Assembly: GCA_002049495.1 (NCBI GenBank)
Contig: LLYS01000008.1
Span: 1 to 64,000, forward strand
Length of the DNA stretch: 64,000 nt
Origin: Epsilonproteobacteria bacterium tcs-49
GTDB lineage: Bacteria; Campylobacterota; Campylobacteria; Campylobacterales; Sulfurovaceae
Reading direction: 5' to 3'
In this document: in pieces, positions 1 to 64,000 of the stretch
Position numbering within the stretch: the first letter of the stretch is position 1
How the letters are laid out: each line of letters starts with the position of its first letter
Notes under the pieces: generated by a model
Seen by the model: only the letters and a program-made list of their open reading frames with translations
Databases searched by the model: none
What the model was told of the DNA's origin: nothing
Program-made: the position numbers and the translations under genes

Positions 1-377
1 AGGGACGAGCGGTAATAATGAGGCAATGTGAGCTCCGCCCTGCAAAAATACCGCCCTATACTCACTTTAATCCCTCTCTTGGACATATCTAAAGGGTGTG
101 ATAGATGGATTGGTCGTATCGACGCTAAAAAGCCTATAGTGTCTGAACCCTATCATGTTATTAGGCTTCTCTTTAGATACAATAATAAGAAACTCTTTTG
201 AAATTAAAACGAATATATTGGCTATAAATCAATCAAAAATATAGAAAAATGAGAGGTAAGCGTAACGCCTTAATTTCCACATTTGTTGAAGTTAAACGAC
301 TTAAGTTTTGAGTTTGACATTTCAAACCGTTTCAAATTGACAAATCAAACCGTTTTCCACACCTCCCCCTGTACGTT
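1..377. other. AT-rich intergenic region with no supported gene
   Basis: This stretch is clearly more AT-rich than the genes that follow and contains stop codons in every plus frame. A 7-bp inverted repeat (AAGCCTA near 131, TAGGCTT near 163) could form a weak stem. A 23-bp imperfect tandem repeat lies at 314-359. A minus-strand reading frame opens with GTG near 65 behind a GAGAGGG sequence, but only about 21 codons lie in the window, so no gene is called. No tRNA or riboswitch was recognised. Confidence 0.6.
314..359 (+). repeat. 23-bp imperfect tandem repeat at the HDOD gene start
   Basis: Two copies of a 23-bp unit lie end to end, at 314-336 and 337-359. Each begins TTGACA and contains CAAACCGTTT; about 18 of 23 positions agree. 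Because 23 is not a multiple of three, a duplication here would shift the reading frame at the 5' end of the downstream gene. It could instead be a pair of operator-like sites; each copy starts with a perfect -35 hexamer, but no good -10 element follows at the right distance. Confidence 0.7.
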
Positions 378-1127
378 TTGCAGGTACAAAAACACTGCAG
401 GGCACACGGTACCTCCATCGCCGGATTGACCGAAGCGGTACGTTCGCATCCTCCCCTGGCCAGAGCGGTTTTACGCGTCGTAAACTCTCCTTTGTATACC
501 TTTGATAAAAAGATTGAGAGTCTGGCGCAAGCGATTACGCTGGTCGGCAGATCGACGATCGAAGCGTTAAGCATCTCCTACGGCGTATCCCAAAGCGTGA
601 AGCTTGAAGCTTTGGCGTTTGGTATGGACCGCAAGCGGCTGCTGAAGGTGGGATTGATGCAGTCTGCTTTGACGATGCACTGGGTGAAAAAACTCGATGA
701 ATCGCTCCTGGAAGATATCATGATAAGCGCGCTGCTGAGCGACGTGGGCAAGCTTGTGTTGTCCCAATACATTTATGAAAACAGTTGTGAAATCGAATCG
801 TTGATCGATGCGAAAAGTTACCTGGAGTGCCGAAAAGCTGAAAAAGCCCTCACCTCGACCACCACCGAAGATGTCAGTGCGCAGCTGTTTGCCCACTGGA
901 ACCTCAATCAAACCTCCATAGAGATTTTGCAGTATCTCAGCGGCAGCAACAAAGCGGTGAATAAGCGTGTAAAAAAGATGGCTTTGATTGTGATGATTGT
1001 CAAAGTGTGCGTCAATACCAAGCAGCAAATGACTCCCAAAAGTAAACAAAAAGCCCTTGTTTTGGCGCAAAAGTACAAATTGAACGGGTTGAAAGAATCC
1101 ATAGAAAAGTTGGAAAACGCAGCGTAA
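378..1127 (+). CDS. HDOD domain protein, 5' end irregular
   Basis: HDOD domains are non-catalytic relatives of HD phosphohydrolases, usually found in bacterial signalling proteins. The signature block around SPLYTF and the following region (residues about 30-75) match the family, which in Campylobacterota is often a stand-alone protein of about 280 residues. The first conventional start is TTG at 378, with no Shine-Dalgarno sequence. The frame is open back to 318, and its translation there (FPHLP then VLQVQKHC) resembles the usual LPPLP domain start. The true start may therefore be upstream (ATT at 336 is one option), or the 5' end may be disrupted by the 23-bp tandem repeat. Function in signalling is inferred from the family only. 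Confidence 0.7.
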   Translation: MQVQKHCRAHGTSIAGLTEAVRSHPPLARAVLRVVNSPLYTFDKKIESLAQAITLVGRSTIEALSISYGVSQSVKLEALAFGMDRKRLLKVGLMQSALTMHWVKKLDESLLEDIMISALLSDVGKLVLSQYIYENSCEIESLIDAKSYLECRKAEKALTSTTTEDVSAQLFAHWNLNQTSIEILQYLSGSNKAVNKRVKKMALIVMIVKVCVNTKQQMTPKSKQKALVLAQKYKLNGLKESIEKLENAA

Positions 1128-1154
1128 CCACCCTTTTGAATCGGCAACATTTGG

Positions 1155-1160
1155 TATAAT
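1155..1160 (+). promoter_or_regulatory. Likely -10 element for tal
   Basis: A perfect TATAAT lies 30 bases upstream of the tal start in an otherwise non-coding 62-base gap. No clear -35 hexamer is seen, which is common in Campylobacterota housekeeping promoters. A GGGGGA ribosome-binding sequence follows just before the ATG. Confidence 0.6.
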
Positions 1161-1189
1161 GTGTCAATCAATTTCCGCAGGGGGACGCA

Positions 1190-2173
1190 ATGGTAGATAA
1201 AACGATCGGATTTTCGTTATGGCTGGATTTTATCGAGAGGGACTTTTTAAAAACGGAGTTTTCGCAAATGATAGAAAAGGGGATCATCAACGGGGCTACG
1301 AGCAATCCCGCGATCTTCGCACAAGCGATCACAACGTCAAAAGCCTATCTCGATCAGCTCAAAACACTGGAGGGGATGGAACCAAAAAGCAAGTACGAAG
1401 CGTTGGCGATCGAGGATATCGCAACGGCGGCACAAGCGCTGAAACCGCTGTATGAAAACGACAACGACGGGTTTATCAGTATCGAGGTCGATCCCTTCTT
1501 GAGCCATGACCGGGAAGCGACGCTGGCCGAAGCCAAGCGGCTGCACGAAACGATCGGGTATGACAACGTGATGATCAAGGTTCCCGCTACGGAAGCAGGA
1601 TATAGCGTGATGGAGGAGCTGCTGCAATCGGGGATCAGCGTCAACGCGACACTGATCTTTACCAATGAGCAGGCGCGCAGATGCGCCGAAGCGATGGATC
1701 GGGGGATCAAAGCCTCCAGCAAGGATGTCAGCGCCGTTATCAGCGTATTCGTCAGCCGCTTTGATCGCGCCATCGACGATAAGTTGAGTGAACACGGGAT
1801 CGAACCGGCAAAAACGGGGGTATACAACGCGGCGCGTATCTATAATACGATCGAGGGGTTCAAAAACCCCAGTATGCGAACGCTTTTCGCCAGTACGGGG
1901 GTCAAGGGCGACAACCTGGAAGCGGATTACTATATCCGCGAACTTTTGGGTGCCCATAGTGTCAATACCGCACCCCTGGCGACCATAGAAAGCTATATTG
2001 AAAACGTGGCAAAAGAGGTGAAGCTTCCCGTAGCCGACGGGGTGATCGAGGAGCATTTTGCCAAGCTGGAAAGCATCGGTATCGATGTGGACAAACTGGG
2101 AGAGGAGTTGCTGTCTGATGGCTTGAAAGCCTTTGAACAATCCTTCTCCGATATGCTCGCAAAGTTGTCTTGA
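1190..2173 (+). CDS. tal: Transaldolase
   Basis: Transaldolase moves a dihydroxyacetone unit between sugar phosphates in the non-oxidative pentose phosphate pathway in the cytoplasm. The 327-residue protein has the family's TSNPAIF motif (about residues 37-43), the EVDP motif (99-102) and the Schiff-base lysine in MIKVPAT (K130). The ATG at 1190 has a strong GGGGGA site and its own TATAAT upstream. The stop overlaps the start of the following PilT-type gene by one base, so the two are probably co-transcribed although functionally unrelated. Confidence 0.95.
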   Translation: MVDKTIGFSLWLDFIERDFLKTEFSQMIEKGIINGATSNPAIFAQAITTSKAYLDQLKTLEGMEPKSKYEALAIEDIATAAQALKPLYENDNDGFISIEVDPFLSHDREATLAEAKRLHETIGYDNVMIKVPATEAGYSVMEELLQSGISVNATLIFTNEQARRCAEAMDRGIKASSKDVSAVISVFVSRFDRAIDDKLSEHGIEPAKTGVYNAARIYNTIEGFKNPSMRTLFASTGVKGDNLEADYYIRELLGAHSVNTAPLATIESYIENVAKEVKLPVADGVIEEHFAKLESIGIDVDKLGEELLSDGLKAFEQSFSDMLAKLS

Positions 2174-3342
2174 TGAGTATGGAACAGATGCAGCAAACCG
2201 CCCTGAAGAAGCTGCGTGCCCTGCTGAAAAAGATGGTCGAACTCGGCGGAAGCGACCTGCATATCAAAGCCGGGGCCGTGGTGCGCGTACGTATCAACGG
2301 CGATTTGGCGAAGATGGGGCAGGTGGTTTTTACCAAAGAGGAAGCCGAGGCTTTGGCCAAGGGGCTTTTGGGTATCAAATATGAAGAGTTCAAAGAGACT
2401 CTGGAAGCGGATTTTAGCTACGTATTGGATGAAAAGAACCGTTTCAGGGTCAATATGTTCCATCAGATGGACGGTATCTCGGCGGTGCTGCGGATCATTC
2501 CCATCGATATCTTGACTCTGGATCAGCTGCAGATGCCCGAAGCGATCAAAAAGCTGACCGGCCTTTCACGGGGGCTTGTGCTGGTAACGGGGGTTACCGG
2601 AGGCGGTAAATCGACGACGCTCGCGGCGATGATGGATGCGATCAACGAAAGCCGAAAGAAACATATCATCACCGTCGAGGACCCCATTGAATTCGTGCAC
2701 AAAGATAAGAACTGCCTGATCAATCAGCGGGGGATCGGTCAGGATAGCCGCAGCTTCGCCAACGCACTCAAAGCCGCGCTGCGTGAAGATCCCGATATCA
2801 TCCTCGTCGGGGAGATGCGGGATCTTGAAACCATCGATATCGCCCTGCACGCCGCGGAAACGGGACACCTGGTGTTTTCTACACTGCACACCATGGATGC
2901 CAAAGAGACCATCAACCGTATCATCGGGATGTTCCCCGAAGAGGAGCAAAACCGTATCCGACAGGCCCTGAGTTCGGTTTTGGAGGGCGTTCTTTCCCAG
3001 CGTCTGGTCAAAACCATCGACAATAAAAGAACCGCGGCGGTGGAGATCCTGCTCAAAACCGCGCGGGTCGAACAGCTTATCGCCGAAAACCGCGACAGTG
3101 AAATTCCCGATGCGCTGGAGGAGGGGAAAGATATCTACGGTACCCAAACCTTCGATCAGGCGCTGCTGGATCTGTACTTTGACAAAAAGATCTCCAAAGA
3201 CGAAGCGCTGGAGAACGCGACCAACCCCAGCGATATGAAATTAAAAATGCAGGGGCTGGGGTCCGCATCCGTCACCGAAGAGGGCAAACACGACAAGGAT
3301 GAGGATGAAAGCTACTTTGATTTGAAAGTGGACAAGGAGTAG
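2173..3342 (+). CDS. PilT/PilU-type secretion ATPase
   Basis: Cytoplasmic hexameric ATPases of this family drive retraction of type IV pili. The Walker A loop GVTGGGKST lies near residues 140-148. It is followed by the Asp box (ITVEDPIEF), a Walker B-type region around ILVGEMRD, and a His box (HLVFSTLHT). It resembles PilT but has a longer acidic C-terminal tail of about 40 residues ending in a Lys/Asp-rich stretch, which makes a PilU-like accessory role possible. A second, more canonical PilT is encoded at 61609-62664. ATG 2173 overlaps the tal stop; an in-frame TTG three bases upstream is the alternative. No other pilus genes are adjacent. Confidence 0.85.
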   Translation: MSMEQMQQTALKKLRALLKKMVELGGSDLHIKAGAVVRVRINGDLAKMGQVVFTKEEAEALAKGLLGIKYEEFKETLEADFSYVLDEKNRFRVNMFHQMDGISAVLRIIPIDILTLDQLQMPEAIKKLTGLSRGLVLVTGVTGGGKSTTLAAMMDAINESRKKHIITVEDPIEFVHKDKNCLINQRGIGQDSRSFANALKAALREDPDIILVGEMRDLETIDIALHAAETGHLVFSTLHTMDAKETINRIIGMFPEEEQNRIRQALSSVLEGVLSQRLVKTIDNKRTAAVEILLKTARVEQLIAENRDSEIPDALEEGKDIYGTQTFDQALLDLYFDKKISKDEALENATNPSDMKLKMQGLGSASVTEEGKHDKDEDESYFDLKVDKE

Positions 3343-3350
3343 GCCCGTAA

Positions 3351-4622
3351 CTACAAAATCGGGGCGCTGAGAGTTTGCAACCGCCTTTTGTACGCGGCGA
3401 TATCCAGATCACAGACGCGGCTGACACCGCTTTCCATCGCCGCTTGGGCCACTGCCGCGCTGATCTCGGGGAGCAGGCGCTTGTCAAAGGGTTTTGGAAT
3501 GATATAACCTTTGCCGAAGGAGAGTTTTTTACCGTAAATATCACACACATCCCGGGGGACGGGCTGCTTTGCCAACTCGGCCAGCGCCAGCGCCGCGGCT
3601 TTTTTCATCTCCATATTGATCGCTTTTGCCTGCACGTCCAGCGCTCCCCGGAAGATAAAGGGAAAGCCCAGAACGTTGTTGACCTGGTTGTCAAAATCGC
3701 TGCGCCCCGTGGCGATGACGGCTTTGTCCCGAACCTTTGCCACCTCTTCGGGGAAGACTTCCGGGGTGGGGTTGGCCAGCGAAAAGACGATGGGTTCGGC
3801 AGCCATCCTTGCGATGTGTGAAGTGTCGAAAGTGCCCGGAACGGAGAGTCCCAGTACCATATCCGCATCCCGAAACGCATCGTTTTTGCTGCACGCTTTA
3901 CCCCTGGCAAACTCTTTTTTGTAGGGGTTAAGGTCGTCCCTTTGGGCGTGGATGACCCCTTTTGAATCGATCATGGTAATATCTTCGACCCCCAGATAAC
4001 GGTACATTCTTGCGCAGCTGATCGCCGCGGCTCCGGCACCGACGATGACGACTTTGATCCTTTCAAGCGTGCGGTTTGTCAATTCGCACGCGTTGATCAA
4101 GCCGGCACTGCTGATGATCGCCGTACCGTGCTGGTCGTCGTGCATCACCGGGATATCGAGTTCATGTTTTAAACGCTTTTCGATTTCGAAGCATTCGGGG
4201 GCTTTGATATCTTCGAGGTTGATCCCGCCGAAGGTGGGGGCGATCGCTTTGACCGTTTGGCAAAAGCGGTCGATATCGGTTTCATCCACTTCGATGTCAA
4301 AAGAATCCAGCGCGCTGAAGTTTTTAAACAGGATCGCTTTGCCCTCCATCACCGGTTTACTGGCAAGGGCGCCGATATCGCCCAGCCCAAGGACCGCCGT
4401 ACCGTTGCTGATGACGGCGACCAGGTGGCTTTTTGCCGTATACTTAAACGCGTCTTTGGGGTTTTTCGCTATCTCTTTGCAAGGGTGCGCGACGCCGGGC
4501 GTATAAGCCAGGGACAGATCCTTTTGGCTTTGAAAAGAAACGGTGGTTTCCGTCCCCAGTTTGCCGCTATGGGGTTGCTCATGGTAGTATAGACTCTCCT
4601 CTTTCGTAACGCTTGCTGCCAA
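3351..4622 (-). CDS. NAD(P)-dependent malic enzyme
   Basis: Oxidative decarboxylation of malate to pyruvate. The 423-residue protein is the short malic enzyme without the phosphotransacetylase-like C-terminal domain of MaeB. Visible landmarks are the N-terminal YTPGVA motif, VISNGTAVLGLGDIG, the metal-binding HDDQHGTA segment and the Rossmann loop VGAGAAA. The start is TTG at 4622, supported by an AAGGA sequence eight bases upstream; no ATG gives the expected N-terminus. It is convergent with the PilT-type gene (8-bp gap) and divergent from rplY. Confidence 0.93.
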   Translation of the reverse strand: MAASVTKEESLYYHEQPHSGKLGTETTVSFQSQKDLSLAYTPGVAHPCKEIAKNPKDAFKYTAKSHLVAVISNGTAVLGLGDIGALASKPVMEGKAILFKNFSALDSFDIEVDETDIDRFCQTVKAIAPTFGGINLEDIKAPECFEIEKRLKHELDIPVMHDDQHGTAIISSAGLINACELTNRTLERIKVVIVGAGAAAISCARMYRYLGVEDITMIDSKGVIHAQRDDLNPYKKEFARGKACSKNDAFRDADMVLGLSVPGTFDTSHIARMAAEPIVFSLANPTPEVFPEEVAKVRDKAVIATGRSDFDNQVNNVLGFPFIFRGALDVQAKAINMEMKKAAALALAELAKQPVPRDVCDIYGKKLSFGKGYIIPKPFDKRLLPEISAAVAQAAMESGVSRVCDLDIAAYKRRLQTLSAPIL

Positions 4623-4694
4623 GGCGGATCCTTTATATCTGGGCTGTGTAATAAGTAATTTGATAAATTATACTACATATCAGATTATTTACGC

Positions 4695-4700
4695 TATAAT
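4695..4700 (+). promoter_or_regulatory. Likely -10 element for rplY operon
   Basis: TATAAT lies about 30 bases upstream of the rplY ATG, in the divergent gap from malic enzyme. An AAAGGA ribosome-binding site follows. It would drive rplY-pth-permease. Confidence 0.6.
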
Positions 4701-4730
4701 TTCACCTTAAAATTTATAAAAGGAATAGCA

Positions 4731-5267
4731 ATGTTAGAAGGAATTGTTAGAGAGAGTACCTCAAAAGCTGCTACGAAGAAGCTTAGAAGGGATGGTAATC
4801 TAATTGCTAACATCTATGCTAAAGGCGCGGAGAACATAAACGCGGCTTTCAATATGGGTGAGTTTATTAGAACCGTCAAGCATAAAGACAAGTTGGATTT
4901 CCCCGTAAAAGTAGGCGGAAAAGAGTACAACGTCGTGGTTCAGGAGTACCAATTCGATCCCGTAACCGATATGCTAAGACACGTCGACCTTAGAATCGCC
5001 AATCCCGGTGTGGTAAGCGACTATCTTGTTCCCGTAACGACAACAGGAACGCCCGTCGGTTTGAAAAACAAGGGTGTTTTGATCAGCGGAAAGAAGAGAT
5101 TGAGAGTGAGAGGTTCTATCGATAACCTGCCAAAAACGATTGAGATCGACGTAAGCGGACTTGACGTCAACCAATCCGTACTCGTCAGAGACCTTGATCT
5201 GGGCGAAAACGTAAAAATCATGGATAAGCCTGCCGTTGCGGTATGCGGGGTTATCAAAGGTAAGTAA
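4731..5267 (+). CDS. rplY: 50S ribosomal protein L25 / general stress protein Ctc
   Basis: Binds 5S rRNA in the large ribosomal subunit. At 178 residues it is the two-domain CTC form: an N-terminal L25 domain (about 1-90) and a C-terminal beta domain (about 95-175, containing VPVTTTGTPVGLKNKGVL). The stop overlaps the pth ATG (TAATG), and the order rplY-pth-membrane protein is the one I know from Campylobacter. Codon use is slightly more AT-rich than in its neighbours, as often seen in ribosomal protein genes. Confidence 0.95.
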   Translation: MLEGIVRESTSKAATKKLRRDGNLIANIYAKGAENINAAFNMGEFIRTVKHKDKLDFPVKVGGKEYNVVVQEYQFDPVTDMLRHVDLRIANPGVVSDYLVPVTTTGTPVGLKNKGVLISGKKRLRVRGSIDNLPKTIEIDVSGLDVNQSVLVRDLDLGENVKIMDKPAVAVCGVIKGK

Positions 5268-5830
5268 TGACGCTTATCGTCGGCCTGGGCAATCCGGGCG
5301 ACAAATATGCCGGCAACCGGCACAACATCGGCTTCATGGTGATCGATCGCCTGATCGAGCGCCTGGAAGCCAGGGATGTCTCCAAAAGCGCCTTTGAGGG
5401 CGAATGCTACAAAGCAAAAAACTACCTGCTTTTAAAACCCGGCACCTATATGAACAACTCCGGAAAAAGCGTTTTAGCGGTCAAAAACTTTTTTAAGCCC
5501 GAAGATGTTATCGTTATCCATGACGAACTGGATCTTAATTTCGGCGGGGTGAAGATGAAGCGAGGCGGCGGTCACGGCGGACACAACGGATTGCGATCGC
5601 TGGATGAGTATATCGGCAAAGGGTATATACGCCTGCGAATGGGGATCGGCAAACCCGAACACAAATCCCAGGTTATCTCCCACGTGTTAAGTGATTTTAA
5701 CGAAGAGGAGCAAAAGGTGCTGTCACAATGGATCGAACACTGCGCGGACGCGGCGCTGCAGCTGTGTGAAAAAGAGGTGAACGAAGTGGCCAGTACCATG
5801 AGTGCCAAAAGTATAGAAAATGTTGTTTAA
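5267..5830 (+). CDS. pth: Peptidyl-tRNA hydrolase
   Basis: Releases tRNA from prematurely dropped peptidyl-tRNA. The 187-residue protein starts with GLGNPGDKYAGNRHNIGF, containing the catalytic histidine and the Asn that contacts the substrate. It also has the PGTYMNNSG block near residue 60, the HDELDL motif (about 85) and a GGGHGGHNGLRS loop. The length is normal for the family. The start overlaps the rplY stop by one base and the 3' end overlaps the following permease gene by 11 bases, indicating translational coupling. Confidence 0.97.
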   Translation: MTLIVGLGNPGDKYAGNRHNIGFMVIDRLIERLEARDVSKSAFEGECYKAKNYLLLKPGTYMNNSGKSVLAVKNFFKPEDVIVIHDELDLNFGGVKMKRGGGHGGHNGLRSLDEYIGKGYIRLRMGIGKPEHKSQVISHVLSDFNEEEQKVLSQWIEHCADAALQLCEKEVNEVASTMSAKSIENVV

Positions 5831-6860
5831 ATACCTCTCTTTACTCTATTTGAAACATATCTTTTTTATCCTTTTCGCACTTGTACTGTTTTTTGTGGGC
5901 TTTGATTATATCCTTTCGGTCAACGATCTGCCCGAGGCGACCAACCTGCGGTTGCTCTATGTGAGTTTCAAAGGGATGGAAGCGGTGGAAACCCTGTGGC
6001 TGCTGAGTCTGGTTTTTGCGTTTATCACCAGTTGGATAGCGCTTGTTCGGGCAAACTCCATCGTGTCTTTTTTCAGTCTCGGCTATAAAAAGCGCCATCT
6101 GCTGCTTCCTTTCGTGACCATTTTCGCCCTGTGCTACGGAGTTGTTGCGTTTTTACACACTACGGAGTTCAGCTATGCGAAAGACAAATCCAAGCAGATT
6201 CGAAATCTGGGGCTTTTGGGCAGTGTGACCAGCTTTATGTTTTTTAAGTACGACGACAACTACGTTTATATCGAGCGGCTTTTCCCCCTGCAGAAAAAAG
6301 CGGTCAATATCAGGATTTTCAAAGTGAAAAAAAACCGTCCCTTCCAAGTGATCGAAGCGCCCCAGGCTTTTTTTAACGAAAATCACTGGGTTTTGCCCAA
6401 CGCGAAAATGATCATGATTAAAGGCGAAAAGGTGGCCACCCAAAGCGTTCGGAACCACAGATCACTGAAGGGGTTTAAACCCAAGGTATTGGAATCGGTG
6501 TATGAAAACGGCGCCGGATTCTCCCTCAGCGACGCTTACCATGCGATCAACCTGCTGCGTGATCAGGGGGTTAAAACCGATAAAATCCGAGCGATCGTGT
6601 ACCACAAGCTGCTGATTCCCTTTTTCGCACTTTTTTTGATCGGAATCTTTTTTTACAAACTGCCGCTGCATCTGCGTTTTGCCAACTTGACGGTTACGCT
6701 GAGTTTTTACGTGGTGACGACGCTGTTTACCTGGGGGGTTTTCCTCGCCCTGTACAAGGTTAGCGTGACGGGTGTGGTGACCCCCGAGGTGGGAATCATT
6801 CTGCCTCTGGCAGCGCTTTTGTCCTACCTGATATACGTGAGCCGAAAAAGTACAATTTAA
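5820..6860 (+). CDS. LptF/LptG family (YjgP/YjgQ) permease
   Basis: An integral membrane protein of the family that, with the LptB ATPase, extracts lipopolysaccharide from the inner membrane. The 346 residues show about three N-terminal membrane segments (roughly 10-27, 58-80, 94-112), a periplasmic domain of about 130 residues (SYAKDKSKQIRN onward), then about three C-terminal segments. This is the standard arrangement for the family. The gene overlaps pth. Whether it is the F or G partner cannot be decided from the sequence; the other subunit is not in the window. Confidence 0.8.
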   Translation: MLFKYLSLLYLKHIFFILFALVLFFVGFDYILSVNDLPEATNLRLLYVSFKGMEAVETLWLLSLVFAFITSWIALVRANSIVSFFSLGYKKRHLLLPFVTIFALCYGVVAFLHTTEFSYAKDKSKQIRNLGLLGSVTSFMFFKYDDNYVYIERLFPLQKKAVNIRIFKVKKNRPFQVIEAPQAFFNENHWVLPNAKMIMIKGEKVATQSVRNHRSLKGFKPKVLESVYENGAGFSLSDAYHAINLLRDQGVKTDKIRAIVYHKLLIPFFALFLIGIFFYKLPLHLRFANLTVTLSFYVVTTLFTWGVFLALYKVSVTGVVTPEVGIILPLAALLSYLIYVSRKSTI

Positions 6861-6987
6861 CCGCTTTTCAGGGGAAAAAAGCAATTCCTTCCGTTTGACT
6901 TTTTTTAAAATCTGCAACTAATAAAACTTTTGGTAAAATTGAGTAAAAATCATCTATAGAGTTAGGTAAGAGAAAAAAGGGCAGTCG

Positions 6988-8202
6988 TTGGTAGATTTAA
7001 AACAGTTGGCAAGTAAGTATAAAACTCCGTTGTATCTTTACGATTTCACACATATGCAGGCACAGTATGAGCAGCTCAAACAGGCGTTCTCCGCGCGCAA
7101 ATCACTCATCGCGTACGCGGTAAAAGCAAACTCCAATCTCTCCGTAATCAACCATTTCGCGAAGATGGGCAGCGGTGCGGATTGCGTAAGTATCGGCGAA
7201 GTCAAGCGCGCGCTCAAAGCGGGGGTGAGCAAATACAAGATCATCTTCAGCGGCGTGGGCAAAGCCGACGAGGAGCTTGAGGAAGCGCTGAAGGAAGATA
7301 TCTTGATGATCAACCTTGAAAGTGAAGCGGAGATGCACCGCCTCGAAGCGATCGCGCAAAAGATGGGAAAAAAGGCGCGCATCAGTATCCGCGTCAATCC
7401 AAACATCGATCCGCAAACCCACCCCTACATCTCGACGGGATTGCATGAGAACAAGTTCGGCGTCGAAATAGACGTGGCTAAAAAGATGTATATCCACGCC
7501 AACGCCTCGGATCATCTCGATCCGGTGGGGATCCACTTTCATATCGGGTCGCAGCTGACCGAATTGGCACCCATCAAAGAAGCCGCGGGGCTTGTAGCGG
7601 ATCTGGTGCGAAGCCTCAAAGCGGCCGTGGGCGTGGAGATCAAATTTTTCGATATCGGCGGCGGTTTGGGAGTGATTTACAAGGATGAAACCCCCATCGA
7701 CCCCGCCAAGTACGCGCAGGTGATTTTAGATGCGCTGGAGGGGCAGGATTTGACAATCGTCTGTGAACCGGGCCGCTTTTTAACCGCTAACGCGGGGTAT
7801 TTTCTCACCCGCGTACTGTATGAGAAACAAAACGGGTCCAAACGCTTCGTCATCGTCGACGGAGCGATGAACGATCTGCTGCGCCCGAGCCTGTATAATG
7901 CGTATCACAAGATCGAAACGGTAGAGGTCGAGGGGGAGAAAACCCCCGCAAACGTCGTGGGACCCGTATGTGAAAGCGGGGATTTTTTCGGCAAGGAGGT
8001 GGAGTTGCCGCCCCTGGAGCATAACGATCTGATCGTGGTGCGCAGTACGGGAGCGTACGGTTTTACCATGGCGAGCAATTACAACACCCGCGTCAAACCC
8101 GCCGAAGTGGCGCTGGAAAACGGAAAGGACCGCTTGATTCGAAAGCGCGAAACCTTCGAGGAGCTTATCGCCGACGAAGAGGAGTTTTTGCAAAATGTGT
8201 AG
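6988..8202 (+). CDS. lysA: Diaminopimelate decarboxylase
   Basis: Final step of lysine synthesis, converting meso-diaminopimelate to lysine with pyridoxal phosphate. The cofactor lysine lies in AYAVKANSN (about residue 45). Other landmarks are the HFHIGSQ motif, the GGGLG phosphate loop, CEPGRF and the CESGDFF active-site cysteine region. The 404-residue length is standard. Translation probably begins at TTG 6988 with AAAAGG seven bases before it; a TAAAAT at 6934 may be the -10 element. It heads a tightly packed run lysA-HAD-pheA-hisC-fliFGH-dxs. Confidence 0.96.
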   Translation: MVDLKQLASKYKTPLYLYDFTHMQAQYEQLKQAFSARKSLIAYAVKANSNLSVINHFAKMGSGADCVSIGEVKRALKAGVSKYKIIFSGVGKADEELEEALKEDILMINLESEAEMHRLEAIAQKMGKKARISIRVNPNIDPQTHPYISTGLHENKFGVEIDVAKKMYIHANASDHLDPVGIHFHIGSQLTELAPIKEAAGLVADLVRSLKAAVGVEIKFFDIGGGLGVIYKDETPIDPAKYAQVILDALEGQDLTIVCEPGRFLTANAGYFLTRVLYEKQNGSKRFVIVDGAMNDLLRPSLYNAYHKIETVEVEGEKTPANVVGPVCESGDFFGKEVELPPLEHNDLIVVRSTGAYGFTMASNYNTRVKPAEVALENGKDRLIRKRETFEELIADEEEFLQNV

Positions 8203-8211
8203 GGGTGTGTC

Positions 8212-8973
8212 GTGGCCTATTTCATAGATATTCAGGGAACCTTGATCGACGACCTTGACAAACGGCCCATAGAGGGTGCGCTGGAGTTTGTCGATTCGCT
8301 CAACGCAGCGGGGGTTCCCTATATCCTTGTAACCAACAACACAAAGACCCCCAGCAAAGAGTTTTTTGCCTATCTGCAGAGTCTGGGATTTGCCATCAGG
8401 CCCGAAAACTATATCGATCCGTTGATGGTGCTTACCGAAACCGTAGCGCCTACGCGCGTCGCGGCGTACGGGGATGAAAAGTTTTTGAACCTGCTGCAAA
8501 CGCTGGGCTATGAACTGGACTTTAACGCTCCCGAAGCGGTACTGGTGGGGATGAAAAAGGATTTTAGCGCCCAGGAGTATGCGCAGATGATCGATCTGAT
8601 CCTCGGAGGAGCCAAACTGGTGGGGATGCACGCCACCTCCATCTACGCAAAAGACGGCAAGCGCTATCCGGGTATCGGGGCGATTTTGAGTATGCTGCAC
8701 TACGCTACGAGCTGCGAGTATGAAGTGGTGGGCAAACCCTCCAGACTGTTTTACACAAAGGCGCTGCACAAACTCCGAAAAGGTGATTTTGCCGGCGTGA
8801 CGATGATCAGCGACGATCACAAGGGGGATCTGCTCGGGGCCAAAGAGTTGGGGATGGAGACCGTTTTGGTGCTCAGCGGCAAGATCAAAGATGCCCAAGA
8901 GGTGACCGGAACCCTTCCAAAAAGCAAGCATCCGGATAAAATTTTAGAAAACATAGGAAAGTTGAACCGATGA
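8212..8973 (+). CDS. HAD-superfamily subfamily IIA (NagD-like) protein
   Basis: Probably a phosphatase-family enzyme, substrate unknown. Motif I reads FIDIQGTL (residues 4-11), with the nucleophile Asp but Gln at the position normally held by the second, acid/base Asp. Motif II is LVTNNT (about 42-47), and the late motif SDDHKGDLLGAK lies near residue 205. The large cap domain between about 60 and 180 is typical of subfamily IIA. Start is GTG at 8212. It sits between lysA and pheA, a position I recall for the Campylobacter homologue, so the Gln may be lineage-wide. Catalytic activity is uncertain. Confidence 0.82.
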   Translation: MAYFIDIQGTLIDDLDKRPIEGALEFVDSLNAAGVPYILVTNNTKTPSKEFFAYLQSLGFAIRPENYIDPLMVLTETVAPTRVAAYGDEKFLNLLQTLGYELDFNAPEAVLVGMKKDFSAQEYAQMIDLILGGAKLVGMHATSIYAKDGKRYPGIGAILSMLHYATSCEYEVVGKPSRLFYTKALHKLRKGDFAGVTMISDDHKGDLLGAKELGMETVLVLSGKIKDAQEVTGTLPKSKHPDKILENIGKLNR

Positions 8974-10046
8974 ATCTAGACCAGTTGCGCCAATCCATCG
9001 ACAGGGTGGACAGTGAACTTTTAAAACTGCTCAACGAGCGGATGGGGTATGTCAAGCAGGTGGGGCAGCTTAAGCATAAAACCGGCGGAGCGATCTACCG
9101 CCCCGAACGGGAGAAAGCGATCATCGAGCGGCTGCAGAAAGAAAACGACGGGGATTTGACCGACAGCGCCATCGAAGCGATCTTTCTGGAGCTTTTTGCC
9201 ACTTCGCGAAATATGGAGCGTCCCGAGCGGGTAGCGTACCTGGGGCCCGAGGGCAGCTTTACCCACCAGGCGGCGGAGGGGCGCTTTGGCGCGATCAGCG
9301 AGTATATGCCCATGAACTCCATCAGCGCCGTGTTCAAAGCCGTGGAAGCGGGCCGGGCGAAGTTCGCCGTCGTTCCCGTTGAAAACAACAGTGACGGCTT
9401 TGTGGGGGAAACGCTGGATAACCTGGAAACCAGTACGCTCAAGATCGTCGCGGACGTGGAGATCGGGATCCACCACTCCTTTGCGAGTCTGAGCGAATCG
9501 CTGCACGAGGTGGAAAAGATCTACTCAAAAGATATCGCCTTTGGGCAGTGCCGCGACTTTTTGCAGGAGCACGGCCTTGAGGATGTGGAGCTGGTTTTGG
9601 TAGAATCCACGGCAAAAGCGGCGAAACTGGCCGCGCAGGATCCAAAAAGCGCGGCGATCTGTTCCCATATCGCGGCAAATCTCTATTCGCTGCCCACGCT
9701 GTTTGAAAATATCGAGGATAACCATAACAATACGACGCGTTTTATCATCCTCAGCGATTTCCAAAACGCGCGCAGCGGCAACGACAAAACGACGATCCTG
9801 GCAAAGATTTCGGCAGAGGCGGGGAGTCTATTTGAGTTTTTAAAACATTTTTACGATCGCAGGATCAACCTGACCAAGATCGAGAGCCGTCCGGCGACCA
9901 AAGACAAATTTAAAAACCGGGACGATTACTTTCAGTACTGGTTTTATATCGAGTTTGAAGGGCACGCCGACGATGAAAAGGTCAACGAGATTTTGCAGAT
10001 GCACAGCGACACCGTGAAATGGCTCGGGTCCTATGTGCAAAATTAA
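8970..10046 (+). CDS. pheA: Bifunctional chorismate mutase / prephenate dehydratase
   Basis: Converts chorismate via prephenate to phenylpyruvate for phenylalanine synthesis. An AroQ-type chorismate mutase domain covers about residues 1-85 (RIDRVD-like start, RPEREKAI). It is followed by the prephenate dehydratase domain (YLGPEGSFTHQAA from about 90, VPVENNSDG near 137, and NNTTRFI near 250). A C-terminal ACT domain (from about 270, with ESRPATKDKF) is for phenylalanine feedback. ATG overlaps the preceding stop (ATGA). The next gene is hisC, whose enzyme may also transaminate phenylpyruvate. Confidence 0.96.
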   Translation: MNLDQLRQSIDRVDSELLKLLNERMGYVKQVGQLKHKTGGAIYRPEREKAIIERLQKENDGDLTDSAIEAIFLELFATSRNMERPERVAYLGPEGSFTHQAAEGRFGAISEYMPMNSISAVFKAVEAGRAKFAVVPVENNSDGFVGETLDNLETSTLKIVADVEIGIHHSFASLSESLHEVEKIYSKDIAFGQCRDFLQEHGLEDVELVLVESTAKAAKLAAQDPKSAAICSHIAANLYSLPTLFENIEDNHNNTTRFIILSDFQNARSGNDKTTILAKISAEAGSLFEFLKHFYDRRINLTKIESRPATKDKFKNRDDYFQYWFYIEFEGHADDEKVNEILQMHSDTVKWLGSYVQN

Positions 10047-10060
10047 GGGAGTAAAGATAG

Positions 10061-11155
10061 ATGCAGTTTAACAAACAGTTAGAAAAGATTAAAACCTATG
10101 AACCGGGACTGCCCATCGAAGAGGTGGTGCGCGAATTCGGTATCGACCCAAGCGATATTATCAAGCTCGCTTCCAATGAAAACCCCTTCGGGTGCAGCCC
10201 AAAGGCCAGCGAAGCGGTAGCGCAAAGCGCGCATCTGATGTACCGCTATCCCGACGATACGATGGGGGAGCTTAAAGGCAAGCTTGCCCAAAAGTTCGGC
10301 GTGGGAACGCAGAATCTGATTATCGGCAGCGGCAGCGATCAAATCATCGAGTTTTTGATCCACGCCAAGGCGGAAACGAAGATTCTGATCAATGAGATCA
10401 CCTTTGCGATGTATGCGATCTACGCGGCGACAAAGGGGGTTGAGGTGATCCGTACCAGGGGGATGGAGCACGATCTGGAGCAGTTTTACGAACTCTATAA
10501 AAGCGAAAATCCCGATGTTATCTTTTTGTGTACGCCCAACAATCCCACCGGCGACGCGCTGCGCAGGGATGAGGTATATCGCTTCCTTGAAAAGATTGAC
10601 AGCGATACGATGGTGGTCCTTGACGGGGCGTATCAGGAGTATACCGCTTTTAAAGACGGCGATTACGCCATCGATGCTAAAGATATTACAAAAAGGTTCC
10701 CCAACGTGATCTATCTGGGAACCTTCTCAAAAGCCTACGGTCTGGGCGGAATGCGCGTAGGCTACGGAGTCGCGTCCGAAGAGATCATCGGCGCGCTGTA
10801 CAAGCTGCGGCCGCCCTTTAACGTGACGACGCTGTCGCTGGTTGCGGCCAGTGCGGCGCTGGAGGATGAAAAGTTCGTTACCGACGCAATTGAGAAAAAC
10901 TTTGAGTATATGAAGGAGTATGAAACCTTTGCAAAAGAGCATGACGGTATCGAGTATGTGGAGAGTTATACCAATTTTATCACCTACCTGTTTGAAAAAA
11001 GCGACAGTAGCGAAATAGCGCAAAAACTGCTAAAACAGGGTATAATAGTACGGGATTTAAAGGGGTACAATTTAAACGCGATCCGGACGACTATCGGAAC
11101 GCGGGAACAGAACCAACGCTTTTTGAACGCTTTGGAAAACTTACTGGGGTCGTAG
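10061..11155 (+). CDS. hisC: Histidinol-phosphate aminotransferase
   Basis: A fold-type I PLP aminotransferase of histidine synthesis, in many bacteria also acting on aromatic keto acids, which suits its place after pheA. Visible are LASNENPFG (about 36-44), the CTPNNPTG loop (about 152-159), the aspartate in VLDGAYQEY and the cofactor lysine in GTFSKAYGLGGMRVG (about 224-238). A GGGAG ribosome-binding site precedes the ATG. Its TAG stop directly abuts the fliF ATG. Confidence 0.94.
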   Translation: MQFNKQLEKIKTYEPGLPIEEVVREFGIDPSDIIKLASNENPFGCSPKASEAVAQSAHLMYRYPDDTMGELKGKLAQKFGVGTQNLIIGSGSDQIIEFLIHAKAETKILINEITFAMYAIYAATKGVEVIRTRGMEHDLEQFYELYKSENPDVIFLCTPNNPTGDALRRDEVYRFLEKIDSDTMVVLDGAYQEYTAFKDGDYAIDAKDITKRFPNVIYLGTFSKAYGLGGMRVGYGVASEEIIGALYKLRPPFNVTTLSLVAASAALEDEKFVTDAIEKNFEYMKEYETFAKEHDGIEYVESYTNFITYLFEKSDSSEIAQKLLKQGIIVRDLKGYNLNAIRTTIGTREQNQRFLNALENLLGS

Positions 11156-12856
11156 ATGGATTTTAAAGTAATAGCATCGCAGCTTGTCGAACTGTACAAT
11201 AATCTGAACAAACAGCAAAAGATTATTATTGTCGCGACACTGCTGATCGTTATTGCTTTTATCAGTTTTATCGTCGTTTATACGGGGACAAAAGGGGGCA
11301 AGGACAACTATGCGGTTTTGTTTGAACAGCTCGACCCCAAGGATTCGGCACTGATTATCGAGCAGCTCAAAGAGGGCCAGGTGGAGTACAACATCCCCAA
11401 AGAGGGGGTGATTGAAGTTCCCGAAGACGTGGTCTATGAACAGCGGATCAAGATCGCTTCTTTGGGGATTCCCAAAAACAGTAACGTCGGTTTTGAGCTT
11501 TTTGATAAAAAGGAGTTCGGGGCAACGGAGTTTGACCAGGAGGTAAAGTTCCTTCGGGCTTTGGAGGGGGAACTTTCCCGTACCATCGAGAGCCTCAGCC
11601 CCGTGGAACAGGCCGTGGTAAAGTTGGCGATTCCCAAAGAATCGGTATTTGTACGTAAAAATGTCCAGCCTACCGCCTCGGTTGTCGTGAAGATGAACGA
11701 GCAGCTGCGTATCACCAGAAAGCAGGTGGAGGGGATCAAAAACCTTGTCGCGTCTGCGGTGCCGAAACTGGTCGCGGAAAACGTCAAAATCATCAACGAA
11801 TACGGCGAAACCGTAGGGGAGGGCGACGAGTTTGCCCAGGCCAGCGAAACCGCCAAGGCGCAGCTGCGCTACAAGAAAAATTATGAAAAAAGTCTGGAAC
11901 AAAAGATCGTTGACGTACTTGCTCCGATCGTGGGCAGCGGAGATCGGGTGGTGGCCAACGTGGACGTGGAGTTTGATTTTGCCCAGAAGGAAACGCAGGA
12001 GGAGGTATACGACCCCGACAGCGTCATCCGAAGCGAGCAAACCTTCGAAGAGACCAAAGAGGGGATGAGCCCCAAAGATATCGGAGGCGTTCCCGGGGCG
12101 GTGAGCAATATCGGCCCCGTCGAGGGGATCGAATCCAACCAGATGGGTGAGCGCCAGGAGACCAGCAAAACCACCACCAATTATGAAATCTCCAAAAAGG
12201 TTTCCAGTATCAAAGGCGCCTTTGCCACGATCAAGCGTGTCACCGCGGCGGTCGTCGTGGATGGGGAGTACAACACCGCAGAGGCCGGGGAGTTGGAGTA
12301 TATCCCGCGAAGCGATGAGGAGTTGACGCGGATGGAGCGGGTGGTCCAGCAATCCATCGGCTTTGAACAAAACCGCGGCGACAACGTGGTAGTGACCAAT
12401 TTCCAATTTAAAACGGTGCAGGGCGCGATGAAAAAGGATCCCTACCTGGAGCCCATTAATCAGTTTTACCGCTATGCCCAGCCGGTGATGCCCTTTTTGA
12501 AATACCTGTTCGTATTTCTGTTTCTTTTTATCTTTTACAAAAAGGTCATCGTCCCCTACGCCGAGCGTATGCTTGAGATCAAGGAGCAGGAAGAGGATAC
12601 TATGAAACCGTCACTGATGATCGAAGAGGAGGAGGATGACGATCTGGCGGAAAAATACGGTAATATGCGCAAAAAGGTCGAAGAGCAGCTCGGTCTTGCT
12701 ACGGGTGATTTCAACGAGGATGAGATGCGCTATGAGATCGTGTTGGAAAAGTTGCGTGAAGCGACGGAGGAATCGCCCGAAGATGTGGCCAATCTATTGA
12801 TGCTTCTGATCCGTGACGAAACGGAGATGGAGAAAAATGCGATTCAAAACTCATAG
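11156..12856 (+). CDS. fliF: Flagellar MS-ring protein FliF
   Basis: Forms the MS ring in the inner membrane, the base of the flagellar motor. The 566 residues show a first membrane segment at about 22-43, and ring-building motifs after it including LDPKDSALI and the PxxxQ-type region. A second membrane segment lies at about 441-460. A cytoplasmic tail ends in an acidic helix (from about 515) that matches the FliG-binding region. It starts immediately after hisC and is followed 12 bases later by fliG, so the motor genes are transcribed with amino acid genes, an order I recognise from Campylobacter. Confidence 0.96.
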   Translation: MDFKVIASQLVELYNNLNKQQKIIIVATLLIVIAFISFIVVYTGTKGGKDNYAVLFEQLDPKDSALIIEQLKEGQVEYNIPKEGVIEVPEDVVYEQRIKIASLGIPKNSNVGFELFDKKEFGATEFDQEVKFLRALEGELSRTIESLSPVEQAVVKLAIPKESVFVRKNVQPTASVVVKMNEQLRITRKQVEGIKNLVASAVPKLVAENVKIINEYGETVGEGDEFAQASETAKAQLRYKKNYEKSLEQKIVDVLAPIVGSGDRVVANVDVEFDFAQKETQEEVYDPDSVIRSEQTFEETKEGMSPKDIGGVPGAVSNIGPVEGIESNQMGERQETSKTTTNYEISKKVSSIKGAFATIKRVTAAVVVDGEYNTAEAGELEYIPRSDEELTRMERVVQQSIGFEQNRGDNVVVTNFQFKTVQGAMKKDPYLEPINQFYRYAQPVMPFLKYLFVFLFLFIFYKKVIVPYAERMLEIKEQEEDTMKPSLMIEEEEDDDLAEKYGNMRKKVEEQLGLATGDFNEDEMRYEIVLEKLREATEESPEDVANLLMLLIRDETEMEKNAIQNS

Positions 12857-12868
12857 GGAGATCGGGTT

Positions 12869-13897
12869 ATGGCGTTAACACAGCAGCAAAAGGCACAATT
12901 TGACGAACTGAGCATGGCGGAGAAGATCGCCATCTTGCTGATACAGCTGGGCGAAGATATTACGTCAAATATCTTTTCCTATATGGACGTGGACAGTATC
13001 ACCGAAGTCTCCAAGCATATCGCCACCGCAAAAACGATCGACAAGCCGATGGCCCAGGCGGTGCTTGAAGAGTTTTTCGCTATTATGGAATCCAATCAGT
13101 ATATCAGCAGCGGCGGTATGGAGTACGCCAGGGAGCTGCTGTACAAATCCCTCGGTCCCGAAGAGGCCAAGCGGGTGTTGGAGCGCTTGTCAAAGAGTAT
13201 GACCCAGGCGCAGAACTTTGCGTACCTTTCCAAGATCAAACCCGAGCAGCTTGCGGACTTTATCGTGCATGAACACCCCCAAACCGTCGCGCTTATCCTG
13301 GCGCATATGGAATCCAGCGACGCGGCGGAAACCATGGGGTATTTCGATGACGAGATGAAAGCCGACGTCGCCATGAGAATGGCCAATCTGGGCGATATTT
13401 CGCCTTCGGTGATCAAAAAAGTCTCCGCCGTGCTTGAAAGCAAACTCGAATCCCTCGCCACCGTTAAAGTGGAAGTGGGCGGTCCGCGGGCCGTGGCGGA
13501 CGTCTTTAACAAATTGGGGCAAAAAACCGCCAAGTCTACGCTGGCACAGATCGAGCAGGTGGATGAGCAACTCTCCACCTCCATTAAAGAGATGATGTTT
13601 ACCTTTGAAGATATCGTTACCCTTGACAATACAGCGATCCGTGAAATTCTCGGGGCGGTGGACAAGGGCGAGTTGATGCTCGCGCTTAAAGGCGCGCCCG
13701 AAGAGCTCAAGGACCGCTTTATCGAAAATATGAGTCAGCGGGCCAGCGAAGCGTTTTTGGAAGAGATGCAGTTTATGGGGGCGGTAAAGCTCAAAGAGGT
13801 AGAGGGTGCGCAGCGTAAGATCGTCGAAACGGTACAGAAACTTGCCGAAGAGGGGACGATCGCAGCAGGCGGCGATGCAGAGGAGATGATTGAGTAA
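12869..13897 (+). CDS. fliG: Flagellar motor switch protein FliG
   Basis: The rotor protein that contacts the stator and sets rotation direction. The 342 residues carry the N-terminal FliF-binding domain (about 1-100). The middle domain has the EHPQT motif (HEHPQTVALILAHM, about 133-146). The C-terminal domain has the charged torque helix (about 270-300, APEELKDRFIENMSQR). A GGGAG-type site precedes the ATG. The TAA stop overlaps the fliH ATG. Confidence 0.97.
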   Translation: MALTQQQKAQFDELSMAEKIAILLIQLGEDITSNIFSYMDVDSITEVSKHIATAKTIDKPMAQAVLEEFFAIMESNQYISSGGMEYARELLYKSLGPEEAKRVLERLSKSMTQAQNFAYLSKIKPEQLADFIVHEHPQTVALILAHMESSDAAETMGYFDDEMKADVAMRMANLGDISPSVIKKVSAVLESKLESLATVKVEVGGPRAVADVFNKLGQKTAKSTLAQIEQVDEQLSTSIKEMMFTFEDIVTLDNTAIREILGAVDKGELMLALKGAPEELKDRFIENMSQRASEAFLEEMQFMGAVKLKEVEGAQRKIVETVQKLAEEGTIAAGGDAEEMIE

Positions 13898-14697
13898 TGG
13901 ATACTTTTATCAGTGCCGACGATACCCAGGGACATTTGATCCAAAAGTACCAGTTCAAAGTGATGAGCGACGGCGGCCGGAAAGGGGCGGGGAGTTCCCA
14001 GTCCCAGGAGATGGAGAAGGCGCCGCAAAGCTCCGATACCGCGGGAGCCAACGAGCAGGAGTTGGCGATGCAGCAGCAGCGGGTGGAGCAAAACGTTTCG
14101 GTGGAGGATAAGCAGATCAAAACCCTGCTGGAAAAGACCGATGAACTCTCCAACTCCCTGATCAATATGCAAAAAAGTTACGAATCCCAGCAGCAGGAGT
14201 TTCAAAAGATGGTCGAAACCGCCAGGGAGGAAGCGTATAAGCAGGGGCAGTTAGAGACCGAAAAGCGTTTGAACGAAGAGGTGCAGCAGCGCTCCAGCGA
14301 AGAGCTTGAAAAGTTTACCGCGTCGGTGGAAAAACTGGACGGGATTACGAAAAAGTTTCAAGAGAAGATCGATACCATCGAAAACGATCTGATCGCCACG
14401 GCGGTTGATATCGCCAAAGAGGTGATCGCCAAAGAGGTAAGTAAGGATTCCAAAGATATCGCTTTGAATCTGGCGTATCTGCTCCTTGACGATATCAAAA
14501 GTGCGGGTAAAATTACCCTGAAGGTTTCGCCCAAAGATTATACCCACGTCAATCAGCGGATCGATTTGCAAAACGTGCAGGTCAAATCCGATGACTCCAT
14601 CAGCGACGGGGGAGTGATGATCCTCAGCGAAGCGGGCAATATCGACGGGGATTTGATGCAGCGATTTGAAAAAGTAAAGGATATGGTGTTTCGATGA
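13897..14697 (+). CDS. fliH: Flagellar export ATPase regulator FliH
   Basis: FliH binds and restrains the export ATPase FliI and links it to the C-ring. The 266-residue protein has a Gln-rich, low-complexity N-terminal half (about 30-75) and a long coiled-coil (about 75-160). A globular C-terminal domain (about 165-260, VAKEVIAKEV and the DDSISDGGVMI region) follows and matches the family shared with V-ATPase E subunits. The gene overlaps both neighbours (fliG by one base, dxs by four). Confidence 0.9.
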   Translation: MDTFISADDTQGHLIQKYQFKVMSDGGRKGAGSSQSQEMEKAPQSSDTAGANEQELAMQQQRVEQNVSVEDKQIKTLLEKTDELSNSLINMQKSYESQQQEFQKMVETAREEAYKQGQLETEKRLNEEVQQRSSEELEKFTASVEKLDGITKKFQEKIDTIENDLIATAVDIAKEVIAKEVSKDSKDIALNLAYLLLDDIKSAGKITLKVSPKDYTHVNQRIDLQNVQVKSDDSISDGGVMILSEAGNIDGDLMQRFEKVKDMVFR

Positions 14698-16514
14698 GTA
14701 CGGTAAGACAGATTCATGAACACTCCATCGAGGAGTTGGAAGAGTTAGCCCAGAGTATACGGGATAAGATTTTACATACGGTGAGTAAAACGGGAGGCCA
14801 TCTGAGCTCCACCATGGGAGCCACGGATTTGATCATCGCGATGCACTACGTATTCGATGCGCAAAAGGACCCCTTTATCTTCGACGTCAGCCATCAGGCA
14901 TATGCGCACAAGCTGCTCACCGATCGCTGGAACGAGTTTGATACCCTGCGTCAACTCGGCGGTCTCAGCGGTTATACCAAGCCAAGCGAATCCCCCTACG
15001 ATTACTACGTGGCCGGACACAGCTCCACCTCCATCTCCGTCGCCGTGGGCGCGGCGAAAGCCTTTGCGCTGAAAAACGAAGATCGTATCCCCGTAGCTTT
15101 TATCGGCGACGGGGCGATGAGCGCGGGGATGGTGTATGAAGCGCTCAATGAGCTGGGCGATCGCAAATACCCCGTAGTGATCGTGTTAAACGACAACGAG
15201 ATGAGCATAGCCAAACCGATCGGGGCGATCAGCAAGTACCTCTCCCAGGCGATGGCGGGTTCACTGTATCAAAAGCTCAAGCGCACTACCGAACGTATCC
15301 TGGAGCATATGCCCGAAGGCGCGACCTATATGGCCAAGCGCTTCGAAGAGTCGCTGAAGCTGATCACGCCGGGGATCCTGTTTGAGGAGATGGGGATCGA
15401 GTATATCGGGCCCGTTGACGGTCACGATATCGAAAACCTGATCGAGACGATGGAGGTGGCCAAAAAGTTGCAAAAACCGGTGATCATCCACGCCCAAACG
15501 CTCAAGGGCAAGGGGTATGAAATTGCCGAGGGGCAGCATGAGAAGTGGCACGGCGTGGGAGCGTTTGATATCCATAGCGGCGAATCCAACAAAAAAAGTT
15601 CCGCACCCTCCGCGACGGCGCTTTTTAGTCGGGCACTGAGCGATCTGGCGTGCAGGGATGAAAAGATCGTGGGCGTGACTGCGGCGATGCCCAGCGGAAC
15701 GGGGATGGATGCGCTGATGGAGAAGTTTCCCGAGCGCTTCTGGGACGTCGCCATCGCCGAGCAGCATGCGGTGACCTCCATGGGGCCGCTGGCCAAGGAG
15801 GGGTTTAAACCCGTCGTAGCGCTGTATTCGACCTTCTTGCAGCGCGGCTACGATCAGGTGATCCACGATATCTGTTTGATGAAGCTGCCCGTAACCTTTG
15901 CCATCGACCGCGCGGGGATCGTGGGCGAAGACGGGGAAACCCACCAGGGGGTTTTCGATATCAGTTACCTGCGTCCCATCCCCAATATGGTACTGTGCGC
16001 CCCCTTTAACGCGCAAAGTATGCAAGCGGCGCTGGCCTTTGCCAACGACCTGGACGCTCCCTGTGCCCTGCGCTATCCAAGGGGCGCTTTTGCGTGCCAG
16101 GAGGAGTTGGAGCTTGAGCCCTTTACCCTGGGCAGGGCGCAGCTGTTAAAAGAGGGGGAAAAGGTACTGCTGATCGGTTACGGCAACGGCGTGGGCAAAG
16201 CGCTGGAAGTGGCCAAAGAGATCGACGGCGCTGCGGTACTGGATCTGCGCTTTGTCAAACCTTTGGATAGGGAGCTTTTAAAAGAGTTTGCAAAGCGGTT
16301 TGACCGATGGTTTGTTTTCAGTGACAGCGCCAAACAAGGCGGTGTGGCAAGCGCCATCGCCGAGTTTTTGTATGAGGAGCGTCTGGATATAGCGCTGGAG
16401 AGTTTTGAATATGAGGATGACTTTATCCAGCACGGGAAAACGCCCGAGGTGGAAAAAAGTCTGGGCGTAGATATCGATTCTATGAAAAAAAGGGTGCTTG
16501 AAGCCCTCGCCTGA
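14694..16514 (+). CDS. dxs: 1-deoxy-D-xylulose-5-phosphate synthase
   Basis: First step of the methylerythritol phosphate route to isoprenoids: condenses pyruvate and glyceraldehyde 3-phosphate using thiamine diphosphate. The cofactor motif GDGAMSAGMVYEAL lies near residues 138-151, with the Asn in LNDNEMS. A transketolase-like central domain contains AIAEQHAVT, DRAGIVGEDGETHQG and a C-terminal domain from about 490. At 606 residues it is slightly short, as in other Campylobacterota. ATGA overlap with fliH indicates coupling. It ends five bases from the convergent leuC. Confidence 0.96.
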   Translation: MSTVRQIHEHSIEELEELAQSIRDKILHTVSKTGGHLSSTMGATDLIIAMHYVFDAQKDPFIFDVSHQAYAHKLLTDRWNEFDTLRQLGGLSGYTKPSESPYDYYVAGHSSTSISVAVGAAKAFALKNEDRIPVAFIGDGAMSAGMVYEALNELGDRKYPVVIVLNDNEMSIAKPIGAISKYLSQAMAGSLYQKLKRTTERILEHMPEGATYMAKRFEESLKLITPGILFEEMGIEYIGPVDGHDIENLIETMEVAKKLQKPVIIHAQTLKGKGYEIAEGQHEKWHGVGAFDIHSGESNKKSSAPSATALFSRALSDLACRDEKIVGVTAAMPSGTGMDALMEKFPERFWDVAIAEQHAVTSMGPLAKEGFKPVVALYSTFLQRGYDQVIHDICLMKLPVTFAIDRAGIVGEDGETHQGVFDISYLRPIPNMVLCAPFNAQSMQAALAFANDLDAPCALRYPRGAFACQEELELEPFTLGRAQLLKEGEKVLLIGYGNGVGKALEVAKEIDGAAVLDLRFVKPLDRELLKEFAKRFDRWFVFSDSAKQGGVASAIAEFLYEERLDIALESFEYEDDFIQHGKTPEVEKSLGVDIDSMKKRVLEALA

Positions 16515-16518
16515 TCCC

Positions 16519-17778
16519 CTATCTGGGATCGGCGATCTTGCCCTCTATGGCGCTTTGCGCCGCTACCGCGGAGTTGGCAAGGTAGATTTCACTGCTTCTA
16601 TCTCCCATACGACCCACAAAGTTTCTATTGGTCGTTGCCACGCATTTCTCTCCTTTTCCGAGGATTCCCATATAGCCGCCGAGACACGCGCCGCAGGTGG
16701 GGTTGCTCACCACCGCTCCGGCGTTGATCAACTTTTCGATATACCCGAGTTTTTGCGCCTGCAGATAAATCTTTTGCGTTGCGGGGGTGATGATCAGGCG
16801 GGTATGTTTCGCTACGCGCTTGCCCTCGAGGATTTCGCTGGCGATTTTGAGATCCTCCAGGCGCCCGTTGGTACAGCTGCCGATCATCACCTGATCGATC
16901 TTGATATCGTCACTTACCGCCGTTTCGATACTTTTACCGTTTTCGGGCAGGAAGGGGTAAGCGATCACGGGGGAGAGGTTTTGCACGTCGATCTCGATCG
17001 TTTGGACGTAGTCGGCGTCTTCGTCACTGTAGTGGTATACGGGCTCGTCGCGCAGCTCCTTATCTTTTAAATAGGTTTTTGTGACCTCGTCAGCCGCGAT
17101 GATGCCGTTTTTCGCTCCCGCTTCGATCGCCATATTGCACAGGCTGAAACGGTCATCCATGCTCAGGTGCGCAATGGTATCGCCGGTAAACTCCAGGGTT
17201 TTATACAAAGCGCCGTCGACACCGATGCGGCGGATCACTTCCAGGATCAAATCCTTGCCGTAGATATGTTTGCCCGGTTTGCCGCTAAAGACCACTTTGA
17301 TCGCTTCGGGGACTTTGAACCAGTTGCGCCCCGTGATCATGGCGTAAGCCAGGTCGGTGCTGCCCATACCGGTACTAAACGCGCCCAGCGCCCCGTGGGT
17401 ACAGGTGTGGCTGTCCGCGCCGATAATCACGTCGCCGGGGATGACAAGGCCCTTTTCGGGAAGCAGGGCGTGTTCGATCCCCATATCCTTCTCGTCAAAA
17501 AAGTGCTTCATATCGTGTTTGTAGGCAAAGTCGCGGCTGATCTTGGCCTGGTTGGCGCTGGCGATATCTTTGGCGGGGATGTAGTGATCCATCACGATGG
17601 CGAAGTTATCGGGTTTTGCCAACTTTTTCGCACCGCTTTCTTCAAAGGCGCGGATGGAGATGGGGGTGGTGATATCGTTGCCGATCACCATATCGATATC
17701 CACCTCCACTATCTGTCCGGCGTGAACCGGTTTGCCGGCGTGGTGGCTAAAAATCTTTTCCGTAATTGTTTGTCCCAT
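16519..17778 (-). CDS. leuC: 3-isopropylmalate dehydratase large subunit
   Basis: Isomerises 2- to 3-isopropylmalate in leucine synthesis using a 4Fe-4S cluster. The 419-residue protein is the short, archaeal/homoaconitase-like form rather than the about 465-residue enterobacterial form. Cluster cysteines are visible in GSCTNGR (about residue 301) and in PTCGACLGG (about 360-368); IGADSHTCTHGALG is the substrate loop. The small subunit LeuD is not in the window. A TATAAT lies about 30 bases upstream of the ATG. Confidence 0.94.
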   Translation of the reverse strand: MGQTITEKIFSHHAGKPVHAGQIVEVDIDMVIGNDITTPISIRAFEESGAKKLAKPDNFAIVMDHYIPAKDIASANQAKISRDFAYKHDMKHFFDEKDMGIEHALLPEKGLVIPGDVIIGADSHTCTHGALGAFSTGMGSTDLAYAMITGRNWFKVPEAIKVVFSGKPGKHIYGKDLILEVIRRIGVDGALYKTLEFTGDTIAHLSMDDRFSLCNMAIEAGAKNGIIAADEVTKTYLKDKELRDEPVYHYSDEDADYVQTIEIDVQNLSPVIAYPFLPENGKSIETAVSDDIKIDQVMIGSCTNGRLEDLKIASEILEGKRVAKHTRLIITPATQKIYLQAQKLGYIEKLINAGAVVSNPTCGACLGGYMGILGKGEKCVATTNRNFVGRMGDRSSEIYLANSAVAAQSAIEGKIADPR

Positions 17779-17805
17779 AGATACTGTTCCTGCTTTTTTA
17801 GCGTA

Positions 17806-17811
17806 ATTATA
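17806..17811 (-). promoter_or_regulatory. Likely -10 element for leuC
   Basis: On the minus strand a perfect TATAAT lies 28 bases upstream of the leuC ATG, in the 55-base gap after cheV. An AGGAAC ribosome-binding sequence follows. It suggests leuC is transcribed separately from cheV. Confidence 0.6.
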
Positions 17812-17833
17812 CCAAAAAGGGCAGGCGGAGAGT

Positions 17834-18754
17834 TTACATGAACTGCTCTATGGCTTCACGCACCTCTTTGGGGTTGGATTTGGAGATAAAGCCCTCGGCG
17901 TTGAGGCTGCGCGCCATCTCCTCGTTGGAACTGCCGCTCATGGAGGAGTTGACGATGATGGGGATGTGCTGGTAGTGTTTATTGTTTTTAACCTGTTTGA
18001 TCACTTCAAAGCCGCTGGCGATGGGCATCTCCAGGTCGGTAATGATCATAGCGATGTTTTCCTCCGTATTGCTAAAGAGGTGATCAAGGAGCTGCTGCCC
18101 GTTGACAAAGGCGTGAAAACGCACATCGAGCTTTTTCAAAATCTTTTGCATCATCTTCATCGCCACCGGAGAGTCCTCGGCAAGCAGTAGCGTTTTGCTT
18201 TTATCCAGGTGCAGGCTTTCGATCTGCTCCAACTCCTCATCCTTCTCCCCGTCCATCCAGGGGAAAGCGTCGACGAGCATCTTCTCGATGTCGACGATCT
18301 GTACCAAGCGGCCGTCGTGGTATTTGGTGTTGTTGTTGACTTTGTCGTTGAACGTATTTTCCACCTGGTGGATTTCGTTCCAGGTTTTGGTGATGATGCG
18401 TTCAGCTTTGTGGATGCGGATCCCCACCGTATAAGCGGAGAATTCACAGATGGCAAGGATGCAATCCTCATCGTCGATCCCCTCCCGACTGATATCTTTT
18501 TCGGGGACAAGGGGGTCATAGGCAAACCATTTTTTCAAATCCACGACGGGGATCGTTTCCCTGCGCAAAGTCACCAGTCCCAGAATCAGCGGCGAACCGG
18601 AGCTGATATCGGTGATTTTGCCCTCATATTTGATAATTTCACGGATTTTATATACGTTAATGGCAAAGATATCGCTGTCTTTGGCGATTTGAAAGCACAT
18701 AAGCTGCAGCTGATTGTTTTTATATAAGCCGGTAACCTGATCTATATTTTGCAT
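17834..18754 (-). CDS. cheV: Chemotaxis protein CheV (CheW-REC)
   Basis: A coupling protein linking chemoreceptors to the CheA kinase, with a receiver domain that can be phosphorylated for adaptation. The N-terminal CheW domain covers about residues 10-170. The C-terminal receiver domain (about 190-306) has the acidic pair in LLAEDSP, the phospho-acceptor Asp in ITDLEMP (about 240) and the conserved lysine in FISKSNP. ATG 18754 is preferred to the GTG six bases upstream because of its GAGGG spacing. A TATACT -10 element lies near 18790-18795 on the minus strand. Confidence 0.92.
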   Translation of the reverse strand: MQNIDQVTGLYKNNQLQLMCFQIAKDSDIFAINVYKIREIIKYEGKITDISSGSPLILGLVTLRRETIPVVDLKKWFAYDPLVPEKDISREGIDDEDCILAICEFSAYTVGIRIHKAERIITKTWNEIHQVENTFNDKVNNNTKYHDGRLVQIVDIEKMLVDAFPWMDGEKDEELEQIESLHLDKSKTLLLAEDSPVAMKMMQKILKKLDVRFHAFVNGQQLLDHLFSNTEENIAMIITDLEMPIASGFEVIKQVKNNKHYQHIPIIVNSSMSGSSNEEMARSLNAEGFISKSNPKEVREAIEQFM

Positions 18755-18896
18755 TCCCACCCTCTATTGACAAATTCGTACTAAGAGATAGTATAGTGTT
18801 TTTCTTATTAATATTAACTGTGAAAATTACTTTTGCTACGCAAGCTAGGAAAATATGTCAAGTTTCGGTAAGATAATGTAAAAAAGAAACGGCATT

Positions 18897-20219
18897 ATGA
18901 AACGCAACCATTTGGCACAAATAGCTGCATATCTACAAAAACACACCTTTTTAAAACGGATCCGGCGCATCGACGACAACATCATCGAATGCGACTTTAA
19001 AAGCGAAAAGATCTATTGCAACATGCAGAAGCAAAAAAGCTTCATCTACAAAGCCGACGGGATCAAACCCTCCAAGTTTTACAAAGCGCCCTTCGATACG
19101 ATCCTGGAGCGCCAACTTTCCAAAGCGAAGGTTTTGGGGATCGAAGCTGATCCCAACGACCGCATACTGCGGCTGCACCTGCAAACAAGCAGCAGTTATA
19201 AACAGAGCAAAACCACGGTGCAGTTTGAATTTACCGGCCGCAACACCAACGTCATCATCCTCGGCGAAAACGGCGAGGTGGTCGAAGCGCTGCGCCATAT
19301 CGACGAAGAGGCATCCTTTCGCGTCGTACAGCCCGGTGTCAAACTCCGCCCCATCCCGCCGCGTACGATTAGGGAAAATGCCGAGCCCATCGAAGATGTC
19401 AATAGGTACCTCTACGATTGTTACGAAGCCTATGAAAAACAGCTTTTGCATAATTTGAAACAGAGCAAACTCCGCAGCGTGGATAAAAAGATCAAAAAGT
19501 TGGAAAAGAAGTATAAGCAGCTTGAAAACGAACGGGAGCTGAAAGACAAAAGCGAACACTTCGAAATGTGCGCAAACGTGATCCTGGCAAACCTGTACAC
19601 AATCAAACCCTACGATAAAAAACTCGAAGCTTTCGATTTTGAGGGCAACCCCGTTGTTATAGAGTTTCCCAAAGGGATCAAGGTCAACCGCCTCAGCGAT
19701 CACTTTTTCAAAAAAGCGAAGCGTTTGAAGCAGAAGTTTCACAATCTGCATATTGAAAAAGACAGTCTGCACTCCAAGATCGCGTTTTACAAGCGGATGC
19801 GTTACAGTATCGAACACGCCAAAAGCAGCAACGAAGTGGAACTGATCATGCCAAAGCGCGCCCGCAGCAAAGCGCGCAGGGAGAAAAACGAGTTTGAAAC
19901 CTTTTGGGTGGAGGATTTCAAAATCTACGTGGGCAGGAGCTCCGCGGAGAATCAAAAGCTTTTGGAGATGGCTAAAGCCAACGATATCTGGATGCACCTT
20001 AAAGATATCCCCTCTTCCCACTGTATCATCAAAACCGACAAAAAAAATCTCCCCGAAACGGTGATCGAACAGGCGGCGAAACTGTGCGTGGATTTCAGCG
20101 TCACTTACGCCGGGAAGTATTTGGTCGATTATACCCAGAGGAAGAATGTTACGATTCGTGAAGGGTCTAACGTTTTGTATGTGAAGTATAACACCCTAGC
20201 GGTTGAAAAAAGCGATTGA
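18897..20219 (+). CDS. NFACT family protein (RqcH/FbpA-like)
   Basis: Homologues in Bacillus (RqcH) bind stalled 50S subunits and add C-terminal alanine tails. The order here is an NFACT-N domain (about 1-170), a coiled-coil arm (about 195-310, rich in Lys, Glu and Gln), and an NFACT-R domain (about 335-430) with the FWVEDFKIYVGRSSAEN and NDIWMHLKDIPSSH motifs. At 440 residues it is shorter than the roughly 570-residue Firmicutes proteins, apparently lacking one middle segment. No ribosome-binding sequence is evident before ATG 18897. Quality-control function is inferred from the family. Confidence 0.85.
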   Translation: MKRNHLAQIAAYLQKHTFLKRIRRIDDNIIECDFKSEKIYCNMQKQKSFIYKADGIKPSKFYKAPFDTILERQLSKAKVLGIEADPNDRILRLHLQTSSSYKQSKTTVQFEFTGRNTNVIILGENGEVVEALRHIDEEASFRVVQPGVKLRPIPPRTIRENAEPIEDVNRYLYDCYEAYEKQLLHNLKQSKLRSVDKKIKKLEKKYKQLENERELKDKSEHFEMCANVILANLYTIKPYDKKLEAFDFEGNPVVIEFPKGIKVNRLSDHFFKKAKRLKQKFHNLHIEKDSLHSKIAFYKRMRYSIEHAKSSNEVELIMPKRARSKARREKNEFETFWVEDFKIYVGRSSAENQKLLEMAKANDIWMHLKDIPSSHCIIKTDKKNLPETVIEQAAKLCVDFSVTYAGKYLVDYTQRKNVTIREGSNVLYVKYNTLAVEKSD

Positions 20220-20296
20220 TTTAGAGTACAATATAACCACGAGTGATATACATTTTAGCTTTTCAGGGATGAAGTGACGGCTAAATACAGACGTTG

Positions 20297-20315
20297 AAAG
20301 CGCAAAAGCGCTTTT
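20297..20315 (+). promoter_or_regulatory. Leader hairpin upstream of the acidic small protein
   Basis: The 128-base leader before the gene at 20349 contains a perfect 7-bp stem, AAAGCGC at 20297-20303 and GCGCTTT at 20308-20314, with an AAAA loop. It is enclosed by a weaker CTAAA/TTTAG pairing (20281-20285 with 20313-20317). A TACAAT -10-like element lies near 20227. The run of T after the hairpin is only four bases, so it may be an attenuator, a stabilising stem or part of a larger fold. It matches no riboswitch I recognise. Confidence 0.4.
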
Positions 20316-20348
20316 AGGCAGAGACGGTGGTAGATACAGGAGGCTATC

Positions 20349-20651
20349 ATGGCGGTAACACCTTTAGGCAACGTAATCCAAATTAACCAAAATGCCCATG
20401 TGGCCGCAAATAAAGCCGCCAATGTGCAAAACAGGTTTGATATCCAGGCGTTGGCGGCAAACGAGATCGCCAAGGATAAGCAAAAAGAGGTTGAAGAGGT
20501 ACGGCCCACGGAGGAGACGTACGAAATCGACGAGGATCGCGAGCATGAAAAGCACCATGCCGACGATGAGCGAAAGCACGGCAAGAAAAGGGAGCATGAA
20601 GAGGAGGAGGAAAAGGAGCAGGGGGAGCACCACCTCGATATCAAGGTGTGA
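20349..20651 (+). CDS. Small charged hypothetical protein
   Basis: I do not recognise a characterised family. The 100-residue protein has an ordered-looking N-terminus (MAVTPLGNVIQINQN, about 1-45, Ala/Asn-rich). The tail (about 46-100) is extremely charged: Glu, Lys, Asp and His in runs, with no cysteine, signal peptide or membrane segment. It ends in HHLDIKV, suggesting the short hydrophobic end is conserved. A GGAGG site lies eight bases before the ATG, and the gene has a structured leader, so it is probably a real, separately controlled gene. It abuts the convergent EamA gene with no gap. Confidence 0.75.
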   Translation: MAVTPLGNVIQINQNAHVAANKAANVQNRFDIQALAANEIAKDKQKEVEEVRPTEETYEIDEDREHEKHHADDERKHGKKREHEEEEEKEQGEHHLDIKV

Positions 20652-21539
20652 CTACTTCTGCTTCTGCATCGCTACGGTGACGCCTGAGAATACGACCAGA
20701 GCGATCCCCGCAAAGGTATAGAGATCGGGCAATCCGTCTCCGATAAGCAGACCTACGAAGATGGCAAATACGATATTCATATAACTCACCGCCCCGACTA
20801 CGCCCGCTTTGCTCAGTCCGTAGGCTTTGGTCATCAAAAGCTGCGCCGCGGTGGAGACGATCCCCAGCGCGACGATATAGACCCAGGTGAGGCCCGAGGG
20901 CATCACAAAGGGCGCGAGCATAAAATCCAGCGCCTCAATGGTATAAAAACTCCCCAAACTCATCAAAACGATCGGCCCCAGCGTCCCCGCGAGGGTAAAG
21001 GAAAGTACGATGGCGCGGGTATCGTAGTAGCGCTTGAGTTCGCGTACGGAGGTGTACGCCAGCGCCGCGCCCGCCCCGCTGAGCAATCCTAAAATGTCGT
21101 ATTTGTCGAAAGTGAACCCCGTGGGTTTGGTGATGAAAATGATCCCGATAAAGCCGATAAACACCGCCGCCCACGCCGTGAGATTCAGCCGCTCCTTGAG
21201 CAGAAAGTATGCGAAGATGGCGGTAAAGATGGGGCTGGTTTTTGACAGCGTCATCGCGTCGGCTAAGGGGATGTGCGCGAGATTGTAAAAAAACGCCATC
21301 AGCGCAAAAAAACCGATAAGCCCCCGAAAGATCAAAAGCCAGGGTTTGCCGCCTTGGTGGGTAAAGGGTTTTTTAAACAGCGTCGCCGCCAGGATGGCCA
21401 CGCCGAAAAGGTTGCGGAAAAACACCACCTCCAGGGAGCTGAGCTGCTGGCTGGCCAGCTTGGCAAAGGCCCCCATCAGCGCGAAAAACACCGAGGCGAT
21501 CAACATATACAAAATACCCTTATCCATGCGGTTTATCAT
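20652..21539 (-). CDS. EamA/DMT family transporter
   Basis: A ten-helix inner-membrane permease of the drug/metabolite transporter superfamily; substrate unknown. Two EamA repeats are visible (about residues 5-135 and 150-290), each about five hydrophobic segments. Typical motifs are FRNLFG near residue 42 and the AWAAVFIGFIGI stretch closing the first repeat. The 295-residue length is standard. It is divergent from der, a neighbourhood I also recall in Campylobacter. No strong ribosome-binding site precedes ATG 21539; an in-frame ATG 12 bases downstream is possible. Confidence 0.85.
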   Translation of the reverse strand: MINRMDKGILYMLIASVFFALMGAFAKLASQQLSSLEVVFFRNLFGVAILAATLFKKPFTHQGGKPWLLIFRGLIGFFALMAFFYNLAHIPLADAMTLSKTSPIFTAIFAYFLLKERLNLTAWAAVFIGFIGIIFITKPTGFTFDKYDILGLLSGAGAALAYTSVRELKRYYDTRAIVLSFTLAGTLGPIVLMSLGSFYTIEALDFMLAPFVMPSGLTWVYIVALGIVSTAAQLLMTKAYGLSKAGVVGAVSYMNIVFAIFVGLLIGDGLPDLYTFAGIALVVFSGVTVAMQKQK

Positions 21540-21634
21540 AGTAAAACTTTTTTGGCGAATTTTATGCTAAAATAACTTAAACACATGTTAGCCTCATGAA
21601 ATAGAGTCAAAGATAGAATCCGGGATCGTTGAAA

Positions 21635-21712
21635 AATGTTTTGTAAAGCTGTGTCGTGAAGCTCGGAGCGCAGCGAGAATTTGCCTTTTAAAGCAGAGTT
21701 TTACAAAACATT
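21635..21712. repeat. Large intergenic inverted repeat upstream of der
   Basis: A perfect 13-bp inverted repeat, AATGTTTTGTAAA at 21635-21647 and TTTACAAAACATT at 21700-21712, extends inward with G-U pairs to an imperfect 20-bp stem. The 38-base interior contains a second small stem (CTCG with CGAG around 21662-21677). No T-run follows either arm, so it does not look like a simple terminator. It may be a structured 5' leader of der, a small RNA or a remnant of a small palindromic element. Confidence 0.6.
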
Positions 21713-21767
21713 GCAGGGAAGGTAGTTATCTTCTCATTTCGTGATATATGAAGGACAAACCGCTTAT

Positions 21768-23168
21768 ATGAAAAAAATCGCCATTTTAGGAAAACCCAAC
21801 GTGGGGAAAAGCTCGCTATTTAACCGCTTTTTGATGCAGCGCGTTGCCATCACCAGCGACGTCAGCGGAACCACCAGAGACGTCAATAAAAAGATCGCCG
21901 ACCTGGAGGGCAAAGAGGTGCAGCTGCTTGATACCGGCGGGATCGATACCTCCACCGCGCTGTTTCAAAAGGTCAAAGAGCTCTCTTTAAAAGCCGCCGA
22001 GGAAGCGGATATCGTACTATACGTCGTTGACGGAAAGATGCTGCCCGATGAGGAGGATCAGCGGCTGTTTTACGAACTGCAGGCGCTGGGGAAGCCTCTG
22101 GCGCTGGTGGTAAACAAGATCGACAACGACAGGGAGGAGTTGGAGCGTTTTGTGGAGTTTTACGCCTTCGGCGCCCAAGCGATCTTTCCCATCTCCGTCA
22201 GCCACAACCGCAAAGTAAACGCTTTGAAAAACTGGATCAAATCCCATGTGCCCGAGCAAGAAGGCGGCGAACTCGAAGCGCAGCTGCTGCAGCAGCAGGA
22301 GGAGCCCTCCTTGGAGGAGCTGCTTGACGCTTATGAAAACAAACCCCAGGAGAGCAACGAGATCAACGTCGCTATCATCGGCAAGGTCAACGCGGGCAAA
22401 AGCTCCCTGCTTAATGCCCTTTTAGGCGAGGAGCGCGCGGTGGTGAGCGAAGTGGCGGGGACCACTATCGATCCCAACGACGAGGAGCACCTCTACGGCG
22501 ATTACCGCGTACGCTTTATCGATACGGCGGGACTGCGGCGGCGAAGCAAAATCGTGGGGATCGAGAAATATGCGCTGAATCGCACCAAAAAGATGCTGCA
22601 AGAAGCCGATATCGCGCTGCTTGTCATCGACGCTTCCGAAGGCATTACCGACCAGGATGAAAAGATCGCGGGGTTGATCGAGCAGTACAATCTGGGGTGT
22701 CTGATCGTATTGAACAAGTGGGATAAATGCGAAAAAACCTACAAAGAGATGAAGCAGGAGGTGCGCGACGAGCTGCGCTTTTTGCACTATGCGCCCCTGA
22801 TCACCGTTTCGGCTTTGACGAAGAAAAGAACCCACAAGATTTACGATCACCTCGTGGAGATTTACCGCGAATATATCAAGCGCATCCCCACGGGTAAACT
22901 CAACGACGTGATCAATTTCGCGACGATGAAGCACCAGATGCCTTCACACCACCTGCGCCGCGTCAAGATCAAATACGCCACGCAGTACGATACCAAGCCC
23001 CCGCGTATTGCGCTGGTGATGAACCAGCCCGAGGGGCTGCACTTTAGCTACAAGCGCTACTTGATCAATATGCTGCGCGAAAACTTCGGTTTTGAGGGGG
23101 TGCCTGTGCTTATCAGCGCCCGCCGCCGGGGGGAACGATCAGATGAACATGAACAGGAGTATGAATAA
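21768..23168 (+). CDS. der: Ribosome assembly GTPase Der (EngA)
   Basis: A tandem GTPase needed for 50S subunit maturation. The first G domain starts at the N-terminus with GKPNVGKSS and DTGG; the second (about residue 205 onward) has GKVNAGKSS, DTAG and NKWD. A KH-like C-terminal domain follows from about 380 and contains the RRVKIKYATQ segment. The start is taken as ATG 21768 because the protein then begins directly at the G1 strand with an AAGGA upstream. An in-frame GTG at 21741 would add nine residues. In Campylobacter the order der-trpS-serS is similar. Confidence 0.96.
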   Translation: MKKIAILGKPNVGKSSLFNRFLMQRVAITSDVSGTTRDVNKKIADLEGKEVQLLDTGGIDTSTALFQKVKELSLKAAEEADIVLYVVDGKMLPDEEDQRLFYELQALGKPLALVVNKIDNDREELERFVEFYAFGAQAIFPISVSHNRKVNALKNWIKSHVPEQEGGELEAQLLQQQEEPSLEELLDAYENKPQESNEINVAIIGKVNAGKSSLLNALLGEERAVVSEVAGTTIDPNDEEHLYGDYRVRFIDTAGLRRRSKIVGIEKYALNRTKKMLQEADIALLVIDASEGITDQDEKIAGLIEQYNLGCLIVLNKWDKCEKTYKEMKQEVRDELRFLHYAPLITVSALTKKRTHKIYDHLVEIYREYIKRIPTGKLNDVINFATMKHQMPSHHLRRVKIKYATQYDTKPPRIALVMNQPEGLHFSYKRYLINMLRENFGFEGVPVLISARRRGERSDEHEQEYE

Positions 23169-23170
23169 TT

Positions 23171-24163
23171 ATGAGTAATATGAAAATAGTCAGCGGCATG
23201 CGTCCTACGGGCAAACTGCACCTGGGGCACTACCTGGGAGTACTGCAAAACTGGGTACAGCTGCAAGAAGATAACGAATCGCTCTTTTTCGTCGCCGATT
23301 GGCACGCCCTTTCCACAAGCTACGAGGATAAACTCAACCTCAAGCGTTTGACGCTTGACCTTGTCAAAGATTGGCTCGCCGCGGGGATCGATCCCGCAAA
23401 GTCCACGCTGTTTGTGCAAAGTGCGGTCAAGGAGCATGCGGAGCTGTATCTGCTGTTGAATATGATCACGCCCATGGGCTGGCTGGAGCGAAACCCCACC
23501 TATAAAGACCAGATGGCAAACCTTAAGGGCAAAGATATCAATACCGGCGGCTTTTTGACTTACCCCGTGCTGCAAGCGGCGGATATTATCATGTACGACG
23601 CCACGGCGGTGCCCATCGGAGAGGATCAAAAACCCCACCTGGAACTTGCCAGAGAGATTGTACGGCGCTACCACCACCTCTTTGGGTGCGAAACCTTCGT
23701 CGAACCCAAGGATATCCTGACCCAAACCCCGAGACTGCCGGGACTGGACGGGCGGAAGATGAGCAAAAGCTACGACAACGCTATCTATCTCAGCGACGAC
23801 AGCGATACGGTGTGGCAAAAGCTGCGCAAAGCCAAGACCGATCCGGGCCGCGTGAAAAAGGACGACCCGGGCAATCCCGAGATCTGTCTGGTTTTTGATT
23901 ACCACAAATGCGTCAGCTCCGAAGCCGACGTGGCCGAGATCGAAAGCAGCTGTAAAGCCGGCACCATCGGTTGCGTGGCGTGCAAGAAAAAGTGTCTGCA
24001 AGGGGTTGACGCGATGCTTGATCCCATGCGCCGGCGCAGGGAGCGCTTCAGCGACGAAGAGATCGAAGCGATCATTGAAGCGGGTAACGCCGGGGCAAAA
24101 AGCCGGGCGGCGGAAAAGATGGAGCGCGTGCGGAGCAATATTTTCGAGATAAAGGAAGATTAG
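23171..24163 (+). CDS. trpS: Tryptophanyl-tRNA synthetase
   Basis: Class I aminoacyl-tRNA synthetase charging tRNA-Trp. The N-terminal GMRPTGKLHLGHYLG contains the HIGH-type motif, and GRKMSKSYDN near residue 195-204 is the KMSKS loop. A C-terminal helical domain with several cysteines (CKAGTIGCVACKKKC, about 259-273) could bind a metal. The 330-residue length is normal. It begins two bases after der and is followed by serS three bases later. Confidence 0.97.
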   Translation: MSNMKIVSGMRPTGKLHLGHYLGVLQNWVQLQEDNESLFFVADWHALSTSYEDKLNLKRLTLDLVKDWLAAGIDPAKSTLFVQSAVKEHAELYLLLNMITPMGWLERNPTYKDQMANLKGKDINTGGFLTYPVLQAADIIMYDATAVPIGEDQKPHLELAREIVRRYHHLFGCETFVEPKDILTQTPRLPGLDGRKMSKSYDNAIYLSDDSDTVWQKLRKAKTDPGRVKKDDPGNPEICLVFDYHKCVSSEADVAEIESSCKAGTIGCVACKKKCLQGVDAMLDPMRRRRERFSDEEIEAIIEAGNAGAKSRAAEKMERVRSNIFEIKED

Positions 24164-24166
24164 GGC

Positions 24167-25405
24167 ATGATCGATTTAAAGTATATGCAAAAAAACTTCG
24201 ATGAGGTGGAGAAGAAACTGCGCAAAAAAAGCGTCGACAGCGCGCTTTTAGAAGAGGTCAGAGGGCTGTTTGAGCAGAAAAAAGCGGCGCAGCAGGCGCT
24301 GGAGGAGCTGCAGGCAAAGCAGAACAAAGACAGTAAACTCTTCGGCGTATATAAAAAAGAGGGCAAGGATATCGGGCAGCTGCAAGCGGTCGTGGCGGAG
24401 ACGAAAAAACAGATCGCCGAGCAAAACGCCATCGCTTCGGAGCTTGAACAGAAGCTGCTCAACGTGGCTTCAGGGATCCCCAACATCCCCGACGAGGAGG
24501 TACCCGAGGGGGAGGACGAGGAGCAAAACGTCGAGCTGGAAAAGATCGGCGAACTGCCCAAGTTTGCGTTTGAACCCAAGGAGCACTGGGAGCTTGCCCA
24601 AAACGGCTGGATCGATTTTGAGCGCGGCGTAAAGCTGGCAAAAAGCCGCTTTGCGATGTTCCGCGACAAAGGCGCAAAACTGGAGCGCGCCCTTGTCAAC
24701 TACTTTCTGGACCATAACGGTGAAAACGGTTTTGAGGAGGTGAGCGTACCGCTGCTCAATAACGCCGATATGCTCTATGGAACGGGACAGCTGCCCAAGT
24801 TCGGCGATGATCTTTTCCAAACCGACGACGGGCTCTATCTGATCCCCACTTCGGAGGTGCCGCTGACCAACATATACAACGACGAGATTTTGCAAGAATC
24901 GCAGCTTCCCCTGCGTTTTACGGCGCACACTCCCTGCTTCCGTAAAGAGGCGGGAAGCGCGGGGCGCGATACCAGAGGGATTATCCGCCAGCACCAGTTC
25001 AGCAAAGTAGAGATGGTCGCGCTGTGTACCCCCGAACAGAGTGACGAGTTGATGGAGCAGATGGTGCAAAACGCCAGCGAACTGCTAAGCAACCTGGGCT
25101 TGGCCCACCGCAAAGTGATGCTGTGCGGCGGCGATCTGGGCTTTGGCGCGGCGCGCACGATCGATCTGGAGGTGTGGCTGCCGGGGCAGAACTGCTACCG
25201 TGAAATCAGCTCGGTATCCAACACCAGAGATTTTCAAGCAAGACGGGCAAAGATCCGATATAAACAGGGCAAGAAAAACAAACTGGTCCATACGCTCAAC
25301 GGTTCCGCCCTTGCGGTGGGACGAACCATGGTAGCGATCATGGAGAATTACCAGCAAGCCGACGGCAGTATCAAGATACCGGAAATTTTGCACAAATATA
25401 TGTAA
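24167..25405 (+). CDS. serS: Seryl-tRNA synthetase
   Basis: Class II synthetase charging tRNA-Ser and tRNA-Sec. The N-terminal long antiparallel coiled-coil arm covers about residues 1-105. The catalytic core contains [16 protein letters not shown], motif 2 ([23 protein letters not shown], about 250-272) and motif 3 ([18 protein letters not shown], about 375-392). The 412-residue length is standard. The order trpS-serS-pflB matches my memory of Campylobacter jejuni. Confidence 0.97.
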
Positions 25406-25420
25406 CCACTAGGATAGATC

Positions 25421-27790
25421 ATGGCCGATGATGCAAACACAACCGAAGAGGAAAAGGATTCGCAAAACGGTGAGCTCGAAGAGGAGATCATCGTAGAGGA
25501 ACCGGAAGGTTCCGACCAGGGCGAAGACACCCAGGAACAGGAAGAGCTTGAAGCCCAGCGCAAAAAGAAGCGTATGCTGTTTTTTGCGCTCATCGGCATG
25601 GGAACGGTTGTCCTTATTTTGCTGGTTGTGCTGCTGCTTGTTATCTTTTCGGAAGGTGAGGCGAAAAAGTATAACGATATCAACAATACCGGAATCGTCG
25701 AAAATCTGCAGGAGGACAAGAAGCAGCTGCAAACCAAGCTTGAGGATATGATCAAAAAGGCCAATATCCTCTACTCCCAGGGCAAAAAGCGTGAAGCGCT
25801 GAATCTGTATGAACATATCGCCAACTTCTCCAAATCCATCTCCTACTACAATCTGGGCGTGGCGCAGATGAAGAAGTTTCAATACAAAGATGCGCTCAAA
25901 TCCTTCCAGACGGCGATTACGAATCAGGAACACCGCACCATCAGCGCGCTCAACTCCGCGGTGTGCGCGCTGAAACTCAACGATAAAAAACTTTTTGATT
26001 ACTATATCGACCTTGCCTACGCGTATCTCAGCGATGAAGCGGGTTCGAAACTGTACAACTACCTCTATAGCGTGATCAACTATTATAAAAACAACAAGTT
26101 CGAACTGCTCGCTTCCGCCGCCCATGCCAAAAGCGAGTATTACACCCCCCAGCTGCACCGCTTGAACGCGTACGCTTTTTTGGAGTTCGGCGGATTTTAC
26201 AAAGCGATCGAGGAGTTGGAGAAAACGGGCGATCCCATAGATAACTTCCGGCTGGGACTGAGTTACGCCAATATCGGCGATTACGCTATTGCTAAGAAAT
26301 ACCTGGAGGAAGCGGTCAAGGACGGCTACTATCCCAAACTCTCCAAAGCCGCGCTTTCGCTGGTAGAGTTGCAAAACCGCAACTTCCAAAGCGCTTCGGA
26401 AAATATCAACGAACTGCGCTCTATCTACGGGGAGGATGCGATAAAAGGGCTCTACCCCATAGAGGTGCAACTCAGTGACGACCTGTACGATAAGACCAAG
26501 GTGCAAAAAACCTTTATGGAACACTTTCAGAAAAACCGGGAGCTGTCTTACAAGCTGCTGTTTAACTACGCCCCCTACAAGGTTTTCAACGCCAACCAGA
26601 CGCTGAACTTTATCAAAAAGGGAAGCGGGACCATCTTTATCGACGAAGTGGACAGTGCGACGACCTATCTGAGTAAAAGCGGTACCGTTTCCAAGGTCAA
26701 CGTCCAGCTTTCCAAAGCGATCCGCCTGGCACTGGATAAGCGCGTGAGTAAAGCCAACGCCATGCTCAAGGGGTTACTCGACGAGTACCAAAATCACTCC
26801 ATTTTGCACTACAACCTGGCGTTGACCTACGCGCAGATGGAGGATTTTATCAAAGCGCATGAACACTTTACGCGCAGCTACCACCTGGACGCGTCGAACT
26901 ATATGTCGGGGATCTTTGCTTTGATGAGTGCGGAGTTGATCAAAAAGGATGTGGAGAAACTGCGCTCCATAATCCTTGATGATTTGCGCCGGGAACCCGA
27001 AAGTGAAAAAACCGATTTTTACAATACGCTGGTGGAGTTGATGAACAACAACGTCAGTGCCCTGATCTCCTGGAGCGAACAGAAGCAAAAAAGCACGCCG
27101 TTGAACGTGGCTTTGAAGGTGGTGACCTATCTGAATTTCAGTAACCAGTCGGAGTTGATGAAATATACCAACCGTTTGAAAAAGATCACCGAAGGGGACG
27201 TGCTTTCCCAGCTGCTGCACCTCTACGCAGGTAACTACCATCTCGATATCAAAACCTTTGCCTCCAAGGTACAGCAGTATCTCAACGCCGGGAAGATGGA
27301 TCTTAACGAGATTTATCACGGGGCAAAGCTGCCTATGGATACCTATATCGATTTTGCCAACGTTTCGGGGAACCTCTTTGAACTCAAAGAGAAGCTCGAA
27401 GCCGCGCTGCTGCGCACCGATGATCCCAAGGGCGTAATGTACGCGCTTTCAAAGGTGAACATTTTGCTGAAAAACTATGAAAGCGCGTATACGATGATGA
27501 ATGAGTTGATCGATAAGTATGACGTGAAAGATGCGCACACCCTCTTTTTAGCCGCCGTTGCTTCCATCGCCGCCGATCACCATGCCAACGCCGTTGTGCT
27601 TCTGCGCCTGGCAAGCTTGAAAGATGGGAACAATTACGAAAGCCGCTACGGCTTGGGGCTGCTTTACCACGAGATGAAGAATCTGGAAGGGGCGGCGATC
27701 CAATACGGCAATATCCAGGGCAAAGGGCTGCGGCCCAAATACCTCGATTTTAAAGTGACCGGAGAGAATATCGTCCGCGGCGGCGGATGA
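25421..27790 (+). CDS. pflB: PflB-type flagellar motor TPR membrane protein
   Basis: In Campylobacter jejuni the 819-residue TPR protein PflB, encoded just after serS, builds part of the large periplasmic disk structure that widens the flagellar motor and recruits stators. This 789-residue protein has the same position. It also has the same layout: an acidic cytoplasmic start (about 1-45), a single membrane helix (about 50-72), then a long periplasmic region of helical TPR-like repeats (from about 105, for example NILYSQGKKREALNLYEHIA). The assignment rests on synteny and architecture, not on a search. A GGATAG sequence precedes the ATG. Confidence 0.82.
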   Translation: MADDANTTEEEKDSQNGELEEEIIVEEPEGSDQGEDTQEQEELEAQRKKKRMLFFALIGMGTVVLILLVVLLLVIFSEGEAKKYNDINNTGIVENLQEDKKQLQTKLEDMIKKANILYSQGKKREALNLYEHIANFSKSISYYNLGVAQMKKFQYKDALKSFQTAITNQEHRTISALNSAVCALKLNDKKLFDYYIDLAYAYLSDEAGSKLYNYLYSVINYYKNNKFELLASAAHAKSEYYTPQLHRLNAYAFLEFGGFYKAIEELEKTGDPIDNFRLGLSYANIGDYAIAKKYLEEAVKDGYYPKLSKAALSLVELQNRNFQSASENINELRSIYGEDAIKGLYPIEVQLSDDLYDKTKVQKTFMEHFQKNRELSYKLLFNYAPYKVFNANQTLNFIKKGSGTIFIDEVDSATTYLSKSGTVSKVNVQLSKAIRLALDKRVSKANAMLKGLLDEYQNHSILHYNLALTYAQMEDFIKAHEHFTRSYHLDASNYMSGIFALMSAELIKKDVEKLRSIILDDLRREPESEKTDFYNTLVELMNNNVSALISWSEQKQKSTPLNVALKVVTYLNFSNQSELMKYTNRLKKITEGDVLSQLLHLYAGNYHLDIKTFASKVQQYLNAGKMDLNEIYHGAKLPMDTYIDFANVSGNLFELKEKLEAALLRTDDPKGVMYALSKVNILLKNYESAYTMMNELIDKYDVKDAHTLFLAAVASIAADHHANAVVLLRLASLKDGNNYESRYGLGLLYHEMKNLEGAAIQYGNIQGKGLRPKYLDFKVTGENIVRGGG

Positions 27791-27799
27791 TCGCCGGGA

Positions 27800-28015
27800 T
27801 TAAAAAAAGTCGTATTTTCCCTCTTTGACTTCGCTTTTGATCCCCTCAAGCTTATTTTGCAAAATCTCCAAAAGCAGCGTTGCCGCTTTGCGGTCGTCCG
27901 CTTCGGGAACATCCCAATCAGCGATTTTGAGATTGGATTTAAACAGCTGTTCCAACTCCCGCTCGATATCCTCTTTCCTGTTCTTAAACTCTTTATTTAC
28001 CGCGTCGTCGTACAT
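27800..28015 (-). CDS. Small conserved-looking hypothetical protein
   Basis: A 71-residue, highly charged, probably all-helical protein beginning MYDDAVNKEF and ending GKYDFF. I do not recognise a named family; there is no membrane segment, cysteine or nucleic-acid motif. The start at 28015 is chosen because a perfect AGGAGG lies seven bases upstream; a longer reading of 83 residues lacks such support. It is convergent with pflB (9-bp gap) and divergent from the biosynthetic cluster, so it marks the left edge of the cluster. Confidence 0.75.
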   Translation of the reverse strand: MYDDAVNKEFKNRKEDIERELEQLFKSNLKIADWDVPEADDRKAATLLLEILQNKLEGIKSEVKEGKYDFF

Positions 28016-28112
28016 GGAAACCTCCTTTTTGGCTTGGGAATATAATAACACCCTTTAACTTTATAACAGTTAAGAAGGTGTAAAATTAGAAAAAAAGTTA
28101 CCGAAGGAGTGG

Positions 28113-28982
28113 GTGTTTTTGAAAAGATCGGACCTGTTTGAATTTAACGAGTGGGCGCTGTGGCCCCGTATGCTGCGCTCCATGATCACCGATTTCCTGC
28201 ACGCGGTGATAGAGAGGTACCAACCCTACACCCGCAAAGCGGAGTTGATCGCCCGGGCGATCGAGGCTTCGAAAAATAGTACCGTTATCGACCTGTGCTC
28301 CGGGAGTCTGGGGCCGTGGCTGCATCTGAAACCCGCCCTGGAGAAGCGCCTGGGGAGAAAACTCGATATCGTCTGCACCGACAAATACCCCAACGCGAAG
28401 CTTGCCCGGCGCATTGAAAAGTTGGAGGGGATACGCTACTGTGCTGAATCCGTAGACGCCAGGGGCGTATCAAGCACCCCTGAAGGGACACGGACCATCT
28501 TTAACGGATTGCACCATTTTAATCCCGAAGATGCAAAACGGATCGTCAAAGACAGCGTAAATAACGGCCAGTCGCTGGTGGTTTTTGAACTGCTGCGCCG
28601 TTCGTGGGCCGATGTGGCGATCGTGTTGCTGGCGGGGCCTCTTTTTACGATCCTGACGATGCCGCGCTACCTCAACCCCAGCGTAAAAAACCTTTTTTTC
28701 ACGTATGTTCTTCCCGTTTTCCCCCTGACCTTTACCTGGGACGCTGCGGTTTCAAGTCTGCGCTGCTACTCCCAGCGGGAGTTGGATGCGATGATGCGTC
28801 AAGCCGATACCTCCGGCCGCTACCGCTGGCATATCGGCCGCTACCGCTGCAACTCCCTTCCCGTACTTTATCTGGTGGCTTACCCGAAAGCGCCGCAGGA
28901 GAGTGCGGGGGGAGTTTTTGATCCGTATCAAGGGGACGGCGGCTGCGGCGCGGTAGAATTTGAAAAAAAGATGGAGCTATGA
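28113..28982 (+). CDS. SAM-dependent methyltransferase-like protein, cluster gene
   Basis: First gene of the pigment cluster. A class I methyltransferase fold is suggested by VIDLCSGSLGPWL (about residues 59-71, the SAM glycine loop), an acidic strand end CTDKYPNAK (about 90-98) and FNGLHHF (about 130-136). The C-terminal half carries hydrophobic stretches (about 168-185 and 200-215) that may associate with the membrane. The substrate is unknown; methylation of the aryl ring or chain is possible in a flexirubin-type route. The start is GTG 28113 or TTG 28119, both near a GGAG sequence. The 3' end overlaps the next gene. Confidence 0.7.
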   Translation: MFLKRSDLFEFNEWALWPRMLRSMITDFLHAVIERYQPYTRKAELIARAIEASKNSTVIDLCSGSLGPWLHLKPALEKRLGRKLDIVCTDKYPNAKLARRIEKLEGIRYCAESVDARGVSSTPEGTRTIFNGLHHFNPEDAKRIVKDSVNNGQSLVVFELLRRSWADVAIVLLAGPLFTILTMPRYLNPSVKNLFFTYVLPVFPLTFTWDAAVSSLRCYSQRELDAMMRQADTSGRYRWHIGRYRCNSLPVLYLVAYPKAPQESAGGVFDPYQGDGGCGAVEFEKKMEL

Positions 28983-30052
28983 TGGCCAAAACATTTGAAA
29001 ACAACGACAGCAAAAGTGCGTACGACGCCCGCTACGAAGCGCTGAAAATCTCCTTCGCGCCGGTGGTGTTTCAAACGGCGCGGATTCTGGTCGAAAGCGG
29101 CGTTTTGGAGCTGCTTGGAAACGCCCCTGAAGGGATGGGACTTGAAACGCTCGTGGAACGAAACGAGCATTTTGACCTTTACGCGATGCGGGTACTGTGT
29201 GAAAGCGCACTGAGTGCCGATTTGGTAAAAGTGCAAAGTAAGCGGTACCAATTGACCAAAACGGGCTACTTTCTCCTCAACGATCCTCTCGTTCGGGCCA
29301 ATATGGATTTTAACCACTACGTCAACTATAAGGGACTGTTTGATCTGGAACGCTCCTTGAAAGAGAAAAAACCCAGGGGGCTGCGCAACTTCGGAGAGTG
29401 GGAAAGTATCTATCCGCATCTGGGGGAGTTGCCCGAAAAGAGCAGGCAAAGCTGGTTTAGCTTTGATCATCTCTATTCCGATTCCGCTTTTGAAGAAGCC
29501 ATCGAGCTTTTGCTAGAGACAAAGCCCGAAAAGCTGCTGGATATCGGCGGCAATACGGGAAAATTCGCCGCTTTACTGGCGAAAAACGCCCCCGAAACGG
29601 AGGTGGCGATTTTTGATCTGCCCTCCCAGATCGCGGCGGCAAAAACAGATCTGCACTCCCGGGGGTTGCTGGACAGAGTCCGGCTGATTACGGGGGATGT
29701 TTTACAAAACGCACCCCTGCCAAAGGGTTTTGATCATATCTGGATGAGCCAGTTTCTGGATTGTTTCGATCGCGGACAGATCGTTTCCATTTTGCGCCGG
29801 GCGGGGGATGCGCTCGATGGAGGGGGCCGCATCGTGATTATGGAACCCCTCTGGGATCGGCAGCGCTTTGAAGCCGCGGCGTACAGTATCATCAACACTT
29901 CGCCCTATTTCAGCGCCATGGCCAACGGCTACAGCAAAATGTTCAGTTATGAGGAGTTGCGCGGTTATATCATGGAAGCGGGATTACATATCGAATCGGT
30001 CCATGACGGATTGGGGATATGCCAAAGCGTCATCAAGTGCGTAAAAATCTGA
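28979..30052 (+). CDS. O-methyltransferase-like protein, cluster gene
   Basis: The 357 residues match the two-domain O-methyltransferase family (caffeate/hydroxyneurosporene type). An N-terminal winged-helix dimerisation domain (about 20-105) precedes the SAM-binding core. The core has LLDIGGNTGKFAALLAK (about 186-202), the acidic VAIFDLPSQ (about 211-219), and VIMEPLWDR near 285. Such enzymes methylate phenolic hydroxyls. In this cluster a tyrosine-derived aryl head group would be a reasonable substrate; that is inference. It overlaps the preceding methyltransferase gene by four bases. Confidence 0.8.
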   Translation: MMAKTFENNDSKSAYDARYEALKISFAPVVFQTARILVESGVLELLGNAPEGMGLETLVERNEHFDLYAMRVLCESALSADLVKVQSKRYQLTKTGYFLLNDPLVRANMDFNHYVNYKGLFDLERSLKEKKPRGLRNFGEWESIYPHLGELPEKSRQSWFSFDHLYSDSAFEEAIELLLETKPEKLLDIGGNTGKFAALLAKNAPETEVAIFDLPSQIAAAKTDLHSRGLLDRVRLITGDVLQNAPLPKGFDHIWMSQFLDCFDRGQIVSILRRAGDALDGGGRIVIMEPLWDRQRFEAAAYSIINTSPYFSAMANGYSKMFSYEELRGYIMEAGLHIESVHDGLGICQSVIKCVKI

Positions 30053-30131
30053 TTTAAATAACATTAATCTAATTTTAAATACAGTATAGATAGTGTAAAA
30101 TTACCCCAAGAAAAAGAAAAAGGTTTGATGT

Positions 30132-30386
30132 ATGGTAACAAGTCGAGAGTTTAAAGAGGTTCTTATAAAAAGTCTGCGCTTGGAAGATATCACACCCGAT
30201 GATATCGATGATAACGATCCGCTTTTCGGCGACGAAGGGTTGGAACTCGATTCCGTAGATTCCATCGAACTTGTTTTGGCTATCGATAAGGAATACGGCG
30301 TGAAGATTAACGATTCCAAACTTTACGACACCATCTTTGTTTCCGTACAGAGTCTGTTAGATTATATTAATGAGCAAAAGAAGTAG
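30132..30386 (+). CDS. Acyl carrier protein (pigment cluster, first)
   Basis: An 84-residue acidic carrier protein whose LELDSVDSIEL motif holds the serine (about residue 41) that receives phosphopantetheine. The gene has its own AT-rich upstream gap of 79 bases. It overlaps the ketosynthase gene by 17 bases, so the two products are probably made together, as for an ACP/KS unit of an aryl polyene type II synthase. No phosphopantetheinyl transferase is seen in the window. Confidence 0.9.
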   Translation: MVTSREFKEVLIKSLRLEDITPDDIDDNDPLFGDEGLELDSVDSIELVLAIDKEYGVKINDSKLYDTIFVSVQSLLDYINEQKK

Positions 30387-31482
30387 CGCATTCCTCAACC
30401 ATTTCAGCGTGCGGGCTCCCGGCGGCTTGAACGCTGCGGCGCTTTTTGAGCGTATCTGTACCTCCGATACCGCAATTGAGCCCTCGACGGAGTATACTCC
30501 CGGCAAATCCGTAGCTATCGGCAAGATCCCCTCCAGCGATGATTTTGAAACCCTCCTTGTTCAAACGGTAGAGGAGGTGCTGCAAGCCAGCGATTTAAAA
30601 GATTTTAGTCAAACCCTGCTTGCGGTAGGTTCCTCCGTCGGGGGGATGGCGACGACGGAACGGATCGTTTTCCGCGACCACGCTTACGGCGGCGTCGACC
30701 CCCAGATGCACAGTATCAATGCGATCGTGAAGATGCTGCAAAAGCGTTTCACGTTCAAAAACCACCTCAGCTTTTCCACCGCCTGTACCTCCAGTGCCAA
30801 CGCTTTGGGGTATGCTATGGAGGTGATCCACAAGGGCGTTTATGAAAACGTGTTGGTCGTAGGGGCCGATTCGCTGAGTTTTACGACGGTACGGGGGTTT
30901 GATTCCTTGGGGGTACTCTCCGATGCCCCCTGCCGACCCTTTGATGAACAGCGAAAGGGAATGAACGTAGCCGAAGCGATCGCCGCGCTTTTGGTACAGG
31001 CGACTCCCGCCGAGGCTGCGGTGGAGATCGCCGGTGCGGGGTACAGCTCCGACGCGTACCATATTACCCACCCCCATCCCGAGGGGGAGGGGGCGCAAAG
31101 CGCTATGAAGCGGGCACTGGAGTATGCGAAGATCGCACCGGAACAGATCGGCTACATCAACGCCCACGGCACGGGAACGCAGGCCAATGACGCCGCGGAA
31201 GCGGCCGCCGTGGCCGCACTCTTCGGAAAAGGAGCCGCGATCAGTTCCACCAAATCGATCACGGGACATACTCTGGGGGCCGCGGGGGCGCTGGAGGCTG
31301 TGGTTACCGCACAGGCTTTGCAGCAGCAGGAGATCCCGCCAAACTGCAACCTGCAAACTCCGCAAAACGGGGAGGTCGAACTGCCCACCGCGCCGAGAAA
31401 ACACCCGTTTAAAGCGGCGCTGAGCAACTCTTTCGCATTCGGCGGTAACAATACCAGTCTTGTTCTGAGGTTGCCCGAATGA
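30370..31482 (+). CDS. Beta-ketoacyl synthase (pigment cluster, first KS)
   Basis: A KASI/II-type condensing enzyme with a complete active site: cysteine in STACTSSANAL (C139), histidine in NAHGTGT (H266) and histidine in KSITGHTLGAAG (H300). The 370 residues are short for KAS II and lack some N-terminal sequence, as in aryl polyene ketosynthases. The next gene encodes a KS-like chain-length-factor partner overlapping by four bases, which supports a heterodimeric KS-CLF. It would extend the aryl starter with malonyl units. Confidence 0.92.
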   Translation: MSKRSSAFLNHFSVRAPGGLNAAALFERICTSDTAIEPSTEYTPGKSVAIGKIPSSDDFETLLVQTVEEVLQASDLKDFSQTLLAVGSSVGGMATTERIVFRDHAYGGVDPQMHSINAIVKMLQKRFTFKNHLSFSTACTSSANALGYAMEVIHKGVYENVLVVGADSLSFTTVRGFDSLGVLSDAPCRPFDEQRKGMNVAEAIAALLVQATPAEAAVEIAGAGYSSDAYHITHPHPEGEGAQSAMKRALEYAKIAPEQIGYINAHGTGTQANDAAEAAAVAALFGKGAAISSTKSITGHTLGAAGALEAVVTAQALQQQEIPPNCNLQTPQNGEVELPTAPRKHPFKAALSNSFAFGGNNTSLVLRLPE

Positions 31483-32123
31483 AACAGAATCTTGAAATCC
31501 TCGCCGCAAGTGCCCTGTATGCTCCCACGCGTGTAGAGGAGCTGCACACAAAGGAGCTTGTCCCCAAGATGACGACGCGGCGGCGTTTGACCAGAGCGGC
31601 GAAGCTGGTTCTCGAACTTGCCCACAGAAGCGGTTTTGAGCAGGGGCGCATCCTCTACGGCAGTGCCTACGGCGAGCTGCCCGCGACGGCCGCGATCCTG
31701 CGGCGTATCGATGAGGGCGAACCGATCAGTCCCACCGATTTTCAAAACTCGGTATACAATACGGCGGTTTCCTATCTTTCGATGATCACTAAAAACAGAT
31801 CCGAAATCATGACCGTCTCCAGCGGGGACGAAACGGCAAAAGCGCTGCTGCAAGCAGCCGCGGTGAAAGCGATGGACGGGGACACGCTCTTTGTCAGTGC
31901 GACGGAAACCCTTGATATCGAGAAAATAGAGCAGGTGAATCGCTGTATCGATTACCTCGAAAGCGGGGCGGGGTTCATACTGCGTGCCACCGATAAGCCC
32001 GCCGATTTGAGTTTTGGGCGGTTGCAACCGCTCAAAGGCTTCGCCCCCTCCCTGGCTTGTTTGATCGATCTGGCCCAGCGCTGCAGCGATAAAAACTCCC
32101 CGGTTTTGGAGGTAGAGCTGTGA
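31479..32123 (+). CDS. KS-like chain length factor, N-terminal KS domain only
   Basis: The 214-residue protein matches the stand-alone 'beta-ketoacyl synthase N-terminal-like' family found beside aryl polyene ketosynthases. The ILYGSAYGELPATAAIL stretch (about 58-74) and FQNSVYNTAVSYLSM (about 88-102) correspond to the KS fold. The position of the catalytic cysteine falls in TVSSGDETAKAL, without cysteine. The C-terminal KS half is absent. It should act as the non-condensing partner of the preceding KS, controlling polyene length. Confidence 0.82.
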   Translation: MKQNLEILAASALYAPTRVEELHTKELVPKMTTRRRLTRAAKLVLELAHRSGFEQGRILYGSAYGELPATAAILRRIDEGEPISPTDFQNSVYNTAVSYLSMITKNRSEIMTVSSGDETAKALLQAAAVKAMDGDTLFVSATETLDIEKIEQVNRCIDYLESGAGFILRATDKPADLSFGRLQPLKGFAPSLACLIDLAQRCSDKNSPVLEVEL

Positions 32124-32476
32124 ATATTCCCCACCTGCCCCCCGTGAAGTTTGCCCGGGAAGTCGCGGCAAAAGAGGGTGAAACCGTAACGGTACGATGC
32201 TTCTTTGAAGAGGTGCCCACCATCGGTATGCTGCTTGAAGCGGTGGCGCAATCCAGTGCGGGGTTTTCGGATCAGAGCGAGCAGAAGGGGTTTTTGGTAC
32301 AGGTGAAAAAGATGCGCCTGCAAAAGGATCCGAAGCGGGCGGGGGAGTACTATGCCCGTGTCGAAGCCGTAGCCTCCATGGCGAATGTATCGCAGTTTCA
32401 ATTTGAGGTTTTGGAAACTTTAAACGAAGATAGCGCGCCCGTTGCCGCGGGCGGGTTTACCATCTACAAACTTTAA
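32120..32476 (+). CDS. Hot-dog dehydratase-like protein lacking the catalytic histidine
   Basis: A 118-residue protein with a central EVPTIGMLLEAVAQSSAGF segment (about 30-48) that resembles the FabZ/FabA helix carrying the acidic catalytic residue. The histidine block HFPGxPxxPG is absent. In aryl polyene clusters a dehydratase pair (ApeI/ApeP) is known in which, as I recall, one partner supplies the histidine; this would be the ApeP-like one. The other partner is at 33803. GTG start 32120 overlaps the preceding stop. It overlaps the convergent oxidoreductase by four bases at the 3' ends. Confidence 0.75.
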   Translation: MNIPHLPPVKFAREVAAKEGETVTVRCFFEEVPTIGMLLEAVAQSSAGFSDQSEQKGFLVQVKKMRLQKDPKRAGEYYARVEAVASMANVSQFQFEVLETLNEDSAPVAAGGFTIYKL

Positions 32477-33696
32477 GCCGAGTCGCCGATCAGTTTGATC
32501 AGGGTGTTGATCTTCTCTTTTGAATTGTTGACAAAAAAGTTTTCCCGGTCCCAAACGTAACCCGAGAGGATGGAGCTGATGGAGCGTTTGACCTGTTCTT
32601 GCTTTTTGGGAGCGTAAAAGATTTTACCCAGCCGGCCGTCGTACCAGGCGTACACAAATTCCCGGAATACGTCGATACCCACCATCATATACTCTTCGTA
32701 ATCCCTTTGCCAATCCACCGTTTCGCCCCGCAGCTCCCTGTCGATAAGTTCCGCGACCCGATCGGAGGACTGCAGCGCGAGGGTGACTCCCGAGGAGAAG
32801 ACGGGATCTAAAAACTCCGTGGCGTTGCCGCTGAGGGCAAACCCTTTGCCATACATCTTCTTTACCGCCGCGGAGTAGCCCTGGATGCGTCCGACGGGGA
32901 CGATCTTTTCCGCATCTGCGAGTTTTTCGCTCAGATAGGGGTGCTTTTGAAATACGGAGTCCAAGAAAGCCTCTTCGCTTAAACCGCTATTTTCAAAATA
33001 ACTCTCTTCGCACACGATCCCGATGGAGGTGGTACCGTCGCTAAAGGGGATGATCCACAGCCACGCGTTGTTATCGTCGTGGATAACGATATCGATATAA
33101 CCCTCCTTCTCCCCCTCTCTTCGGCGCTCTCCCCTGATCCGCGTAAAGATGGCGTTGCGCAGTTTTAAATCCGAGGGGATATCCAGATCCATCAACTTGG
33201 GCAGGACCCGGCCGTATCCCGATGCGTCGAGAACGAAACGGGCTTCGTAGCGCTCGGTGCCGCCTTGCTCATCCGTTGCGGTAACGATGTTTTTTTCATT
33301 GTCGTAATCGGTGACGGTAACCCCCTCATACACCTTTGCTCCCCGCCTTTTGGCTTCCTGGAGCAGTACGTCGTCGAACTCTTCACGCTTGACTTGAAAG
33401 CTCGAACCCCACTTCTGGCCCAGATTTTGAGAAAAATCCACGACCTCCTCTTCCCTATTTTCATTGATAAAGATCGCACCGCCTTTATACATATAGTTTT
33501 GCCGCTGGATCAGTTCAAGCAGGCCGTTTTTTTCGAGGATTTCGTTACATCTGGGGAGCAGGGATTCTCCGATAACGAAGCGGGGGAAGTGGAGTTTTTC
33601 CAAAACGGTGACGCTGTAGCCCTTTTGGAGAAGTTGGCATGCCGCAACCGAACCGCTGGGGCCGCCGCCAATGATTAAAACATCGCATTTTTGCAT
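32473..33696 (-). CDS. FAD-dependent oxidoreductase (halogenase/geranylgeranyl-reductase-like)
   Basis: A 407-residue flavoprotein with the FAD-binding loop GGGPSGS near residue 11, FPRFVIGESLLPRC (about 38-51), and VLDASGYG (about 160). AWLWIIPFSDGTTSIGI lies near 213-229, and a second FAD contact is SGNATEFLDPVFSSGVTLA (about 289-307). These features occur in the flavin-dependent monooxygenase, halogenase and geranylgeranyl-reductase superfamily, and relatives are found in flexirubin clusters. The diagnostic halogenase WxWxIP is LWIIP here, so halogenation is not established; ring hydroxylation is equally possible. It has its own divergent promoter region with TATAAT and an AAAGGAGC site. 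Confidence 0.82.
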   Translation of the reverse strand: MQKCDVLIIGGGPSGSVAACQLLQKGYSVTVLEKLHFPRFVIGESLLPRCNEILEKNGLLELIQRQNYMYKGGAIFINENREEEVVDFSQNLGQKWGSSFQVKREEFDDVLLQEAKRRGAKVYEGVTVTDYDNEKNIVTATDEQGGTERYEARFVLDASGYGRVLPKLMDLDIPSDLKLRNAIFTRIRGERRREGEKEGYIDIVIHDDNNAWLWIIPFSDGTTSIGIVCEESYFENSGLSEEAFLDSVFQKHPYLSEKLADAEKIVPVGRIQGYSAAVKKMYGKGFALSGNATEFLDPVFSSGVTLALQSSDRVAELIDRELRGETVDWQRDYEEYMMVGIDVFREFVYAWYDGRLGKIFYAPKKQEQVKRSISSILSGYVWDRENFFVNNSKEKINTLIKLIGDSA

Positions 33697-33722
33697 CTAT
33701 GCTCCTTTAATTGTGAACAACT

Positions 33723-33728
33723 ATTATA
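33723..33728 (-). promoter_or_regulatory. Likely -10 element for the FAD oxidoreductase gene
   Basis: Read on the minus strand, TATAAT lies 27 bases upstream of the ATG at 33696 within the AT-rich divergent gap; AAAGGAGC follows as the ribosome-binding site. No good -35 match was seen. Confidence 0.55.
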
Positions 33729-33762
33729 ATATTATTTTACTTGTAAATTAGTTAAGGTGTGT

Positions 33763-33768
33763 TATAAT
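33763..33768 (+). promoter_or_regulatory. Likely promoter of the long pigment operon
   Basis: TATAAT at 33763-33768 with a TTGTAA -35-like hexamer at 33741-33746 (16-base spacing), about 35 bases before the TTG start of the dehydratase gene. It is the only clear promoter upstream of the thirteen-gene plus-strand run ending at 46018. Confidence 0.6.
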
Positions 33769-33802
33769 ATTTATAAGCAAACAGGCATGGGGATTACTAC
33801 AA

Positions 33803-34123
33803 TTGGAGTCAATATATTCGGTCATCAAACAGCAAAACGATAAGGGTGCGGCGGCGATCACGATAAATCTTGCACAGAGTTCGCACCCCGTATTCCAAGC
33901 CCACTTCCCCGGAAATCCCCTTCTTCCCGGCTATATGCAGATCGATATCCTGGCGGAGATTTTGCAAAAAAGGGTTGTTAGCATCGACAAGGCCAAGTTC
34001 CACCACCCCCTGTTCCCCGACGATCGCGTGACTTTCGAGTTGCTTTTTGAGGCAGAGAAGGTACGCGTAAAAAGTTATAAAGATGAAACCAAATGCAGCG
34101 AGTTCACCCTTGAGTTACGATAG
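33803..34123 (+). CDS. Beta-hydroxyacyl-ACP dehydratase (ApeI-like hot-dog)
   Basis: A 106-residue single hot-dog domain with the catalytic block HPVFQAHFPGNPLLPGYMQ (H34 being the likely catalytic histidine). It closely follows the FabZ/FabA HFPGxPxxPG pattern. It would dehydrate the growing hydroxyacyl chain to introduce the conjugated double bonds, possibly together with the histidine-less partner at 32120. TTG 33803 is the first in-frame start; the only nearby ATG (33787) is in another frame. The 3' end overlaps the glycosyltransferase gene by about 40 bases. Confidence 0.85.
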   Translation: MESIYSVIKQQNDKGAAAITINLAQSSHPVFQAHFPGNPLLPGYMQIDILAEILQKRVVSIDKAKFHHPLFPDDRVTFELLFEAEKVRVKSYKDETKCSEFTLELR

Positions 34124-34823
34124 ACTGGTCGTCGTTCCCACCTACAACAACCCCAAAACCATCGCCCGAGTGGCCCAGGATGTCGTTGCGTGCGGCTATG
34201 AATTGGTCATCGTCGATGACGGCTCAGACAAAAAAGTGGAGGAGTTGATCGCCCGAAACGAGCATATCTCCATCGTCCGGCACGAGCGCAACCGGGGGAA
34301 GGGTGCGGCGATCCTCAGCGGTGCGGCAAAAGCCAAAGAGATGGGGTATGAGTGCTTTGTGAGTATGGACGGCGACGGGCAGCACCTCGCCCGTGAAGTG
34401 TACAAACTCTTCGATTCCAGGAAGGATCCGCGTCAAATCATTATCGGAGCGCGAAACTTCGATATCGACAACGTTCCGGGTAAATCCAAAGTGGGCAGGG
34501 CGTTTCACAACTTTTGGATCCGCGCCAACACCGGCTACGATATCACCGATTCCCTGACGGGGTTTCGTCTCTATCCCGTCTCCATCTTGGAGTTGCAGAC
34601 CCGCAGCCGGAGGTTCAACTTCGAAGTGGAGGTGCTGGTGAAGCACTACTGGAGATACAGCCAGATGCTTGATACCACCATCGAATGTTATTATCCCACC
34701 CCCGAAGAGCGTGTCAGCCATTTTGACAACTACAGGGATACGGCGGCGATTATTATGCTGCATTTGAAACTGTTCGCGATGAAGTGTCTGGCACTCAGAT
34801 CCAGGAGTGCGGCATGGTCGTAA
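34083..34823 (+). CDS. Family 2 glycosyltransferase
   Basis: The 246-residue protein has a GT-A fold of the dolichyl-phosphate-mannose synthase-like kind. It has VVPTYNN near the start, VIVDDGSD (about 42-49), GKGAAILSG (about 72-80) and the metal-binding VSMDGDGQH (about 94-102). There is no long C-terminal membrane region. Similar glycosyltransferases accompany an acyltransferase in aryl polyene and flexirubin clusters, where they may decorate or help anchor the product. ATG 34083 gives a long overlap with the previous gene; TTG 34110 is an alternative start. Confidence 0.85.
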   Translation: MKPNAASSPLSYDRLVVVPTYNNPKTIARVAQDVVACGYELVIVDDGSDKKVEELIARNEHISIVRHERNRGKGAAILSGAAKAKEMGYECFVSMDGDGQHLAREVYKLFDSRKDPRQIIIGARNFDIDNVPGKSKVGRAFHNFWIRANTGYDITDSLTGFRLYPVSILELQTRSRRFNFEVEVLVKHYWRYSQMLDTTIECYYPTPEERVSHFDNYRDTAAIIMLHLKLFAMKCLALRSRSAAWS

Positions 34824-35695
34824 AGCAGCGGGTCAACTCCGTCATCGTCAAAACCCTTTACAGACTTTTTCAACTGCTGGGTTACAAAAGCGTCTATATC
34901 GCCCTTTTCCCGGTGGTGGGGTACTACTTTTTCTTTGCGGGCAACGTCAAAGAGGCGCTTCGGGAGTACTATGCGAGGCTGGGGTTGCGGTGGAGCGAAA
35001 AGCGCTATTTCCGCCACCTTTTTTGCTACGCGGTGACCATGACCGACCGCTTCATCTCCAAAACCGATCCGCAGCTTTATACGATGCAAAATAACAACCG
35101 CGAAGCGATCCTGCGGCAGCTGCGCGAAGGAACGCTGCTGCTTTCGACCCACTACGGCGGCTGGGCGGCGGCGAGTAACTACTTCCGCGAAGACGGGATG
35201 AAGATCAAAGTGGTGATGAGCGAGTCGATGATGGCGCAAGTTCGCGACTTTGAACGGATACTCGATAAAAAAAACAGTAACCAGGTGGAGGTGATCGATA
35301 TCTCAAAGGGGCAGCTTGATACCTCCATCGCTATCGCCAACGCGCTGCTTGAGAAGGAGTCGGTGGCGATGATGGGGGATCGGGTATATAGTGACAAGCA
35401 CCTTTATCCCGCGGAGTTTTTGGGCAAGCGGGCCTATTTTAATAAAAACCCCTTTCAAATCGCATATAAAGCCAAACGCAACATCGTCGTGCTTTTTGTC
35501 CTTTATAAAGGGATCAACCGGTATGAGATGCGTTCACGCGTGATCGAGATGGAGCGTTTCAATGATGAAAAAGAAGCGATCGAAGGGGGGATCGGGGAGT
35601 ATGTACGCTTTTTGACCGAGATCGTCAAAGCCCACCCCGAACAGTGGTTTAATTTTTATAACTTTTGGAGCAGATATGAAGTTGACAATCGATAA
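34814..35695 (+). CDS. Lipid A acyltransferase-like (LPLAT) protein
   Basis: Member of the HtrB/LpxL-type acyltransferase family, which transfers acyl groups from ACP at the inner membrane. It has a hydrophobic N-terminal segment (about 20-42), the THYGGWAAA motif (HxxxxD/E region, about 115-123), MMGDRVY (about 188-194) and a conserved C-terminal WFNFYNFW. ATG 34814 follows AGGAG at ideal spacing; a GTG at 34784 would add ten residues. In flexirubin-type routes an enzyme of this type is a candidate for joining the polyene to its partner or to a lipid anchor. That role is inferred. Confidence 0.85.
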   Translation: MVVKQRVNSVIVKTLYRLFQLLGYKSVYIALFPVVGYYFFFAGNVKEALREYYARLGLRWSEKRYFRHLFCYAVTMTDRFISKTDPQLYTMQNNNREAILRQLREGTLLLSTHYGGWAAASNYFREDGMKIKVVMSESMMAQVRDFERILDKKNSNQVEVIDISKGQLDTSIAIANALLEKESVAMMGDRVYSDKHLYPAEFLGKRAYFNKNPFQIAYKAKRNIVVLFVLYKGINRYEMRSRVIEMERFNDEKEAIEGGIGEYVRFLTEIVKAHPEQWFNFYNFWSRYEVDNR

Positions 35696-37196
35696 TACAC
35701 ATGTGAGTTTTGACCGGGTCCGCGGCGCGACGGACGTGGCCCTTTCCGCGGATAAAAAGTTTTCCGCGGTGATAGAGCGTTCGCACGAGTTTTTAAACGA
35801 ACAGATCAAAGAGGGGAAACCGATCTACGGCATTACGACGGGTTACGGCTCCTCGGGGAAAAACTACGTCAGTTACGAAGACGCCAAAACCCTGCAAAAA
35901 AACCTTTTCCGCTTTCACGGCTGCGGGGTAGGCGAGAATCTGTCCAAAAAAGTGTGCCGCCATATGGTTCTTATCCGTATGATTTCACTCTCCAAAGGCT
36001 GCTCTGCGGTTTCGTTTGAACTGCTGCAGCGTTTTGAACTGCTTTTGCAAAAAGATATCATTCCCGTAATCCCTTCACAGGGGTCGGTGGGGGCCAGCGG
36101 GGATTTGACGCCCCTTTCCTATATCGCCGCCGTGATCGCGGGGGAGCGGGAAGTGTATTATCAGGGTGAAATCCTGCCGGCAAAAGCGGTGTATGAGAAG
36201 CTGGGGATCACCCCCTACGAGTTCAAACCCAAGGAGGCGCTGGCGGTGATGAACGGGACGGCGACCATGAGCGCTATCGCCCTTGATGCGATCGATGCCT
36301 TTGAAGGGGTGCTGGAAACGATGGAATCTTTTGTCGCGGGGATGTATGAGTTGCTTTTAAGCGATGATACGCCCCTGGCGGAGTTTGTGCATCAGTCCAA
36401 ACCCTTCGGCGGACAGATCCAAGCCGCCGCCAACGTAAGAAAAAAGATCGAAGGTTCCGGCTTGACCCACGGCAGGGATGACCGCTACGATAAGTTTTTT
36501 GCCGATAACGATCTCAATATCCAGGATACGTACTCCATCCGCTGCGCCCCGCAGGTGCTGGGAGTGGTCAGAGAGAATTTGGAACTGTCGAAACAGTGGG
36601 TGGAAACGGAGATCAACTCCACCAACGATAACCCCCTGATCGACGGGCAAAACCGTATGATCTATACGTCGGGCAACTTTTACGGCGGCTTTGTCGCCCA
36701 CGCGATGGATACGCTCAAGATCGCCGCGGCGAATTTGGCGGATCTGCTGGATAAGGAGTTTGCGCTGCTGGTGGATCACAAGTTCAACCGCGGTCTGGGG
36801 GAGAATTTGAAACTAAGTCAAGAACCCTACTACCACGGGTTCAAAGCGATGCAGATTACGCTGAGTTCTCTGAGTGCGGACGTGATTAAAAACACCACCG
36901 CCGCTTCGATCCACTCGCGGCCCACGGAATCGCTGAATCAGGATAAGGTGAGCATGGGGACCACCGCGGCAAACGATTTTGCCAAGATGATTCCCGAGCT
37001 GCACAATATGCTCTCCGTTGCGATGATCGGGTTGATGCAGGGGGTCGATATCAGAGGGGTGGAGCAGGTTTCGCCTTTTTTAAAAGAGAGTTATACCAAA
37101 GTCAGGGCTTTGAGCGCACCTTTGTATGAGGATCGCCGTTTGGACGGGGATATCGCGGCGGTTAAAGCGCTGATTATCAAAGGGGAGTTGCGATGA
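35676..37196 (+). CDS. MIO-type aromatic amino acid ammonia-lyase (probable tyrosine ammonia-lyase)
   Basis: Members deaminate histidine, phenylalanine or tyrosine using a self-made MIO group formed from Ala-Ser-Gly, seen here in VGASGDLTPL (A140-S141-G142). The catalytic tyrosine is in IYGITTGYG (Y51). The substrate-selectivity pair aligned to Ser-His of histidine lyases and His-Leu of bacterial tyrosine lyases is Phe80-His81 (LFRFHGCG). Inside an aryl polyene cluster with an aryl-acid ligase, production of 4-coumarate from tyrosine as starter is the most reasonable role. Length (506) is normal. It overlaps the LPLAT gene by 20 bases. Confidence 0.88.
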   Translation: MKLTIDNTHVSFDRVRGATDVALSADKKFSAVIERSHEFLNEQIKEGKPIYGITTGYGSSGKNYVSYEDAKTLQKNLFRFHGCGVGENLSKKVCRHMVLIRMISLSKGCSAVSFELLQRFELLLQKDIIPVIPSQGSVGASGDLTPLSYIAAVIAGEREVYYQGEILPAKAVYEKLGITPYEFKPKEALAVMNGTATMSAIALDAIDAFEGVLETMESFVAGMYELLLSDDTPLAEFVHQSKPFGGQIQAAANVRKKIEGSGLTHGRDDRYDKFFADNDLNIQDTYSIRCAPQVLGVVRENLELSKQWVETEINSTNDNPLIDGQNRMIYTSGNFYGGFVAHAMDTLKIAAANLADLLDKEFALLVDHKFNRGLGENLKLSQEPYYHGFKAMQITLSSLSADVIKNTTAASIHSRPTESLNQDKVSMGTTAANDFAKMIPELHNMLSVAMIGLMQGVDIRGVEQVSPFLKESYTKVRALSAPLYEDRRLDGDIAAVKALIIKGELR

Positions 37197-37888
37197 AAAC
37201 GGTATTGGTAACGGGGGCGACGGGTGCCATAGGCGAAGCGATCGTCAAAGAGTTTGCCGCGATGGGCTATTTCGTGTATATCCACTACAACTCCAATGAA
37301 GCCAAAGCGCAGAACCTGCTCGAAGCTATCGACGGAAACGGGGAAGTTACGGGCTTTAACCTGCGGGACAAGGAGTCTGTGGAAAGCGCGTTGGAAAAGC
37401 TGGAGGTGGATATCCTTGTTAATAACGCGGGCATCATCAAGGATAATCTGTTTTTCTTCATGGAGGATGAGCAGTGGTTTGATGTGATCGATACCAACTT
37501 AAACGGGGTTTATTACGTCACGAAGCAGCTTGCGAAAAAGATGATCGCCAAGAAAGCGGGATCGATCGTCAACGTCACCTCCATCTCCGGACTCGTGGGC
37601 AACGCAGGACAGACCAACTACTCCGCGTCCAAAGGGGGCGTGATCGCTTTTACCAAGGCGCTCAGCGCCGAACTGGCCCGCTACGGTATCCGCGTCAACG
37701 CCGTGGCTCCCGGGGTGATCGAATCGGAGATGACCGAGGGGCTCGATACCAAAGCGATGAAAAAAGCGATCCCCGCCAATCGCCTGGGCAAACCCGAAGA
37801 GGTGGCCGAAGCGGTAGGCTTTTTGGGGGATCGGGGCAGCTACATCAACGGCACGGTGCTTACGGTCAGCGGAGGCATGGTCCGATAA
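37193..37888 (+). CDS. 3-oxoacyl-ACP reductase (FabG-like ketoreductase)
   Basis: A classical short-chain dehydrogenase of 231 residues. It has the NADP-binding loop TGATGAIGEA (about 7-16), NNAG (77-80), and catalytic serine in the VTSISG region with YSASK (Y143, K147). It would reduce the beta-keto group after each condensation on the polyene, supplying the hydroxyacyl substrate of the dehydratases. ATG overlaps the ammonia-lyase stop by four bases. Confidence 0.92.
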   Translation: MKTVLVTGATGAIGEAIVKEFAAMGYFVYIHYNSNEAKAQNLLEAIDGNGEVTGFNLRDKESVESALEKLEVDILVNNAGIIKDNLFFFMEDEQWFDVIDTNLNGVYYVTKQLAKKMIAKKAGSIVNVTSISGLVGNAGQTNYSASKGGVIAFTKALSAELARYGIRVNAVAPGVIESEMTEGLDTKAMKKAIPANRLGKPEEVAEAVGFLGDRGSYINGTVLTVSGGMVR

Positions 37889-37898
37889 AGGAAAAGTG

Positions 37899-38372
37899 AT
37901 GGCAAAGGTGGTGTTGACGCTGCTGCTTGCGGCGCTGAGTCTGTACGGTTTTGAGTTTCAAGAGAAGCGCTATATCAGCGCTTTGGATATGAGCGTGGTC
38001 GCCAAGGGGGAGGCGGATTTTGAAAAGGAGCGCATCATCTTGCGCTACAACGCTCCCCAAAAGCGTACGATCCGCTTAAACGAAACGGGGATGCGGATCG
38101 TGACGGAAAACTCCGTCCAGGAGTTGGACTATGAAAAAAACCCCAAGATGCGCTACGTGTATCTATTGATGCGCGCGGTCTACAGCGGGGATTTCTCCGC
38201 TTTGAAACGCCACTTCAATGAACGCGTGGAGGGTAAGAAACGGATATATCTGCCAAAGCAAGAAAGCGGCGCCTACTTTTCTCAAATTCTTCTCAAGCTG
38301 GAGCAAAAACGCGTGAAACTGCTGCGTATAGAGATGAAAAACGGGGACAGGGTAAGTATTGAAACCCTTTAA
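37899..38372 (+). CDS. LolA-like outer membrane lipoprotein carrier domain protein
   Basis: A 157-residue secreted protein with a short hydrophobic signal region (about 1-18, ending near LYGFEFQEKR). The body resembles the LolA-type half-barrel family that precedes MMPL exporters in aryl polyene clusters. It has no lipobox cysteine, so it is probably a soluble periplasmic carrier. It could ferry the hydrophobic pigment or its lipid-linked form to the outer membrane. ATG 37899 has AAGGA upstream; a GTG three bases earlier is also in frame. Confidence 0.75.
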   Translation: MAKVVLTLLLAALSLYGFEFQEKRYISALDMSVVAKGEADFEKERIILRYNAPQKRTIRLNETGMRIVTENSVQELDYEKNPKMRYVYLLMRAVYSGDFSALKRHFNERVEGKKRIYLPKQESGAYFSQILLKLEQKRVKLLRIEMKNGDRVSIETL

Positions 38373-40461
38373 ACACCTGCCCGTTTTGCTGCTGTTGCTG
38401 GCGGTGGTGCTGCTGTATCTGCCGCTGCAAGAGCGCATGGAACTTTCGACGAAGGTTATCGATATCCTGCCGCAAAGCGAGGCTAAACGCCACTATGAAC
38501 TCCTGCAGCGTTTTGAGGGGACGAAACTGCTTTACGTGGCGGTCAAAGGCGAGGATGAGAGCGCTTTAGGGCGCCTGGAAGAGTTTACGAAAAAGGTGCT
38601 GGAACTCCCCTTCGTCACCAAGCGGCAGGTGCGGCATACGGGGGCGGCTTACCGCCGTTACCTGCGGGAGTATCGATACTACACGACACCTCTGGAACAA
38701 CCCCCGCAAGATTACGGGAAATACTTTGCCAAGGAGCGGGAGCGGTTGATGCAAAACCCCTTTTACTCCGGTCCCGACTCCATGGATCCACTGGGAATTT
38801 TCCCGCAAAAACCCGCCCCCAAGCCGCCTTTTTCTTTGAAAAACGGAGCTCCCTACCTGCAGGGATACGGCTATTTTACCCTTCTGCAGCTGCACCCCGG
38901 GGCCAATGCGGATTACGCAACGATCTATGACGCCGTCCAAAGCCAAGGGGAAACGATAGAGGGGCTGCTGCTGTACAGTCCGCTATTTTATCACGTGGAA
39001 AACGCCAGGGCGATCAAGTCGCAGGTGCATCTGATCATGGCGATCGCGGCCGGCGTTTTGTTTGTACTGTATATTCTGCTTATCCGCAACGTATGGCTTT
39101 TGCTGCAAACGGTAACGGCTTTGGCGACGAGTTCGCTGTTGGCGCTGCTGGTGTTGGGATCGATCTATGGCAAACTCTCTATTTTCGTCGCGGTCTTTGG
39201 CGTCTCCCTTACCGCCGTTGCGATCGATTATATGTTCCACCACTATACCCACGGATTCTACGCCTCCAGGCGCGGCTTTAACCGTGAAGTATTCGCGGGA
39301 TACCTGACGACGGCGGGGAGTTTTTGCATCATCGCGGCGGTTGATTTTACCCTGATTCGTCAGATTGCACTTTTTGCGGCGGTGAGTCTGAGCGTTGCGT
39401 ATCTGCACTTTAGCTTTCTGTTTCCCCGTATGGGGTTTGCTCCGCCAAAGCTCTATGCGGCTTTTGAACCCCGGGGGCGCCGGGGCATCTCCCCGATCTA
39501 TTTTCTGGGGTTTGCGCTGCTGCTTACTCCCGCCTTGCCGCATATCTCTTTCAACACCGATCTGCGTCAGCTTGATTATGAAAACACCCCTTTGCGGCTA
39601 AAAGAGGAGTTTTTCGCCCGGGGGTTGCAGCACCGAAAGCAAACAGCGTTTTTACTGGAGGCTCAAACCCTTGAACAGCTGGTGCAGCGTGCCCGGGCAT
39701 ACGGGGCGAAACCCGGGATCTCACTGCCTTTGGCTACGGTGTTGGACCGGCAGCGGTACACAAAGCGCAAAGCGCGCCTGAAGGGGATGGATTTTAAAAC
39801 CATAAAGGCAAACATGTTGCGCGCGGCGCAAGCGCAGGGTTTTGCGCCGCAGCGTTTCGCAAAAGCCTACGAAGCACGGCGGCTTTTCCCTCCGCCCTAT
39901 GAGCTTACTCTTACGCGGTTGCAAAAGCTTGGCTTTGATGTGATACAATACGGTAATCGATTTTATACCCGGGGCAGCGCAACGGTCGATTATGCGGCGT
40001 TGCAAGGGTTGCGGGGGGTGACTCCCGTTTCAGCGGGTCGGCTTTTTGCCCGCGCCTTTGAGGGGGTGTATGAACAGCTTTTTCTCTACGGGGCGGCGTC
40101 GGCGCTTTTTGTCTTTGCGATGCTTTGGCTCAGCTGCAAACGGCGGATCGCGGAAGCTTTGGGGTACCTGCTGCCCCCGCTTGGGGTGATAGCGCTTTAC
40201 GGGGCGCTGTTTGAATTGAACGTTTTGATGGTTTTTATGGGCTTTGTGATCCTGGCCGTGGGGATCGATTATTCGATCTATATGGCGCACCGAAGGGATA
40301 GGGCGACGATGCAGGCGGTGGGGTATTCGCTGATTAGTACCTTTGCCGGGTTCGGGGTTTTGGTTTTTAGCTCCGTAAACGCCCTGTACTCCATAGGGAT
40401 AATAGCGGTGCTGGGCATAGGGACGATAGCGGTGACGGTAAGTTTGAGCAAGAAAGGATAG
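38359..40461 (+). CDS. MMPL/RND-family exporter of the pigment cluster
   Basis: A 700-residue integral membrane protein with two repeats. Each is a lone hydrophobic helix (about 6-24 and 380-396), a large periplasmic domain, and a bundle of about five membrane segments (about 220-355 and 575-697). The second bundle includes the GIDYSIYMAH motif, and the first has AIDYMFHHY, both with the family's intramembrane Asp. Such exporters are standard in aryl polyene clusters. The TTG start overlaps the LolA-like gene by 14 bases, consistent with coupled production of a carrier-exporter pair. Confidence 0.88.
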   Translation: MKPFKHLPVLLLLLAVVLLYLPLQERMELSTKVIDILPQSEAKRHYELLQRFEGTKLLYVAVKGEDESALGRLEEFTKKVLELPFVTKRQVRHTGAAYRRYLREYRYYTTPLEQPPQDYGKYFAKERERLMQNPFYSGPDSMDPLGIFPQKPAPKPPFSLKNGAPYLQGYGYFTLLQLHPGANADYATIYDAVQSQGETIEGLLLYSPLFYHVENARAIKSQVHLIMAIAAGVLFVLYILLIRNVWLLLQTVTALATSSLLALLVLGSIYGKLSIFVAVFGVSLTAVAIDYMFHHYTHGFYASRRGFNREVFAGYLTTAGSFCIIAAVDFTLIRQIALFAAVSLSVAYLHFSFLFPRMGFAPPKLYAAFEPRGRRGISPIYFLGFALLLTPALPHISFNTDLRQLDYENTPLRLKEEFFARGLQHRKQTAFLLEAQTLEQLVQRARAYGAKPGISLPLATVLDRQRYTKRKARLKGMDFKTIKANMLRAAQAQGFAPQRFAKAYEARRLFPPPYELTLTRLQKLGFDVIQYGNRFYTRGSATVDYAALQGLRGVTPVSAGRLFARAFEGVYEQLFLYGAASALFVFAMLWLSCKRRIAEALGYLLPPLGVIALYGALFELNVLMVFMGFVILAVGIDYSIYMAHRRDRATMQAVGYSLISTFAGFGVLVFSSVNALYSIGIIAVLGIGTIAVTVSLSKKG

Positions 40462-40463
40462 AA

Positions 40464-41675
40464 GTGCGGATACGGTATATTCACGATAGCGGCAAGGAGG
40501 AGATCTTTCCGATCGATAAAGATGCTATGTGCAACCCGGCGCTGGAGGGGAAACTGTTTTACCTCGACGCCGAATCCAAGCTGCAAAGCGCGCTGGATTT
40601 TTTTACGGCATATTTCAGCCGGGCCAAAAGCGTTTTGCTCGATACCTCCAATAAGCAGACCCTGCAAAAGGTTCGCGAACTCGGGGTCGCTTCCTACCGC
40701 GGCGGGGAAAAAAGCAAAAGCTTCTTAGAGGAGATACCGTTTCGTACTATGCTCTTTACCTCCGGCAGTACCGGGGAAGCGACGGGGGCGTTTAAAAGTG
40801 CCCAAAACCTCGAAAGCGAACTGCACAGTTTGCAAAAGCTCGTGCAAGCGCACCGTATCGAACAGGTGGTCGTCACCGTTCCCTTCGTCCATATCTACGG
40901 GATACTGGCGGGGTTGCTGCTACCGCATTTTCTTGATCTGGATATCGTGTTTAAAGAGCACTTCCTCCCCGCGGATCTGGCGGCACTGCAGGATCGTCCC
41001 ACATTGGTGGTTACGACACCGCTTTATATCAAATCCCTGCAAAAACTGGCGTTGGAACAGCGCTTTGAACACAGTTGCTTTCTTAGCTCCACCGCTCCGC
41101 TTGATTCCAAAATCGCCGGGGCTTTTGTCCGGCATTACGATTGTGCATTGATCCAGATATTTGGTTCCACGGAAACGGGAGGGATCGCCTATAAAGAGCG
41201 CGACGACTCCCTTTGGCGTCCGCTGGAGAGGGTGGAGATCACGCGAAATGCAAAGGGGCTATTGCGGGTGCGTTCGCCCTTTGTTTCCCAAACGCTGCTA
41301 GACGGAGAGTTGCGGCAAACGGGAGGAGAGGTACAAACTTTTGATTATATCCGAATGGAAAAGGAGGGGTTTGAACTGATCGGGCGCGATTCCAAAATCG
41401 TCAAGATCGCGGGCAAGCGCTACTCGACGCAGCAGATGGAGGATATCCTGGAAGCTATCGAGGGGATCGAACGCGCCCTTGTGCAGGTGGAGTATCTCAA
41501 AGAATCCCTGCGCGGCGAAAAGCTGCAGATCTATCTGCAAAGCCCGAGGGAGTGGAAAACCAAACAGATACGTGATATTTTGCAAAAGAATTTGAGCAAT
41601 ATCCACTTTACGATCGAACTGCACCGCGTAGACGAGATCCCCGTCAGCCAGATGGGGAAAAAGCTTGCGCTGTAG
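40464..41675 (+). CDS. AMP-forming acyl/aryl ligase (ANL family)
   Basis: Probably activates the aryl acid starter (4-coumarate or relative) with ATP and loads it on a carrier protein. Motifs seen are the P-loop LFTSGSTGEATG (about 97-108, with Ala-Thr in place of the usual Pro-Lys) and FGSTETGG (about 233-240). The hinge and lid are GRDSKIVKIAGKR, and the lysine near the end is in QMGKKLAL. At 403 residues it is shorter than typical 500-residue ligases, mostly at the N-terminus, as in other aryl polyene ligases. GTG start with GGA upstream. Confidence 0.86.
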   Translation: MRIRYIHDSGKEEIFPIDKDAMCNPALEGKLFYLDAESKLQSALDFFTAYFSRAKSVLLDTSNKQTLQKVRELGVASYRGGEKSKSFLEEIPFRTMLFTSGSTGEATGAFKSAQNLESELHSLQKLVQAHRIEQVVVTVPFVHIYGILAGLLLPHFLDLDIVFKEHFLPADLAALQDRPTLVVTTPLYIKSLQKLALEQRFEHSCFLSSTAPLDSKIAGAFVRHYDCALIQIFGSTETGGIAYKERDDSLWRPLERVEITRNAKGLLRVRSPFVSQTLLDGELRQTGGEVQTFDYIRMEKEGFELIGRDSKIVKIAGKRYSTQQMEDILEAIEGIERALVQVEYLKESLRGEKLQIYLQSPREWKTKQIRDILQKNLSNIHFTIELHRVDEIPVSQMGKKLAL

Positions 41676-41684
41676 GAGGCTTTG

Positions 41685-42590
41685 ATGTCCATAACGATTC
41701 ATGCTCTTTCGCACAGTTACGGGGCGGATACGCCGGTGCTTCAGGGGATCGACCTTAGGATAAAAAAGGGTTCGCTTTTTGGATTGCTAGGTCCCAACGG
41801 AGCCGGGAAAACTACGCTGGTATCGATTTTGAATACCCTGGTGAAGAAGGATTCGGGACGGGTTGAAGTGTGCGGGTATGACCTGGACAGCCAGGTGCAA
41901 AAGGTCAAAGCCTGCAGCGGGTACGTACCCCAGGGCTACGCCTTTTATCCCCAGCTCAACGCCCGGGAAAACCTGGAGTTTTTTGCCGCGCTGCACGGTT
42001 TGCAAGGGGCCCGGATGCGTCGCCGCATCGAGTACGCCATCGAGGCGACGGCACTGGAGCAAAAGGCGCTGCAGAGGGCATATACCTACTCGGGGGGCTT
42101 GAAGCGGCGGCTCAATATCGCTATCGGGTTACTCAACGATCCCCGGGTACTGTATCTGGATGAACCCACCGTGGGGATCGATCCCCAGTCGCGCCACTAT
42201 ATTTTGGAAGTGATCAAAAAGATCAACCGCCGCAAGCAAACGACGATCGTGTATACCTCCCACTATATGGAAGAGATCGAGTACCTTTGTGACGAAGTTG
42301 CGATTTTAGACGGCGGGAAAGTACTTTTGCAAAGCTCGGTTTCGGAGTTGACCAAGGCGGGCAGGGCCGCGACGCTTACGCTTTCGGGGCAGCCTGCGCA
42401 AGCTTGTGAAGGGGTGCGCTATGAAAAGCGGCGGGCTTATGTGGACCTTTCGCGGGGGTACGATACGCTGCGCAGGTTTTTGAATCTGCTGGAAAAGGAG
42501 AGGATCGAAGTGCTGGATATGCAAAGCGGTCGGGGCGATCTGGAGCAGTTTTTCCTGCAAGTAACCAGTGAACGTTTAAGGGATGGATGA
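41685..42590 (+). CDS. ABC transporter ATPase subunit
   Basis: Has Walker [10 protein letters not shown] (about 36-44), Q-loop, the signature [10 protein letters not shown] (about 130-139, SGG with Leu-Lys), Walker [13 protein letters not shown] (about 152-163) and H-loop YTSHYMEE. The C-terminal extension of about 80 residues is typical of ABC-2 drug/antigen exporters. An AGGAGG site lies just before ATG 41685. It is coupled to the permease gene by ATGA overlap and together they form a second export system in the cluster. Confidence 0.92.
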
Positions 42591-43759
42591 TGCTGGGATA
42601 TATCGTGAAAAAAGAGTTTACGCTGATCTTTCGGGATATCCACGCGCTTTTGGTCCTGTTTGTGATGCCCACGCTGTTTATTCTCATCATGTCCCTGGCG
42701 CTGCACGACAGTTATTCGCAAAAGATGGAGGTGAAGTTTCAAGTGGCTTTGCTTGAAAACGGGGAGGAGCAGCCTCTGGCATATACCATGCTTATGCAAA
42801 AGCTGCGTCAAAGCGGTACTTTTCACTTCCAAAGCGTCAAAAGCGAAAGCTCCCTCAAGGAGCTGCTGTATCAAAAAGGGTATGATTTCGCCGTTGCCTT
42901 TCCCGCGGATTTCAAACAGCGTTTGCAAAACGACAGGGAGAGTTTCCGGGCACGGTTTTTTGCCAGAAGCGACGTCAGCCCCCGCCAGATGGCGCTGTTA
43001 AAAGGGTTATACAGCACCAACGTTTCCAAGGTACTGCTTGAACAGGTCCTGGGATCGCTGGGGGTTAGTGCCGCGGAAAACGATATCGGCGACCGCATCG
43101 AAAGCCGCTACGTGTACAAACAAAACGACAAGGGTGCAAAACCCACCTCCGTGCAGCAAAGCGTCCCCGCGTGGCTCGTGTTTTCCATGTTTTTTATTTT
43201 GATTCCCATCTCCAACACCTTTATCAACGAAAAGCGGTTGGGTACCATCGAGCGTATACGCAGTATCGATGTTTCCCTCTGGCCCATCCTTTTTGGCAAA
43301 TTCCTGCCCTATTTCGTAATCAACCAGATTCAGGTGGTATTGATGATCGCGGTGGGGTATTTTCTGGTACCGCTGCTTGGCGGCGACCGCCTGCAAATAG
43401 CGGGGAATCCGCTGCATATCGCTTTGATGGCGGCGGCCGTGAGCTTTGCCTCCATCTGTTTCGCTTTGCTGATCGCCAACATCAGCAAAACCACCGAGGA
43501 AGCCACCTCCATAGGGGGCGTATCCAACATCATCCTCGCCGCGCTGGGCGGGATCATGGTACCCAAGTTCGTCATGCCCGAATTTATGCAGGAGGTGACG
43601 GAATACTCCCCTATGGCGTGGGCGCTGCAGGGGTTTTTGGAACTTTTCACCAGAGCGGGCGGCTTGTCAGATATCGCCGCCGATGCGGGAAAACTGCTTC
43701 TCTTTGGTATAATTAGCTTACTGTTATCGTTTTATATATTGCAAAAAGGGAGCCGATGA
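42587..43759 (+). CDS. ABC-2 type transporter permease
   Basis: A 390-residue membrane protein with one N-terminal helix (about 22-43). A large extracytoplasmic domain (about 45-185) follows, then five or six helices toward the C-terminus (about 190-385), as in YhhJ/YbhS-type exporters. The VFSMFFILIPISNTFI stretch opens the second membrane block. It overlaps the ATPase start and is followed by an acyl carrier protein gene overlapping by four bases, so transport and chain-building genes share one transcript. Confidence 0.88.
   Translation: MMLGYIVKKEFTLIFRDIHALLVLFVMPTLFILIMSLALHDSYSQKMEVKFQVALLENGEEQPLAYTMLMQKLRQSGTFHFQSVKSESSLKELLYQKGYDFAVAFPADFKQRLQNDRESFRARFFARSDVSPRQMALLKGLYSTNVSKVLLEQVLGSLGVSAAENDIGDRIESRYVYKQNDKGAKPTSVQQSVPAWLVFSMFFILIPISNTFINEKRLGTIERIRSIDVSLWPILFGKFLPYFVINQIQVVLMIAVGYFLVPLLGGDRLQIAGNPLHIALMAAAVSFASICFALLIANISKTTEEATSIGGVSNIILAALGGIMVPKFVMPEFMQEVTEYSPMAWALQGFLELFTRAGGLSDIAADAGKLLLFGIISLLLSFYILQKGSR
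43708..43713 (+). promoter_or_regulatory. Possible internal promoter before the second ACP gene
   Basis: A perfect TATAAT lies inside the last codons of the ABC permease gene, 43 bases before the ACP ATG, in a locally AT-rich patch. A convincing -35 is not seen. It could allow separate expression of the second ACP-KS-KS-like set, but could be chance within coding sequence. Confidence 0.3.
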
Positions 43760-44019
43760 AAGGGTCAGAAGATAGTGCGCTTAAACAGCGCTTGAAAGAG
43801 TTGATCGTTACGGAGTGTGAAAAGGAGATAGCCCCGGAAAGTATCGCCGATGAAGCGGTACTTTTTGAAGATGAGGCGTTGGAGTTGGATTCTATGGATG
43901 CGCTGCAGATATCCATGGGGTTGCAAAAGCATTTCGGTATCGAAATCAGCGATAGTAAAAAGTTGCGTAAAGTGATGGTTTCGATCAATACCCTGGCCGA
44001 TCATATCCAGCCGGAGTAA
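43756..44019 (+). CDS. Acyl carrier protein (pigment cluster, second)
   Basis: An 87-residue acidic protein with the phosphopantetheine serine in LELDSMDALQI (about residue 45). It differs from the first ACP at 30132 in a longer N-terminus and MDAL instead of VDSI. Aryl polyene clusters usually carry two ACPs, one for starter loading or elongation and the other for a separate priming KS; the adjacent second KS fits that. It overlaps the permease stop by four bases. Confidence 0.9.
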   Translation: MKGSEDSALKQRLKELIVTECEKEIAPESIADEAVLFEDEALELDSMDALQISMGLQKHFGIEISDSKKLRKVMVSINTLADHIQPE

Positions 44020-44021
44020 CC

Positions 44022-45176
44022 GTGCACGCTTGCAGCTATATCACCGGAAGTTCGCTGCTTTGTTCCCTGGGTGAGGGGAAGCGCGAAGCGGTGCAAAAAG
44101 CCCGAAGCGTCATAGAAAACGGCTATGAGCGATACGTAAAACAACTGTTTTCACAAAAAGCGTTTTACGCGCTGCCGCGGCGCTACGGGACACGATCGCA
44201 AAAGTTTGAGCATACCCTTGAAACGGTCGTCAAAAGTGCCCTTGAGGAAGCCGGAATCACCCCGCGCGAACAGGAGGAGCTGCATATTTTTATCGGATCG
44301 ACCTCTATGAATATGGGGATGAACGAGGAGTGCAACGCTTCGTGGTTACACAAAAGCGGGGGAAGGGAAGTTTTTAATATCGGCTACGGTTACGTGGGGG
44401 AGTATCTACAGCGTTTTACGGGTTCGCGCCATACGCCGCTTTCGTTTTTAACCGCCTGTACCTCCAGTACCAACGCTTTGATCTATGCGGCACGCATGAT
44501 CGAAAAAAAGCAGATAAAAAAAGCCCTCGTGGTGGGAGTGGAGCTGTATAACGATACCACTTACAACGGCTTTTCCTCCTTGATGCTGCTGTCGCAAAAG
44601 GGAGTGTATAGACCCTTTGACGCGGACAGCGACGGAATCATCCTCGGAGAGGGGTGTTCGGCGATGGTTTTGGAAGAGCGTCCAAAAAGCGACGGCGACT
44701 TTGCCTATCTGGGAGCGGCGATGCACAGCGATACCTACTCCGAAACCACCTCCAACCCCGACGGAATCAGTATCTTTGAAACGATGCGCGACGCGTTGGA
44801 GGATGCGCAGCTGGGTCTGGAGCAGATCGACTGTATCAAAGCCCACGCTACGGGGAGCGAAAACAACAACCTTTCCGAAGCCAGAGGGATCGACGCCCTG
44901 TTCGCGCGGCACGCTACCCGGGTTCCCGTTACGGCGGTCAAACCCTTTATCGGGCATACGCTCGGAGCTTCGGGCAGCAATGAGATCGTATTTATGCTCG
45001 AGTGCGTCAAGGCGGGTTTTCTGCCGCCGACGCTGGGTTTTGAAAAGGGGATCGAGGGGATCGGTTTTACCCCGATGCAATCTGCCGCGGCGATTGAGAG
45101 GGGGAGTTTTTTATTTAACTTCGTAGGCTTTGGCGGCAGCAACAGCGCCGTCGTGTTGAGCAACAGGGAGCGCTGA
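44022..45176 (+). CDS. Beta-ketoacyl synthase (pigment cluster, second KS)
   Basis: A 384-residue condensing enzyme with cysteine in FLTACTSSTNAL (C146), histidine in KAHATGSENN (H275) and histidine in FIGHTLGASG (H312). It diverges from the first KS, for example NAHGTGT is KAHATGSE, and so probably has a different substrate such as chain initiation. GTG start 44022 is preceded by GGAG. It is translationally coupled to the following KS-like gene (TGATG). Confidence 0.9.
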   Translation: MHACSYITGSSLLCSLGEGKREAVQKARSVIENGYERYVKQLFSQKAFYALPRRYGTRSQKFEHTLETVVKSALEEAGITPREQEELHIFIGSTSMNMGMNEECNASWLHKSGGREVFNIGYGYVGEYLQRFTGSRHTPLSFLTACTSSTNALIYAARMIEKKQIKKALVVGVELYNDTTYNGFSSLMLLSQKGVYRPFDADSDGIILGEGCSAMVLEERPKSDGDFAYLGAAMHSDTYSETTSNPDGISIFETMRDALEDAQLGLEQIDCIKAHATGSENNNLSEARGIDALFARHATRVPVTAVKPFIGHTLGASGSNEIVFMLECVKAGFLPPTLGFEKGIEGIGFTPMQSAAAIERGSFLFNFVGFGGSNSAVVLSNRER

Positions 45177-46018
45177 TGTATATCCACAAGACCCACGTCC
45201 TTTTGCAGCACTGCCAACCGGTGAAACACTATAAAGATATCCTCAAAAGGATCAAGAAAACCAATCTGCGCCGCTCGAGTAAATACAACATCATCGCCGT
45301 TTTGGGAGCACTGCAGTGTATGCGGGGCGTGGAGATGAAAAACGCTTTTTGGGGGATCTATGTCAGCTCCGCATACAGCTGTATCGAAAACGTCGCCGAA
45401 GTGGTCACCAGGATCAACAGCGAACCCGAAGCGCCGGTTATGCCCTTTGACTTTTTAAACGTCAACAGCAACAACGTCAGCTTTTACGTTGCCCAGGCGC
45501 TGGAAGCGACCGGCAAAAACATGGTGGTGACCGCGGAGGATCTGGGTTTTGAAAAGGCGCTGCAAACGGCGGACTTTGACCTGTGTTACGGGTTCGTGGA
45601 CAGGGCTTTGCTAGGCGGCGTAGATACCTCCTTGCAAAATTTCGACGGTGCGGCGGATTATGTTCCTTTGCCCGACAATACCCCGAGTATGGACGGTAGC
45701 TGCTGGATCTATGCAAATAGGGAACCCGAGGGGGCGCTGGCCCGGATAGAAAAGATCGAAGAGTTCGGCACCATTGAGGCGCTGATTCCGTATCTGCGCA
45801 ACCTGGGGGAGCGTGAAGTGGCGCTTAATCTTCTCGCCGCGCAAAACAGCCGTTTGCGCGAAGCGTTTCCCCGGGCCTCTTTCGATCTGAGACAGGGGTA
45901 TTACGGATCGCAGGGGGCGTTGAGTCTGATCACCCTCGCAAAGGGGAAACGTCCCGCCTGTTACGTCGCCCAAAGCACTCAGGGAGCCTTTTTCGCCATA
46001 ACGCTACAGCCCCTTTAA
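45176..46018 (+). CDS. Degenerate ketosynthase-like protein
   Basis: The 280 residues can be laid on the N-terminal KS fold. GIYVSSAYSCIENVAEV (about 60-76), FDFLNVNSNNVSFYVAQAL (about 91-109) and VVTAEDLGFEKAL (about 117-129) follow the spacing of KS strands and the nucleophile elbow. At the elbow the cysteine is replaced, leaving TAEDLG. No second-half histidine motifs are visible. It is therefore likely a non-condensing partner of the preceding KS, like a chain length factor. I do not recognise a characterised close relative. The 3' end overlaps the convergent BtrH-like gene by 15 bases. Confidence 0.65.
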   Translation: MYIHKTHVLLQHCQPVKHYKDILKRIKKTNLRRSSKYNIIAVLGALQCMRGVEMKNAFWGIYVSSAYSCIENVAEVVTRINSEPEAPVMPFDFLNVNSNNVSFYVAQALEATGKNMVVTAEDLGFEKALQTADFDLCYGFVDRALLGGVDTSLQNFDGAADYVPLPDNTPSMDGSCWIYANREPEGALARIEKIEEFGTIEALIPYLRNLGEREVALNLLAAQNSRLREAFPRASFDLRQGYYGSQGALSLITLAKGKRPACYVAQSTQGAFFAITLQPL

Positions 46019-46993
46019 CAGGCTGAAAGCCTCCCTCTCCGTCTGCGCGGCTTCACGCAGTTTTGCAGCGATCGCCTCCGCGTCGAAATCGTCGGGGTTC
46101 TTTGCCCCCTGAACGCACAGAAGGGCAAATTCACGAAGCGTATTGCCTGAACGGGTCATCAATTCAGAAGCCTGCTGCAGCGGTTTTTGGGGCAGGCCGT
46201 AGCCGATCGCTTCTTGCAAGAACGCCGCATAGAGGAAGCGGAAACCGCCGCCGCCCGTTCCGATCTCCTCCTGCATCCGCACGATATGGGTCAAAAAGTT
46301 TGTCAGGTAGCGCCGATCCCCGCAGCTTTGCAACGAGGCGATCTTTTTTGCCAGGGTAAACATCCCCTTGACTCCGCCGTAGGGAAAGGGGATCAGCATC
46401 ACCTTCGCGTTTTTTCTGATCGCTTTTTTCAAAGCCGCCGCCATATCGATTGTTTGATCTATCTCGTCGATATAGTATAAAAACCCTTTGGGGGCGAAAA
46501 CCCCCTTGGCAAAGCGCGCTATCGCCAAATCTTTGGGATCACACGTTACCCCCTCTTCAAATACGGGGTCGCTGATTTTGTATCTGTTGCCCTCTTTCCC
46601 GTATACGATGAGGTTGTGCGCGTTGAAATGAAAGCGCATGTCGGGGGGAAAGTAGGGGAGGTAAAAAACGGAGGTTTGCAGCCCCACCAGCTTGCCCTCC
46701 TCCAGCAGCCCGTCCAGGTCGCGCTGGGCGTCGAAAGCGTTTTTGTAGCGCTTGGTCACGATGGTAAGGTTTAACACCTTGGCGATCTTATTGATGATGT
46801 TTTTAGGCAGTTGCCGGTAAGCGATCAGGGGCATATTGTTCAGCTTGATCACGGGCAGGTAGACAAAAGAGAGCGAGGCGGTCAAGCCAAAAACCATCGG
46901 TTCGCTCAGTTGCAGCCCCTTTTGGGAAACGAGCGTAGAAACCACCCCGCTTTCACAATGGGCAAACTGGGTGTGTTCAAACTCCCGGGGCAT
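46004..46993 (-). CDS. BtrH-like acyl-transferase candidate (BtrH N-terminal plus C-terminal domain)
   Basis: BtrH of butirosin synthesis moves an acyl group from a carrier protein to an amine through a cysteine. This 329-residue protein has the same N-terminal signature, FAHCESGVVSTL (H12-C13 onward), HFNAHNLIVYGK (about 121-132) with a likely catalytic histidine, and ISDPVFEEG (about 139-147). A helical C-terminal domain follows (about 185-320). Proteins of this type are found in Bacteroidetes flexirubin clusters. With DarA and DarB upstream in the same operon it is a candidate for esterifying the polyene to the resorcinol. The role is inferred. Confidence 0.72.
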   Translation of the reverse strand: MPREFEHTQFAHCESGVVSTLVSQKGLQLSEPMVFGLTASLSFVYLPVIKLNNMPLIAYRQLPKNIINKIAKVLNLTIVTKRYKNAFDAQRDLDGLLEEGKLVGLQTSVFYLPYFPPDMRFHFNAHNLIVYGKEGNRYKISDPVFEEGVTCDPKDLAIARFAKGVFAPKGFLYYIDEIDQTIDMAAALKKAIRKNAKVMLIPFPYGGVKGMFTLAKKIASLQSCGDRRYLTNFLTHIVRMQEEIGTGGGGFRFLYAAFLQEAIGYGLPQKPLQQASELMTRSGNTLREFALLCVQGAKNPDDFDAEAIAAKLREAAQTEREAFSLLKGL

Positions 46994-47384
46994 CGTTACA
47001 TCCTTTTAACTGCGCGACGGTGATATTAAATGCGTCGGCGTACTTTTGCAGGGTTTTGTCTTTGAGTTTGACAAAGACGCGGTATTTGCAGTGGCGCTTG
47101 ATTTGAAATTGGAACAAGCCGGTAACGCTGGCAAGCGTGGGCAGGTCCATGCGGTTTTTATACATAAAATACGCAACCGCCGACCCCTCTTTGTCCGCTA
47201 TGCGTCGCAGCGCTTCGGATTCGAGCTTCTCATACTCCTGCACCGCGACCTTGGTGGCAAACTCTTCGACGCTGCTGCCGTAGTTGTGCCGGGTGAAGCG
47301 CCCGTCTTCGCTGGGGGCGTACATCACCTTACGGATACCGCCGAGGGTCGCATTCTCCTCCTGGGGGATCTGAACTTTCGCCAT
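46977..47384 (-). CDS. Small hypothetical protein with an HTH-like C-terminus, DAR operon
   Basis: A 135-residue protein between darB and the BtrH-like gene. The C-terminal half (about 78-130) reads like a helix-turn-helix or XRE-type bundle (DLPTLASVTGLFQFQIKRH, then LQKYADAFNITVAQLKG). The N-terminal half is charged and unassigned. It overlaps the BtrH-like gene by 17 bases and its ATG overlaps the darB stop, so it is coupled with both. It may be a regulator of the pigment operon; that is a guess from the fold-like pattern. Confidence 0.6.
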   Translation of the reverse strand: MAKVQIPQEENATLGGIRKVMYAPSEDGRFTRHNYGSSVEEFATKVAVQEYEKLESEALRRIADKEGSAVAYFMYKNRMDLPTLASVTGLFQFQIKRHCKYRVFVKLKDKTLQKYADAFNITVAQLKGCNDAPGV

Positions 47385-48529
47385 CACACCACCTCAAGGC
47401 ACATAAACGCCGTGGAGAAGCGTCCGCTTTCGGGGATATAGCACAGCAGCTTCTGCCCCTTTTCCAAGCGGTTGCTTTTAAACAGCTCCTCAAGCATGAT
47501 ATAGATCGATGCCGCTCCGGTATTTCCTTTGGTGGTTAAGTTGGTAAACCACTTTTCGTAAGGGATCTCCAACCCCCCTTTTTTCATCCCCTCATACACC
47601 TTGTCCCGGAAAAAGGCGGAGGAGTAGTGGGGCAGGAAGTAGTCAAACTCCTGGGCATCGAGGCCGCGCTTTTGCTTAATATGAGCGATCGGTTTTTCGA
47701 CGGTGTAGTCGATGATGTTGTCATTGAGCAGTTTCACGTCCTGGCTGATGCTAAAGATCGATTTTCGCATCTGCTGCTCCTGGGTCATAAAGCGCCACGG
47801 GGTGATGGAGTGGTCTTCATGCTTTTCGCAGCCGCTGTACATGCACGTGGGCATACTTCCGGCGTAGGAGAGCAGGTCGATCCATTCGATCTTCAAAGAG
47901 ACCCCGTCGGCTCGGGGGCGGTTTTGCAGCCGCATCGCTCCGGCCCCGTCGGAGAGCATCCATCGCAGAAAATCCTTCTCAAACGCGAGGGAGGGATTTT
48001 TTTCCAACTCTTCGAGTTTACGTTCGATCTCCTTTTCGAAATTTTTTGCGTGCAGCATGGGCGAAACCACTTCCGAACCCGTAGCCACGCCGTTTTCCAA
48101 CTCTTGGGATTTGATGCCGTAGTAGAGGTATTTCAATGCGTTGATACCGCTGAGACAGATTCCCGAAGCGCTCAGGGTTTCAATGGGCCCCAGTCCCAGT
48201 TCGCCCTGAACCATCAGCGTATGGTTGGGCATCAGTTGATCGGGGGTGGTCGTCCCGCATGAAAGCGCCTGGATCTGTGCGGTGGAAAACTCTGTCGTTT
48301 CAAGCTTTTTGACCGCTTCGGCGGTAAGCTGCGCATTGGTGTGGGAAATGGCCCCGTTATCGGGGTTGAGCACGTAGTGGCGGCTTTTGATCCCGTTGCT
48401 TTTTAAAACGATCTTTTTGGCGCGGGAGGGTTTGTCGTTGATATAGCCCAGGCACTCCTCTATGGAATCGTTATCGACGGGGGCACCCGGTAAAGCTACC
48501 GCGATATCCGTAATATAAACGTTACTCAT
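47384..48529 (-). CDS. darB: DarB-type KASIII ketosynthase (dialkylresorcinol synthesis)
   Basis: DarB condenses a beta-ketoacyl thioester with a second acyl intermediate to a cyclohexanedione, precursor of 2,5-dialkylresorcinols. The 381 residues have a thiolase/KASIII fold with catalytic cysteine in LSASGICLSG (C125), histidine in FLPHYSS (H301) and asparagine in TTKGNTGAAS (N336). The insertion around 160-190 (charged helix) separates it from FabH. The neighbouring darA-type gene overlaps by eight bases, reproducing the darAB pair of known clusters. Confidence 0.85.
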   Translation of the reverse strand: MSNVYITDIAVALPGAPVDNDSIEECLGYINDKPSRAKKIVLKSNGIKSRHYVLNPDNGAISHTNAQLTAEAVKKLETTEFSTAQIQALSCGTTTPDQLMPNHTLMVQGELGLGPIETLSASGICLSGINALKYLYYGIKSQELENGVATGSEVVSPMLHAKNFEKEIERKLEELEKNPSLAFEKDFLRWMLSDGAGAMRLQNRPRADGVSLKIEWIDLLSYAGSMPTCMYSGCEKHEDHSITPWRFMTQEQQMRKSIFSISQDVKLLNDNIIDYTVEKPIAHIKQKRGLDAQEFDYFLPHYSSAFFRDKVYEGMKKGGLEIPYEKWFTNLTTKGNTGAASIYIMLEELFKSNRLEKGQKLLCYIPESGRFSTAFMCLEVV

Positions 48530-49472
48530 CCAAAAACTCCTTCACTCGCTCCCTGCCGCTTCCCGAGGGTTGTTCATACTGTTCTTTCTTGCGCCGGAAC
48601 TGCTCCTTGTTCAGGGTACGTAAAACCATCTGCACGACCATATTGATCGGTACCACCGTTACGATGATCAGCAGTAAAAACAGAACATAGAGCATCACGA
48701 CCGGTTTTCTTTTCATTTCTCCGCGTTTTCCCAGTTTGCGGATCAGTTTTCCCCAGATGCGGAAACTTTTTGTCGCGATCTGCTCGCTTTTGATCAATCG
48801 CACATCCACTTCGACAGCACCGAGGCCGCGGCAAAGGGGCTCATCCGGTTTCGCACCGCTTTTCAAACCCCGCTTGATCGCTTCGCCGAAGCGCCGGGCG
48901 TTTTTGATCTCCCGGGGACTCACCCCCGCAGGCGGGAAGATACCCCACAAACGGTCCTTCTTGCCCGTCATCATCCAGCGCGGCGTCGTGATAAAAGTCG
49001 CAAGGGAGCTGCCCTGATCGACCAAAACGATGTTGTCGATCAGTTTCGCTCCGAGCTTTTCAAGCATCCCTTTTACCTTCTCCTGGGCCATGATCCACAT
49101 ATTGCGGCACCCGATAACGGTGATGACCGGCGTGTTTTTCAACCGTTGCTTCGCAAACTCGCTTTTTAAAAAAGCGGTTGCGGGCAGGGAGGGGGAGAGA
49201 AACCACACCTGGTAGGTAAAGATCACCAGATCGTACTCTATCCCCTCATCTTTGATCGGTTCGATTGCACAGGGGTCGAGATATACCGATTCGGGAAAGG
49301 TATCCATAAAGGTTATAAAATTCCACGGAAAGGGAAAGGGTTCTACCGGTTTGATCACCTTTTCGTGTATCTGTACCGTCTCCTCACCGTAAAGCGGCTC
49401 GAGAATAGAATCTTTGATCGCATAGAGTTGTCCGCTTTGGGAGTAGGAAACTACTAAAATATGTTTTGTCAA
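48522..49472 (-). CDS. darA: DarA-type dialkylresorcinol aromatase
   Basis: DarA aromatises the product of DarB to a dialkylresorcinol. The N-terminus (ILVVSYSQSGQL) is a flavodoxin-like FMN-binding loop, followed by a flavodoxin-fold core (about 1-180). A C-terminal hydrophobic segment (about 260-285) could anchor it in the membrane. Length (316) and order before darB match annotated dialkylresorcinol condensing enzymes. TTG 49472 is chosen as start because it directly precedes the flavodoxin strand with AGGTG upstream. The longer GTG start at 49505 would lie in the promoter region (TAAAAT near 49507-49512). Confidence 0.8.
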   Translation of the reverse strand: MTKHILVVSYSQSGQLYAIKDSILEPLYGEETVQIHEKVIKPVEPFPFPWNFITFMDTFPESVYLDPCAIEPIKDEGIEYDLVIFTYQVWFLSPSLPATAFLKSEFAKQRLKNTPVITVIGCRNMWIMAQEKVKGMLEKLGAKLIDNIVLVDQGSSLATFITTPRWMMTGKKDRLWGIFPPAGVSPREIKNARRFGEAIKRGLKSGAKPDEPLCRGLGAVEVDVRLIKSEQIATKSFRIWGKLIRKLGKRGEMKRKPVVMLYVLFLLLIIVTVVPINMVVQMVLRTLNKEQFRRKKEQYEQPSGSGRERVKEFLDE

Positions 49473-49506
49473 AATGGCACCTAGATAATAATTATTAACT
49501 AACACT

Positions 49507-49512
49507 ATTTTA
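49507..49512 (-). promoter_or_regulatory. Likely -10 element for the darA operon
   Basis: On the minus strand TAAAAT lies 35 bases upstream of the chosen darA start in an AT-rich divergent gap of about 150 bases. The operon would run darA-darB-small HTH-like-BtrH-like. Confidence 0.45.
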
Positions 49513-49588
49513 CCATAGCAAAATTAAATTCGCCGTTTACGCCTCTATCGGGGAGGGGAAAACAAATGGTATATTTAAATAGTTTAAG

Positions 49589-49594
49589 TATAAT
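49589..49594 (+). promoter_or_regulatory. Likely -10 element for the lipoprotein gene
   Basis: TATAAT 29 bases before the ATG at 49623, followed by a strong AGGAGG ribosome-binding site. The divergent arrangement with darA could allow shared control. Confidence 0.55.
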
Positions 49595-49622
49595 ACAGGG
49601 GTAAAATTAATAACAGGAGGAG

Positions 49623-50591
49623 ATGATGAGACGAAAGTTTTTACACGCAATCAGCGTCCTGTTTGCCGCGGCGCTGTTCATGGCGGGCTGCGGGGGCGCG
49701 CTGATCCAAAACGTGGACAACAGTAACTACCTTGCCAAGAAAACGTCGATGGCCAAGATGGAGCGGGCCATTAAGCAGGGCGGCTTGAACCGCGGCTGGA
49801 AATCCAAGAAGGTCAAAGAGGGCCATATGGTGCTTGAAATCCTGGTGCGGGGCAGACACTTCGTGGCCGTGGATGTGTTTTATAGCGGTACGGGGTATAA
49901 GATCCAGTACAAAAACAGCCGGGAGATGGATTATAATGCCCAAAAGGGAACGATCCACGGAAATTACAACAAGTGGGTTCGCAATCTCGAACACGATATC
50001 AATTACGAACTTTCCAAAGCGGGGATGCGCGGCTACTCAAGCGCAGCGGCAACGGCGCCCGCGCCCGCTGCAGCGCCGGCAAGCAAACCCGCCGCTGCGA
50101 CGAAAAGTTACGAAAAAAGCGGTGATACGCTCAGCTTAAGCGGAAAAACGGTTTATATCCGCTCCCTCGCTCCCTACGCGGCCGGTGCTCCCATCGCCGA
50201 AAATATCAAATCCGAGTGCGTGATCGATAAGCAGCTGGTGGATTTTATCGTTGAGTACGCGCAGCAAAACGGGATCAACGTGGTGGTTAAAAACGATATC
50301 GCCGCGGATGAGTTGGAGTTGAAAGTAGCGATCGTCGATGCGGTAAGTGCGGGGACGGCTTTTACGGGACACCGTAAATATACGGCCATTGCCGGGTCTA
50401 TCGTACGGGGGAAAAAGGAGTACTACAGTTTTAAAGGGGCGAGACTCTCAGGCGGCGGTTTCTGGGGAGCGTACAAAAGTTCCTGTTCGGTTTTGGGAAG
50501 AACGGTCAAAGCGTTGGGGCAGGATGTTGCGCTGTGGCTTGCATCACCTATCGATGATGCGCGTTTGGGGGATCAGCACCTGATCCGCTAA
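49623..50591 (+). CDS. Predicted lipoprotein of unknown function
   Basis: A 322-residue lipoprotein with a signal peptide (about 1-21) and a lipobox ending in LFMAGC. A globular domain (about 25-140, with HMVLEILVRGRHFVAVDVF) precedes an Ala/Pro-rich linker (about 142-165) and a second domain (about 172-320) ending in QHLIR. The linker suggests it spans part of the periplasm, attached to the outer membrane. I recognise no family. It may be a housekeeping gene next to the cluster or part of pigment trafficking; nothing in the sequence decides between these. Confidence 0.8.
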   Translation: MMRRKFLHAISVLFAAALFMAGCGGALIQNVDNSNYLAKKTSMAKMERAIKQGGLNRGWKSKKVKEGHMVLEILVRGRHFVAVDVFYSGTGYKIQYKNSREMDYNAQKGTIHGNYNKWVRNLEHDINYELSKAGMRGYSSAAATAPAPAAAPASKPAAATKSYEKSGDTLSLSGKTVYIRSLAPYAAGAPIAENIKSECVIDKQLVDFIVEYAQQNGINVVVKNDIAADELELKVAIVDAVSAGTAFTGHRKYTAIAGSIVRGKKEYYSFKGARLSGGGFWGAYKSSCSVLGRTVKALGQDVALWLASPIDDARLGDQHLIR

Positions 50592-50592
50592 G

Positions 50593-50624
50593 GTTTGCGA
50601 GGGGATTCCCCGCAAACGGGTTTT
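50593..50624. terminator. Bidirectional terminator between lipoprotein gene and hpf
   Basis: Stem GTTTGCGAGGGG with CCCCGCAAAC (one bulged A) and loop ATT, followed by GGGTTTT on the plus strand. It lies in the 31-base gap between convergent genes. The U-run is better for the plus-strand transcript. Confidence 0.6.
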
Positions 50625-51159
50625 AATACAGACCGAATTTGCCGTCGGCTCTTTTGTACATGACGCGCAGTTTGCTGTCCATATCGTTAAAAACGATAAA
50701 TTGGCGTTTGCCGTCGTTTTTGAGCGCGGTAATCGCTTCCTCGATCTCCAAAGGTTTGTGCAGTTCCAGATCCATCGGTACGATCTCATCTTCATTGCTT
50801 TCATACTTTTCCGATTCCAAAATGGGCATCGCGTCGATCTCTTCATGGTTGACATGCTTTTTATCCTTGATCTTGTCCGCGTGGCGGCGCAAAACCTTTT
50901 TGACCCGTTCAATAGCCAGATCCGCAGCGGCGTAGACATCTTTGTCCTTTTGCGTGATGACGACGCTGTTTTTATTTTTGAGATTGACGATAAATTCGAC
51001 GGTAAAACCTTTTTTACCGTTTTTTTCGTCTCCCGAGATGACGGTTTTGGCCGAAATAATCTCCAGATTATATTTATTGAGTGATTGCAGTAGGGTATCA
51101 ATGTGTTCTTTTATGGGATCAGTGAGTTCAAATTTTCTTCCAACAATGCTAGTGTTCAT
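50623..51159 (-). CDS. hpf: Ribosome hibernation promoting factor, long form
   Basis: Binds 70S ribosomes in stationary phase and joins them as inactive 100S dimers. The N-terminal HPF/RaiA domain covers about 1-100 (RKFELTDPIKEHI, then DVYAAADLAIERVKKVLRRH). The C-terminal dimerisation domain (about 125-178) contains KPLEIEEAI, FIVFNDMDSKLRVMYKR and DGKFGLY. The 178-residue length is that of the long form. A GGAGGTG site precedes the ATG, and the transcript probably begins with a stable hairpin. Confidence 0.95.
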   Translation of the reverse strand: MNTSIVGRKFELTDPIKEHIDTLLQSLNKYNLEIISAKTVISGDEKNGKKGFTVEFIVNLKNKNSVVITQKDKDVYAAADLAIERVKKVLRRHADKIKDKKHVNHEEIDAMPILESEKYESNEDEIVPMDLELHKPLEIEEAITALKNDGKRQFIVFNDMDSKLRVMYKRADGKFGLY

Positions 51160-51180
51160 AAAGCACCTCCGATAAGTTAT

Positions 51181-51210
51181 ATCACAGCCTCCAAATGTAG
51201 CGGCTGTGAT
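51181..51210 (-). promoter_or_regulatory. 5' hairpin in the hpf leader
   Basis: A perfect 9-bp inverted repeat, ATCACAGCC at 51181-51189 and GGCTGTGAT at 51202-51210, with a 12-base loop. It lies between the likely hpf -10 element (TATAAT on the minus strand at 51213-51218) and the ribosome-binding site. Because transcription should start near 51206, the stem would begin almost at the 5' end of the mRNA. It could stabilise the mRNA. It has no U-run, so it is not a good terminator for rsfS. Confidence 0.55.
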
Positions 51211-51242
51211 TTATTATAACCTAAAAAAACTTCACGAAGGGC

Positions 51243-51563
51243 TTAATTCTGGTAAATATCCTGCAAAAATTCTTCGAGGTTGTACTTTTCTCTGTACTCG
51301 GCCGTCATGACGTGGATGATGATATCTCCCAGGTCGCAGATCGCCCAATCTTCGCTTTCATCGACGCTAAGAACCTTTTCGCCTTTTTTCTTCAACTCCT
51401 CCTTGAGGTAATCAAGCAGGGCCAGGGTGTGTTTCGTCCCCAGACTGTTGGCGATGATGACGCGCTGGGCGATGTAATCCTTGCCGCTGAGGTCAAAGGT
51501 TTGGATATCCTCCCCCTTTTTGCTGTCAAGCAGCTCTACGATCATATCAACTCTGTTTTCCAT
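51243..51563 (-). CDS. rsfS: Ribosome silencing factor RsfS
   Basis: Binds ribosomal protein L14 and blocks subunit joining when nutrients are low. The 106 residues contain the family block DSKKGEDIQTFDLSG (about 13-27), the DYIAQRVIIANSLGTKH segment and ESEDWAICDLGDIIIHVM (about 65-82). Its start overlaps the nadD 3' end by 17 bases, a common nadD-rsfS pairing. With hpf downstream, two translation-dampening factors lie side by side. Confidence 0.95.
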   Translation of the reverse strand: MENRVDMIVELLDSKKGEDIQTFDLSGKDYIAQRVIIANSLGTKHTLALLDYLKEELKKKGEKVLSVDESEDWAICDLGDIIIHVMTAEYREKYNLEEFLQDIYQN

Positions 51564-52083
51564 ATATCTCCTTTATCTCTTCTCGTATGGTTTGCGGAAT
51601 AAACCGTTCATCTAAATTGCGGCGGAGTTGCGTGGCACTGATATCCACATCCACCTGCAGGGTTTTGTAGCGGCTGCTGCCTCTGCCCTTCCGTGTGGCG
51701 ACGACCCACTCCACCAGTGTATCGAGCTCTTCGAAGTTGTGCCATCTATGCAGGCTGTTCAAATTGTCGCTTCCGATAATAAAGTATATTTTATCATATT
51801 TTCGGCGAAAGTGGCGTACGGTCTCGATGGAGGGGACGGAGCGCTCCTGTTTTATCTCAAAATCGCTGACGACGACTCCGGGAAGATCGGTCGTGATCTT
51901 TTTGAGCCACCCGTAGCGCTGCGCCCCGCTTGCAACGACGCTCTCTTTAAAGGGGTTGAGGTGGTTGGGGATGACGAAAAGCTTTTGGATATCGAGGGTG
52001 CGCAACGCCTGTTTGATCACTTCCAAATGCCCCGTATGCGGGGGGTCGAAACTGCCTCCGTAGAGGGCTATGCGATTTACAAT
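51547..52083 (-). CDS. nadD: Nicotinate-nucleotide adenylyltransferase, probable ATT start
   Basis: Joins ATP and nicotinate mononucleotide in NAD synthesis. The N-terminus RIALYGGSFDPPHTGHLEV contains the GxFDPxHxGH nucleotidyltransferase motif, and the C-terminal SATQLRR (about 155-161) is the second phosphate-binding motif. Homologues begin two or three residues before IAL. At that point the only candidate is ATT 52083, six bases after a good AAAGGA site. The first conventional start, TTG 52116, is nearly on top of a TATAAT promoter element and gives an unusual extra segment. I therefore favour ATT initiation. Confidence 0.9.
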   Translation of the reverse strand: MVNRIALYGGSFDPPHTGHLEVIKQALRTLDIQKLFVIPNHLNPFKESVVASGAQRYGWLKKITTDLPGVVVSDFEIKQERSVPSIETVRHFRRKYDKIYFIIGSDNLNSLHRWHNFEELDTLVEWVVATRKGRGSSRYKTLQVDVDISATQLRRNLDERFIPQTIREEIKEIYGKQS

Positions 52084-52117
52084 ATGTAATCCTTTATTTA
52101 AACTGAAATTTACCAAT

Positions 52118-52130
52118 ATTATAGTATAGT
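52118..52130. promoter_or_regulatory. Divergent promoter elements for nadD and gap
   Basis: A near-symmetric AT patch reads TATAAT (52118-52123) on the minus strand and TATAGT (52125-52130) on the plus strand, in the 80-base gap between nadD and gap. AAAGG precedes the gap ATG. Confidence 0.5.
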
Positions 52131-52163
52131 ACGGTCAAAATTTTATCACAATAAAGGTAAAAA

Positions 52164-53165
52164 ATGGCAGTAAAAGTAGCGATCAACGGCTTTGGAAGAA
52201 TCGGGCGAAGTGTAGCCCGTATTATTGAAAAACGCGATGATATCGAACTTGTGGCGATCAACGATACCGCAAGCGAAGAGATGATAGAGTATTTAACCCG
52301 GTTTGATTCGGTTCACGGCATCTGTGACGATGAGGTGACGGTTCAAGACGGATACCTTCACTTAGGCGATACGAAAGCGAAGCTTTTCAATGACAGAGAC
52401 CCCAAGAACCTTGACTTCGCGGGATGCGGCGCGGAAGTGGTTTTGGAGTGTACCGGAGTGTTTTTGACCCGCGAAAAAGCGCAGGTACACCTGGACAACG
52501 GTTGTAAAAAAGTGGTTTTCAGCGCCCCGGCAAAGGATGACACCCCTACCTACGTTCTGGGGGTAAACGAACAGGATTACAAGGGTGAAGCGATCATTTC
52601 AAACGCCAGCTGCACGACCAACTGCCTGGGACCCGTAGCCAAGGTGATCGACGACGCATTCGGGATCGAAAAGGGTTTGATGACGACGATCCACTCCTAT
52701 ACCAACGATCAAAGCATCCTTGATGTGAAGCATAAAAAGGATAAAAGACGCGCCAGAGCGGCGGCGGTGAATATGATCCCCACCACTACGGGCGCGGCAA
52801 AAGCGATGAAGCTGATCATGCCCCACCTCGACGGGAAACTGCACGGCCAGAGCGTGCGCGTACCCACGCCCAACGTCTCCATGGTCGATCTGAACGTGGT
52901 GGTGAAAAAAGACGCTACGAAAGAGGATGTCAACGCCGTTTTACGCACCCGGGCCCAGGGGGAGTTAAAGGGTATCATCGAGATCGATGAGCAGATGAAA
53001 GTTTCCCAGGATTTGCAGGGCAACCCGGCAAGCTCCATCGTCGCCAGCGATTTGACGCAGGTGGTTGATGGCAACATGCTCAAAGTGATGGCGTGGTACG
53101 ACAATGAGTGGGGCTACTCCCACAGACTCGTGGATATGGCCGTATACGTGGGCCAAAACGGTTAA
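52164..53165 (+). CDS. gap: Glyceraldehyde-3-phosphate dehydrogenase
   Basis: Interconverts glyceraldehyde 3-phosphate and 1,3-bisphosphoglycerate. The NAD-binding start VAINGFGRIGR is followed by the active-site SNASCTTNCLGP (catalytic cysteine near residue 153) and the histidine in TTIHSYTND. The C-terminal WYDNEWGYS is also present. The 333-residue length is standard. It heads gap-pgk-tpiA-fabI, an order I know from Campylobacter. Confidence 0.97.
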   Translation: MAVKVAINGFGRIGRSVARIIEKRDDIELVAINDTASEEMIEYLTRFDSVHGICDDEVTVQDGYLHLGDTKAKLFNDRDPKNLDFAGCGAEVVLECTGVFLTREKAQVHLDNGCKKVVFSAPAKDDTPTYVLGVNEQDYKGEAIISNASCTTNCLGPVAKVIDDAFGIEKGLMTTIHSYTNDQSILDVKHKKDKRRARAAAVNMIPTTTGAAKAMKLIMPHLDGKLHGQSVRVPTPNVSMVDLNVVVKKDATKEDVNAVLRTRAQGELKGIIEIDEQMKVSQDLQGNPASSIVASDLTQVVDGNMLKVMAWYDNEWGYSHRLVDMAVYVGQNG

Positions 53166-53174
53166 GGCGAAGCG

Positions 53175-54377
53175 ATGCGATTAAAGTCGATTAAAGAGTT
53201 GAATATTGAGAAAAAGAAGGTTTTTATCCGTTGCGATTTTAATGTACCCCTTGATGATTTCGGCAATATTACCGACGACAGACGAATCCGGTCCGCGATA
53301 AATACGATCCGCTACTGCATAGACCGCGACTGCAAAATCATCCTGGCCAGTCACCTGGGCCGCCCCAAGGGAGAGATCAACGCCAAATACTCCCTGGCTC
53401 CCGTGGCAAAACGGCTGCATAGTATTTTGAAGCAGGAGGTGCTTTTGGCAAAGGATTGCATCGGCGATGATGCCAAAGCCAAAGCCGCCGCCTTGAGTGA
53501 AGGGGAGATTCTCCTGCTTGAGAATCTGCGCTTTGAAGCGGGCGAGACGAAAAACGACGCCTCCATGGCCGAAGCTCTGGCTTCCATGGCCGAAGTCTAT
53601 ATCAACGACGCTTTTGGCGTAAGCCACAGGGCCCACGCTTCGGTGGAGGGGATTACGCACCACTTCGACAGCGAGAGCAAAGCGGGAGGCTTCTTGCTGC
53701 AAAAGGAGATCGAATTTTTCTATCAATTGCTCAAAAAACCGGTGCGCCCCTTTGCCGCTATCGTAGGCGGCAGCAAGGTTTCGGGCAAGCTGCAGGCGCT
53801 GACCAATCTGCTGCCCAAGGTGGATAAACTGCTTATCGGCGGCGGCATGGCTTTTACCTTTTTGAAAGCTCTCGGCGAGGACGTGGGCGCTTCGTTGGTT
53901 GAGGATGAGTTGATCGAAGATGCAAAAAATATCATGGATGAAGCCAAACGTCTGGGGGTGAAGTTTTACCTGCCCGTGGACGTGGTGGCCGCTGAGAAGT
54001 TCAGTGAAGACAGCGTGATCAAGTTTGTCACCGCCAAGGAGATTCCGCAAAACTGGATGGGGCTGGATATCGGCCCGGCGACGGTAAAGCTTTTTACCGA
54101 AAGCCTCAACGACGCGCAAACCGTCCTTTGGAACGGTCCCATGGGCGTATATGAGATGGATAAATTTTCCAAAGGCAGCCACAAACTTTCCCATGTGGTC
54201 GCCCAGGCGCACGCAACGACCGTCGTCGGCGGCGGCGATACGGCGGATCTTGTGCAAAGAACGGGAGATGATGAGGAGATGACCTTTATCTCCACCGGCG
54301 GCGGAGCGAGTCTGGAACTGCTTGAAGGCAAGGAGCTTCCCGGCGTGATCAACTTGATGGTAAAGGATGAGATTTGA
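53175..54377 (+). CDS. pgk: Phosphoglycerate kinase
   Basis: Transfers phosphate from 1,3-bisphosphoglycerate to [12 protein letters not shown] (about 19-27), SHLGRPKGE (about 59-67), the LLLENLRFE block, [18 protein letters not shown], and the C-terminal GGGDTADL with [18 protein letters not shown] mark the two lobes. The 400-residue length is standard. The stop overlaps the tpiA start by four bases. Confidence 0.97.
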
Positions 54378-55072
54378 TTTTCGCGGCGAACTTTAAGACC
54401 AACCATACGCGCAGTTCAACGGCGAGCTACCTGCAGCAGCTTGACAGCTTTATGCAGTTCCAACCCGAGGAGAGCCGCTGCATGGTTTTCCCGCCTTTGA
54501 CGGCGCTGGATAGTTTCGGTTTGAAGCGGGTGGAAGTAGGTGTGCAAAATGCGTACCCGATGCAAAAAGGTTCCATGACCGGTGAAGTGGGAAGTGAACA
54601 GCTCGAGGAGTTCGGTGTGGGTTCAATTATTCTCGGACACAGTGAACGGCGCCATAAACTGGGGGAGACCCAGGAGCTTATCGCACAGAAGTACGAGTAT
54701 TTCAAAGAGCGGGAATTTACGATCGTCTATTGTATAGGAGAGCCTTTGGAGGTGCGAAAAAGCGGGGATTTGAAAGAGTACCTGGGATCGCAGCTGGAAA
54801 ATATCGACCTGGCGTATGAGAGGTTGATCATCGCGTATGAACCGGTCTGGGCGATCGGGACGGGGGAGAGCGCGGATCGCGAAACCATCGCGCAAACCCA
54901 CGATATGCTCCGCCAGATGGTGGGAAGCGTACCGCTGCTTTACGGCGGCAGCGTCAAACCCGACGGGATTCAAGAGATCACGGGTATCGAAAACGTAGAG
55001 GGGGTGCTTGTGGGCAGTGCCAGTTTGGACGTCAAAAGCTTTGAAGCGATCATCTCCAACGCACAGGCGTAA
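54374..55072 (+). CDS. tpiA: Triosephosphate isomerase
   Basis: Interconverts dihydroxyacetone phosphate and glyceraldehyde 3-phosphate. Catalytic residues are the lysine in AANFKTN (about residue 8), the histidine in ILGHSERR and the glutamate in [12 protein letters not shown]. The phosphate-binding YGGSVKPDG follows. At 232 residues it is shorter than the typical 250, as usual in Campylobacterota. It uses a TTG start overlapping the pgk stop, with AAGGATGAG upstream. Confidence 0.95.
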
Positions 55073-55090
55073 GTTTTACCCGAGTAATGC

Positions 55091-55096
55091 TATACT
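55091..55096 (+). promoter_or_regulatory. Likely -10 element for fabI
   Basis: TATACT 29 bases before the fabI ATG in the 52-base gap after tpiA, followed by an AGGA ribosome-binding sequence. It suggests fabI can be transcribed apart from the glycolytic genes. Confidence 0.5.
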
Positions 55097-55109
55097 AACA
55101 AAAATTTAA

Positions 55110-55937
<828 letters not shown>

Positions 55938-55948
55938 AGCGATCCTAC

Positions 55949-55968
55949 GGCCCCTTTTCGGGGCTTAC
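55949..55968 (+). terminator. Terminator after fabI
   Basis: Stem GCCCC (55950-55954) with GGGGC (55960-55964) and loop TTTTC, extended by a G-U pair, lies 12 bases after the fabI stop. The T-run behind it is short and mixed (TTACTCC). Confidence 0.6.
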
Positions 55969-56069
55969 TCCTAATTCAATATTTTAATCGATCTTTAATA
56001 TATATTTTGATATCATTGCGGTTTTAAACCTTGCTCTAGCGATAGGGCTATAAAACCACAAGGAGAATT

Positions 56070-56402
56070 ATGAACTGTTATGAGAGTCTGTTTGTAGTAA
56101 AACCTACACTGACAGAGGAAGAGACGAAAGAGCAGATCGCGAAGATCGAAGGCATCATCAGCGGCAACGGCGGTGAAATCGTATCCAAAAGCGATATGGG
56201 AACACGCAACCTTGCTTACGAGGTAGAGGGAAACAAAAGAGGTTACTACACGGTACTGTATTTCAAAGCACCGTCTTCATTGGTAGCCGAGCTTGAAAGA
56301 AACTACAGAATCAACGAAAACGTTATCAAATTCCTAACGGTAAAATTCACAACCAAAAAAGAGTTGCAAGAGTTTGAAAAAATGTCTGCCAACGCTAAAT
56401 AG
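56070..56402 (+). CDS. rpsF: 30S ribosomal protein S6
   Basis: S6 pairs with S18 on the platform of the small subunit. The N-terminus NCYESLFVVKPTLTEEE and the internal DMGTRNLAYEVEGNKRGYYTVLYF stretch are characteristic. The 110-residue length is normal. AAGGAG precedes the ATG. It begins the classical rpsF-ssb-rpsR operon after a 132-base gap that includes the fabI terminator. Confidence 0.97.
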   Translation: MNCYESLFVVKPTLTEEETKEQIAKIEGIISGNGGEIVSKSDMGTRNLAYEVEGNKRGYYTVLYFKAPSSLVAELERNYRINENVIKFLTVKFTTKKELQEFEKMSANAK

Positions 56403-56420
56403 GACACAATAGGATACTTC

Positions 56421-56933
56421 ATGTTTAACAAAGTAATATTGGTTGGAAACTTGACAAGAGATATCGAGATGCGATACTCGCAAAACGGTTTGGGCATCGC
56501 CAAAGTAGGCATCGCCACCAACAGAAGATTTAAAACCCAGCAGGGGGAGCAAAAGGAGGAGGTGTGCTTTGTAGACCTCTCCATGTTCGGACGAACCGCA
56601 GAGATCGCCAACCAATACTTACGCAAGGGAAGTAAAGTACTGATTGAGGGACGCTTGGTATTGGAGCAGTGGACCGATCAGCAGGGGCAGAAGCGAAGCA
56701 AGCACAGCATCGCCGTGGACAACCTGCAGATGCTTGATAGCAAAGGTGAAAACAGCGGCATGGGTTCAGGCGGATACGACGCACCCGGCCAGGGCGGTTA
56801 CAACCAGGGATCAAGCTATGATCAGGGGGGATATTCCCAACCGCAAAATGCGGCACCGCAGCCCCAAAGACAGGCTCCGCAAAAAGAGGAGATTCCCGAA
56901 ATCGATATCGACGAGGACGAGATCCCGTTTTAG
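56421..56933 (+). CDS. ssb: Single-stranded DNA-binding protein
   Basis: Coats single-stranded DNA in replication and repair. The OB fold occupies about residues 1-110 (MFNKVILVGNLTRDIEMRY at the start, LVLEQWTDQQGQKRSKHSI in the core). It is followed by a Gly/Gln/Pro-rich linker (about 120-155) and the acidic tip DIDEDEIPF that recruits partner proteins. AGGA precedes the ATG. Its place between S6 and S18 genes is universal in many bacteria. Confidence 0.97.
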   Translation: MFNKVILVGNLTRDIEMRYSQNGLGIAKVGIATNRRFKTQQGEQKEEVCFVDLSMFGRTAEIANQYLRKGSKVLIEGRLVLEQWTDQQGQKRSKHSIAVDNLQMLDSKGENSGMGSGGYDAPGQGGYNQGSSYDQGGYSQPQNAAPQPQRQAPQKEEIPEIDIDEDEIPF

Positions 56934-56962
56934 AAAACACTTAAAAAGACAAAGGTAAGAAA

Positions 56963-57226
56963 ATGGCTGAAAGAAGAAAATTCAAAAAAAGATACTGCAA
57001 ATATTGCGAAGCGAAAATCGATTTTATCGATTATAAAGATTTGAAAAGCTTGAAGCACTCTTTGAGCGAAAGATATAAAATCATGCCCAGAAGATTGACT
57101 GGCAACTGCAAAAGACACCAGGATATGGCGTCTCAAGCGATCAAAAGAGCAAGAGAGGTTGCTTTTATTCCATACATCGTTGATAGAAAGAACGTTGTAG
57201 AAACTCCCTTTGACTACATCAAGTAG
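56963..57226 (+). CDS. rpsR: 30S ribosomal protein S18
   Basis: An 87-residue basic protein of the small subunit, with [15 protein letters not shown] near the N-terminus (two cysteines, the zinc-type form) and the [24 protein letters not shown] helix region. The third cysteine lies in GNCKRHQ. It ends the operon; a bidirectional terminator follows. Confidence 0.97.
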
Positions 57227-57243
57227 TCGACCCCCGCGGGGTT

Positions 57244-57262
57244 AAAGGGCATAGCGCCCTTT
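57244..57262. terminator. Bidirectional terminator between rpsR and hisG
   Basis: Perfect 7-bp stem AAAGGGC (57244-57250) with GCCCTTT (57256-57262), loop ATAGC, giving T-ends in both directions. It lies in the 45-base convergent gap. A second short palindrome, CCCCGCGGGG, lies directly upstream at 57232-57241. Confidence 0.75.
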
Positions 57263-57271
57263 GGCCGACGC

Positions 57272-57892
57272 TTACTTCCTGTTTTCCACCACCGATTTCA
57301 ACTGTTCGTAGAGCTTTAAAATTTCCATCTTTTTCGCATAGAAACTTTGCTTGTTGGCGATGAGATGCGCGGAGGATTCCATGATGGTTTCACCGACTTT
57401 CAAGCCGTTTTGGCGCATGGTATTGCCCGTTTCGACGATATCGACGATGACGTCGGAGAGTCCCACGATGGGTGCCAGCTCGATGGAACCGTAGAGTTTG
57501 ACCACCTCCGCGCCGATCGCTTTTTTCGCAAAGTAGTTTTTGGCGATATTGGTCATCTTCGTCGCCACCTTGATCGATGCCCGGTCGTAATCCATCTGCT
57601 CCTCGGCTTTTAAGCCGATTGCGACTTTACATTTGCCGATTCCCAAGTCCAGCAGTTTGATCAGGTCCAGCTCCTTCTCCTCGATGACGTCCAAACCGAC
57701 GACGCCGATGTCGGCAGCCTGGTGCTCTACATATGTGGGGACGTCCTGGTTACGGACAAGGAGAAATTTGAAACTGTCCATCTCCAGTATCAATTTCCGG
57801 TCGTCGAATTCAAACTTTTTATCGAAGATGGTTTCAAACATCTCCAGGGTTTCTTCAGCTATGCGTCCTTTGGGAAGGGCAACAGTTAACAT
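57272..57892 (-). CDS. hisG: ATP phosphoribosyltransferase, short form
   Basis: First step of histidine synthesis. At 206 residues it lacks the regulatory C-terminal domain and should need the HisZ partner, which is not in the window. The N-terminal ALPKGRIAEET, VGLDVIEE and the phosphate loop DIVETGNTMRQNGL (about 150-163) are visible. It is the last gene of a minus-strand run from 61150 and overlaps coaX by seven bases. Confidence 0.95.
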   Translation of the reverse strand: MLTVALPKGRIAEETLEMFETIFDKKFEFDDRKLILEMDSFKFLLVRNQDVPTYVEHQAADIGVVGLDVIEEKELDLIKLLDLGIGKCKVAIGLKAEEQMDYDRASIKVATKMTNIAKNYFAKKAIGAEVVKLYGSIELAPIVGLSDVIVDIVETGNTMRQNGLKVGETIMESSAHLIANKQSFYAKKMEILKLYEQLKSVVENRK

Positions 57893-58485
57893 TCCAATCC
57901 TTTCATCATTCCTTGAAACACGAGGGTTTCATCATAGATACTGTTTTCAAAGAGTTTACTTAAAAATTTACCGTCTCCGCCGGTGAAATAGATCTTTCCC
58001 CTTGCGGTGGTTTGGATCATACTTTTAATGGAGCTGATAATGGCGTAATTGACGGCATCTTTTGTATTTTGCGGCAATACACCCAGCTCCACGTTGGGGT
58101 TGAGTGTGACCGCAAGTTTGGGCGAGATGGAGTGGTAAGCCCCCATCATCGCCTGCATCCCCGGGAGGATATAGCCGCCAAGGTGTACGCCGTTTTGCAT
58201 CACATCGACGGTCACGGCGCTGCCCGCATCGACGATCACGCCGTCGGTGACGGCCATGCACACCGCTTTTCTATCGATTCCAAGACCCAGGTAGCTGGTG
58301 TCGAGTTCGATCTTTTCTGCGATGTCGGTCCAGTTTTTCGGGATATCGGTATAGTTGTTATTGACACTGATATAGTAGACCCGTTCCGAACCGTAACGCT
58401 TTAAGCCTTCGGAGACTTCAAAGGAGCGTACCGCCCCCTTTTGATAAACTTTGATGTAACTATTTCCAATATCAGCTAATATCAT
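57886..58485 (-). CDS. coaX: Type III pantothenate kinase
   Basis: Phosphorylates pantothenate in coenzyme A synthesis; the CoaX type is feedback-insensitive. The N-terminal ADIGNSYIK (phosphate-binding Asp), the VIVDAGSAVTVDVM block (about 75-88) and GGYILPGMQAMM (about 95-106) are characteristic, with YFTGGDGKFLSKLF near 165. At 199 residues it is short for the family, like Campylobacter and Helicobacter homologues. It overlaps both neighbours. Confidence 0.92.
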   Translation of the reverse strand: MILADIGNSYIKVYQKGAVRSFEVSEGLKRYGSERVYYISVNNNYTDIPKNWTDIAEKIELDTSYLGLGIDRKAVCMAVTDGVIVDAGSAVTVDVMQNGVHLGGYILPGMQAMMGAYHSISPKLAVTLNPNVELGVLPQNTKDAVNYAIISSIKSMIQTTARGKIYFTGGDGKFLSKLFENSIYDETLVFQGMMKGLEC

Positions 58486-58801
58486 AGACGACCCAATCCA
58501 GTGCTTCTAGTTTCGCCCGCGCTTTGGAGCAGATGGGCGCTTGCAGGTAGAGGTAGCGTTTTTTGATAACCACCTCTTTTACCCGCTGCAAGCGCTCTAC
58601 CAATTCCTCGAGCTCCATTACCTCCTTTTGGAGAATGCGCGAACTTTTTTGTACTGCAATTATAGCATTATAATACTGTTTTGTATCAACGCCGAAGTAA
58701 ATTTTTACCCTTTTGCGGCTCCCCAGTTCTTTGGGTGCAACCGTCTGCAGCGATTTAAAAATCTTTTTACGTGCCGCGAAGTATTCCACTAACGCTTTCA
58801 T
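58472..58801 (-). CDS. Hypothetical protein between xerH and coaX
   Basis: A basic, mostly helical protein of 109 residues without a membrane segment or signal peptide. The central part (about 45-75, KQYYNAIIAVQKSSRIL then ELEELVERLQRV) could form a coiled coil. The C-terminal YLYLQAPICSKARAKLEAL contains the only cysteine. I do not recognise a family. The gene overlaps xerH by four bases and coaX by 14, so it is translated as part of this operon and is likely real. Confidence 0.75.
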   Translation of the reverse strand: MKALVEYFAARKKIFKSLQTVAPKELGSRKRVKIYFGVDTKQYYNAIIAVQKSSRILQKEVMELEELVERLQRVKEVVIKKRYLYLQAPICSKARAKLEALDWVVYDIS

Positions 58802-59622
58802 CTATTCTCCTTAAGCGGATGGTATTGTTCGATCGTATCTTTAAGGTTTTCCTGCCTGATGTGGGTATAGATGCTCGTAGTCGTGATATCGGCGTGCCCC
58901 AGCAGCTCCTGCACCACCCGCAGATCCGCACCCCCCAGGATGAGCGAGGAAGCGAAACTGTGGCGCAGAAAGTGCGGACTGACCCCCAAAGCGCTTTTGA
59001 CGATCTTGAAAGCGCTGATGCGGCTGATGGGCGCACCTTTGTAGTTGAGCCAGAGATGAGCCGACCGCGATCGGCGCAGCTGCAGGTAGTATTCCAGCGC
59101 TTCAAGCGCCGCGGGGGCAACGGGGACGAGGCGCTGCTTCTGGTTTTTGGCAAAGCGGATGCGCAGCCACCCCTGTTCCAAATCATCCTTCTGTACGGCT
59201 ATCGCTTCACTGACCCGGCACCCGGTGGCGTAGAGAAAGAGGCAGAAGGCGTAATCCCGCGCCCCGAGCTCCTTCGTGCGGTCCAGCTGTTCAAGGCGCT
59301 GCGAAATCTGCTCGTAGGTGAGGAATTTGGGCAGGGATTTGGGCAGTTTCGCCATGGGCAGATTGAACTGTTCAACCTGCATCTGCATCTCGTCGCAAAA
59401 GTGTAAAAAGGCGTTGATGCTGGCCAGTTTGCGGTTGAGGGTTTTTTTGTTGTCGAATCGGCTCAAAAAGTTGATTGTCTTATCGCTGTCGATATGCTGG
59501 ATCGGTTCCCCGGCAAAGGCTTCATATTGCCGAAGGTCGCTCATATACGACTGCACGGTCAGTTCGGAGCGCGCCTTGGTAATGGTGACATACTCCTCAA
59601 AAGCTTCGAGGATGGCACTCAT
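58798..59622 (-). CDS. xerH: Tyrosine recombinase (XerC/D/H family)
   Basis: Probably the single chromosome dimer-resolving recombinase of this lineage. The N-terminal core-binding domain spans about 1-90. The catalytic domain has Arg in GCRVSEA, Lys in FAKNQKQRL, His-Xaa-Xaa-Arg in PHFLRHSFAS, His in LLGHADI and the nucleophile Tyr in TTSIYTH (about 255). At 274 residues it is shorter than Campylobacter XerH (about 354) and closer in size to XerD. The dif site was not found in the window. Its housekeeping context argues against a phage integrase. Confidence 0.82.
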   Translation of the reverse strand: MSAILEAFEEYVTITKARSELTVQSYMSDLRQYEAFAGEPIQHIDSDKTINFLSRFDNKKTLNRKLASINAFLHFCDEMQMQVEQFNLPMAKLPKSLPKFLTYEQISQRLEQLDRTKELGARDYAFCLFLYATGCRVSEAIAVQKDDLEQGWLRIRFAKNQKQRLVPVAPAALEALEYYLQLRRSRSAHLWLNYKGAPISRISAFKIVKSALGVSPHFLRHSFASSLILGGADLRVVQELLGHADITTTSIYTHIRQENLKDTIEQYHPLKENR

Positions 59623-60575
59623 AGAGCGTAGCAGTCACCGCCGTAGTAAAATACCCCCTCGTTGAGAAAGGAGAAGTCCTCGATGGCGTCGTCGAGTTCG
59701 TATACTCTGGCATCGAGTTCCTGGTTCAGCTGGATCATATAGCCCGCTTTTTCGATGGCGTAGATATTGCCCTGGATCAACACCGCATCTACGAAATTGG
59801 CGAATTTGAAATAGTTTTCGATCTTGATAGAGAGTTGCTCATCGGCTTTATAAACATAGCCGTCCTTTGTCAGGATGTAGATATGGTCTACGCCCGTGAC
59901 GATTTTGGCGACCGGTTTGCTCAGGCGGTTGACCATCCCCGCTCCAATGGAGAGGATGTCGCTTGAGGTTGCGGCGATCAGGGTGTCGTTGATCACATCA
60001 AGGTAGATGATATTGTTAAACTGCCCCTCCGGGGTGACGGTGATTTCGCGGATGATCTCGTTGTCTTTGGTGACCATCAGCTTCCCGTCAAGGGTGGCAA
60101 AGATGATCAAATCATCCACTTTGACCGGCTTCTGTGCCCGGATATTGATGGAGTTCACACTTTGGGATATGTTTTGAAACAGCATCCTTTTGCGCTCCAT
60201 GTCAAAGATCCCGTAGCGGTTGCTTTGGGTGATGAAACACAGTTTGCCGTCGATCAAGGAAGCGCTGATAACGCGATCTTGCAAAGTGATCTTTTCCCCG
60301 CCGACGAGGACGTTGCCGTGTTTGTCCGCGAAGATGGGTTGAACGTCGTCACTGATAAATTTATACCCCTCGGGCAGCTCCCCCTCGCCGTAGAAGGATG
60401 CGTAGCTGTTATCTTCAAACGTCGCCCCGTATTTTCCGATATCTTTAATATCTTCGCAGGAGCGATCCTCCAGATACCCCTGGGTGTTTTCGGGTTCAAA
60501 ACTCTTTTTGCTCGAACATCCCGATAGCGCCAAAACAAGTGCCAGCGCTCCCGCCGTCAATACTCCTTTTGTCAT
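59619..60575 (-). CDS. Beta-propeller-like lipoprotein (possible BamB analogue)
   Basis: The 318-residue protein has a signal peptide with lipobox LALSGC (cysteine near 20), then repeated beta-strand units with alternating hydrophobic residues (for example DGKLCFITQSNRYGIFD, DDLIIFATLDGKLMVTKD, VDHIYILTKDGYVYKAD). These look like propeller blades. BamB of E. coli, part of outer membrane protein assembly, is such a lipoprotein and is encoded next to yfgM, as here. The assignment is by architecture and context only. Confidence 0.75.
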   Translation of the reverse strand: MTKGVLTAGALALVLALSGCSSKKSFEPENTQGYLEDRSCEDIKDIGKYGATFEDNSYASFYGEGELPEGYKFISDDVQPIFADKHGNVLVGGEKITLQDRVISASLIDGKLCFITQSNRYGIFDMERKRMLFQNISQSVNSINIRAQKPVKVDDLIIFATLDGKLMVTKDNEIIREITVTPEGQFNNIIYLDVINDTLIAATSSDILSIGAGMVNRLSKPVAKIVTGVDHIYILTKDGYVYKADEQLSIKIENYFKFANFVDAVLIQGNIYAIEKAGYMIQLNQELDARVYELDDAIEDFSFLNEGVFYYGGDCYAL

Positions 60576-61150
60576 TACCGCGCCTTTGCCAGATAGTGCA
60601 TCAAGATATCGACGTTGGGGGCCAGGGTGGAATCTTCGGGGATTTTGGCAAGCGCCGTTTTGGCTTCGTCGAATTTGTGTTTTTTAAGCAGGTGGTACCC
60701 CTCGATCAGCAAAGCCAACTCCTCATACAAACCGGTGTAGTTTTGCAACTGTTTCTCTCCGAGCAGCTTGTGGTAGTTGGCGATATCTTTGATCTCTTTG
60801 CTTGCGTTATACTGGGTCGCATCCTTGTATTTTTTCTCTTTGATCGCCTGATTAAGCAGGAAAAGCTGGTACATTTTTTCATTGTTTTCTTTCAGGGTTT
60901 GCAGCGCCTTGTCGTCGGAGGGGTTTTCTTTCAGTGCCAAAAAGGCTTCGTTCGCCGTTTTGAGTTTGGCGTGTTGCAAGTAGGTGTTGATATAGGTGCC
61001 CGCCACCGCTACGATAACGACGGTCAAGATGGAGATGATATGCAGCTTGTATTTTTTAAAAAATTGTTCCGATTTTATGAAATTACTGAGCAGTTTTTCC
61101 TCGCCGCTGAGTTCTGCTTGTACGTTTTTGATCTCATCTTTTATACTCAA
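60575..61150 (-). CDS. YfgM-like inner membrane TPR protein
   Basis: A 191-residue bitopic protein with a short cytoplasmic part (1-34, with EEKLLSNFIKSEQFFKKYK), one membrane helix (about 37-55) and a periplasmic helical repeat domain (about 60-190). It matches the layout of YfgM/TPR_21 proteins, which assist SecYEG-associated periplasmic chaperones. It overlaps the propeller lipoprotein gene by one base and begins the operon leading through xerH and coaX to hisG. Confidence 0.75.
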   Translation of the reverse strand: MSIKDEIKNVQAELSGEEKLLSNFIKSEQFFKKYKLHIISILTVVIVAVAGTYINTYLQHAKLKTANEAFLALKENPSDDKALQTLKENNEKMYQLFLLNQAIKEKKYKDATQYNASKEIKDIANYHKLLGEKQLQNYTGLYEELALLIEGYHLLKKHKFDEAKTALAKIPEDSTLAPNVDILMHYLAKAR

Positions 61151-61309
61151 ATGCTTCTCCTTGGGACTGTTTTAGGCGTGTTCAAAGCTTTTTAAAGCAA
61201 CCCTAAAGTATTTCTACTAATAGTATATCGAAAAGATTGTTAATTTTAATGCAAATTTTGCTACTATCATAGGAAATTATCGAAAATATCGTAAATTCAA
61301 GGGTAAAAA

Positions 61310-61582
61310 ATGGAAATTGATATTGAAAAACTGGAAAAGTTATCAAATTTGAAAGTGCAGAACAAAGAGGAGATCGCCCATCAGCTTCAGGATATCCTGG
61401 AGTATGTGGAAAACCTCGGGGAGTTGGATACCGACGCGATCGAATCCACCTTCTCCACGCTCGAAGGCGGAACGCCCGTACGCGAAGACGTTCCCGTCCA
61501 CAGCGGCGTAGCGCAGGATGTACTCAAGCAGGCGCCAAACGCCCAGGATGATTACTTTATCGTTCCCAATATTATCGAGTAA
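61310..61582 (+). CDS. gatC: Asp-tRNA(Asn)/Glu-tRNA(Gln) amidotransferase subunit C
   Basis: The small subunit linking GatA and GatB, needed to make Gln-tRNA and Asn-tRNA by transamidation. The 90-residue protein has the family pattern: IEKLEKLSNLKV at the start, ILEYVENLGELDTD (about 29-42), and the C-terminal block PVREDVPVHSG then APNAQDDYFIVPNIIE. GatA and GatB are not in the window. A 159-base AT-rich gap upstream should hold its promoter. Confidence 0.93.
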   Translation: MEIDIEKLEKLSNLKVQNKEEIAHQLQDILEYVENLGELDTDAIESTFSTLEGGTPVREDVPVHSGVAQDVLKQAPNAQDDYFIVPNIIE

Positions 61583-61608
61583 TACAAGCTACCCCGAAAG
61601 GAGCGTTC

Positions 61609-62664
61609 ATGTCAGTGGATATCAAAAAGCTTTTAAAAAGTGTCGTCGCACACGGCTCTTCGGATCTGCACCTGGTGGCCAATACCGAACCCCAGATCCG
61701 CCTGGACGGGCGGTTGAAGCCGGTGAACCTGCCGCCTTTGGAGCCGCAGAAGCTGGAGGAGATGTGCTACTCCATCATCACCGAAAAGCAAAAAAAGGAG
61801 TATGAGGAGCACGGGGAGCTGGATTTTGCGATCTATATTCCAAACGTAGGGCGTTTTCGGGGAAACTACTACAAATCCATGGGCAATATCGCCGCGGCGT
61901 TTCGTATCATTCCCACCGAGATCCCTACGCTGGACGATCTTAAAGCGCCGGAGCTGTATAAGAAACTGGTCAAGCGTGAAAAGGGCTTAGTGCTGGTGAC
62001 GGGGCCTACCGGGTCGGGTAAGTCGACCACGCTGGCGGCGATGCTTAACGAGATCAACCAGACGGAGTATAAACATATTATCACCGTCGAAGATCCCGTG
62101 GAATTCGTGCATAAAAACAGTAAAAGCGTCTTTTCCCACCGGGGGGTGGGCGAAGATACGGACAGCTTTGCCAAAGCGCTGAAATACTCCCTGCGTCAAG
62201 ACCCGGACGTGATTCTGATCGGGGAGATGCGTGATCGCGAAACGATCTCCGCGGCGCTGACGGCGGCGGAAACGGGCCACCTGGTTTTCGGGACGCTGCA
62301 CACCAACTCCGCTCCCGGGACGATCAACCGTATCATCGACGTCTTCACCGGCGACGAGCAGCCCCAGGTCAGGGCGCAGCTCTCCACCTCGCTGATCGCG
62401 GTTATTTCGCAGGTGCTTGTGCCCAAAGAGGGCGGCGGCAGAATCGCCGTACCCGAGATTATGACCACCAACTCCGCCATAGCGAACCTGATCCGTGAGG
62501 ATAAGGTGCACCAGATCTATTCGCAGATGCAGCTCAACCAGGCGGAGACGGGGATGCAGACGCAAACCCAGGAGATGCTGAAAAATTATCGCAACCGCGT
62601 TATTTCGCGGACAAATGCGCTGCAGTACTCCAACAGGCCCGATGATATCATCAAACAGTTGTAG
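61609..62664 (+). CDS. pilT: Type IV pilus retraction ATPase PilT
   Basis: The 351 residues have the canonical length and motifs: N-terminal SSDLHL (about 17-22), GRFRGNYY, Walker A GPTGSGKST (132-140), Asp box TVEDPVEF, Walker B region ILIGEMRDRET and the His box HLVFGTLHT. A C-terminal retraction motif region (AIANLIREDK and QTQTQEML) is also present. It is closer to standard PilT than the paralogue at 2173. No pilin gene is adjacent; gatC lies 26 bases upstream. Confidence 0.92.
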   Translation: MSVDIKKLLKSVVAHGSSDLHLVANTEPQIRLDGRLKPVNLPPLEPQKLEEMCYSIITEKQKKEYEEHGELDFAIYIPNVGRFRGNYYKSMGNIAAAFRIIPTEIPTLDDLKAPELYKKLVKREKGLVLVTGPTGSGKSTTLAAMLNEINQTEYKHIITVEDPVEFVHKNSKSVFSHRGVGEDTDSFAKALKYSLRQDPDVILIGEMRDRETISAALTAAETGHLVFGTLHTNSAPGTINRIIDVFTGDEQPQVRAQLSTSLIAVISQVLVPKEGGGRIAVPEIMTTNSAIANLIREDKVHQIYSQMQLNQAETGMQTQTQEMLKNYRNRVISRTNALQYSNRPDDIIKQL

Positions 62665-62744
62665 ATTACTGTTTTATTTTAAAACATATTTAATAAACAT
62701 TTTGATATTATTCCAAAATTATTTTTCTCAAAAGGGATAAACAG

Positions 62745-63041
62745 ATGCAAGCAATTATTAAAAACGGCGGGAAACAGTATACGGTCCAAGAGGGCGATAT
62801 CATCTGCTTTGATAAAATGGGCAAAGAACCCAAAAGCGAAGTGGAATTTACTGAAGTTCTCGCACTAGACGGTAAGATCGGAACACCCACCGTAGAGGGT
62901 GCGGTAGTAAAAGGTGAAGTTATCAACGAAGGTAAAGAGCGAAAAGTGATAGCTTTCAAAAAAAGAAGAAGACAGGACAGCAAAAGAAAAGTCGGCTTCA
63001 GAAGAGAGTACACAAGAGTAAAGATTACGAAAGTATCGTAA
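62745..63041 (+). CDS. rplU: 50S ribosomal protein L21
   Basis: A 98-residue large-subunit protein starting [18 protein letters not shown], with the [20 protein letters not shown] rRNA-binding segment near the C-terminus. It is followed by rpmA, as in nearly all bacteria. AAAAGGG precedes the ATG. The 80-base upstream gap after pilT is very AT-rich and should hold the promoter. Confidence 0.97.
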
Positions 63042-63073
63042 GCTAAGCCGAAAAATAATACGAAGGAGACGTC

Positions 63074-63328
63074 ATGGCACATAAGAAAGGTCAAGGTAGT
63101 ACTAATAACAATAGAGATTCGGTCGGTCGAAGACTGGGCGTAAAAAAGTTCGGTGGTGAAGAGGTCGTATCCGGAAACATCATCATTAGACAAAGAGGAA
63201 CAAAAGTACACCCCGGAAACAACGTTGGTATGGGAAAAGACCACACCATCTTTGCAAAAATCGACGGTGTCGTTGCATTTGAGAATCTAGACAGCAAAAG
63301 AAAAAAAGTTTCTGTTTACCCCGCGTAA
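63074..63328 (+). CDS. rpmA: 50S ribosomal protein L27
   Basis: An 84-residue basic protein whose N-terminal tail reaches the peptidyl transferase centre. The start [16 protein letters not shown] and the [19 protein letters not shown] segment are diagnostic. It starts directly at MAHKKG without the cleaved Firmicutes-type extension. AAGGAG precedes the ATG. A strong terminator follows 10 bases after the stop. Confidence 0.97.
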
Positions 63329-63337
63329 CACCCGCAT

Positions 63338-63370
63338 AAAGTATGCCACAAATTGTGGTATACTTTCTTC
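63338..63370 (+). terminator. Terminator after rpmA
   Basis: A 12-bp stem, AAAGTATGCCAC (63338-63349) with GTGGTATACTTT (63355-63366) and one G-U pair, followed by CTTC. It sits 10 bases after the rpmA stop and separates the L21-L27 operon from obgE. Confidence 0.75.
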
Positions 63371-63410
63371 ATAAATATTACCCCAGGGGCATAGCCCTTC
63401 AAAAAACACG

Positions 63411-63489
63411 ACAATCTTTTTTATAGCGTTGCAAAAGCGGAAATGCCGCAGGGAACACTCCTTTTGTGTAAAGTTTTGAAAAAGATTGT
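63411..63489. repeat. Large intergenic inverted repeat upstream of obgE
   Basis: A perfect 11-bp inverted repeat, ACAATCTTTTT (63411-63421) and AAAAAGATTGT (63479-63489), encloses two nested stems: CAAAAG/CTTTTG and GCGG/CCGC around 63432-63466. The right arm ends 24 bases before the obgE ATG. Size and plan resemble the inverted repeat before der, although the arms differ in sequence. It could be a structured leader or a small RNA. Confidence 0.5.
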
Positions 63490-63513
63490 ATTTCATTAAG
63501 ATAAAGGCTACAA

Positions 63514-64000
63514 ATGTTTGTAGATTCAGTAGAGATAACGGTCAGTTCGGGTCACGGGGGTGCGGGATCGCGCTCCTTTAGACGGGAAAAATTCGTCCCC
63601 CAGGGCGGTCCCGACGGCGGTGACGGCGGCAAAGGCGGCGACGTGTACTTCGTGGTGGACAGAAACACCGATACGCTCAGCCACTATAAAAACAGAAGAA
63701 TTCTCAAGGCTAAAAACGGCCAGCCCGGGCAGAAAAAGCGCATGTTCGGTAAAAGCGGCGAAGATTTGATCCTGACGGTACCGCCGGGGACGACGGTTTA
63801 TGCCGACGGCGAAGAGTGGATGGATCTGACCCGGGAGGGAGAGAAGATCAAGTTTTTGGAAGGGGGCAAGGGCGGCCTTGGCAACTACCACTTCAAAAGC
63901 TCCACCAACCAGGTCCCCGATTACGCGCAGCAGGGGTTACCGGGGGAAACCAAAGAGGTGAGGCTGGAATTAAAACTCATCGCCGACGTTGGTCTCGTGG
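63514..64000 (+). CDS. obgE: GTPase ObgE, 5' part (cut by window end)
   Basis: A ribosome-associated GTPase involved in 50S assembly and stress response. The 162 codons present cover the glycine-rich Obg fold: [19 protein letters not shown], then [23 protein letters not shown] and [17 protein letters not shown]. The start of the GTPase domain (IADVGLV) lies just before the window edge; the P-loop is beyond it. ATAAAGG precedes the ATG. The order rplU-rpmA-obgE is highly conserved. Confidence 0.97.

Follow-up and report, generated by a model that had tools for sequence, protein, structure and literature searches.

A BtrH-related acyltransferase encoded with darA and darB as a candidate for the ester-forming step of flexirubin-type pigments in Campylobacterota, Desulfobacterota, and Pseudomonadota

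Results

The dar operon

The window, a 64,000-nt stretch of the tcs-49 genome, carries on its minus strand, from 49472 down to 46004, a run of four genes in the order darA-darB-darG-darH. Their ends overlap by 8 nt (darA/darB), 1-4 nt (darB/darG), and 17 nt (darG/darH). The first-pass annotation had described the same span, 46004-49472, as four overlapping minus-strand genes linking resorcinol synthesis to a BtrH-like protein, and both the gene run and the linkage are there. Among 84,980 species genomes scanned, 80 loci with DarH were found; 70 of these, as fetched, keep the four genes co-linear in this order, which puts the layout far beyond chance. A promoter and terminator scan found sites no more numerous than in shuffled sequence.

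The first gene, darA (48522..49472, minus strand), encodes a DarA-type protein of dialkylresorcinol synthesis. It matches none of the Pfam or NCBIfam models, and the assignment comes from homology to other DarA proteins, which adjoin DarB in 73 of the 80 DarH loci and occur also in two darAB-ACP clusters (L216 and L217). Alignment with these homologues places the start at a TTG at 49472; the longest open reading frame starts at 49505. Next comes darB (47384..48529, minus strand), a ketosynthase-cyclase of the StlD/DarB family (NF005293, 595 bits, cut-off 450). The small third gene (46977..47384, minus strand) had been labelled a helix-turn-helix protein. There is a resemblance to the Cro/C1-type HTH (PF13443, E=0.0076), but it lies below the cut-off, and the family is that of DarG (NF053536, 135 bits, cut-off 70), named in NCBIfam "DarG family dialkylresorcinol biosynthesis protein". 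Its counterpart is darD of Azoarcus. The last gene, darH (46004..46993, minus strand), matches the equivalog NF053550, "BtrH-related acyltransferase DarH", at 458.9 bits (cut-off 300) over model positions 1-325 of 325, so that curators already call the gene an acyltransferase. The family was thus named beforehand: NCBIfam has both DarG and DarH, and the same gene is darE in Azoarcus.

Genes facing the operon

Five plus-strand genes (41682-46018) converge on darH. An ABC transporter ATPase (41682..42590; PF00005; darF in Azoarcus) is found in 74 of the 80 DarH loci, and an ABC-2 type permease (42587..43759; PF12698; darI) in 73. They are followed by a DarC-like acyl carrier protein (43756..44019; PF00550; 72 of 80 loci), a possible acyl-carrier partner of DarH, and by a ketosynthase (44022..45176; PF00109/PF02801) that corresponds to darJ. 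This enzyme keeps Cys146 and His312; at the position of His275, 17 of 66 homologues have Gln. In the position of darK stands a ketosynthase-like or chain-length-factor-like protein (45176..46018) with a weak match to PRK09185, found by sequence in 26 of the 80 loci; its gene and darH overlap by 15 nt where they converge. DarB lies inside the locus in 73 of the 80 cases, and the ABC pair, ACP, and ketosynthase are also nearby in 68.

Upstream of the ABC/ACP/KS genes (28979-41675) sits a complete aryl-polyene cluster of the flexirubin type, together with an AMP ligase. The cluster proper (28979..40461, plus strand) encodes an FlxJ-like methyltransferase, a ketosynthase, a KS-like/CLF protein, a halogenase-like flavoprotein (on the minus strand), dehydratases, a glycosyltransferase, an acyltransferase, an aromatic ammonia-lyase, a ketoreductase, a LolA-like protein, and a large putative exporter. 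The AMP-ligase-like gene (40464..41675, plus strand; PF00501) resembles 4-coumarate--CoA ligase (TIGR02372) below the cut-off. It adjoins the dar ABC genes, is the only such gene found in the pigment cluster, and has the aryl starter acid as its expected substrate. Together, the aryl-polyene and dar genes of the window make up a flexirubin-type hybrid cluster, whose closest homologues are in Campylobacterota.

Fold and predicted active site of DarH

Two Pfam domains span DarH end to end: BtrH_N (PF14399, 156.8 bits against a gathering score of 29.7) and DUF4872 (PF16169, 166.8 bits against 28). An initial model built from four sequences was poor (pLDDT 66.8) and was replaced by a confident AlphaFold2 model based on 56 homologues (pLDDT 91.7, pTM 0.89). 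The latter model suggests a two-domain, papain-like transferase in which BtrH_N is followed by a helical DUF4872. Neither DarH alone nor a 56-sequence profile retrieved relatives from PDB sequences, the matches being due to chance (e.g., coiled coils); the structural relatives are detectable by fold only. Against solved structures, Foldseek gave full-length matches to AziU3, CtaG, and CcbD, with E values from 2e-10 to 8e-6 and TM scores of 0.57-0.69 on the query: AziU3 at 2e-10, CtaG at 2e-9 (TM 0.66/0.70), and CcbD, its complex with PCP included, at 2e-7. A C39-like peptidase (3erv) is a weaker and partial match (TM 0.36 on the query). This company makes it reasonable to place DarH among the carrier-protein-dependent papain-like acyl transferases.

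The first-pass annotation had pointed to an N-terminal His-Cys pair. The pair exists, as His12-Cys13, and does not vary among 84 of 84 homologues; a loss of Cys13, which the annotation would have counted as refuting its proposal, is seen in none of them. It is more likely, however, that the catalytic set is Cys13-His126-Asp142, all three of which are likewise invariant in the 84 homologues, rather than the two adjacent residues. In the model, Cys13 (46955..46957, minus strand), the predicted nucleophile, stands at the N-terminus of a core helix (residues 13-24); His126 (46616..46618, minus strand), the predicted base and the counterpart of H128 in CtaG, opens a strand (126-134); and Asp142 (46568..46570, minus strand), the predicted third residue of the triad, follows another (137-141). 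The placement is a papain-like arrangement, as far as a predicted structure can speak to it, and the spacing of 16 from His to Asp is the same in DarH (His126/Asp142) and CtaG (H128/D144).

Occurrence of DarH, DarB, and the polyene marker

The 80 DarH loci come from Campylobacterota, Desulfobacterota, and alpha-, beta- and gammaproteobacteria. Seven have no DarB in view. Five of these are in genomes with DarB elsewhere, and for the other two (L076 and L081) the genome records gave no DarB over the cut-off either.

Co-occurrence was counted in an even draw confined to Pseudomonadota genomes (n=348 with the genome chosen via DarH left out, 349 with it); the classical flexirubin producers are Bacteroidota. 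Eight of the 348 genomes have DarB over the cut-off, and the same eight have DarH. DarH is thus present in 8 of 8 DarB genomes and in none of 340 DarB-less genomes (Fisher p 2e-16). The aryl-polyene marker PF13723 is present in 71 of the 349 genomes. The first-pass annotation had reasoned that its proposal would fail if the BtrH-like gene were just as frequent beside polyene genes that lack darAB; among the 62 Pseudomonadota genomes positive for the polyene marker and negative for DarB, DarH is absent from all.

The Pseudomonadaceae allow a closer look. DarB is found in 54 of 398 genomes, and DarH in 51 of the 54; one more genome, with a split darB, has DarH as well. Of the three exceptions, two are darA-darB-ACP loci, and an AraC-type protein is clearly encoded close by in one of these; the third is a darA-darB-methyltransferase locus. 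Read gene by gene, the three loci contain no darG, darH, ABC pair, or dar ketosynthase. The layout of the first two is presumably that of the Pseudomonas cluster for free resorcinol (darABC). Because each of the three genomes has the polyene marker at another site, the mere presence of both pathways in a genome is insufficient; DarH marks the joined module. Within the sampled Pseudomonadota and Pseudomonadaceae, then, DarH is found where DAR and polyene genes form one module and is missing from the three darAB-only loci and from the polyene-only genomes. The genomes counted are related to one another, which makes the events not fully independent. Co-occurrence alone cannot single DarH out either, as it co-varies with DarG, the ABC pair, ACP, and ketosynthase.

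Several matches were considered and set apart from these counts. Five Pseudomonadota genomes that seemed to have DarB without DarH gave NF005293 matches of 300-364 bits at loci without DarA. Four BtrH-like matches, from three genomes, score below the DarH cut-off; none is part of a dar cluster, and they represent a different subfamily. Stand-alone ketosynthases on Bacteroides and Prevotella plasmids score 490-492 on the DarB model, with a regulator nearby and DarA absent nearby. They pass the cut-off, and a match to the DarB model is therefore in itself no proof of resorcinol synthesis. The control genome of Bacteroides ihuae has a DarB-type match and the polyene marker, with no DarH, DarG, or BtrH_N. 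It looks like a counter-example, but its match, too, may be a stand-alone ketosynthase, and the genome is no clear exception. BtrH-like matches on plasmids are distant from DarH (about 25-28% identity), and viral contigs contained no relatives of DarH or DarB.

Discussion

A proposed role for DarH

Flexirubin-type pigments are a classical chemotaxonomic marker. How their two halves are joined had been called not firmly assigned, and our literature search, with most subscription-journal papers outside its reach, agrees: among the papers searched, no joining enzyme has been assigned experimentally, the nearest thing being the 2014 proposal, for Chitinophaga pinensis, that the ligase-like FlxW makes the ester (PMC3992019). 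Nor did the search find biochemistry or a mutant of DarH. The suggestion that the BtrH-like gene encodes an ester-forming step fits both the fold and the co-occurrence, and we hold it with moderate confidence, as a role inferred for a gene that already bore the names DarH and darE.

We think it fairly probable that DarH joins the polyene to the resorcinol made by DarA and DarB, as a flexirubin-type ester, by way of Cys13 and from an ACP. DarA and DarB would make the dialkylresorcinol, and the neighbouring aryl-polyene cluster the polyene that caps it. The finished polyenoyl chain would pass from its carrier, either the DarC-like ACP or a polyene ACP, to Cys13, with His126 and Asp142 completing the triad. 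In a ping-pong transfer, the Cys13-bound polyenoyl group would then move to one of the phenolic hydroxyls on the resorcinol. The analysis shows the genes, the predicted fold, the invariant triad, and the strict co-inheritance with hybrid clusters; polyenoyl-ACP as donor, a resorcinol OH as acceptor, and an ester as product are inferred. The remaining genes of the module may be guessed to help: DarG as a partner or regulator, the ABC transporter in export, and the extra ACP/KS pair in acyl supply or hand-over.

One might instead place DarH earlier in the pathway, as a supplier or loader of acyl groups for the synthesis of the resorcinol by DarA and DarB, as membership of darH in one overlapping gene run with darA and darB could suggest. 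However, DarAB alone give DAR in E. coli (PMC3949708, PMC3992019), and those of C. pinensis suffice for resorcinol there (PMC3992019); the resorcinol half therefore does not require DarH. Clusters that resemble free-DAR clusters lack darH besides, and an early role is improbable. More improbable still is a cysteine peptidase or a factor for self-protection or maturation, in keeping with the label "BtrH-like peptidase" in Azoarcus. The papain-like fold with Cys-His-Asp and the match to 3erv would allow it, but the matches that run the full length, the helical C-terminal half included, are to AziU3, CtaG, and CcbD, and that to the C39-like peptidase covers only part of the protein.

The main rival to DarH as the joining enzyme gives the bond to the ketosynthases next door. 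The dar ketosynthase pair (44022-46018) with its ACP would form the ester as a C-O-bond-forming KS, and DarH would only load the acyl chain between carriers. Ketosynthase-type enzymes that form esters exist, for instance NonJ and NonK of nonactin, and the ketosynthase, the KS-like protein, and the ACP sit together in one conserved module, seen in 68 of 80 DarH loci. The Gln that replaces a catalytic His in 17 of 66 homologues of the dar ketosynthase suggests that unusual, non-standard chemistry is possible, but most homologues retain Cys-His-His, compatible with ordinary chain elongation. CtaG has been proposed to shift HBA between carriers (PMC6772006), which would suit a loading role; the fold of DarH, however, is already that expected of a carrier-to-acceptor transferase. 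On balance, we consider this arrangement unlikely, though worth keeping in mind. Less likely yet is that an AMP-dependent ligase of the FlxW type, such as that proposed for C. pinensis (PMC3992019), couples the polyene acid to the resorcinol after activating it, while DarH does something else. One AMP-ligase gene does lie beside the dar ABC genes (40464-41675), but it is the sole one found in the pigment cluster and, like FlxY, is needed for the aryl starter acid. A ligase would also leave DarH without a clear role despite its strict co-inheritance with the hybrid clusters. Found almost only where resorcinol and polyene genes form one module, DarH is the best candidate for the joining step.

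In its broader form, the proposal makes DarH the flexirubin-type ester synthase that has been missing: a carrier-protein-dependent transferase with a papain fold that esterifies a phenol and is used across Campylobacterota, Desulfobacterota, and Pseudomonadota. This we would call likely, in slightly more guarded terms. The family name was known; what is new are the co-occurrence counts for DarB and DarH, the invariance of the triad, and a confident model with its fold matches. They narrow the question of joining to one gene and one cysteine. If the proposal is true, phenol O-acylation would join the reactions of a small family of condensation enzymes that are free-standing and carrier-protein-dependent. 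DarH would extend to O-acylation a fold whose characterised members make amides, and could serve as a coupling tool.

Comparison with known systems

The closest known counterpart is the dar cluster of Azoarcus sp. BH72, which makes arcuflavin and is ordered darA-B-D-E-F-I-C-J-K (PMC3949708). There, darD is a conserved hypothetical gene and darE a "BtrH-like peptidase", followed by ABC genes, an ACP, a ketosynthase, and darK; the pigment was inferred by mass spectrometry to be a polyene-DAR ester, with free DAR undetectable (PMC3949708). The two clusters share DarA, DarB, the small DarG/D, the BtrH-like DarH/E, an ABC ATPase, a permease, an ACP, a ketosynthase, and a hypothetical protein. They also differ. 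In this Campylobacterota genome, darABGH face the ABC/ACP/KS genes convergently and lie immediately next to the polyene cluster, and the PHD/PilT pair inside the Azoarcus cluster was not seen in that of tcs-49.

The characterised relatives of DarH with known acceptors, BtrH, CcbD, and CtaG, acylate amines. This is a point against the ester role, as DarH would be the first of the fold to use a phenol as acceptor. BtrH, of butirosin biosynthesis, shares the N-terminal domain BtrH_N (PF14399), whose proteins have been classed with the C39/C70 papain-like enzymes (PMC10318531). It is an ACP:aminoglycoside acyltransferase (PMC10318531), and ACP-dependent acyl transfer would be common to both enzymes; BtrH, however, acylates an aminoglycoside amine, and DarH is its own equivalog family within dar clusters. 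The lincosamide condensation enzymes CcbD and LmbD (PDB 7yn1, 7yn2, 9dkr, 9dks) match the fold over its full length at 12% identity. Their mechanism, a CP-dependent, Cys-triad ping-pong, is the one proposed for DarH, and CcbD tolerates a broad range of acyl groups, fatty acyl groups among them (PMC12945683). They differ in having a Cys-His-Glu triad and in their product, an amide with an amino sugar where that of DarH would be an ester.

CtaG, of closthioamide biosynthesis (PDB 9quz and related), is similar in its full-length fold, in a Cys-His-Asp set at similar positions and spacing, and in a carrier-protein-bound aryl acyl donor, which for DarH is a proposal. The residues of CtaG mutated in PDB entries (C11A, H128A, D144N) have their counterparts in C13, H126, and D142. 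CtaG, a proposed carrier-to-carrier mover of hydroxybenzoyl (PMC6772006), differs in sequence, at about 14% identity, and in its proposed acceptor, which is a carrier-bound amine where that of DarH would be a phenol.

Arrangement of dar genes in other genomes

In three loci from Desulfobacterota (L009, L019 and L046), darG and darH are grouped with ACP and ketosynthase genes, whereas darA-darB is inverted close by or lies elsewhere in the genome. This arrangement shows darGH to be a separable pair.

Two loci from Pseudomonadaceae depart from the module in other ways. In L218 (genome G889, Pseudomonadaceae), darA-darB is followed by an O-methyltransferase-like gene (8610-11821), and the locus is without darG, darH, ABC or ketosynthase genes; it is possibly a variant making a methylated resorcinol. 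In L219 (genome G890), two overlapping frames stand in place of an intact darB (8918-10076), the result of a frameshift or an assembly error, while darA, darG, darH and the rest are retained.

Relatives on plasmids

Plasmids of Bacteroides and Prevotella carry a lone DarB-family ketosynthase (L221, 14008-15150; L222, 14989-16125), which scores above the NCBIfam DarB cut-off (NF005293, 450 bits) and is directly preceded by a gene encoding an HTH/TetR-type regulator; no DarA was found nearby. Plasmids of Acinetobacter widely encode a protein of the BtrH_N/DUF4872 type that shares about 25% identity with DarH (matches H4-H40).

Ketosynthases and a halogenase-like gene in the window

The dar module has its own ACP and ketosynthase/ketosynthase-like pair (44022-46018), separate from the ketosynthase pair of the polyene cluster (30370-32123). 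In 17 of 66 homologues of the dar ketosynthase, Gln replaces one of the catalytic His residues. Inside the polyene cluster, on the opposite (minus) strand, lies a gene for a halogenase-like flavoprotein (32473-33696). Chlorinated flexirubins are known compounds, and by analogy with them, the flavoprotein could chlorinate the aryl ring.
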